Made by a program: the position numbers and the translations under genes
Virus record (IMG/VR): IMGVR_UViG_3300030101_004145
Span: 1-25,595 of that record
Length of the DNA: 25,595 bases
Direction: 5' to 3' (one strand)
Origin: a virus
The notes under the pieces: generated by a model
What the model was told of the DNA's origin: nothing
Database searches by the model: none
Seen by the model: only the letters and a program-made list of their open reading frames with translations
Shown: piece after piece, positions 1 through 25,595 of the stretch
Position numbering within the stretch: position 1 is the stretch's first letter
Layout of the letters: the number at the start of each line of letters is the position of its first letter

Positions 1-1153
1 CACCAATGCGGTTTACAGAAAGGATTCCGCTAGTTCGGAACGAACCTATCTCTTCTTGTTTCGGTATAAACCCTACTACATCACCAAGGTGATTGTGTAA
101 GTAAAGGTTGTTCTCTTTATCTCTACGCAAAACAAACACGTATGTCTGCTGACCTTCAAACGAACTTGTGTTGACATCAGGGCGGTCTAAGAGCGGGTCA
201 GGTATTCTGTACGAAACTGTCCCATCGGCTGTGTTGTTTGTGTTTACAAAGGCTTGTCGATACGAAGACCCTATAGCGTGATTTACGTAAAACTCATCAG
301 GAGCTTCTCCTACGGCCCCAGAAAAGCCAAGGTTAGTACCAAGTGAGTCATGCGCAAACAGACTCCCTGCAAACACAGAGTATGGCCCCGTAGTCCCAAC
401 AACTGCATATGCTGTATACGCCCCTTCTACTTCTAAAGTATTAGCCAAGTGCAAATCTTCCGAGGTAGCAAACTGTACAGCAACATCATTACTCCCCATA
501 ATCCCGTTGTTCCTCTGTACATCTGGAGTGCCTGTGTCGCCTGTGATGTTGTATGTAGCGCCCCCAGTACCAGCGTTGGCCCAAGTGTTTGCCGCCCCCA
601 CTTGGTCGTTAATACTGAGTGCAGCTAGTCCAGCTTCGTTGTAGTCGATGATCGGCATCAACGACGGGGCAGGAAAGGTGATGTCAGCGATGGTGGTGGT
701 AGTAGTCTGCGTCAAGTCAGAAGATGCAGGGTCATTGCTGATTGCTTGAGTGGACATAACAACAGGGAGGACAGGGACTACAGCATTGACTTCAGTTTTA
801 TCTGACACTTTAGCCTGAGAGATAGTAGAGAACCCACTCACAGTATCGAATACCATGACATTCTTTTTGCTATCGGAACCTATGAACTCCATGACATTAC
901 GCATGAACTCAAACTCTTGACCTTCCTCACAAGCCACTGCAACCTTAGTGCGCTCTATCGCTTCTCTTGAGGTCAAGTTGCTGTGCTCATATACGCCTGC
1001 GTCTTTGAATATGAAGTTTACCTTCCCCTTCTCGGCGGTCATGTGAGACAGGTTTTCTGCTGGTACCCCAAACACTGAAAGCCCATCCCCAGTGTTAGAT
1101 TTTGCAGTGCTGAAGGGAGTGACAGCCTCTCTACGGAACAAGAAGAATTTCAT
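1..1153 (-). CDS. Phage structural protein with lectin-like C-terminal part, 3' end outside window
   Basis: The frame is open from the ATG at 1153 to the window edge (384 codons seen, no stop), so the C-terminus is missing. About residues 1-110 form an N-terminal module (starts MKFFLFRREAVTPFST, contains IFKDAGVYEHSNLT and VACEEGQEFEF) that I associate with small marine-phage structural proteins. After a Thr-rich linker (DLTQTTTTTIADIT) comes a beta-rich part (AYTAYAVVGTTGPYSVF, then YVFVLRRDKENNLYLHNHLG) that resembles a concanavalin A/laminin G-like jelly-roll. I infer a virion surface or appendage protein that may bind glycans. It follows a strong terminator and has its own TATATTTG box 4 nt before the ATG, so it starts a new, probably leaderless, transcript. 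Family assignment is by pattern only. Confidence 0.75.
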   Translation of the reverse strand, partial: MKFFLFRREAVTPFSTAKSNTGDGLSVFGVPAENLSHMTAEKGKVNFIFKDAGVYEHSNLTSREAIERTKVAVACEEGQEFEFMRNVMEFIGSDSKKNVMVFDTVSGFSTISQAKVSDKTEVNAVVPVLPVVMSTQAISNDPASSDLTQTTTTTIADITFPAPSLMPIIDYNEAGLAALSINDQVGAANTWANAGTGGATYNITGDTGTPDVQRNNGIMGSNDVAVQFATSEDLHLANTLEVEGAYTAYAVVGTTGPYSVFAGSLFAHDSLGTNLGFSGAVGEAPDEFYVNHAIGSSYRQAFVNTNNTADGTVSYRIPDPLLDRPDVNTSSFEGQQTYVFVLRRDKENNLYLHNHLGDVVGFIPKQEEIGSFRTSGILSVNRIG

Positions 1154-1157
1154 ATTA

Positions 1158-1165
1158 CAAATATA
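1158..1165 (-). promoter_or_regulatory. Bacteroidota-type -7 box (TATATTTG) 4 nt before start
   Basis: On the minus strand TATATTTG is followed by TAAT and then the ATG at 1153. It matches the Bacteroidota -7 consensus TAnnTTTG. I see no TTG at the usual -33 distance. The transcript would start at or next to the ATG. The box lies just downstream of the terminator at 1174-1201, as expected for a new transcription unit. Confidence 0.65.
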
Positions 1166-1173
1166 CCGACAAT

Positions 1174-1201
1174 AAAAAAGGCCCCCGAAGGGAGCCTTTT
1201 T
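1174..1201 (-). terminator. Rho-independent terminator with UUCG tetraloop
   Basis: Minus-strand RNA folds as AAAAA-GGC(U)CCC-UUCG-GGGGCC-UUUUUU: a GC-rich stem with one bulged U, an extra-stable cUUCGg loop and a U tract. The A/U flanks also pair, so it could act in both directions. It sits 24 nt after the stop of the 144-aa gene and separates the capsid gene group from the next structural gene. Confidence 0.85.
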
Positions 1202-1224
1202 CTATGCAGTTGTTGCATTAGAGA

Positions 1225-1659
1225 TTACTCAAAAACTCTGAAGACAAAAGAAACTTCAAACTTGCCCGCCACAGTAACGGCAGTGGATGTTCTCAGCCTA
1301 AAGTTCACCTGAGTATCGTCTGTCCTTAAGGTAGTGGCGACACCCGACTCCAGATCCGAAGTCAAGTCCTTAACAGTATTAACCGCAATCGTAGTCGCAC
1401 CATCAAGAACATTATTCAGGTCGGAAGCATCGTCAATGATGTCGTTAGGATCATCTGACTCAGTGCCTACTTCAAGTGAAATATCTCCAGATGTCATCGT
1501 AGGAGCCTCTAGGACTCTGACAAAAACCTTTTCAAGGACACTGTTTGCGGGCTGAGTAATGCCGTAAATAGCAGTGTCTCCGCTTCCAGTCAATCCATCA
1601 GCAACGATAAATCGCTTAGAAACAACCTGAGGTCCTGGGTATGATTTATTAATAGCCAT
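1225..1659 (-). CDS. Small virion-type protein (144 aa), function unknown
   Basis: A 144-aa protein starting MAINKSYPGPQVVSKRF. It is rich in Thr, Val, Asp and Ser with alternating hydrophobic residues, consistent with an all-beta fold, and ends FEVSFVFRVFE. No membrane segment or signal peptide. It lies directly after the major capsid gene, separated by a stable hairpin, and is followed by a terminator. Composition and place suggest a capsid decoration, head-completion or minor structural protein. It resembles the other small beta-rich proteins at 4294-6219 in style but I could not align it convincingly to them. Confidence 0.8.
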   Translation of the reverse strand: MAINKSYPGPQVVSKRFIVADGLTGSGDTAIYGITQPANSVLEKVFVRVLEAPTMTSGDISLEVGTESDDPNDIIDDASDLNNVLDGATTIAVNTVKDLTSDLESGVATTLRTDDTQVNFRLRTSTAVTVAGKFEVSFVFRVFE

Positions 1660-1682
1660 AATCGGTTGTGATTATGAAGATT

Positions 1683-1710
1683 GAGAGTAGACCCCGAAGG
1701 GTCCACTCTC
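1683..1710 (-). other. Stable hairpin with UUCG loop downstream of capsid gene
   Basis: Minus-strand RNA has arms GAGAGUGGACCC and GGGUCUACUCUC around a UUCG loop: 12 positions with one mismatch. No U tract follows (next bases AAUCUUC), so this is not a classical terminator. It fills the 64-nt gap after the major capsid stop and may protect or tune the capsid mRNA 3' end. Confidence 0.6.
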
Positions 1711-1723
1711 TCACTTCAAGTTA

Positions 1724-3133
1724 TTAGCCCTTAAGGATAACGTGCTGGTTAGCAGCGCGGACGCAGAGAGCAACCTCAGAGCGGTAGTGGAACGTCGCTA
1801 CGTCAGCTCCAGTATCGCCATTGTTGGTGTGTCCGAGGACTCCACCACCAGTTACCCAGTGCTCCATCTCGCGGCTGTATCCGTTAGCTTCCTTGTAGTA
1901 CATAGCCAAGGAAGGAGCCTTCATTCCTGTACGTGCATCAGCCACCTGCGTGAGAGGCAACATGGCACCTTGGAACTTCGTGCTAGCACCCAGCAAATTA
2001 GGATCGTTCAGCAACTTCCAGTCGTGCTTGTGGAACGTGTATCCACCACGGGTGAAGCTCTTAAATCCGAGCTGCACGGCCATGTCTGCACTGTTTTGGA
2101 AAGCACCAAACTGAGCGGGTAAACCAGCCGTAACACTAGTAGCAATTCCAGCAGCAAGCATATCGTCGATAGCGAGGTCTTGCTTGCGGTTCAAGTACAT
2201 GGCGTACTCGCTAGGAGCTCCTTGCTTATCCAGCTCGATGATGATATCGTCAAACTCAGCGAAGCTATCCAGTGGGTTAGCGTTTGCGTTGGTAACCTTG
2301 ATACCGCGAGCATCAACCTGCGTAAAGTATCCGTCTGAACCAGGGAGGTCCTTGAGGATGCCAGTGCTTGTCTCTGCGTTCTGCTCACCGAAGAGCATCA
2401 TCATCTCGCGGCGATCCTCGAAGCGCTTACGTGCCTCTTGCTCACCGTACATAAACCAGCGATACTCTCCGCCACCGACGTTCACCCATCCGATGTTTGT
2501 AGCCTGAGAACCGTTCACTTGGAAGCGATCCTTTACAATCATGAATGGATTCTTCTGACGAAACACATCAGTGTCGAGGAAGTGCTCAGGCTGGTTTGTA
2601 CCCTGCGCGTAGATGTTACCGAGAACGATGTAGGTCTCAGCAGTAGAAGCCGTGTAAGTAAGGCCATCGTTTGCGATAGCAACACCATCAAGGCGAGCCA
2701 AAGTCACACCATCCGTATCACCTGTTCTCAAGTCGTCCACGACCAAGAGACGAGCCCCCGTGACCGTGTTCATCAGAACGTCATTGGTCTGGAAGAACTT
2801 CGATGTAGCTGGGTCGCTTCCTGGATCACCATCAGCCGCTACAGCACCAGTGATAGTCTCACCCGTACCAGTACCGCAGTTAATAGATGCTGTTTTATGA
2901 CGACGGCCAACTTCCCACCAATCTACTTGGTCGGCACTGCCACCGCTCTTAATAGCACCTGTAAGGCGCAGAAATCCAGTGATACCTTGATCACCGTAGG
3001 TTTCAACCAACTCAGGAATGACCAAGTCCTTGGTCGTGTTAATGAGCTGGTCGACAGTAGTATACTTGTCTGCTGTCAGACGAAAGTCCGCAGGAGCGAC
3101 ATCCATGCTCGCGGGACTGTTAATAGTTGCCAT
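1724..3133 (-). CDS. Major capsid protein (HK97-fold type, 469 aa)
   Basis: A 469-aa protein that begins MATINSPASMDV. Its size and position fit a major capsid protein: scaffold immediately upstream, small virion-type proteins around it. Supporting text features are an N-terminal arm, a central acidic/basic helix-like stretch (about residues 230-250, EQEARKRFEDRREMMMLFGE) and a following EFDDIIIELDKQGAPSEYAMYLN segment of the kind seen in P-domain helices and strands of phage capsid subunits. The C-terminal part (TFHYRSEVALCVRAANQHVILKG) is typical of the last strands of such proteins. It is separated from the scaffold by 11 nt. The HK97 fold is inferred, not demonstrated. Confidence 0.82.
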   Translation of the reverse strand: MATINSPASMDVAPADFRLTADKYTTVDQLINTTKDLVIPELVETYGDQGITGFLRLTGAIKSGGSADQVDWWEVGRRHKTASINCGTGTGETITGAVAADGDPGSDPATSKFFQTNDVLMNTVTGARLLVVDDLRTGDTDGVTLARLDGVAIANDGLTYTASTAETYIVLGNIYAQGTNQPEHFLDTDVFRQKNPFMIVKDRFQVNGSQATNIGWVNVGGGEYRWFMYGEQEARKRFEDRREMMMLFGEQNAETSTGILKDLPGSDGYFTQVDARGIKVTNANANPLDSFAEFDDIIIELDKQGAPSEYAMYLNRKQDLAIDDMLAAGIATSVTAGLPAQFGAFQNSADMAVQLGFKSFTRGGYTFHKHDWKLLNDPNLLGASTKFQGAMLPLTQVADARTGMKAPSLAMYYKEANGYSREMEHWVTGGGVLGHTNNGDTGADVATFHYRSEVALCVRAANQHVILKG

Positions 3134-3144
3134 AGTTTCTTATG

Positions 3145-4284
3145 TTAAATGTTGAATGTGACCTTGCTGTTGTTTTTCTGCAAGATCTGTCTCACCTGAT
3201 CGGCGAGGGGGTTAGTTTGGTTTTGACCGCTAGCATCGTTTGGTGCTGCAGTCTGTACGTTTGCTGCATTCGTCACCACCCCACGTTGACCATCGCTCAT
3301 GCCCTGCCGATAGGCAGACTGCACGATTGTATCGATGTTGTCAATGACAGCGCGGTGTGAAGACAACGTGTCATAATCCCAGCTCCCGTCTTCTCTGACG
3401 TATGGGTCAAAGTAGTTCTCTAGCTGGGCGTTCTTTTGCTTCAACTGTCCTTTGTAGGCATCGTCAAGACCGAACGTAAACGTCTTGTCACCACCGAGGT
3501 CGAACTCCAACCCAGTCAGTGCATCTACGTTGTATGACATCTCCGCTATCCAGGACTCGTCAATGAGCGGTTCCATCTCGGCCTGCTCGACTTCCTGTTG
3601 CTTAGGGGCGATATACCCCGACCGCAAAGTTTCGATGCTGTCTTTTGCTTTCTGCCCATCCATTTTGAGCTGAAGCTGCGAAAGCTGGATTTCTTGTTCA
3701 GTATGAACGTCGGGGTCCAACTTGTATTTGCTCTTGAGCAAGAGGTTGACTTCTTCGCCACTGAGGTTCGGGTGATCTGAAGCCATCTGCACACGCAATG
3801 CTGTGAAGTCGTCCATCTCGGACGGATTCAACTGCTGGTATGCAAACCAATCTTCAGGTCTCCGCCCCGTGTCCTGTACGAACTTGGCGATGACTTCTAG
3901 CCCCTCGTCGAGCTTTTGCGGTGCAGCCAACTCCTCGAGCGAAGTGATGTCTCTCCCCAGCCTCTCGCTGAGATATGAGAAGACAGCACCCTCTACGTCT
4001 TGTTGGCTGTACTGCACCTGTTCTGGTTCAGGCTGCATGGCCTGTTCTTGAACTGGAGTTTCTACTTGCGTTTCGATAGGCTCTGCATCTGCAGCAGGAG
4101 TGCTATCGGTATTGGCAGCGAATTCCTGTTGGAAGCTGGCCGCGAGGTCTTGCGGGTTGTCAAAGATTTGGATCTTCGGTTGCTCCTGTGCAGGGGTTTC
4201 CTGTACTGGTGCTTCTTGAACTGCTGCTTCTTGTGCAGGCACCTGCTCGTTGGCAGGCGCTTCTTGTTGTACTTCTTGCTCCAT
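3145..4284 (-). CDS. Capsid scaffolding protein (379 aa)
   Basis: A 379-aa acidic protein directly upstream of the major capsid gene. The first ~40 residues are low-complexity Glu/Gln/Pro/Ala (repeated APVQE-like units), and residues to ~95 stay Gln/Glu-rich and probably disordered. A helical middle follows (YLSERLGRDITSLEEL, LQLKMDGQKAKDSIETL), then a conserved-looking block (WDYDTLSSHRAVIDNIDTI), and a Gln/Asn/Lys-rich tail (QVRQILQKNNSKVTFNI). Elongated, charged, helical proteins next to the capsid gene are typical phage scaffolds, with the C-terminal tail contacting the shell. The assignment rests on composition and position. A maturation-protease fusion is not evident. Confidence 0.72.
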   Translation of the reverse strand: MEQEVQQEAPANEQVPAQEAAVQEAPVQETPAQEQPKIQIFDNPQDLAASFQQEFAANTDSTPAADAEPIETQVETPVQEQAMQPEPEQVQYSQQDVEGAVFSYLSERLGRDITSLEELAAPQKLDEGLEVIAKFVQDTGRRPEDWFAYQQLNPSEMDDFTALRVQMASDHPNLSGEEVNLLLKSKYKLDPDVHTEQEIQLSQLQLKMDGQKAKDSIETLRSGYIAPKQQEVEQAEMEPLIDESWIAEMSYNVDALTGLEFDLGGDKTFTFGLDDAYKGQLKQKNAQLENYFDPYVREDGSWDYDTLSSHRAVIDNIDTIVQSAYRQGMSDGQRGVVTNAANVQTAAPNDASGQNQTNPLADQVRQILQKNNSKVTFNI

Positions 4285-4293
4285 TCTATTTAA

Positions 4294-4854
4294 TTAATAT
4301 TCAAAGTGAAAGTGAATTTTTACGTTGTCCGTAGCCCCAAAGTTTAAGCCGTAAGAAGACATTTCTTCGGCGTGAAGAACGCCTGCGGCGTACACCTTGT
4401 TGTCTCCCGCCCCCTTTAAGACCATGGGCTCAAAAACAGAACCGTGTTCGCCATGATTTGCGCCGATGGTGTCTGTATTTATTGATGCAGGAAACAAAAA
4501 ACCCACATCGCTGAGAACTGTTTTCAGTGTGCTTCCCCCAGCTGGAGATGCAATGCATGTCTGACCTATATACTCATTCAAAGCAAAGTCAGCAGCAGAA
4601 ATATCCGCTGTTGCGTTTAGCGTGCCTAGCGTGGGTTGGGTGTTCTTTTTAAAGAATAACACACCAACTTTATTTTTTGTTACCAGAAAACTTTCTTTTT
4701 CGCTAGTTCCCAGTCCAGTAGCAGTTAAAAATACACTGGTTAGCTTACACGAGGTTGCAGGGAGCTTTACCTCAGTTAGGTTAAAAACAACATCTCCTGT
4801 AGCGTGTAGACCTGAACTTACCGTTGGTGATATCGTAACGATTTCATACTGCAT
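4294..4854 (-). CDS. Small virion-type protein, paralog A (186 aa)
   Basis: A 186-aa beta-rich protein starting MQYEIVTISPTVSSG. It is clearly paralogous to the next gene upstream (4861-5397): both share IVTI-P-T near the N-terminus, a GDV-FNLT-V-LPA--CKL-SVF block, VLFFKKNTQ-TLG-L-AT-IS-ADF--NEYIGQT, a FEPM-LKG motif, VYAAGV-H and the C-terminal H-HFEY. It lies 9 nt upstream of the scaffold gene. No signal peptide or membrane segment. The pair sits among other small beta proteins before scaffold and capsid, so capsid decoration, head-fiber or neck roles are plausible. The true function is unknown. Confidence 0.8.
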   Translation of the reverse strand: MQYEIVTISPTVSSGLHATGDVVFNLTEVKLPATSCKLTSVFLTATGLGTSEKESFLVTKNKVGVLFFKKNTQPTLGTLNATADISAADFALNEYIGQTCIASPAGGSTLKTVLSDVGFLFPASINTDTIGANHGEHGSVFEPMVLKGAGDNKVYAAGVLHAEEMSSYGLNFGATDNVKIHFHFEY

Positions 4855-4860
4855 ATATAA

Positions 4861-5397
4861 TCAGTATTCAAAGTGAAGGTGAATTTCCACTTTATCAGTA
4901 CCATCAAAATTTGGAGTACCATCATGCACTACCCCTGCAGCGTAAACTTCTGTATTACCCTCGTCACCTTTCAATAGCATGGGCTCGAAAACAGAAAGGT
5001 GCTCCCCGTCCTGACCTGTAGTGCTGGTATCGGCATTGCTTGAAGAAGGGTAGTAGAGGGATACATTGTCAATGACATCGAGGTCCAAAGTATTCGCGTT
5101 GTTTGTCAACGAGAGAAAAGTCTGACCGATGTACTCGTTTGCAGTAAAGTCCGCACTACTGATACTTGCCGTAGCATCCAAAGCGCCTAGAGTAGCTTGG
5201 GTGTTCTTTTTAAAAAACAGAACGCCGATTTTACAATTGTCTTCTTGTGCTGTAGCAGAAGACACCTGCATAAATACGCTAATCAGTTTACATGCCCGAG
5301 CAGGGAGATCAACCTTAGTCAGGTTGAACATCACATCCCCTTCAGAAAGACTTCCAGAAACTGTTGTGGGGGCTATGGTTACAATATCAAAAGGCAT
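4861..5397 (-). CDS. Small virion-type protein, paralog B (178 aa)
   Basis: A 178-aa paralog of the neighbouring 186-aa protein, starting MPFDIVTIAPTTVSGS and ending VEIHLHFEY. The best conserved stretch is around residues 60-95 (IGVLFFKKNTQATLGALDAT and NEYIGQT). Even at DNA level the FFKKNTQ codons are nearly the same in both copies, around 4635-4660 and 5197-5220. Six bases separate its stop from the next ATG. The duplication followed by divergence, mainly in the loop regions, suggests two related subunits of one virion structure. Function unknown. Confidence 0.8.
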   Translation of the reverse strand: MPFDIVTIAPTTVSGSLSEGDVMFNLTKVDLPARACKLISVFMQVSSATAQEDNCKIGVLFFKKNTQATLGALDATASISSADFTANEYIGQTFLSLTNNANTLDLDVIDNVSLYYPSSSNADTSTTGQDGEHLSVFEPMLLKGDEGNTEVYAAGVVHDGTPNFDGTDKVEIHLHFEY

Positions 5398-5407
5398 ATT
5401 CTACCTA

Positions 5408-5815
5408 TTAGCTGCCCCCGTATGGAGCGTCAGAGTTATCGTTACCGAACACACCGTACTCTACCATCTGGTCTACGCGAGTCCCGTACACTTCGTACTT
5501 CTTGTCTGGTGAGACAGGGATAAAGGCAAACTCCCCACCACCGATTTTGGCTACCAAACCTGTATCGGTGTCGTTGTGGATGTAGATGTAGTTCTCTAGC
5601 TCCGTCTCGAGGTTCTTGATGTACACGTAAGCCCGCTCAGAACACTGGTTGGCGATATATATAGCCAAGTCGTTTGTATCTGCCGCCGTCCCTTTTACCT
5701 TCTGGCGGATCAGGCTACCTGAATCCACAGTGAGGTTGGCGTTGACAGTCAGAGCCAGCGGCGACGTAAGCACCGCAGGACTGTTCAGCGTTAGGCTAGC
5801 TTTAATGGTTGCCAT
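5408..5815 (-). CDS. Small virion-type protein (135 aa), family of MAT-T-LTL proteins
   Basis: A 135-aa protein starting MATIKASLTLNSPAVLTSPLA, with the same start style and organisation as the 134-aa neighbour (5815-6219) and the 156-aa protein at 24393-24863. All have an N-terminal LTL/LTE strand, a central K-hYIKN or KYIRV-NLDS segment, and an acidic strand followed by a G--aFiP or G-SYMMGVP turn. The central YVYIKNLETELENYIYIHN part looks like paired beta strands. Its ATG shares one base with the upstream stop (TAATG), so translation is coupled. Probable minor virion or head-decoration protein. Confidence 0.78.
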   Translation of the reverse strand: MATIKASLTLNSPAVLTSPLALTVNANLTVDSGSLIRQKVKGTAADTNDLAIYIANQCSERAYVYIKNLETELENYIYIHNDTDTGLVAKIGGGEFAFIPVSPDKKYEVYGTRVDQMVEYGVFGNDNSDAPYGGS

Positions 5816-6219
5816 TAGGCTTCGAAAATCAAAGCGTACTCTACTGTAAGCGCGGTGCTTACACTAGGGGTGAGCTTGATGTCGTTGTCTGCATCGTGAG
5901 CAGACCAAGGGAAAAAGGCCCAGTCGCCAGAGTATAGGCGTCCAACCTCTTCAGCGTTTACCGTCAAGGTTACATACTCTGTAGCCACTGTGCTGGTGTT
6001 CTTGATGTACACCTTATGCGCTTTAGCAGCAGTGTAGTCAGTCCCATCAAACAGTGTGTACTGAGCCGTAGCGGTAGTCGTCTTGCGACCTACCCCTGAA
6101 GTCTGGTCCAACCCAGTCAACGTACCAGCCTTCGTCAGAGTAGCGGTAGATGAAAGGGACAGCGCGTCACCTGTCAGGTCCGCACTGGAAAGCGTTAGTG
6201 TTGCAGTCGTGGTAGCCAT
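5815..6219 (-). CDS. Small virion-type protein (134 aa), first gene of a promoter-led group
   Basis: A 134-aa Thr/Ala/Ser-rich beta protein starting MATTTATLTLSSADLTG. The middle (KVYIKNTSTVATEYVTLTV) and GDWAFFPWSAHD segment correspond to YIKN and GGEFAFIPVSPD in the 135-aa paralog downstream. It is the first gene after a -7 box (6235-6242) and a 14-bp palindrome at 6220-6233 that directly touches its start codon. It therefore probably starts the transcript that carries scaffold and capsid genes. Likely structural. Confidence 0.78.
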   Translation of the reverse strand: MATTTATLTLSSADLTGDALSLSSTATLTKAGTLTGLDQTSGVGRKTTTATAQYTLFDGTDYTAAKAHKVYIKNTSTVATEYVTLTVNAEEVGRLYSGDWAFFPWSAHDADNDIKLTPSVSTALTVEYALIFEA

Positions 6220-6242
6220 TGTAAATATTTACAGCAAATATA
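6220..6242 (-). promoter_or_regulatory. Promoter with 14-bp palindromic operator-like site
   Basis: Minus strand: TATTATATTTG (its last 8 bases, TATATTTG, at 6242-6235) matches the Bacteroidota -7 consensus. One base later comes TGTAAATATTTACA (6233-6220), a perfect 14-bp palindrome that ends directly at the ATG at 6219. A protein bound there would cover the expected transcription start. It precedes the small-protein/scaffold/capsid group, so it could time capsid gene expression. The palindrome may alternatively be an RNA feature or chance in AT-rich DNA. Confidence 0.6.
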
Positions 6243-6245
6243 ATA

Positions 6246-6458
6246 CTATTTCTTCTTGCCCTTCTTCTTGCCCTTTCCTGCACGAATCTTAGCCGCCTCT
6301 CTTTTTCCAAAGGCAGACTTCACCCTTGCCATAGCCCAAGCGTGCTGAGAAACCTTGGGCCGATTCCCTGAGGACATGTATGCGGCCAACCCTCGCTTGT
6401 ACACTTGCTTTTGCGCAGCGTCCAAGCCAGCCATTCCGCCCTTCTTTAGGACCTTCAT
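6246..6458 (-). CDS. Small basic phage protein (70 aa), DUF5824-like segment
   Basis: A 70-aa protein, starting MKVLKKGGMAGLDAAQKQ and ending in a Lys/Gly tail (RAGKGKKKGKKK). The core VYKRGLAAYMSSGNRP followed by SQHAWAMARVKSAF resembles a motif I know from small proteins of phages and large DNA viruses (YKRG-aaY-SSG-RP--s-haWa-aRv, DUF5824-like). Function unknown. Very high Lys/Arg content suggests nucleic-acid contact inside the head or during packaging. Its ATG overlaps the stop of the 68-aa gene by 4 nt, so it belongs to the four-gene basic cluster. Confidence 0.78.
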   Translation of the reverse strand: MKVLKKGGMAGLDAAQKQVYKRGLAAYMSSGNRPKVSQHAWAMARVKSAFGKREAAKIRAGKGKKKGKKK

Positions 6459-6661
6459 TTCATTCCAAGTTCCTTGCGGGCCATCTTAGCTTGCGCAGGA
6501 TCTTTCAAGATCGCCTTGAGCATAGCTCCCTTTTCGGCATAGACCTTGCCCCCGTACATGTACATGGGCATCTTGTCTTTCTTCATCATGCCACCACCTG
6601 GCATCTTTTGCATCATACCCCCTTTCATATACATAGGGGTGTCTTTCTTTTTCATCTTCAT
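6455..6661 (-). CDS. Met/Lys-rich small phage protein (68 aa)
   Basis: A 68-aa protein with 15 methionines and many lysines. It contains MYMKGGMM, GGGMM and MYMYGGKVYAEKGAM, i.e. a loosely repeated M-Y-M-x-GG unit. The C-terminal part (LKAILKDPAQAKMARKELGMK) looks helical. Met-rich GG proteins of this kind occur next to other tiny basic genes in marine phages, without known function. Its start overlaps the stop of the 137-aa gene by 4 nt and its stop overlaps the 70-aa start. The reading frame is supported by this tight coupling rather than by family evidence. Confidence 0.75.
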   Translation of the reverse strand: MKMKKKDTPMYMKGGMMQKMPGGGMMKKDKMPMYMYGGKVYAEKGAMLKAILKDPAQAKMARKELGMK

Positions 6662-7071
6662 ATCTTATCTCTTCTTTTCATGAGTTGTTTTAGTCTAGCC
6701 TCTACTGCGGGTGGGAATCCTTTCTTTTTCCTTTTGATTTTAGTGCCCCGATACTTATCGTAGATAGCAGAAATCTGAGCCATCAGCTTCTTGCGCTCCG
6801 CTACATTCGAGCTACCCTTTGTGTACTTTGGATTGAACTTGCCGCCCTTCTTGTACTCAGCAGGAGAAGACAGCCTCTGCCTGATTCGCTTCGAACCGTC
6901 GTCAAGTCTTTCAATGATATACTCGCCATCACGCAAGCTACCTCCACGCGCAGCGAATTTTTCCTTCAGGCTGGTCAAATCACCCCTGTTAGAGGTGAAC
7001 TCTGGACCCTCGTAAGGAAGGTCGTAATTGATCTTTGACTTCTTGACCTTGAATTTCTTTTTCTTAGCCAT
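6658..7071 (-). CDS. Small basic phage protein (137 aa), function unknown
   Basis: A 137-aa protein starting MAKKKKFKVKKSKINYDLPY. A short structured part follows (GEYIIERLDDGSKRIRQRL), then a Lys/Arg-rich C-terminal helix (KLMAQISAIYDKYRGTK, then KRKKKGFPPAVEARLKQLMK). No signal or membrane segment. Its ATG shares one base with the stop of the 82-aa gene and its stop overlaps the next ATG. The charge suggests nucleic-acid binding or an internal head protein. This is inference from composition. Confidence 0.78.
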   Translation of the reverse strand: MAKKKKFKVKKSKINYDLPYEGPEFTSNRGDLTSLKEKFAARGGSLRDGEYIIERLDDGSKRIRQRLSSPAEYKKGGKFNPKYTKGSSNVAERKKLMAQISAIYDKYRGTKIKRKKKGFPPAVEARLKQLMKRRDKI

Positions 7072-7319
7072 TATCCTTTCGGGTGGTTCGCCTGCTTAAA
7101 CTTGGCCTGCTTGACAGCTCCTGGGTGTGGCTTGTAATCCCCTTTCATCAAGTAGTAACGGCCCTGCTCCTCCATCCAGTGAAAACCTTTGGGGGGGTCA
7201 ACCATAACTATCTTGTTCAAAATTGTAAGCTTAGGGACCTTCCCACCCTTTTTCAAGATTTTCATCTTCTTAGGTGGGCGCCCCACTTGATTTCCGTATG
7301 TTCCTTTTCCTTGTGGCAT
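7071..7319 (-). CDS. Small basic phage protein MPQGKGTYGNQVGRPPKK-type (82 aa)
   Basis: I place the start at the ATG at 7319 (MPQGKGTYGNQVGRPPKKMK) because a longer reading would need a TTG start overlapping the upstream stop. The N-terminus PQGKGTYG-Q-GRPPKK is a pattern I recognise from small conserved proteins of many phages, usually encoded near head genes. The middle holds IVMVDPPKGFHWMEEQGRYYLMKG, a compact Trp/Tyr-rich segment, before a basic tail. Function unknown. The stop is coupled to the next start by a one-base overlap. Confidence 0.78.
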   Translation of the reverse strand: MPQGKGTYGNQVGRPPKKMKILKKGGKVPKLTILNKIVMVDPPKGFHWMEEQGRYYLMKGDYKPHPGAVKQAKFKQANHPKG

Positions 7320-7321
7320 TA

Positions 7322-7687
7322 TCAAAAAGAGCTCATTAATATTTCATCTACACTTTCTTGTACATCAGACTTTGAGGCTTCTATAGCCATCATAATATTT
7401 GCCTGAAATCTTTCTACTTCCTCCCCGTCGTTAAAGATAATAATAGTAGGGACTACTACGATTTTATGCTTCTGCTGTAGGGCTGGGCTCTCTACGATAT
7501 CTATGCGCGAAGTAGTGCAATCGTTGAGTTTTTCAATCCACTCCACCCCGTTGCTCTTATTGAAAGAGGCGTTAAACTCCACGACGCATACACCAGAGTT
7601 GCAGACCTCAGCCTCCGCAACCTCGGCTACATAGGCCGCCGCTGAGAAGAACGCAAATGCTGTAAAGAGGGCAAGTATTGCTTTCAT
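7322..7687 (-). CDS. Exported thioredoxin-fold protein lacking CXXC (121 aa)
   Basis: A 121-aa protein with an N-terminal signal-like segment (MKAILALFTAFAFFSAAAYV). The rest follows the thioredoxin layout: strand VCVVEFNAS, a helix, strand RIDIV, then VVVPTIIIFNDGEEVERFQ with the expected cis-proline of the V-P-T turn and the following hairpin, then a helix. Where thioredoxins have WCGPC this protein has FNKSN, so the redox pair is absent and it cannot work as a dithiol oxidoreductase. Other cysteines (residues ~29, 34 and 57) are present. A binding or chaperone role in the envelope is possible. It sits between the membrane/envelope genes and the basic-protein cluster. Confidence 0.72.
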   Translation of the reverse strand: MKAILALFTAFAFFSAAAYVAEVAEAEVCNSGVCVVEFNASFNKSNGVEWIEKLNDCTTSRIDIVESPALQQKHKIVVVPTIIIFNDGEEVERFQANIMMAIEASKSDVQESVDEILMSSF

Positions 7688-7695
7688 AATTCATG

Positions 7696-7980
7696 TTACT
7701 TGAGTTGATCAATCTTTTCTTCTATTCGCTTGATGTCTTCTTTAATCTCCCCGACATCCTCTTGAGTAGACATAATCGTCTGACGAATCAGTTGGTCTTT
7801 CATATCAAACTCCATACGGGAAACCTCCGAGGGGAGTGGCTCAGGGAGCATCTTAGCCTCAGCGATATCGGCCTGCAGGGTAAACCACATCCCGATTAAA
7901 GAAGCCATCCCCACTCCAATCCCTGCCAGCGATTTAATGCTGACGTTGAACCCCATATCCTCGTTAATCTCCTTTGCCAT
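7696..7980 (-). CDS. Single-TM protein with C-terminal coiled coil (94 aa), lysis candidate
   Basis: A 94-aa protein: a short charged N-terminus (MAKEINEDMGFNVS), one hydrophobic segment at about residues 17-37 (LAGIGVGMASLIGMWFTLQA), then a charged helical tail with heptad-like spacing (EDVGEIKEDIKRIEEKIDQLK). It starts 1 nt after the stop of the outer-membrane barrel gene. Small single-TM proteins with coiled-coil tails occur as holin or spanin-like lysis proteins, and also as membrane anchors for virion or exclusion functions. No lipobox is present. I consider lysis or membrane anchoring possible but unproven. Confidence 0.7.
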   Translation of the reverse strand: MAKEINEDMGFNVSIKSLAGIGVGMASLIGMWFTLQADIAEAKMLPEPLPSEVSRMEFDMKDQLIRQTIMSTQEDVGEIKEDIKRIEEKIDQLK

Positions 7981-7981
7981 A

Positions 7982-9016
7982 TCAGAATATTACATAGTTG
8001 ACCCCGACCGAGAAGTCGTGCCACTCCCTGTTCCAGTACTTATTGTATCGTCCTTCTAGGAACCAGCCGAAGGACCTATTCAACTTCCATCCGAAGATTA
8101 GTCCCCCACTATAATCCACCCATTGCCCCCCGTTGAGCTGGAAGTAAGAAAACTCTGACCCCGTATCTAAATGTCGAGGCAAGACATTCCCCCAAGAGTG
8201 CAGCCAGAAGTCTTTGGTATAGTGGTAGTAGTCAAACCCTACTACTAAAGAGTAGTTCCACTCTGTGTTTAGCTCCCCTCGCTTGCGCTGTACATAATCG
8301 TCAAGGACTTTTGGGATGACAACTTCTCGCCATACATCGAAGCTGCTGGCTACTACATCCCCGTCAGGGTTCATGTACTCCCCTGTAACGAAGTCATAGC
8401 TATAACCCTCGCTCAAGGCAAGCTGCGTGTAGTGCAAACTTTCGTCAGGCAGCTCCCACTGCTTGAGCGGATCATAACCGTATGGTTCCGATATGCGTTG
8501 TGCCCCCCCTATATTGAAAGACAGCTTCCCCTTAGAGTTGATGCGCAGCCTCTGCGAAGCCTCGAGGTAGCTCACGTCAGCAAAACCATCCTGGACGTAC
8601 TCTACCTTCCCGACGAACCTCCCCCCGACGTATCTGAGGAAGTGGTTCTGGTCTAGGTACAGCACCCCTTGCTGCCTGCGATAGTCGCTTTCGAATAGGA
8701 ACTCAAAACCTTTGACCGTACCGATTGTAGCTGCATCAGAGTAAGAGTGCTCCTCACCGTTGTAAAATACATTGGCTCGGTTCTCATACTTGAACCTAGC
8801 AATCTTTCGTATCCCCAGGGTAAGGGAATAGTCGAAAGGGGTCTCTACAATATCTGTTTGCAGTGGACCACTAAGTACAGAGTACGTATTGTAGTCAGAC
8901 AGGGAGTTGTTCCCGTTGACAGCAGCGTAAAAAGTGGAGAAGCGAAACGCCTTCTTTAGTGTCTGAGCCCCACTCGCTAGCGGGATGCACAGGAGTAGAG
9001 CCAGTAGGAGTCTCAT
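7982..9016 (-). CDS. Phage-encoded outer-membrane beta-barrel protein (344 aa)
   Basis: A 344-aa protein with a clean signal peptide (MRLLLALLLCIPLASGAQT, cleavage likely after SGA) and no further hydrophobic helices. The mature part alternates polar and hydrophobic residues with frequent aromatic girdle residues (FRFSTFYAAV, YSLVVGFDYYHYT, FGWFLEGRYNKYW) and ends DFSVGVNYVIF. The final aromatic residue is the usual signal for BAM-dependent insertion. This is an outer-membrane barrel, about 14-18 strands by length. It lacks the N-terminal PAYAGS-like signature of PorP/SprF partners. Its ATG overlaps the stop of the T9SS protein by 4 nt (ATGA), so both are made together. Receptor masking or a surface complex are plausible roles. 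Confidence 0.8.
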   Translation of the reverse strand: MRLLLALLLCIPLASGAQTLKKAFRFSTFYAAVNGNNSLSDYNTYSVLSGPLQTDIVETPFDYSLTLGIRKIARFKYENRANVFYNGEEHSYSDAATIGTVKGFEFLFESDYRRQQGVLYLDQNHFLRYVGGRFVGKVEYVQDGFADVSYLEASQRLRINSKGKLSFNIGGAQRISEPYGYDPLKQWELPDESLHYTQLALSEGYSYDFVTGEYMNPDGDVVASSFDVWREVVIPKVLDDYVQRKRGELNTEWNYSLVVGFDYYHYTKDFWLHSWGNVLPRHLDTGSEFSYFQLNGGQWVDYSGGLIFGWKLNRSFGWFLEGRYNKYWNREWHDFSVGVNYVIF

Positions 9017-11697
9017 AGCTTAACGATGGTTTGCTTGAACATGCGATTGTCAGACACCACAATCAAGTGATACGTACCGACAGGCCACTGCGATGCGTCT
9101 TGCATGGCGGTTGAGGATCGTAGCACCTCCCTCCCTGTAGCATCGAAGACAGTCAACACAAACGGGTATGGGGAGTCCACATAGAAATGACGCTCTACAA
9201 CCGTCGGGCGGATAGTAACCTCCTCTGCTAATTCAGTGACACCCGTAGGCCAGCCCTGCTGACAGTAATCGTACAGTCCGATACACCCCCCGTCCCACTC
9301 CGCTTCACAGCAGTAGGGGTCCACCTCAATCACCCACCCGTAGCAAGAATCGTTAAGCCAGTATGGGACGCCTGCACCTGTAGCGCAGCCTGCGTCATAC
9401 AGGCACTCCCCTTCGGTATTAGCCTCGACGCTGTAGTTGTAAGCTGATACATCCATACACCCCACCACCACGGGGATGCAGCTACCGTTGTCCACGTTGG
9501 CCCCCTCATCAAAGTTCAGCGCAGTCGGTTCTGTGCACCCAAACACAGCCAACGTTAAACAAGAGCCATCATCATAATCTGCTTCATACCCTTGAGTGTA
9601 GTACTCTAGATATCCAGCCTGCATGCAGCCAGCGGCATAGTAGCAACTGCTGTCAGCGGTGTTGGCTAGTGCGACATAGTTTTGTGCCGTCGTATCCATA
9701 CACCCATAGACATACTCTTCGCAAAGGTTGCCGCAGTATGTCGTCGCTGTGTATGTGTATGGGAAGGGGATGATATTCCACTGAGGCACGTCAATGAGCG
9801 TGTCCCCCGTTGGGCCCTCAAGTATAAATCCGCACTGAGCCACAGTAAACAAAGACTGCGGCGTGGAGAAGAAGAACAGCTCTACCTCTTCGTCAGAAGG
9901 GAGGTATAGCTCAAAGCTTTCTTCCACCCCATCTGCTGGCCCCATTTGGTACTGCGGGGAAATCCACTCCCCTTGCTTTACTCCAATCCAACTACCAAAC
10001 CATCCATCACCAACGCCGTCAGTAAGGGTTAGCGTGTAAAAACAAGAGTCTGGCTGCTGCTCTACGTTAGCCTCTGGGCTGTAGTTATAATACGCCGTGT
10101 CTATACATCCGTATACGACTGGAGTTTCGCAGAGCAAATCAAGAAACACCGTGGCGTCGGGGTTGTACTCTAGGTAATCTGGGTCCCCACACCCCACCAA
10201 ATCCTCTATGGTTTGGCATACAGGGGCAGGGAAAGAAGCTTCTAAACTGTAACCGAAGTTTATGTTTTCTGATGGGAGTGACCAGATTTCTTCACCACAA
10301 GCCTCTACTATCACCGTCCCGTCTTCGCCACCCCACTGAGACCCATTCATTCCGTCACCATACGAATCCAACACAAGGATTTGTATTTCACTCCCTATAG
10401 ATACGCAGGTGTTTGTTACGAGGGGTATCCCCACAGGGGCTCCAGACAGGTCCCCTGTATTAATCGAGGCTATAACCCCGCCTAAAGTCAGGTCCACCAA
10501 GCCCCAACTGGTTTCTGCTGGGTAGTTGTCGGGGATGACAGTTACAGAAACCTCTGTTTGCGTGATGTCGCAATTAGCTGACTCGACTACGTTGCACCCC
10601 TGATTGAAGTTGGCCCAAGGGTTGTAGTTTGTGGCGGTGGAGTCAGTACACCCAACTATAGAACCGCAAGGGAAGCAGCTCTCCCAACAGAAGGTAGGGA
10701 GGGTCAGCGATCCCTCTACGTTTAAGGGTCTGTTTACGAACCCCCATTCATCAAACAGAAAACACGGGGAGTTTAGAACTCCCGCTGGCATTTCTTGATA
10801 CCCCCAATCATCTGCTGAAAACTTCCATAGGTAATCGCCTAGCGGGAAGTCAATGGTAACCTCCCATATCCCGTCCCCGTCTAGGTCTTGCATTTGATTG
10901 CAGCTACCGCACCACCCATACCAGCTTGTGTTCACCTCTGGTGTTACGATACCTTCTGGGTGTGGCCCGTTTAAGTCTAGCCGAAACCTTACGCTGTAAA
11001 GACAGTAGTCATCAATAACGGCCAAGGGGTCGTAATTGCTGGCCTCTTCATCCATGCACCCAACAACTGGTGGGGGGCAAGGGAGCAGGTTAAACGGGAT
11101 TTCCATTTGAGCAGAGGCGAAGTCATACACCCCTATGTCTAGCCCACATCCGTTAGTTAGGGTAAAGAACCCCTCCCCGTATTGGCAGCATATCCCGTCA
11201 CCAAACTCATCGTATGCTACGAACGTATACTGTCCAGGGGGTAGGGTTACTAGAACTTCTTCTGCCACCCCCGAAGCGACAACGTTGGTGTCAGACAGTA
11301 TCTCCCATGAGCTTTCGTCAGCGTACTGATCAGAAACGAAGTTTACGTTTACCCAGCTTTGCGCCTGCAGAGACAAAATGGGGAGGAGCAAGAACCATTT
11401 AGTTTTATTGGCCCAGTATGCAGCACTCATCTTCCCCTTGGCTATGTTGCGTCGGTGTCGGGCCTTGAAGCTTTTGCGCTTGGCCTTCATCCGTGCGCTC
11501 TCCCCTGCTTTCGGTTTCCCTGCTGTGCTAGCCCCTTGCTCGCCGTAGCGTATCAGCTTTACTTTATCCCCTTCTTTAGCTAATACTATATGTGACTTTT
11601 TGGGGTGCTGCGGTGTTCGCTTCGGCTTATTCACGCCTTTGAGCCCGTGCTTTTTTAATAGCCGAGCTACTCGTTTCCGCACACGATCGTTTGCCAT
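9013..11697 (-). CDS. Fusion: small basic phage protein + secreted T9SS type A cysteine-rich surface protein (894 aa)
   Basis: Residues 1-101 match a small basic phage protein I recognise (DKVKLIRYGEQG, then KSFKARHRRNIAKGKMSAA, YWANKTKW), which normally ends at that KW. Here the frame continues directly into FLLLPILSLQAQS, a signal peptide core, so an internal start at Met90 (11430) would give a complete exported protein. The exported part holds beta-sandwich domains with DEFGDGICC and DSYGDGMNG motifs (about 115-195, 380-490), a third DGVGDGW copy (~560), eight GC-D--A-NY--xA repeats (213-765) and a DPYCCEAEWDGGC segment (~793-805). Residues 825-894 are a T9SS type A sorting domain (VLTVFDATGREVL, WPVGTYHLIVV, terminal KQTIVKL). 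Many paired cysteines indicate an extracellular protein. It has its own promoter and is coupled to the barrel gene. Confidence 0.88.
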   Translation of the reverse strand: MANDRVRKRVARLLKKHGLKGVNKPKRTPQHPKKSHIVLAKEGDKVKLIRYGEQGASTAGKPKAGESARMKAKRKSFKARHRRNIAKGKMSAAYWANKTKWFLLLPILSLQAQSWVNVNFVSDQYADESSWEILSDTNVVASGVAEEVLVTLPPGQYTFVAYDEFGDGICCQYGEGFFTLTNGCGLDIGVYDFASAQMEIPFNLLPCPPPVVGCMDEEASNYDPLAVIDDYCLYSVRFRLDLNGPHPEGIVTPEVNTSWYGWCGSCNQMQDLDGDGIWEVTIDFPLGDYLWKFSADDWGYQEMPAGVLNSPCFLFDEWGFVNRPLNVEGSLTLPTFCWESCFPCGSIVGCTDSTATNYNPWANFNQGCNVVESANCDITQTEVSVTVIPDNYPAETSWGLVDLTLGGVIASINTGDLSGAPVGIPLVTNTCVSIGSEIQILVLDSYGDGMNGSQWGGEDGTVIVEACGEEIWSLPSENINFGYSLEASFPAPVCQTIEDLVGCGDPDYLEYNPDATVFLDLLCETPVVYGCIDTAYYNYSPEANVEQQPDSCFYTLTLTDGVGDGWFGSWIGVKQGEWISPQYQMGPADGVEESFELYLPSDEEVELFFFSTPQSLFTVAQCGFILEGPTGDTLIDVPQWNIIPFPYTYTATTYCGNLCEEYVYGCMDTTAQNYVALANTADSSCYYAAGCMQAGYLEYYTQGYEADYDDGSCLTLAVFGCTEPTALNFDEGANVDNGSCIPVVVGCMDVSAYNYSVEANTEGECLYDAGCATGAGVPYWLNDSCYGWVIEVDPYCCEAEWDGGCIGLYDYCQQGWPTGVTELAEEVTIRPTVVERHFYVDSPYPFVLTVFDATGREVLRSSTAMQDASQWPVGTYHLIVVSDNRMFKQTIVKL
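9403..11061 (-). repeat. Eight GCxDxxAxNYxxxAxxxxxxC protein repeats
   Basis: Within the T9SS type A protein, copies begin near residues 213, 349, 502, 529, 665, 690, 720 and 746. The best conserved are GCTDSTATNYNPWAN and GCTEPTALNFDEGANVDNGSC-like units. Each unit has a Cys at both ends, so each can form its own disulfide loop. Copies are scattered between larger domains in the first half and close together in the second half. This repeat is common in secreted proteins of marine Bacteroidota. Confidence 0.8.
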
Positions 11698-11701
11698 AGT
11701 A

Positions 11702-11709
11702 CAAATATA
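11702..11709 (-). promoter_or_regulatory. -7 box TATATTTG, 4 nt before the T9SS type A gene
   Basis: Minus strand reads TATATTTG, TACT, then ATG (11697). It lies in the 38-nt gap after the 136-aa gene and has the same spacing as the boxes at 1158, 12151 and 24868. No clear -33 TTG. A leaderless or near-leaderless transcript for the 894-aa protein and the coupled barrel is expected. Confidence 0.65.
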
Positions 11710-11735
11710 AATACTATAGCAGTCAGTATTTTACG

Positions 11736-12146
11736 TTACTCTATCTCATCTGTCTGCGTCCACCCTGCGGCGTCGGCCTCTGCCTCTGTGAGCTGCACGG
11801 AGGTAGTAGGGATGATATCGCTAAACGTTACCGTCCCCCCTTTATTGGCTTCGATGAGGTTTGTCAGAGACGTCCTTTCGCTCTCTGTTATTTCTGGGAG
11901 TAGGGCTAGCAAGGCTGTGATATCTGCCTCTGGGTGCACTCGCAGGGCGTCATCGCTACCCCCTACTACAGCCACTTGAGAGGTGCTAGGGTGAGTTACG
12001 GTACTGAAGTAGTACCTAGTTACATCTTGAGCAGAGATGTATTGCGCTGGTTTGCGCATATGCCATATCTCTGCATTTATAGCTGTGGCTCTCTCTTGGC
12101 TTGTGAGCGTATCTGTTGCTTCTACTGGGAGGTAAATCGTTGCCAT
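11736..12146 (-). CDS. Unknown phage protein (136 aa), MATIYLPVEATDT
   Basis: A 136-aa protein starting MATIYLPVEATDTLTSQERA. It has a helical middle (ATAINAEIWHMRKP), a Thr/Val-rich centre and an acidic helical C-terminus (LTEAEADAAGWTQTDEIE). No signal peptide or membrane segment. It follows the fiber genes and has its own -7 box 4 nt before the ATG. The first eight residues are repeated almost exactly by the 18-codon reading frame just upstream (12156-12212). Possibly a fiber-associated or chaperone-like protein; I do not recognise its family. Confidence 0.75.
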   Translation of the reverse strand: MATIYLPVEATDTLTSQERATAINAEIWHMRKPAQYISAQDVTRYYFSTVTHPSTSQVAVVGGSDDALRVHPEADITALLALLPEITESERTSLTNLIEANKGGTVTFSDIIPTTSVQLTEAEADAAGWTQTDEIE

Positions 12147-12150
12147 GTTG

Positions 12151-12158
12151 CAAATTTA
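12151..12158 (-). promoter_or_regulatory. -7 box TAAATTTG, 4 nt before the 136-aa gene
   Basis: Minus strand reads TAAATTTG, CAAC, then ATG at 12146. It fits TAnnTTTG and overlaps the stop codon of the short frame at 12156-12212. Same 4-nt gap as three other boxes in the window. Confidence 0.55.
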
Positions 12159-12212
12159 ATAAATGCTTTCCATGCCCTCGATGGGCTTTACGGGGAGATA
12201 TACTGTGGCCAT
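12156..12212 (-). CDS. 18-codon mini-gene or duplication remnant (MATVYLPVKPIEGMESIY)
   Basis: An ATG 3 nt after the stop of the fiber gene opens an 18-residue frame, MATVYLPVKPIEGMESIY. Its first eight residues are MATVYLPV, against MATIYLPV in the following 136-aa protein. So it is either the broken 5' end left by a tandem duplication, or a short translated leader in front of the downstream promoter. I see no independent evidence that the peptide is functional. Confidence 0.4.
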   Translation of the reverse strand: MATVYLPVKPIEGMESIY

Positions 12213-12215
12213 TTT

Positions 12216-14003
12216 TTAAGTATAAATCGAGAAGTACCCGTTGATGTTTCCTTCTATGGCGCTGCGGTTGCTGGATTTGTTGGTCTTGTACGTAATAATC
12301 TCCTGTACTTTTCCGTCAAAGTAAACCGAACTAGAATCTTGGGCTTGACTCGCAATGTAAGTAGAAGTGTTTGCCTCTGTGTTTACCGTTGCTGTAGCCG
12401 AACTCCCAGAAGAGCTGCCATTTAAATGCGCTTGAAAATTGGTGCCGTTATAGTCGAAACCGCTCAAACATTGACCTGATACAGAGGTGCCGAAATGAGT
12501 GCCATTCATCCAAAGAATAATATTGGTTGTGCCGCCACCTGGGGGATCGAAGTTGCCATATATGAAGTTGGAGCTGTAGGGGGAGGCCGAATCTGCCTCA
12601 GCCAACAAATATTGAGTGTTTGAAGCCGCTACAGCCGAATTGTGAACTGTAAAAACGCTTGCATTATTCTGTGATAATTCAACAGCATACGTGGTGGTTT
12701 TTAAATAATCTGATGTCCCATTAAAGTCCAACGCTGGCTTCCCGTTCTCAGTAATTACAGCAGAGCCGTTGTATATCTGCGGCATAGCAGTATAACTAGT
12801 CTGAGAAGCGTCGTTTCCATTACCGCTCTGATCGTACCATTTAGTCACATAAGCATTGTAGTTAGTCCCACTAGGGTTGTTGCAGTAGCTTACAATTGCA
12901 GCAGTATCCAAGTCCCCGTTAGTATCAAATCCGATATCATACTCTGGGTCACTGCTATCGAGCGTCCCCACTGTAGCTGCACTGTCTACTACAATGCGCA
13001 TGCACTTGCTAGCGGTATTGGCAAGCTGACGTACTGAATAGGCGGCCGCTGCTCCTGTGCCATAGCTCTCAGAAAGAAGCCCAGAGGTGGGCGTGCCGAA
13101 GTTGCCGATTTGGTAGTAGGCGTTGACGTTCCCCTCTATGGCGCTTATACTGTGGCTGCTAGTGCTAGGGTACAATATTAGCTCTTGAGTGCTGAACATT
13201 GAATATGTCCAATTAGTTCCAGCCCAATTGTAACCGATAAAATACTGAGTGATTGAACCTGTACTCATATCAGCATTAAAATGCAATAAGTGCTGACTTG
13301 AAAAGTCGTTATATAAATCCTGTCTAGTCTTGCTTGTTAAGCTGTATGCGGATCCGTTTTTACGTATTGCCACATTGCTGTACTCGGCTGTATCAATTAA
13401 GGCGGTTGAGCTTGTTTGCTCTGCTGCTAAAAACCACCCATTGCCAGTCCTTACCACTTGTGACCTGTGAAACAAAACGCTTTTTGCAGTGCTTAAAAAG
13501 CTAACGCTAAAGCCTTTCAGCTCTCCTGCAACCTGAGCTTCTAGCCCCATGTTCGCTCCTGATTTAACGGCTGGCTTGCCGTTTTCAGTAATTACCCCAC
13601 TGCCGTTGTATATCTGCGGTTGACGTGAGCCTAAACTTTGCGTAGCGTTTGCCGCAGTGCCACCTACGTTTGCTTGGTCATACCAAGTAACTAGGTAGCC
13701 GTTAGCGCTTCCGCAATGCGTGGCAATCGCTGAAGTGTCCAGGTCTCCAGAACTATCAAAACCAATGTCTGTCTCGCTGTCGTCGCTGTCCCTGCGGATT
13801 CGCATGCAGCTGCCGCTGTAGTCTTTGTCAAGCTTGCGCACGGAGTAGGCTGCTGCCGCCCCTGTGTACGTGTCAAGCAATAGATTCGTACCAGAGACAA
13901 CGATAGTCACCCCGTTGATATCGGTGATGCTGGCTTTAGCTACCCCGTTGAAATCCCCGAGGCTAGCTACAGCTACCCCGTTTATGTCACTGATATTAGG
14001 CAA
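12216..14003 (-). CDS. Fiber/appendage protein with two lectin-like domains; start is non-ATG (about 595 aa)
   Basis: The frame has no ATG before its first domain. The nearest candidate is TTG at 14003, overlapping the stop of the 495-aa gene; a TTG at 14063 would give 615 aa. Counting from 14063, residues 25-55 carry three INGV/NGVAKASI-type units that are common in phage tail proteins. Two homologous domains follow at about 62-319 and 330-615. Each runs GAAAAYSVR-L, CMRI, DIGFD--GDLDT, then WYDQ, PQIYNGS-VITENGKPA, and ends in SAIEGN-N-Y. This layout matches the LamG-like/arabinofuranosidase-like jelly-rolls found in phage fibers. A carbohydrate-binding, host-recognition role is likely. A fusion to the 495-aa protein by +1 frameshifting would also explain the missing start. 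Confidence 0.8.
   Translation of the reverse strand: MPNISDINGVAVASLGDFNGVAKASITDINGVTIVVSGTNLLLDTYTGAAAAYSVRKLDKDYSGSCMRIRRDSDDSETDIGFDSSGDLDTSAIATHCGSANGYLVTWYDQANVGGTAANATQSLGSRQPQIYNGSGVITENGKPAVKSGANMGLEAQVAGELKGFSVSFLSTAKSVLFHRSQVVRTGNGWFLAAEQTSSTALIDTAEYSNVAIRKNGSAYSLTSKTRQDLYNDFSSQHLLHFNADMSTGSITQYFIGYNWAGTNWTYSMFSTQELILYPSTSSHSISAIEGNVNAYYQIGNFGTPTSGLLSESYGTGAAAAYSVRQLANTASKCMRIVVDSAATVGTLDSSDPEYDIGFDTNGDLDTAAIVSYCNNPSGTNYNAYVTKWYDQSGNGNDASQTSYTAMPQIYNGSAVITENGKPALDFNGTSDYLKTTTYAVELSQNNASVFTVHNSAVAASNTQYLLAEADSASPYSSNFIYGNFDPPGGGTTNIILWMNGTHFGTSVSGQCLSGFDYNGTNFQAHLNGSSSGSSATATVNTEANTSTYIASQAQDSSSVYFDGKVQEIITYKTNKSSNRSAIEGNINGYFSIYT
12219..13880 (-). repeat. Tandem duplication of a lectin-like domain in the fiber gene
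   Basis: Copy 1 is at about 13107-13880, copy 2 at about 12219-13076. They are most alike at the SVITENGKPA region, where stretches of DNA near 12741-12785 and 13578-13622 are nearly the same (for example CAGTAATTAC and CCGTTGTATATCTGCGG). Copy 2 carries extra residues after CMRIVVDS. Confidence 0.75.
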
Positions 14004-15483
14004 GGTCGATGTAGTCTTGTGATGGTGAGAAGAAAATCTTCTGGTCAGCCAAGCAATACCCAACCACCCTGACGAAGTCAGAGGCGTCAGTAGGCTGCGT
14101 CTCAGTCAAATCTCCTGCAGTAGTAGAAATATACAAAGGCTTACCTGCATCCCCTGGGTCTACAGCTACATACCCCACCCCATAAACCAACATCCCGTTA
14201 GTACTAGAGTTACCCCCAAGGGCCATACCTAACAACCCCCTTGTGGTATCCTCACCATCTGCATCGACCAAGGTCCATGTGCCAGAATAGAAAGTGTAAA
14301 CCTTACCAGCTACAGTAGAGTCATCCCCGAACTTTACGATCGTACCCTCGGCCTCACCAGCAGCGTTGACGGCGCTGCTCTGGCTAGCGAACTCAATCTC
14401 CGTCCCCCCAGAGGCCGCAGCCCACTTCAGACCAGTAGACTCGCTGCTGTCGGCTGTCAACACGTAGTTGTTAGTGCCTACAGCCAAGGCGCTAGGGTCG
14501 CCGCTCCCGTCACCAACCAAGATGCTACCCTTGGCAGTTACGTCGACAGAGCTTACCGCAGAGGTTCCATTCCCCAACAAGACGTGGCCGTCACCTAGGG
14601 TGGTGGCCCCAGTACCGCCGCTACCGACAGCCAGAGTAGAAGACAACCCCGCTGCGTTACCTGCGATATTAGATGTGAAGGCGAGCTGCTGAGTATTCCC
14701 GTTTACGCTATCTACTTTCAGTACTTGCCCCGCCGTACCTGGCTGCAAAGGCAGTTGCAAAGTATGACTAGCCGCACCAGCGTGAGGAGACCCTGCGATA
14801 CCGACGTAGTGGGCGTTGCTAGACTCGCAATACAAACGTATCTCCGACTGGTCCGTACCGTCGTTCTTGACATCTAAGAGCTGTCCGTCGTAAGTGAGGT
14901 TGGCCTCAGCTACCACCGCGCTAGTACCGTTTCCAGTCAACACAGAGTTGGCCGCGAGGCTCGTAGCCCCAGTACCGCCGTCAGCTACCCCGAGCGTACC
15001 CGTGATAGAAGAAGCCCCCAAGTCAACAGCCATCTCGGTAGACTCTATAACGAGTCCCCCGTTGGCTTTCAGGTCTGCGCTGAACTCCGTAGAAGTAAGG
15101 TCGAGGCCGTCCCCAGCAGTAAAAGACCCACCCCCACCAGGGATAGTAACGGTAACCTGATCCGAAACAGGCTCGGTAACCGTAACCCCATCCCCAGTAA
15201 ACGTAAACTGAGATACCGAAGAGGTAAGGGTGGTGCTCTCATCAATAACAGTGATGAACTGACCGCCACCGCCTCCGCCGCCACCACCAGTGATAGTGAC
15301 CGTAACGTTGTCCCCCGAAGCCGAAGCTGTAACGCCTGTACCGACAAAGTCGATAGACGAAGCCGAAGAGGTGATATCTCCACCGTCGTCTTTGATTACG
15401 ATATTGCTTCCCCCAGCCTCTCCCTTCGGACCAGTAGAGGTTACGACAATCGTATTGGTAGTATTATTAGTGGAAATAGCCAT
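13996..15483 (-). CDS. Phage tail fiber-like protein with Gly-rich linker (495 aa)
   Basis: A 495-aa low-complexity protein starting MAISTNNTTNTIVVTSTGPK. It has a short collagen-like STGPKGEAGGS segment (~15-26), a run of nine glycines (~67-75), repeated DG---SS-S-i-F-GtGVT--- units, and GGTGATSL-ANSVL-GNGTSAV units (two main copies). The C-terminal part (GTIVKFGDDSTVAGKVYTFY, GLLGMALG, DFVRVVGYCLADQKIFFSPS) is the typical end domain of shaft-type phage fibers. It lies 3 nt after the 142-aa gene. Its last 23 bases overlap the downstream fiber frame at 14003 and may be read into it by frameshift. A structural shaft carrying receptor-binding domains is likely. Confidence 0.85.
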   Translation of the reverse strand: MAISTNNTTNTIVVTSTGPKGEAGGSNIVIKDDGGDITSSASSIDFVGTGVTASASGDNVTVTITGGGGGGGGGQFITVIDESTTLTSSVSQFTFTGDGVTVTEPVSDQVTVTIPGGGGSFTAGDGLDLTSTEFSADLKANGGLVIESTEMAVDLGASSITGTLGVADGGTGATSLAANSVLTGNGTSAVVAEANLTYDGQLLDVKNDGTDQSEIRLYCESSNAHYVGIAGSPHAGAASHTLQLPLQPGTAGQVLKVDSVNGNTQQLAFTSNIAGNAAGLSSTLAVGSGGTGATTLGDGHVLLGNGTSAVSSVDVTAKGSILVGDGSGDPSALAVGTNNYVLTADSSESTGLKWAAASGGTEIEFASQSSAVNAAGEAEGTIVKFGDDSTVAGKVYTFYSGTWTLVDADGEDTTRGLLGMALGGNSSTNGMLVYGVGYVAVDPGDAGKPLYISTTAGDLTETQPTDASDFVRVVGYCLADQKIFFSPSQDYIDLA

Positions 15484-15486
15484 GCT

Positions 15487-15915
15487 TTATGTACTTGCCA
15501 ATGGTTCTGATACGTCTTCGATAACCTTGAAGGCACCACGTAAAATTGTTTTCTCTTCGTTAGTTGAACTGTTCAAGCGCTGCAGGTCGTAGACGTAGCG
15601 CCCCGCGTTCACTAGCCTCATAGTAGCCGCCGTAGCCCTAACTGTAAGTTGGTTGTTTATCCCCGCTGTATTGCTCGAGGCCCCACCGATATCAAACGTA
15701 AAGCCACCAGAGTTAGATGACAGCACCACCCCAACATCACCATCGCTGTTAGGGCTATCGCGGACCTCCATTATAAAAGTGTCCCCATCCAAACTATCTT
15801 CGTTGCCTGCGGCCTCGGCCCCAGTGAAGAAAGTCAGAGTCACATCGAAGCTATCGCCGCGACGGGTGGTGATAGCGAGCTTTTCGCTAGTGTCTAAGTT
15901 GAGTCTCTTGCTCAT
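15487..15915 (-). CDS. Ig-like/baseplate-adaptor type phage protein (142 aa)
   Basis: A 142-aa protein starting MSKRLNLDTSEKLAITTRRG. The order TRRGDSFDVTLTF, DTFIMEVRDSP, MRLVNAGRYVYDLQRL and ILRGAFKVIEDV follows a beta-sandwich module common in phages just before fiber genes (pattern: RGDTF-ltltf, Gytf-mqvR, G-y-YDLq, llkG-f-v). It probably attaches a fiber to the tail or neck. Its ATG overlaps the portal stop by 4 nt (ATGA), and the fiber gene follows 3 nt after its stop. Confidence 0.75.
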   Translation of the reverse strand: MSKRLNLDTSEKLAITTRRGDSFDVTLTFFTGAEAAGNEDSLDGDTFIMEVRDSPNSDGDVGVVLSSNSGGFTFDIGGASSNTAGINNQLTVRATAATMRLVNAGRYVYDLQRLNSSTNEEKTILRGAFKVIEDVSEPLAST

Positions 15916-18347
15916 CCTTGTAGTAGTTGTGAAATATCAAATCCAGCCCCCACTTGCTCCTCTAAAGTTCCTCTCTCCCCTTTGCGCTGCGCTATGAGCT
16001 TGCTCTGCTCTATAGCTTGCTTCTTGACGCGCTCGTCTTTCCTATCGTCCTTTTGCTTCTCTATCTGCGAACGGGCCATCTGATCCGCCCCCTTCTCGGC
16101 ACTGCGATTCATAATGCGCAACTGCTCAATCTCTTTCTGCATCTCGTGCTTCACCTTCGCGATAGCAATCTCTGCTTCGGTTTCGAGCTGAATCTTCTGT
16201 GCATCGAGCTGCGCCGTCATCTGCATCTCTTGCTGCTTGGCTTGTGAAGCAACTAAAGCCGCTTGCTGCGCCTGCTGAGATTGCATCTGCGAGTTCTGCA
16301 TAGCGATTTCTTGCTGCTTCTTCATGCGCTTCTTGCGCCGTACCATAAGAAGTTGCTCGGCTTGGTTTACGTCTTTCATAGCACGCACCGCCATAGCGTC
16401 TTCTAGGTCTAGCTCTTTCTGTGACAAAGCGATTTGGATGTTCTGCTCCAAATACACCCTATCCTTATCCTCCATCTCTCGCTGCACTTGCACCCCGAAG
16501 TTGTACATCGGAAGGTCGCTGAAAGAAGACAGCACCCCCATATTGGTTTCGCCGATGGCGTTCTCATACGCTTTGAAGATGACTGACTCTGGGGGGAGGA
16601 TTTGCAAGCACTTCACTACGTCTTGACAAACCTTCTTGTACAACACCATGGCTGCATTGGTGACGTCGTAAGTGGCGTTGTTGCTCGCTGCGATGGCTTG
16701 CTCCCGAACACCCACTAGGGCGTCGCTCTTCGGTGTAGAAGCATCGACCGCTTCGTTAATCCCAGTGGTATCGCGAATCATACGCAAGTAGTGGTTGTAC
16801 AGCGCAATCAACTCATTGATGTTGCGGATGCTGTTCCCAATCTCTCGTACTGGCGGATTCTGGAATCCCCCCTCTGGGTTCTTACTGCGATAGTAGAACA
16901 CCCCCGTCTGCTCGTAGATATCGTGGAGCTCCAAAGGCTGCAACTCCCCACCCTTCCCGAGCTGTACGTTCTCCAACCCTTCGATATCGATTACCAACCC
17001 ATCTGGCTTGGCTTTAGCGATAGCTTGCTGGAGCTTCAAGTGGGTGAGCTGTAGCATATCGGCAAAGCCGACGCAGCTATCCACCATAGACTTAGGCAGT
17101 TGGTCGTTGAGGTTGACCGCTACAGCAGAGAAAGAAAGCTTGGCACGAGAGATATCGTGGATGTTTTTAGGTACGTTCGCGGTCCTACCGTAGTTCAAGA
17201 TGTGGTCGGTACCGAGGATGTACATACCTGAGTACACCGTCTCCACCTCCATTTTATGTGGGGTGCGCTCGTATACACTACCTGTACGCTCCTTGTACTT
17301 CATCCCCTCGAAGAAGAACCCCGTATTGCCAAAGCGGTTTTGCTTTTCTTCGAAGTGCATGCAGTCTACAGACTTGAACTCAAAGTCCAAGACCTCCACT
17401 GTATACCCCCCGTACTGACTCTTGTCAATTTTAGAAGGGTAGTAGGGGGCTTTCATAGACCTGTTAGAAGAAGCTCGCTTGGCGTTCTTCGTAATCTTCT
17501 GCAAGTCTTGTTCTGTAAGCTGGTCCCCCGCCAAGCGCTTTAGCTCTTGCAAAGGTATCTCTCGGACGCAACCCGCGTATACTATGTCGTCGAGGTTGGG
17601 GTCGTCAGTGTAGCTGTGTACGAAGTTGACTGGGTCTACATACTCCACCCGAATCCCGTAGTTGCTGTCGTTTGTGCGCTTGACCACGCTCATACCCAAG
17701 GCTGCGAGGTCGTTTACGCAGCGACGGAAAGTATTGTCTTCGAAATTATTCCAAGACAAAGTCATATCCGTGGCTACCTGGGCTGCAATCTCTGCGTCAG
17801 TCTTGATGTTGGTATCCATCAAGATTTCTGCCTCCTCGATAGTTTCTGGGAGGGTGTCGGGGTCTTCCCCCACCAACACCTCTCCTGTTAGTTCCTTCAG
17901 CTTCTGTAGCTGTGGGCGCAACTTAATCTGGTTTTTAATCCTGTTCTTCTCTCGGTTCTTCTCCGAAGAGGAGAGCGGATCTACCGCCTCAAGGTTGGGG
18001 TATGGGTTGCGAGAGAGAATCTTATTGACTACGACACGAACGAACTTAGGTAGGATAGGGACAGACGTGAAATCTAAGTTCATCAGACTCCCGTCCCCAT
18101 TGTTTGGGTCTAGAGCATTTAAGAGCTGCTTGTATATGCTCGTATCTTGTGTTCCGTTAGCGTAGTCCCTATTGCGAGCAAAAATATTCTTCCTACCCCC
18201 GTAAGTTGAAGATGTGCTGTCCGTGCTCCCCCACTGGCCCTCTATGGCCTTGGCGTACCTCAACCCATACTCCTTGGAGATTTTCTCCTCGTATGGGGCC
18301 AAGGGATCGGGGAAACCACCTGACTGGTCACTCTTATTGTTATACAT
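15912..18347 (-). CDS. Portal protein (811 aa)
   Basis: An 811-aa protein immediately after the large terminase, the usual position of the portal ring subunit through which DNA enters the head. Visible landmarks: an N-terminal region with many charged helices (PKFVRVVVNKILSRNPYP at ~100), a core (RVEYVDPVNFVHSYTDDPNL, IVYAGCVREIPLQEL) typical of portal wing/stem regions, the helix-rich INELIALYNHYLRMIRDTTGINEAVDAS segment, and TPKSDALVGVREQAIAASNN. Residues from ~670 are a long Gln/Met/Lys-rich coiled region (QMQSQQAQQAALVASQAKQQ). The long Gln-rich tail makes it larger than most portals (about 450-700 aa) and resembles the big portals of some Bacteroidota phages. It is preceded by a -7 box. 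Confidence 0.85.
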   Translation of the reverse strand: MYNNKSDQSGGFPDPLAPYEEKISKEYGLRYAKAIEGQWGSTDSTSSTYGGRKNIFARNRDYANGTQDTSIYKQLLNALDPNNGDGSLMNLDFTSVPILPKFVRVVVNKILSRNPYPNLEAVDPLSSSEKNREKNRIKNQIKLRPQLQKLKELTGEVLVGEDPDTLPETIEEAEILMDTNIKTDAEIAAQVATDMTLSWNNFEDNTFRRCVNDLAALGMSVVKRTNDSNYGIRVEYVDPVNFVHSYTDDPNLDDIVYAGCVREIPLQELKRLAGDQLTEQDLQKITKNAKRASSNRSMKAPYYPSKIDKSQYGGYTVEVLDFEFKSVDCMHFEEKQNRFGNTGFFFEGMKYKERTGSVYERTPHKMEVETVYSGMYILGTDHILNYGRTANVPKNIHDISRAKLSFSAVAVNLNDQLPKSMVDSCVGFADMLQLTHLKLQQAIAKAKPDGLVIDIEGLENVQLGKGGELQPLELHDIYEQTGVFYYRSKNPEGGFQNPPVREIGNSIRNINELIALYNHYLRMIRDTTGINEAVDASTPKSDALVGVREQAIAASNNATYDVTNAAMVLYKKVCQDVVKCLQILPPESVIFKAYENAIGETNMGVLSSFSDLPMYNFGVQVQREMEDKDRVYLEQNIQIALSQKELDLEDAMAVRAMKDVNQAEQLLMVRRKKRMKKQQEIAMQNSQMQSQQAQQAALVASQAKQQEMQMTAQLDAQKIQLETEAEIAIAKVKHEMQKEIEQLRIMNRSAEKGADQMARSQIEKQKDDRKDERVKKQAIEQSKLIAQRKGERGTLEEQVGAGFDISQLLQG

Positions 18348-18379
18348 GTGGGGTCAAGTAATTATTACCCACAAATATA
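18348..18379 (-). promoter_or_regulatory. -7 box with inverted repeat in the portal leader
   Basis: The minus strand carries TATTATATTTG ending at 18372 (TATATTTG at 18379-18372), in the 37-nt gap after the terminase. The 24-nt leader then contains GTAATAATTAC (arms GTAAT/ATTAC around one base, 18368-18358), inside outer GTGGG/CCCAC arms. The longer leader contrasts with the 4-nt gaps at other genes. The inverted repeat may be an operator or an RNA hairpin. Confidence 0.5.
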
Positions 18380-18384
18380 ATAAA

Positions 18385-20508
18385 TCAACCCCTCACCTTA
18401 TACCGCCTGAAGAAGCGCTTCTCATTGAAGTTCGACTCTTTCTTTTTCACCTTCACTTTCTGTGCCGCTAGCAAAGCCAAACCAGAGCTGATGGTCAAGT
18501 CAAACTTGGTTCTGTTGCTGATGTCATAACCAATCCAATCCTCTAGGGTGCGGTTGAAATACATACTCCCCACCTCCCCAGTCTCCCTGTTGATGCCTAC
18601 GTGATCGTGGACGTAAGCCTCTATAGCTTGGGCGTGAGATTGGATTACATCGACAGAGTTAGATGGTATCCCTTTGGTCTTCACGTTGACCTTCGCGCTG
18701 GTGCTCATCAGGTGCTTCGGTCTATCCATCAAGTACCCATCATATCCGCGCTGCTCAAAGTACCTAGCTATCCCGTACTTGTTGTTCTCTATCAAAATGG
18801 GGTACCCGTAGAAGACCGCCGCCATAAGCACGTCTTCATAAAATATCGAAGCCAAAGGCGGACGGGAAGCGTACTCAAGAACAAACATGTTAGCAGGTAC
18901 TTCCATATTGAACTTGTTGTACAGATGTAGCGCACCCTTGGATCCGCGCCCATCCACAGTAGCATCGAGATCGTAGCTATCCACCCCGCCACAACCAAGG
19001 TGAGGGTGAGGAGCGATTCTCTTCGTTCGGTCATGAGCCTTCTTGTTTCGGAGTTCTACTGGGGGCATCCAAGCTACCTTGAACCTCCCTTTGGGATCTG
19101 GTGTAAAGATAACTTCAGTATCCTCTACCCCACCTTTCCAAGTGAACTGCCCCGTAACTACGGGGTTTGGAAATAGGTTGTCGTTGTGCTCTACTTGCTC
19201 GTATATCTGACCGATATTAAACAGGCTCCCATCGATACTATCTCGGAAGGCTTCATCAGTGGTAAACGGGAACTGGCGAATGGTTTCGTTTAGCTCCGAG
19301 GCGTCGTGCTTTAGGCTCTCCCTTTCGTTCTTCAAGAACGTCTTGGCCCCCATATGAACGTACTCCCCATCGATGCCCTCTACGTGTTGCTCTGGGTCTT
19401 CTATTATAGCCCTCCCATAAACATCGAAGAAGCCCTCTAGGGATTCGTAAGCAGGGATAAACAGCCTGTAAAGACCCGACCTAGTCCTCCCATTCTTGTT
19501 CCTCTCCTGCGGGTCCGAGTCCCCCCATAAATCTTTGTACTCGCTCCCCCCTTTTGCCATGGGGTTTACGGTGCTTCCGACCATAGCCTTCCCCACGATT
19601 TTTCTTCCTACGATCAAACAGGTCCTCTGAATCCTCCAAGCCTCCCTTATGTCGGTGGGTTTTTCCCATTTCCCCGCTTCGTCTAGATACAGCAAGTGTA
19701 GTTTCTCTCCGTCGTAGGCGTTGTTCGTGGTGTTCTTCCAGTTGATGACCGTATTCAAGGCGTCCCCCACTGTAGCTGTCTTGTTGTTCTTCGTAATCTT
19801 TTTTGAAGGCTCACGGAAAGCTAGCTCCATACGGGGGTTGGTGGTGCCGTCTTGGATAGGCTTGAAGAAGAATGGGTACTTGCGGAACATAGTGACCACC
19901 TTCTTCATGAAGATATTCTCCTGTGCGTCTTTACCTGTCTTGCTCTGTATCCCCAGCAGCTTGTCTTTTACTTGGGTAGCTTCGTCAACTATGACTGAGG
20001 AACATATGTTTGTATATCCTGATCTACGGCACTTGGTATATAACTGTCCAATACAACGAGGGTCCGCCTCACACGCAGCCAAATGTAAGAATATATCCCT
20101 TTGGAAATCAAGGTAGTAGGGGTGGCCGATGTCTAGCACCGACCACTGCAGCATCATGTAGTGACGCCCCGTGATGTATGTAGCGTCACCTCGGTTATAA
20201 AACCAAACGCCCTCACGCCTACGGCGAAATTCTTCTTCGATATATGGACGAAACTTTTCTCGAAACTCCCGAGGCATCTCCGCCCACTCATCCATAGAAC
20301 GAATACGCGATATCTCTTTGGGTAGATCAGCTCTCCGCCAGTGCTGATCCTTGATGGGTAGATTCTGGTAGAGGATGTCTTTGACTTTAGGGGGCTTTGG
20401 AAGGACAATGAGAATGCCACCGATTTCGATGTGGTCACCATGCGTGCCGTTGGGACATATCGCCACTGCTTTCTCTTCATAGCCTTTGACATCAACTAAA
20501 ACGCTCAT
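18385..20508 (-). CDS. terL: Terminase large subunit (707 aa)
   Basis: The DNA-packaging ATPase/nuclease. Residues 159-171 (KCRRSGYTNICSS) occupy the Walker A position in a deviant form seen in large terminases of this type. HLLYLDEAG (271-279) is Walker B with D276/E277. GSTVNP (311-316) fits the coupling motif. The C-terminal RuvC/RNase H-like nuclease starts at GGVDSYDLD (D510) and continues with GSKGALHLYNK and ILIENNKYGIARYFEQRGYDG (E574). At 707 aa it is longer than common TerL proteins (about 420-600) and its nuclease text is closer to those of crAss-like and related Bacteroidota phages, as far as I can judge by eye. The ATG overlaps the stop of the T9SS type B gene by 4 nt (ATGA). Confidence 0.92.
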   Translation of the reverse strand: MSVLVDVKGYEEKAVAICPNGTHGDHIEIGGILIVLPKPPKVKDILYQNLPIKDQHWRRADLPKEISRIRSMDEWAEMPREFREKFRPYIEEEFRRRREGVWFYNRGDATYITGRHYMMLQWSVLDIGHPYYLDFQRDIFLHLAACEADPRCIGQLYTKCRRSGYTNICSSVIVDEATQVKDKLLGIQSKTGKDAQENIFMKKVVTMFRKYPFFFKPIQDGTTNPRMELAFREPSKKITKNNKTATVGDALNTVINWKNTTNNAYDGEKLHLLYLDEAGKWEKPTDIREAWRIQRTCLIVGRKIVGKAMVGSTVNPMAKGGSEYKDLWGDSDPQERNKNGRTRSGLYRLFIPAYESLEGFFDVYGRAIIEDPEQHVEGIDGEYVHMGAKTFLKNERESLKHDASELNETIRQFPFTTDEAFRDSIDGSLFNIGQIYEQVEHNDNLFPNPVVTGQFTWKGGVEDTEVIFTPDPKGRFKVAWMPPVELRNKKAHDRTKRIAPHPHLGCGGVDSYDLDATVDGRGSKGALHLYNKFNMEVPANMFVLEYASRPPLASIFYEDVLMAAVFYGYPILIENNKYGIARYFEQRGYDGYLMDRPKHLMSTSAKVNVKTKGIPSNSVDVIQSHAQAIEAYVHDHVGINRETGEVGSMYFNRTLEDWIGYDISNRTKFDLTISSGLALLAAQKVKVKKKESNFNEKRFFRRYKVRG

Positions 20509-21836
20509 CTAAAAATCTGTACTGTCCCCTCTATACCTATGGCCCTGCCAGAGTACGAGCTGGCCTTAATCACCCAAGCATACACGCCGTCAGGAACGTA
20601 GTGACCCCCGCCGTTGTAGCTCCCGTCCCAACCGTATTCTGGGTCGTCGGTTTGAAAAACTACCCTACCCCACCTGTTGTATATGGTCATAGTCCAATCA
20701 TTCCAACAGCTAGGGTCAGATTGCTGGGCATAGAAACTATCGTTTACCCCATCGTTGTTTGGGGTAAATACGTTAGGTACAAACACCACCATCTCTTCGC
20801 AATCGTCAACCCCTGGCTGGTCGTCACACGGGAGACCTGTATCGCAATCCAACCACAGCTCTTGCACTATGTACTCGTGTAGGGTGTCCAGCAGGTATAC
20901 ATAGGTGGTGTCATAAACGTAGTCTGTGGATAGTATGGTGTCAAGTATATACACATAGGTTGTGTCGTATATATAGTTATCCACCCAGGTTGTATCATAT
21001 ACATACTCAGTCTCGTAGATTGTATCTGTAAGATACTCAGTTAGATAGAGCGTGTCAGAGACGTATATATAGGTCGTGTCGTAGAAGTACCAATTGATAG
21101 GTATTGGTATTGTATCGTACTCTACCACGATGACAGTATCTGGGGGAAGCTCAATGTAAACGGTGTCTACGATAACCTCTGGGAGGGGGTCTCCGCAGGG
21201 GCCCACTACCACCCAGTTGTCCACCCAGTTTTCGTCGTCATATACTCCATTGCCCGTAGAAGTGCCATCCCCGTTGATGCCTACCTCTGCCCAACCCCCG
21301 TCTTCGGCATACATAGTGGGACCATAACTTATCTGCCAAATCACGACTTGTACGCTGAGGTCTAAGCTCAACCAATAGTCTATCCCCCCTTCAAGGTTAC
21401 AGTACAGTTGAGCTGCGAAAGGACCATCTACGCAATCGTTTTGATAGGGGTTGTACAACGGAAACTCTACTGTATCTCCAGTATAGTATGGGGGATCTAT
21501 CAGCTCATCATAAAGGTTGGTCCAGTTATTAATGGACTCCATAGTCGTAGCCGAGTACAACCAGCCTGGGTGACTAGAATCATCAGATATAGAGAATCCA
21601 GAGGGAAAGTCCCACCCCTGATTCATTGCGTTGCAATCGCTATCTAAAGCTTGGAACCCAAACTGGATTTCAGATACCCCGTATGGACCTGCCGTCCCCC
21701 CGCAGTTCTCCGTGTTGTTGAATGCAATCGTTACGCTACCCTCGATTAGGTCTACATCGAGTATCTCTAAGTCACACTGCGAGTACAGTGGAGAGGTAAC
21801 CCAAAGTAGTATTAGGAATACTTTACATATCCGCAT
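20505..21836 (-). CDS. Secreted protein with T9SS type B (gliding-associated) C-terminal domain (443 aa)
   Basis: A 443-aa protein with a signal peptide (MRICKVFLILLWVTSPLYSQ). Residues ~21-215 are a beta-rich, Trp-rich domain. Residues ~220-325 are a repeat linker of YDTTYVY--DT-type units. Residues 350-443 are a type B/CHU_C sorting domain: VPNVFTPNNDGVND (353-366), MTIYNRWGRVVF (383-394), then WDGSYNGG and VPDGVYAWVI (403-423). T9SS moves such proteins across the outer membrane, where they stay on the surface or are released. The gene starts 2 nt after the stop of the candidate small terminase and overlaps the large terminase start by 4 nt, so it is a true part of the phage packaging operon. 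Function unknown: adhesin, exclusion or surface-shielding roles are possible. Confidence 0.88.
   Translation of the reverse strand: MRICKVFLILLWVTSPLYSQCDLEILDVDLIEGSVTIAFNNTENCGGTAGPYGVSEIQFGFQALDSDCNAMNQGWDFPSGFSISDDSSHPGWLYSATTMESINNWTNLYDELIDPPYYTGDTVEFPLYNPYQNDCVDGPFAAQLYCNLEGGIDYWLSLDLSVQVVIWQISYGPTMYAEDGGWAEVGINGDGTSTGNGVYDDENWVDNWVVVGPCGDPLPEVIVDTVYIELPPDTVIVVEYDTIPIPINWYFYDTTYIYVSDTLYLTEYLTDTIYETEYVYDTTWVDNYIYDTTYVYILDTILSTDYVYDTTYVYLLDTLHEYIVQELWLDCDTGLPCDDQPGVDDCEEMVVFVPNVFTPNNDGVNDSFYAQQSDPSCWNDWTMTIYNRWGRVVFQTDDPEYGWDGSYNGGGHYVPDGVYAWVIKASSYSGRAIGIEGTVQIFR
20880..21170 (-). repeat. Asp-Thr/Tyr repeat linker (DT-Y units)
   Basis: Residues ~223-319 of the T9SS type B protein repeat short units such as VYDTTYVYLLDTL, IYDTTYVYILDTI and FYDTTYIYVSDTL, spaced about 16-20 residues. 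The DNA shows matching repeats of GTGTCGTA/GTATCATA-like and ATATACATA-like words. Probably an extended beta stalk holding the N-terminal domain away from the cell surface. Confidence 0.75.
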
Positions 21837-21838
21837 AA

Positions 21839-22132
21839 CTATTTCTTACTGAATTTTTCTGCGAACCCCCCAGTGTAGTCTTTACCCTCAGAGACTTCGC
21901 CCCCCAAAGTAAGGTCCTTCATCATCTGCTCCAACTTCTGTCTTTCAACCAAAAGCTCTTTGCAATCTACGGCTGTCTGCTTGATGGATTGCAACTCCGC
22001 CTTCCTCGCGCTCCCGTTCACTTCGGAGTCTACAGGCTTCTTAATCTCCTCAATCATATTGTCTATGGCGACCTCCATGCTCCCCATCAACCGCTTCGCT
22101 GCATCCAGCGTAGTAAACTTCTTAGATGGCAT
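21839..22132 (-). CDS. Candidate terminase small subunit (97 aa)
   Basis: A 97-aa all-helical protein starting MPSKKFTTLDAAKRLMGSME. TTLDAAKRLMGSMEVAIDNMIEEI resembles an N-terminal helical DNA-recognition unit, and SIKQTAVDCKELLVERQKLEQMMKDL a coiled-coil oligomerisation helix. That layout fits small terminases. Position also fits, in the same operon as the large terminase with only the T9SS gene between. No conserved signature lets me be certain; a general helical phage protein is the alternative. Its start overlaps the GroES-like gene by 11 nt. Confidence 0.65.
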   Translation of the reverse strand: MPSKKFTTLDAAKRLMGSMEVAIDNMIEEIKKPVDSEVNGSARKAELQSIKQTAVDCKELLVERQKLEQMMKDLTLGGEVSEGKDYTGGFAEKFSKK

Positions 22133-22697
22133 AGAGCAAGTCCTCTACTCGGGTACGGAAGTAAACCTTATCGTTGGCTTTGAACTCGTAGTCCCTGTTC
22201 TCTTTGAACCCGACGGTATCCCCCACAGACAACCCGAGCTCTGCAATCTGATCGCTCATAGCGGCCACTACCCCCGTAGTTCGAGGCTTCTTTTTGAACT
22301 CTACGACTTCGAACATAGCCTCTTCTACTTCCTTTTCAAACGATTCCTGTAATATGCTCCACCCCTCTAGCGGGATGAGCTCGTCTGTTCCTTGGGGCTT
22401 GTAGGCATAGGCGTGGCTGTTCACAGCTACCTTCGGGTCGAAGCTTACCACATAGTGGTCTTTGTAGTCTGCAAACGGCATCCCCCCGTTTATAACTACG
22501 TTGTGGTGGAAATATAACGTGTCCCCAGGTTTTACTGGGGTATCAAACTTCAAGGGGATGTGCTTCACCTCCCCTTCGTTTACTCTGTGCTCAAACTCGT
22601 TGAACTTGGTCTCAATCTTCAGCGTGGTATCGGCGAAGTCGATTTCGTCACGGAACTTTTTTGGGAGTTCCACAACGAAGTAATACAGCATATTCAT
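22122..22697 (-). CDS. GroES/Cpn10-like phage protein (191 aa)
   Basis: A 191-aa protein with two stretches typical of co-chaperonin folds. HRVNEGEVKHIPLKFDTPVK followed by PGDTLYFHHNVVINGG (about residues 37-72) corresponds to the G-V---p--VkpGD-Vyf strands. The C-terminal GVVAAMSDQIAELGLSVGDT followed by VGFKENRDYEF and YFRTRVEDLLYAI matches the G-V-AVs------vGD-V-F-----YE-------R--DiLa order of GroES. Phages carry such proteins to aid folding of capsid proteins by host GroEL (gp31 of T4 is the classic case). Here it is about twice the length of bacterial GroES. TAATG coupling to the 62-aa gene and an 11-nt overlap with the next one place it in the terminase operon. Confidence 0.62.
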   Translation of the reverse strand: MNMLYYFVVELPKKFRDEIDFADTTLKIETKFNEFEHRVNEGEVKHIPLKFDTPVKPGDTLYFHHNVVINGGMPFADYKDHYVVSFDPKVAVNSHAYAYKPQGTDELIPLEGWSILQESFEKEVEEAMFEVVEFKKKPRTTGVVAAMSDQIAELGLSVGDTVGFKENRDYEFKANDKVYFRTRVEDLLYAI

Positions 22698-22885
22698 TAG
22701 TATCCGCTTGCTCTCACCATATCCGAGCTAGGATTGGTAATCGGAATCAACCTTTCGTGAGGGGTGGGGAGGTGGTACGGTCCTATCATAGCACCGAACT
22801 CTGGATGTACATGATATGGCCCTATGTATTCCTCTCCGTTTAGCTTCCTAAACTCCCCCCCAGCAGTGTATAGGTTTTCTTCCAT
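22697..22885 (-). CDS. Small conserved phage protein with YxGPYHxH motif (62 aa)
   Basis: A 62-aa protein: GGEFRKLNGEEYIGPYHVHP, then EFGAMIGPYHLPTPHERL. The order GGEF, NG-eY-GpYHvHp, G-MiG--H and PHe-L is one I recognise from short proteins of marine phages of unknown function. The His-rich turns might bind a metal or line an interface. Its ATG is preceded by an AT-rich stretch (TAAATTTTTAATT), with TAAATTTT a weak match to the -7 box. It is coupled to the next gene by TAATG. Confidence 0.72.
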   Translation of the reverse strand: MEENLYTAGGEFRKLNGEEYIGPYHVHPEFGAMIGPYHLPTPHERLIPITNPSSDMVRASGY

Positions 22886-22887
22886 AA

Positions 22888-23124
22888 TTAAAAATTTAAA
22901 TCGTATTCAAGTATACAGGGCATATCGTCGATGGCCTTCCATAGCACCTGTGCATCGTCTATATCTAGATAGACTAAATATCGCATCTTCCCATAGCGAT
23001 GCAAGTGGGCTTCGTCAAGCACTATGGCCGCTACCTTACCGCTACCAGCACGCATGCCAACGTAGTAAGCCATGGCATCCTTCGGGTCTCTCCCAATCAC
23101 AATCTTTCGTATCAACCCTCCCAT
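22888..23124 (-). CDS. Unknown small phage protein (78 aa)
   Basis: A 78-aa protein (MGGLIRKIVIGRDPKDAMAY) with a predicted beta-alpha-beta pattern: RKIVIGRDP, then KVAAIVLDEAHLHRYGK, then YLVYLDIDDAQVLWKAIDD. No signal peptide, membrane segment or known motif; the DEAH string here is not in a helicase context. Its ATG overlaps the stop of the upstream gene (TGATG), and 2 nt separate it from the 62-aa start. Confidence 0.75.
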   Translation of the reverse strand: MGGLIRKIVIGRDPKDAMAYYVGMRAGSGKVAAIVLDEAHLHRYGKMRYLVYLDIDDAQVLWKAIDDMPCILEYDLNF

Positions 23125-23444
23125 CAGTTCAGAGATGGGTCAATATCGTTTAATTCATCGAGAATAGGAAGGTACCAAGTCTCAGAATAGAACTCCTCAT
23201 CCAAATCTATCGGAGCGCTGTAAGAGAAGTGCAAGAAATCTAGAGCCTCCATCAACAGCTCTTCGTTGTCTACGTTCATACTGTAGACAGCTTTGAGCAC
23301 TGGCTCCCCCATATCATCGCTATCGAGCATTCCCGTCAGCATGATGTTTACCACTTCATGCTCCATGTCGTACTTTTGAGTGATGGCCTCAAGTAAGACA
23401 TGAAGCTTCTGAACTTCCATCAAGAACTTTTCTCTGTTATTCAT
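23124..23444 (-). CDS. Unknown acidic helical protein (106 aa from internal ATG; 120 aa if start is 23486)
   Basis: I favour the ATG at 23444 (MNNREKFLMEVQKLHVLLEA), since the 14 residues before it (MSRNILFLLTVLRG) look unlike the rest. The longer start at 23486 is also possible because a good -7 box lies at 23507-23500. The protein is acidic and helical (VVNIMLTGMLDSDDMGEPVL, LLMEALDFLHFSYSAPIDLD). Function unknown. It is the first leftward gene of the terminase-containing operon and diverges from the plus-strand gene, sharing the CATG at 23442-23445. Confidence 0.65.
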   Translation of the reverse strand: MNNREKFLMEVQKLHVLLEAITQKYDMEHEVVNIMLTGMLDSDDMGEPVLKAVYSMNVDNEELLMEALDFLHFSYSAPIDLDEEFYSETWYLPILDELNDIDPSLN

Positions 23445-23472
23445 GCCGCGAAGTACTGTAAGTAAAAAGAGG

Positions 23473-23865
23473 ATGTTTCGGGACATGTCCCCTCTCCCTC
23501 AAAAATACGTAAAAAAGAACCACCTCAAGCGGCTGAGAGAGAACCTGTTATGGTGTCAGAAGCAACACGACTTGTATCAAACGGAGCTATACTTCCTCCT
23601 TTGGTGCTATGATTTAGAGTTTTGGACTCTAGACTTTGCATCTAAAGACTACGGTATGTACAAGGATAAGCTTGCCGACAGGATTGTATACCCTATGGTT
23701 AGAGAAGGTTATCTATACAAGCACTTCGAGAAGAAGACCTTGTCTGAGTGTCGTGAGGACCACCTCTTTCGAGAAGAGACGAAGTACAACTACAGGGTGA
23801 GGTATGCTCTTTCGCAGAAAGGGCGGCTGATGGTACAGCGCTTTTACAACAGACTGGAGTCTTAA
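23473..23865 (+). CDS. Plus-strand winged-helix-like protein (130 aa, longer start at 23443 possible)
   Basis: The only convincing plus-strand gene. Starts at 23473, 23485 or 23443 give 130, 126 or 140 aa; I prefer 23473 because 23443 overlaps the opposite start codon. A basic N-terminus (QKYVKKNHLKRLRENLLW) leads into helices (QTELYFLLWCYDLEFWTLDF, YGMYKDKLADRIVYPMVREG) and a wing-like end (NYRVRYALSQKGRLMVQRFY). The order helix, recognition-like helix, YLYKHFEKKTL, then Y-LS-KGR--V--FY resembles MarR/PadR-type winged helices. I infer a DNA-binding regulator. Its stop overlaps the convergent stop of the 162-aa gene (TTAA). Confidence 0.72.
   Translation: MFRDMSPLPQKYVKKNHLKRLRENLLWCQKQHDLYQTELYFLLWCYDLEFWTLDFASKDYGMYKDKLADRIVYPMVREGYLYKHFEKKTLSECREDHLFREETKYNYRVRYALSQKGRLMVQRFYNRLES
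23480..23491. promoter_or_regulatory. 12-bp perfect palindrome GGGACATGTCCC between divergent genes
   Basis: GGGACATGTCCC reads the same on both strands and lies in the short region shared by the leftward terminase operon and the plus-strand winged-helix-like gene. It sits 8 nt from the -7 box of the leftward operon. It is a reasonable operator for the neighbouring DNA-binding candidate, though its central ATG also serves as possible start codons on both strands. Confidence 0.45.
23500..23528 (-). promoter_or_regulatory. Leftward promoter with -33 and -7 boxes
   Basis: On the minus strand TTG (23528-23526) is followed by 18 nt and then TATTTTTG (23507-23500). This fits the Bacteroidota TTG/TAnnTTTG promoter, with spacing close to the usual 19-21. 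It is the only promoter here with a visible -33 box and would start the operon holding the GroES-like, T9SS type B and terminase genes. It lies inside the plus-strand gene's 5' end. Confidence 0.5.
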
Positions 23866-24350
23866 CTCAAGTCGGTGTACTTGATGGTAACGCGATTCCC
23901 GTCACGGAGCTGTTTGGCCACCAAGGGGTAGAGTCGGAAGTATGCACGGGTGGAGTGCCCTATAAACCCGTTCTTCTTTACTTGGTTGTTTTCTTGCGAG
24001 TCACCCACGAGGAGACAGCCCGACGTGTCTTCGTCAGTATTTCCACAATGAATGAGAATATCCGAGAACTCAGCGACGTCACGTACCCACAGCATTCCCA
24101 GATGAATATCAGCAAATCGTTTTTGATATCGATGATGAAAGCCACCAAACGTGCGTAGCGTGATGTCATACTCTCCTTCAGGGATTCTAGTCTCCCCTTT
24201 GATTTTTTGTTCTCTGAGCTCATCTTCTAAGGTGTAACATAAAAACTCACGATGGTCCCCTGTGATATCGAACAGGAGGCCGTTGGTGCTGTCTTTCTCG
24301 CTGCTGAAGCGTAGTACCTCTAGCTGCAAGCTTGGTTCTTTTAAGTTCAT
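23862..24350 (-). CDS. DUF5675 family protein (162 aa), possible peptidoglycan-active enzyme
   Basis: A 162-aa protein: QLEVLRFSSEKDSTNGLLFD, CYTLEDELRE, TRIPEGEYDITLRTFGGFHH, HLGMLWVRDVAEFSDILIHC, GNTDEDTSGCLLVG, and RLYPLVAKQLRDGNRVTIKY. This order (short LEdp-R, R-P-G-Y-i-lR, GmLwi--V--f--iLIH-GN---dt-GCLLvG) is that of DUF5675 proteins, frequent in phages. The IH-GN plus D-SGC layout resembles the His/Cys active site of YkuD-type L,D-transpeptidases, so a role in peptidoglycan processing or lysis is a fair hypothesis (residues ~100 H and ~113 C). No signal peptide. Confidence 0.78.
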   Translation of the reverse strand: MNLKEPSLQLEVLRFSSEKDSTNGLLFDITGDHREFLCYTLEDELREQKIKGETRIPEGEYDITLRTFGGFHHRYQKRFADIHLGMLWVRDVAEFSDILIHCGNTDEDTSGCLLVGDSQENNQVKKNGFIGHSTRAYFRLYPLVAKQLRDGNRVTIKYTDLS

Positions 24351-24392
24351 TGAATTTCTTTAGTCTGGGGTTGAAGTATCCTTTACTCCCCA

Positions 24393-24863
24393 TCAGCTAG
24401 CTACGAAGACCTCTACGCTAACAGAGTTGGTCTTAGGGTCTACAATGATAGACTCTAGATCGTGCAATGCAGCGTCAGTAATCGGGGTGGCAGCATCGTC
24501 GTCACACGCGATGCCTTCGTGAGGTACCCCCATCATGTAGCTCTGCCCTGCAGCCAGCAAAATGCTGGTGCTCCCGTCAGCCGCCCCGTCTTCATCGTTA
24601 GATATCTGAAGGGAAAGCACGACTTCGTTACTAGAATCTAGGTTCGTTACTCGTATGTACTTGGTGTCTTCTAGATCGATGGCGTTGTCTGCAGTATGCA
24701 CTGCCGTCTGGAATGTCGCTATGGTGGTATCGTTATTGGCTGGGCACGTCACCACACGGGTGTATGCCTGAGTTACGCTTGAGATACTGAACGTATGCTC
24801 ACCCCCGCGATTCTTCCCGTTCAGTTCTAGCTCTTCAGTCAGAGATACTGTTAGTGTTGCCAT
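24393..24863 (-). CDS. Small virion-type protein (156 aa)
   Basis: A 156-aa beta-rich protein, MATLTVSLTEELELNGKNRG. Shared style with the 134/135-aa proteins at 5408-6219: LTV/LTL start, then KYIRVTNLDSSNEVVLSLQI and GQSYMMGVPHEG in place of YIKN and GEFAFIP. The C-terminal LESIIVDPKTNSVSVEVFVA completes a beta sheet. Likely a head-decoration or minor structural protein, although it sits far from the capsid gene. It has its own -7 box 4 nt before the ATG. Confidence 0.8.
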   Translation of the reverse strand: MATLTVSLTEELELNGKNRGGEHTFSISSVTQAYTRVVTCPANNDTTIATFQTAVHTADNAIDLEDTKYIRVTNLDSSNEVVLSLQISNDEDGAADGSTSILLAAGQSYMMGVPHEGIACDDDAATPITDAALHDLESIIVDPKTNSVSVEVFVAS

Positions 24864-24867
24864 ACTA

Positions 24868-24875
24868 CAAATATA
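24868..24875 (-). promoter_or_regulatory. -7 box TATATTTG, 4 nt before the 156-aa gene
   Basis: Minus strand: TATTATATTTG, TAGT, ATG (24863). The 11-nt word TATTATATTTG is identical to those at 6235-6245 and 18372-18382. No -33 TTG is visible. The box overlaps the 18-nt gap after the 42-aa gene. Confidence 0.65.
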
Positions 24876-24881
24876 ATATGA

Positions 24882-25010
24882 TTACCCGCTGCAGGATTCG
24901 CAGTCCTCTGGGGAGTCGATGTTACAAGTGATCTCCCCACTCTCAAGTTTCTCTTCTGTCTTCTTCACCCGCTCAGGGTTGAGGAAGCTGATGTCGTCTT
25001 CTTCGTTCAT
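24882..25010 (-). CDS. Small acidic protein with three cysteines (42 aa)
   Basis: ATG at 25010 opens 42 codons: MNEEDDISFLNPERVKKTEE, then KLESGEITCNIDSPEDCESC, then SG. It is 1 nt after the stop of the upstream gene and otherwise fills the gap exactly. Acidic, with a C-terminal C-(7)-C-x-x-C cluster that could bind a metal. The tight packing supports it as real. Function unknown. Confidence 0.62.
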   Translation of the reverse strand: MNEEDDISFLNPERVKKTEEKLESGEITCNIDSPEDCESCSG

Positions 25011-25011
25011 G

Positions 25012-25595
25012 TTACTTCTTTAAGATTCTGAACTTACCACCGCTATTATAGGCACGAATCTCCCCTACACCTTCTCCGAGGCGAGCGGGGATATCTACCT
25101 CCCACCAAGTATTGCCTACATCGTCAGTGACTTTGGTGGCATCCAACCCATGCTTCTTCAAAGCTTTCGGGAGGCGGTCGTAACCTTTCATAATGCCTTG
25201 AGTGGCTTGCTCACTAGCGTTGATGCGAGATAGGTGCTCACGTTGACCCTTTAGAGAACTAGTTTCGCTAGCCCACTCATTAAAAGCTCGCCTCATATTA
25301 AAGTCTGAGTCTCCAATCTCATCAAACCCCCGAGCGTATTGTTGATTATAGTCTTCAGAACCGAGCTTGGTGTTCCAAATTTCAAACACCTCGTCTTCAC
25401 TCTTACCCTTAAACATGGGGTGCTCCTTGATTGCCTTATCTACGAGTTCGTTTTCTCTAGCTGCTTTAACACTCGCTTCATATTGATTTACGCCTTCTCG
25501 GGCCCTTCTGACTCTTTCGGTCTGATACCCATAACCCTGAATCTTGCTTGTCGTCTCCCCTGTCGGGAAGCGAAGCTTGTCTGCCCCCTTCGCTT
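25012..25595 (-). CDS. C-terminal part of a large phage protein, 5' end outside window
   Basis: The frame is open from the window edge to the stop at 25012 (about 194 codons). Although an ATG exists at 25416, the coding pattern continues upstream of it (LRFPTGETTSKIQGYGYQTE, VRRAREGVNQYEASVKAARE), so this is a truncated protein rather than a short one. The end, GYDRLPKALKKHGLDATKVT followed by DDVGNTWWEVDIP and IRAYNSGGKF, resembles the C-terminal region of large phage polyvalent or internal virion proteins, from memory of the style only. It is helical and charged upstream. The gene is followed directly by the 42-aa gene. Confidence 0.72.
   Translation of the reverse strand, partial: AKGADKLRFPTGETTSKIQGYGYQTERVRRAREGVNQYEASVKAARENELVDKAIKEHPMFKGKSEDEVFEIWNTKLGSEDYNQQYARGFDEIGDSDFNMRRAFNEWASETSSLKGQREHLSRINASEQATQGIMKGYDRLPKALKKHGLDATKVTDDVGNTWWEVDIPARLGEGVGEIRAYNSGGKFRILKK

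Follow-up and report, generated by a model that had tools for sequence, protein, structure and literature searches.

T9SS sorting domains and a phage-specific outer-membrane barrel in a podovirus-like phage of marine Bacteroidota

Based on sequence analysis, we propose with a probability of roughly 0.6 that the phage described here encodes two surface proteins, which would be exported by the host Sec pathway and then by the host T9SS, and that the gene module containing one of them would remodel the surface of the infected cell. The window, that is the whole stretch of DNA analysed, is a viral record of 25,595 bases from IMG/VR. Its main genes all have the same orientation (minus strand), and PHROGs searches recognised a terminase, a portal and structural proteins among them (Table 1). 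We regard the virus as a podovirus-like phage that infects marine Bacteroidota; as the relatives of its terminase are Flavobacterium and Cellulophaga phages, a Bacteroidota host is very likely. A near-identical virus is represented by a 58.3-kb contig, in which an exact terminal overlap was sought and none was found. The genes for both putative T9SS cargo proteins are located among late genes, from which we infer that they are expressed late.

Table 1. Positions of the features discussed in the text, in coordinates of the window.
Feature	Position	Strand	Basis or remark
Virion structural protein phrog_13704	1724..3133	-	PHROGs
121-aa exported thioredoxin-fold protein	7322..7687	-	nearly always encoded after the 94-aa protein
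94-aa protein, one TM segment and coiled coil	7696..7980	-	follows the barrel gene in nearly all loci
344-aa phage-specific outer-membrane beta-barrel with signal peptide	7982..9016	-	4-nt overlap of its start with the stop of the cargo gene
894-aa ORF, in-frame fusion of phrog_7595 and a T9SS type A cargo that is rich in Cys and bears repeats	9013..11697	-	
T9SS type A C-terminal sorting domain (CTD), divergent	9019..9189	-	HMM searches
Conserved CLYDAGC...WLNDxCYxWVIxVDxYCCxxxWD...YC module	9255..9405	-	immediately before the sorting domain
Signal peptide MSAAYWANKTKWFLLLPILSLQAQ, followed by SW, with the internal ATG (11430)	11359..11430	-	SD-like AAGGGGAAG ahead of the ATG; homologous to MNRLLTLLLLLPFSMMAQ followed by GSW in the unfused homologue
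phrog_7595 part, residues 10-100 of the 894-aa ORF	11398..11670	-	PHROGs, E 5e-40
Portal protein	15912..18347	-	PHROGs, E 2.5e-196
Terminase large subunit	18385..20508	-	PHROGs; relatives from Flavobacterium and Cellulophaga phages
443-aa T9SS type B cargo	20505..21836	-	from N- to C-terminus: signal peptide (residues 1-19), N-domain (beta-rich), linker (DTxY-rich), type B CTD
T9SS type B sorting domain, residues 352-443	20508..20783	-	TIGR04131 / PF13585 CHU_C

An earlier note on this DNA had ascribed to the 894-aa ORF a type A sorting signal at its C-terminus, Cys-paired repeats and a phage-type N-terminus, and all three are present. The HMM check that it had proposed gave a divided answer for the sorting signal. 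In the genome-level search of the window, TIGR04183 (NCBIfam) reached 22.9-23.2 bits (E 1.9e-6) and was flagged above its cut-off of 23, but in the protein search it matched residues 837-892 with only 18.2 bits (E 0.0019), and PF18962 (Pfam) gave nothing at E 1 or better against the same protein. We attribute the low score with the public model to the replacement of the canonical YPNPT motif by IRPTVVE, which the alignment places in the window lineage. Homologues of the type A cargo score 22.5-60 bits for this domain, with homologues well above the cut-off, and are also matched by PF18962. An HMM built from the clean C-termini of 15 phage relatives, all from outside the window lineage, gave 27.6 bits (E 1.1e-7) for the window tail, whereas the best of 1000 shuffled tails reached 11.5 bits. 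The domain evolves under purifying selection (dN/dS about 0.1-0.25), and the Cys-rich repeats of the ORF follow the pattern GCTDPxAxNY...DDGSC. Judged by its sequence, the tail is a divergent, weak but real T9SS type A domain, and the cargo would be a Cys-rich, adhesin-like repeat protein.

The N-terminal phage part of this ORF has a history of its own. On its own, phrog_7595 is a gene of 88-96 aa in roseophage CRP-1 and cyanophage S-CBS2, and in many phages (L152, L153 and others) it is a separate gene following the thioredoxin-like gene. The stand-alone protein usually ends in AAYWANKVKW and a stop codon; in the window, the frame runs past AAYWANKTKW straight into the signal-peptide core FLLLPILSLQAQ, followed by SW. 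The identical junction is found in six more contigs, and all seven fusions are in frame, so that a programmed frameshift at the junction is not needed to explain them. Conversely, in a 67.9-kb contig (G009) the cargo lacks the phage part and starts with a canonical signal peptide (MNRLLTLLLLLPFSMMAQ followed by GSWVNVNFVS). As the cargo exists unfused in this contig and phrog_7595 is a separate gene in many phages, we regard the 894-aa gene as a derived fusion of phrog_7595 to a complete Sec and T9SS cargo; the fusion was found in one lineage only. The internal signal peptide occupies about residues 90-113 of the ORF and would comprise 24 residues if translation started at 11430. By a simple hydrophobicity rule, the type A cargo passes from this ATG and fails from the first one, and seven of the eight unfused homologues pass. 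The cargo could be freed from the fusion either by signal peptidase cleavage or by internal initiation at 11430. The earlier note's claim that the phage directs a protein through the host T9SS is thus supported with regard to a phage-encoded cargo, for which HMM matches, homology, signal peptide, purifying selection and synteny speak, but its argument from the phage-type N-terminus is not, since the cargo also exists unfused and the fusion is derived.

The second putative cargo is encoded directly upstream of the terminase gene, and its stop codon overlaps the terminase start by 4 nt. Its C-terminal domain scores 45.6 bits with TIGR04131 (cut-off 35) and 66.7 bits with PF13585 CHU_C (cut-off 27), and its signal peptide (MRICKVFLILLWVTSPLYSQ followed by CDL) passes the hydrophobicity rule, as do 25 of 35 homologues, whose start codons were chosen by a script and in some cases appear to be wrong. 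Homologues of this ORF were found in 44 viral contigs. TIGR04131 matched in all 42 homologous contigs searched (above the cut-off in 30), and the domain is under purifying selection (dN/dS about 0.03-0.15). In most contigs with the window's terminase type, the type B gene lies directly upstream of the terminase with the 4-nt overlap or within 0.75 kb of it, and in phages with a different terminase type it is located elsewhere. Both cargo types occur together in the window, in G009, G011 and G016, and in 7 of the 50 barrel-encoding contigs described below. A cognate PorP/SprF gene was sought with TIGR03519 and found in none of 45 phage contigs, while the same model gave six matches in each of two Bacteroidota MAGs used as positive control; as the phages lack such a gene, which is a common but not an obligatory neighbour of type B cargo, the type B cargo would need a host shuttle. 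The N-domain contains an invariant Q163xVIWQIS sequence resembling the thioester-domain motif. We rejected an assignment as thioester adhesin because there was no Pfam match and the LYC cysteine is not conserved; the thioester-domain fold was also absent from the top fold matches, which were obtained with a weak model (pLDDT 55).

The gene directly following the type A cargo encodes the predicted outer-membrane barrel. Its structural model contains 12 strands and is of moderate confidence (pLDDT 72), with the stretch 72-100 modelled poorly, and its Foldseek neighbours among solved structures are general outer-membrane barrels only, with FadL as a minor match (TM 0.34); there is one clear viral structural relative. 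PDB sequence searches gave no useful match. An identity as PorP/SprF or PorV was rejected, as neither TIGR03519 nor any other shuttle family matched. At least 431 relatives were found in IMG/VR viral contigs, and none in cultured phages. Matches in 84,980 cellular genomes were confined to four MAG contigs, two of which were examined in detail and appear viral; a host origin of the barrel was rejected on this basis. The protein is under strong constraint (dN/dS 0.03-0.05, purifying selection) and is about 60% identical between phages whose terminases are about 21% identical or barely alignable, which means that either the module was transferred from one phage lineage to another or it persists longer than their hallmark genes. 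Only 21 of 37 barrels passed the signal-peptide rule, with the chosen start mostly trimming the n-region; signal peptides were scored throughout with this simple rule and not with a trained predictor, and many N-termini depend on the choice of start codon.

Type A cargo and barrel belong to a module of four genes, together with a 94-aa membrane/coiled-coil protein and an exported thioredoxin-fold protein. This module, the internal signal peptide and the type B cargo had been overlooked in the earlier note. When the same domain was looked for in other phages, as the note had suggested, 45 of 50 barrel contigs were found to encode one type A cargo above the cut-off, whereas a control set sharing only phrog_7595 has the domain in 1 of 50. 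These 50 loci were picked by barrel homology and include close relatives, so that the 37 dereplicated genomes used for the Mantel test are the fairer sample size. In all 45 contigs the cargo is encoded on the strand of the barrel, with the CTD at most 0.9 kb upstream in 35 and at most 4 kb downstream in 10. Of the module genes, barrel and cargo show the tightest correlation of distances across the 37 genomes (Mantel r 0.85, p 0.001); the remaining two genes give 0.75 and 0.74. No T9SS domains were found in the named control genomes. A search for the module in cultured phages returned none, and the matches to cyanophage S-CAM3 and marine virus AG-345-P14 span only part of the repeats.

We propose the following model. 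Late in infection, the cargo proteins would reach the cell surface by way of the host Sec pathway and then the host T9SS, a route that is highly probable for them. The type B cargo would exit through the T9SS using a host shuttle. The type A cargo would be held at the surface, probably aided by the phage barrel, which would collect or retain it; a functional partnership of the two is the reading we somewhat favour. In this way, the phage would remodel the surface of the infected cell, and, put generally, marine Bacteroidota viruses with such cargo genes probably give their host cells a new surface decoration. The likeliest benefit would be that the adsorption of further phages is blocked or that the stickiness of infected cells or debris is altered. 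As to which benefit predominates, surface exclusion or masking is our first guess, though a tentative one.

Lysis or release is the main rival reading, since several of the larger phages have an amidase endolysin gene after the module. Here, the 94-aa protein would be holin- or inner-spanin-like, the barrel would be its outer-membrane counterpart, and the cargo would free the progeny from debris or prevent sticking. The single TM segment and the coiled coil of the 94-aa protein would suit this role, as would the fact that a spanin was recognised nowhere among the families searched. In L198, L207, L217, L218, L220 and L227, the thioredoxin-like gene is followed by one that begins like an endolysin or is one according to Pfam, and the three scanned neighbours of this kind contain PG_binding_1 and Amidase_2 domains. 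However, podovirus-like genomes, the window among them, have small basic and structural genes after the module and no endolysin there, the 94-aa protein matched none of the families searched, holin and spanin included, and lysis has no need of a T9SS surface adhesin. We therefore consider this role unlikely. A similarly low likelihood is assigned to the idea that the cargo proteins are auxiliary adhesins without any anti-phage role, which alter the attachment of infected cells to particles or kin and thereby spread the progeny. Expandable repeats and modules, as seen here, are typical for extracellular proteins of Bacteroidota, but a lytic phage has little time to profit from adhesion. The evidence presented here fits the adhesin and the exclusion readings alike.

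The cargo proteins might instead be virion fibres or decorations, with a CTD-like tail that is merely Ig-like and with phrog_7595 serving as the virion anchor of the type A protein. Their late-gene position near the terminase, portal and structural genes would agree with this, and phrog_7595 also aligns to part of the minor head protein family phrog_220. Signal peptides are, however, conserved on the thioredoxin-like and barrel genes as well as on the type B and the unfused type A cargo genes, pairing of the type A cargo with an outer-membrane barrel is constant, and the phrog_7595 fusion is restricted to one lineage, all of which makes a virion role improbable. As T9SS domains are a hallmark of Bacteroidota, host DNA misassembled into viral contigs also has to be considered. 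This explanation is refuted for practical purposes by a gene order that is kept in many contigs from many samples, by the 4-nt overlap between the type B and terminase genes and by the near absence of the barrel from cellular genomes (4 of 84,980).

If export and surface display of the cargo are confirmed, hijacking of the secretion machine would be a standing trait of much of the marine Bacteroidota virosphere and not a curiosity of one phage, and it would offer a case, open to testing, in which a virus dresses the surface of its host. Our analysis also names a family of viral barrels, of which there are hundreds of relatives, and if our reading is correct, this barrel would be a marker for assigning uncultivated viruses to T9SS-bearing hosts.

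T9SS cargo is not an undescribed class of phage genes, as the earlier note had assumed, since phage T9SS sorting domains were already reported in 2019 (PMC6949934) and 2020 (PMC7468147). Among the open-licence papers searched, we found no report of a phage type B cargo or of a conserved cargo-barrel module. Cryophage encodes three type A cargo genes, for which superinfection exclusion or competition was proposed (PMC7468147). It resembles the window phage in its type A sorting domains and in the proposed use of the host machine, but its cargo, a set of variable enzymes plus a PA14 protein, belongs to a single phage, whereas here a conserved cargo family is combined with a phage-specific barrel in many phages, along with type B cargo. 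In crAss-BACON contigs (PMC6949934), the T9SS sorting domains of cluster 2 are likewise located close to the section with the head genes in Bacteroidetes phages; these are gut crAss-like phages and, unlike the phages studied here, have no described barrel partner or type B signal.

In the cellular systems, the CTD is sufficient for T9SS secretion of a passenger, PorV serves type A cargo, and PorP/SprF barrels serve type B cargo and are usually encoded directly downstream of it (PMC12618676, PMC9143113). PorV alone suffices for known type A cargo, so a dedicated partner is not required. Host type A cargo proteins share the domain family of the phage cargo (TIGR04183, PF18962), but they also share one shuttle and no dedicated barrel gene is linked to them, whereas the phage cargo has a barrel as neighbour. 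The phage pair is closer in layout to SprB/SprF and PG1035/PorP, in which a T9SS cargo and an outer-membrane barrel are often encoded by adjacent genes, with sprF directly downstream of sprB (PMC12618676, PMC9143113). These systems combine a type B CTD with a 14-strand barrel of the FadL family; in the phage pair, the CTD is of type A and the barrel is an unrelated one, apparently with 12 strands. One might speculate, albeit with less than even confidence, that phages have evolved a two-partner display system atop the host T9SS, in which a type A cargo is collected or anchored by a dedicated viral barrel: a counterpart of SprB/SprF made from unrelated parts and spread over lineages with unrelated terminases.

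The homologues of the type B cargo, the 443-amino acid T9SS type B protein, differ in the length of the DTxY-rich linker, and L115, L116 and L118 contain an additional inserted stretch. Similar N-domains are joined to C-terminal sorting domains (CTDs) of different sequence classes. Taken together, these variations, for which the loci L107, L115, L116 and L118 are listed, suggest that domain swapping has taken place in the type B cargo. Within the N-domain, a Q-x-V-x-W-Q-I-S motif and several cysteine residues are invariant. A phage-encoded GroES-like co-chaperonin gene is located two genes upstream of the cargo gene.

The window also codes for a 615-amino acid protein with two copies of the repeat GAAAAYSVR...WYDQSGNGNDA, which matches a virion structural family; this protein is possibly a fibre.

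Coordinates of the features within the window
Feature	Position	Match
615-aa repeat protein	12216-14063	phrog_10356
Type B linker	20783-21170	
Type B N-domain motif (residue 163)	21350	
GroES-like co-chaperonin	22122-22697	phrog_13932, E 3e-31
DUF5675 protein	23862-24350	Pfam, 88 bits; Tlde1, weak

The barrel module, as a rule made up of the genes for the type A cargo, the outer-membrane barrel, the TM/coiled-coil protein and the thioredoxin-fold protein, also occurs in L225 and L226, whose contigs were assigned to a Sphingobacteriales MAG and to a MAG of the archaeon Nitrosopelagicus. L225 has the appearance of viral DNA, and the assignment to Nitrosopelagicus is probably a binning error. As a gene similar to the DUF5675 gene directly follows the barrel gene in L225, the DUF5675 protein may be a lysis enzyme. 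On the 67.9-kb contig G009 (L129, 10879-14981), the module adjoins a 157-amino acid gene and a very long late gene. Its place in the genome is not the one it has in the window, as would be expected if its four genes were mobile as a unit.

Follow-up and report, generated by a model that had tools for sequence, protein, structure and literature searches.

The locus described here raises the question of where, and by what means, translation of a long phage fibre frame begins when no ATG stands at its 5' end. In the window, by which we mean the whole 25,595-nucleotide stretch of viral DNA analysed, gene A ends on the minus strand with GAC TAC ATC GAC CTT GCC TAA, and the next long frame (12216-14063, minus strand) lies in +1 relative to it. 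Two starts are available near the junction, TTG 14063 (615 aa) and TTG 14003 (595 aa); an ATG first appears in frame 66 codons inside, counted from TTG 14003. A preliminary description had noted this 595-615 codon frame without an ATG start, in +1 relative to a 495-aa gene, and the open reading frames and the sequence confirm it. Comparison of the joint with that of its relatives argues strongly that the frame is a separate gene, here called gene B, which very probably starts at TTG 14003-14001 and overlaps the last 8 bases of gene A. The features referred to throughout are as follows.

13996..15483, minus strand: gene A, a 495-aa fibre protein ending in PSQDYIDLA before TAA (open reading frame; relatives end at the same place).
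13999..14409, minus strand: C-terminal domain of A, 137 aa, with a predicted phage-cement-like beta fold (alignments A1/A3, model, structure match).
12216..14003, minus strand: gene B, 595 aa, with three NGV repeats and two GH54-like modules (open reading frame, module comparisons).
14001..14003, minus strand: TTG, with which gene B very probably starts (lines up with the relatives' ATG; upstream in-frame stop in five relatives).
13996..14003, minus strand: 8-nt overlap TTGCCTAA, made up of the putative gene B start codon and the gene A stop codon (sequence).
14061..14063, minus strand: outer TTG, rejected as a start (unconstrained extra codons; stop in five relatives).
13896..14003, minus strand: N-terminal repeats ISDINGVAVAS / LGDFNGVAKAS / ITDINGV (sequence; alignment A4).
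13107..13883, minus strand: module 1, a relative of the catalytic (concanavalin-like) domain of alpha-L-arabinofuranosidase B (1wd3, PF09206, 6sxs).
12225..13082, minus strand: module 2, 34% identical to module 1 (blastp E 1e-34; PHROG 10356).

To place the joint among its relatives, a profile of the last 137 residues of the gene A protein was run against IMG/VR, which gave 80 loci and, from these, 64 distinct junctions, which come from metagenomic contigs and are mutually related. The gene A frame stops 0-3 codons past the C-terminal domain match in 64/64 of them. The single fused frame that had been proposed as a check was found in 0/64. NGV-type repeats open the next gene in 63/64 junctions, and the remaining one, Flavobacterium phage immuto (L148), carries an unrelated gene downstream of the A domain. 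The overlap seen in the window is common: 24 distinct contigs, the window included, have a TTG start at offset -5, that is, an 8-nt overlap of the form NTTG[GC]CT[GA]A. One further relative, L104, has an ATG at offset -5, exactly the position of the TTG (AATGCCTGA), its overlap reading NATGCCTGA instead of NTTG[GC]CT[GA]A. The other 38 junctions start with ATG elsewhere, some in frames unreachable by a +1 shift: at +2 in 23 (TAATG or TGATG, a 1-nt overlap), at +4 in three, at +5 in 11, and at +12 in one (L074), where the ATG follows the stop and keeps to A's own frame.

These ATG junctions point to the start of gene B. Colinearity of the N-termini begins at the start codon, as in (TTG)PDISKINAL and MPDISKINAV, i.e. 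(TTG)PDISKINALAIG and MPDISKINAVAIA, or in (TTG)ANISKINAI and MANISKINAL, i.e. (TTG)ANISKINAIALANIAK and MANISKINALALANIAK. Further, the ATG-started B proteins of L092, L097, L100 and L090 align with that of the window from residue 1. Canonical starts stand at the equivalent residue in these homologues: L104 has its ATG on the very same base, and the 38 further junctions have theirs on the same residue. The NGV repeats at the gene B N-terminus (MPNISDINGVAVASLGDFNGVAKASITDINGV) are present as described. The earlier impression that they look like an internal fibre region did not hold, since in dozens of relatives such repeats begin the protein, directly after the ATG. In five TTG relatives (L076, L079, L080, L081 and L095), a stop in the B frame lies two codons 5' of the TTG, so that B cannot begin earlier there. 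Of the explanations entertained at the outset, the rare TTG start is borne out for the inner codon at 14003, by the ATG equivalents and by these upstream stops.

The pattern of divergence changes over at the same place. When the TTG junctions are compared in pairs, divergence at the three codon positions amounts to 0.10/0.06/0.39 in the A frame 5' of the overlap and 0.34/0.22/0.58 in the B frame 3' of it; the frame that it follows switches at the overlap. No B-frame constraint was found among the relatives 5' of the TTG, where divergence tracks A codon positions only. Neither the TTG nor the C before the stop varies within the overlap in these junctions, leaving TTG.CT.A as the unchanging bases. 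Every junction of the TTG class likewise has NTT as the penultimate codon of A, against a background of 19%. Its wobble T had been considered as proof of the start codon, and was dropped because CTT is also usual in the ATG class.

On the A-domain tree, the TTG label requires at least seven changes, five of them forced by well-supported branches, and the A domains of L096 (TTG) and L097 (ATG, -1 overlap) hardly differ. Judged by this tree, the joint has been swapped repeatedly between TTG and ATG versions. The geometry of the overlap offers a reason for the choice of codon. In A's penultimate codon, the middle base serves also as base 1 of the B start at -8, and the third base as base 2. In the TTG class, the penultimate residue of A is Leu, Ile or Val, whose codons have a middle T. 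This would fix base 1 as T and permit only TTG at this spacing, which is probably why TTG has been retained. L104 fits the rule: the penultimate codon of its A protein, which ends in Lys-Asn-Ala (AAG AAT GCC TGA), has an A in the middle, and B starts at ATG. Overlap constraint thus probably explains TTG in place of ATG, on the strength of one contrasting case that sits on a long branch; a GTG-start relative, which would complete the rule, was found in none of the 64 junctions. The joint offers a clean example of the way in which an upstream gene, through an overlapped codon, may impose a rare start codon on the gene that follows. It also settles the start codon to annotate in this phage fibre gene family, where gene callers may start wrongly.

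By its sequence, the joint belongs to an ordinary pair of tightly packed, overlapping genes in which the TTG start is conserved, and no new mechanism is shown. The B start codon falls within the last 8 nt of gene A in phase +1, as in -8 pairs. Such overlaps (ATGNNTGA) form the third commonest short-overlap class among co-directed genes and lie within the range typical of termination-reinitiation (PMC10666635). Ribosomes that finish A would most likely reinitiate at the gene B TTG through coupling of this kind. They would do so without a Shine-Dalgarno sequence, which is the norm for Bacteroidota and their phages, no such motif having been found ahead of the gene B TTG in the window. In Bacteroidetes, the Shine-Dalgarno sequence is used neither in initiation nor in reinitiation (PMC6728339), and the terminase of the window is nearest to those of Flavobacterium and Cellulophaga phages. 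We infer a joint role for the two proteins in the virion.

Another reading proposed at first, a programmed +1 frameshift at CTT-GCC-TAA that would yield an A-B fibre of ~1,080 aa and leave unshifted A as a headless form, is very unlikely. In its favour, the window shares with 23 further distinct contigs a gene B that is in +1 relative to gene A, and TTG.CT.A is invariant, as a conserved shift site would also be. The B frame is also open 34 codons into gene A, up to a TGA at 14108-14106. The earlier remark that the frame is open upstream is accurate in this respect, but so short a stretch is not evidence of coding. However, homologous B proteins start at an ATG in another frame in L090, L092, L097, L100 and L124, while in L074 a gap precedes the ATG and in L104 the ATG takes the very position of the TTG. 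In L090, L092, L097 and L100 a +1 shift cannot produce B and is not needed. Further, none of the 64 junctions has a fused frame, and the codon in the P site varies (GCC, GGC), as does the one before it (CTT, ATT, GTT). Re-pairing in +1 would be poor, judged by our own reasoning, because the first two positions contain a mismatch whether GCC shifts to CCT or GGC to GCT; in the TTG-class junctions no conserved slippery codon was found that could occupy the P site and re-pair in +1. The ATGs of relatives, the lack of fused frames and the lack of a re-pairing codon together speak against the ~1,080-aa fibre. A weaker form, in which a small share of ribosomes slips +1 at TTG[GC]CT[GA]A and makes an A-B fusion besides TTG-started B, seems highly improbable as well. 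If true, slippage at the joint would give a phage with both free and fused fibres. A literature search joining programmed frameshifting, tail fibres and receptor-binding returned no matching paper.

There is hardly any chance that gene B begins instead at the outer TTG, giving the product of 615 aa: this codon is the first TTG of the frame, but the 20 extra residues are the A C-terminus read out of frame, their codons show no B-frame constraint, and the stop two codons ahead of the inner TTG makes the longer version impossible in five relatives. Least credible, at a probability close to nil, is a sequencing or assembly indel that split one gene, for although the window is a single metagenomic record, the same junction stands without gaps in a contig of another record that is 99.99% identical (L003/L022, one base different over 11.5 kb and no gaps) and in L023 (93-94% identical), the joint recurs in 24 distinct contigs (the window and 23 further), and the end of gene A is also the fibre end in the cultured phage immuto, whose tail fibre has the same C-terminal domain.

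The protein of gene A bears a collagen-like GPKGEAG near its N-terminus and GGTGAT-type repeats. Its C-terminal domain is conserved and terminal in the relatives (alignments A1/A3), and was modelled with a pLDDT of 80.5. With VIA, the model matched Pam3 capsid chain 8hdt_G with Z 8.7 over 119 residues, and other cement proteins with Z of 4-8; the best Foldseek E was 0.05. PF09956 (Phage_cement_2) matched the A domain of one relative (E 4e-4), a Pfam search with the window proteins A and B themselves gave nothing, and a profile search of genome contigs with the A domain gave no confirmed relative. The predicted fold resembles those of phage capsid cement proteins (Pam3, XM1, phi29 gp8.5 base). 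This raises the possibility of a head fibre, the modelled domain being compatible with either tail or head. In two A homologues (L023 5033-5446; L029 5663-6076), the C-terminal domain occurs twice in tandem within one frame, the second copy being divergent.

Both modules of gene B are related to the GH54 arabinofuranosidase B catalytic domain. Module 1 matches 1wd3 in a PDB profile search (E 1.7e-4), and blastp joins it to module 2 (34% identity, E 1e-34), which in turn matches PHROG 10356 (E 5e-22). PF09206 was found in 7/21 relatives (best E 2.9e-13) and not in the window protein alone. The full-length AlphaFold model of B has a pLDDT of 59.8 and is usable only at residues ~40-160 and ~320-430; Foldseek matched this low-confidence model to 6sxs (E 1.8e-7), rows with E above 0.01 being counted as background. 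Set against L023 6033-6215, window 13820-14003 encodes almost the same first ~60 residues of B, after which the modules differ; in the sequences this reads as a module exchange just 3' of the conserved joint.

Several other features of the window, all on the minus strand, were recorded. A second TTG-start candidate is found at 7071-7325, where TTGA overlaps the stop of 7322-7687 by 4 nt. Two codons inside stands an ATG, a possible alternative start. Sequences like TATATTTGTA or AAATTTGCA lie a few bases 5' of the ATG at 24863, 11697, 12146 and 6219, and Bacteroidota -7-like promoter elements so near the ATG suggest very short leaders. Two pairs of neighbouring small genes at 4294-5397 and 5408-6219 look like tandem paralogues (MQYEIVTISPTVSSG/MPFDIVTIAPTTVSG; MATTTATLTLSSADL/MATIKASLTLNSPAVL). 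A GroES-like co-chaperonin is encoded at 22122-22697 (PHROG 13932, E 9e-32) and is also present in related Flavobacterium elemo phages.

Among known systems, the phage capsid cement proteins (DUF2190/PF09956) are likened to the predicted fold of A's C-terminal 137 aa, but the A domain ends a long fibre protein and the sequence similarity is weak. Both B modules belong by sequence with the GH54 alpha-L-arabinofuranosidase B-like (PF09206) phage proteins, e.g. those of Gordonia and Synechococcus phages; where B matches solved GH54 enzymes, it does so mainly over the initial part of their catalytic domain. Programmed +1 frameshift sites of the prfB type have the form CTT TGA C. Unlike these, the A-B joint has neither a re-pairing P-site codon nor a Shine-Dalgarno-like spacer, and its relatives give the second protein its own ATG. 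The closest parallel is the -8 class ATGNNTGA (PMC10666635). The joint departs from it in the TTG that starts B in 24/25 such junctions with no Shine-Dalgarno sequence ahead, and the coupling is one that we infer. It shares with the class its phase and spacing, the second start lying within A's last 8 bases, and in L104 the joint is exactly ATGNNTGA.
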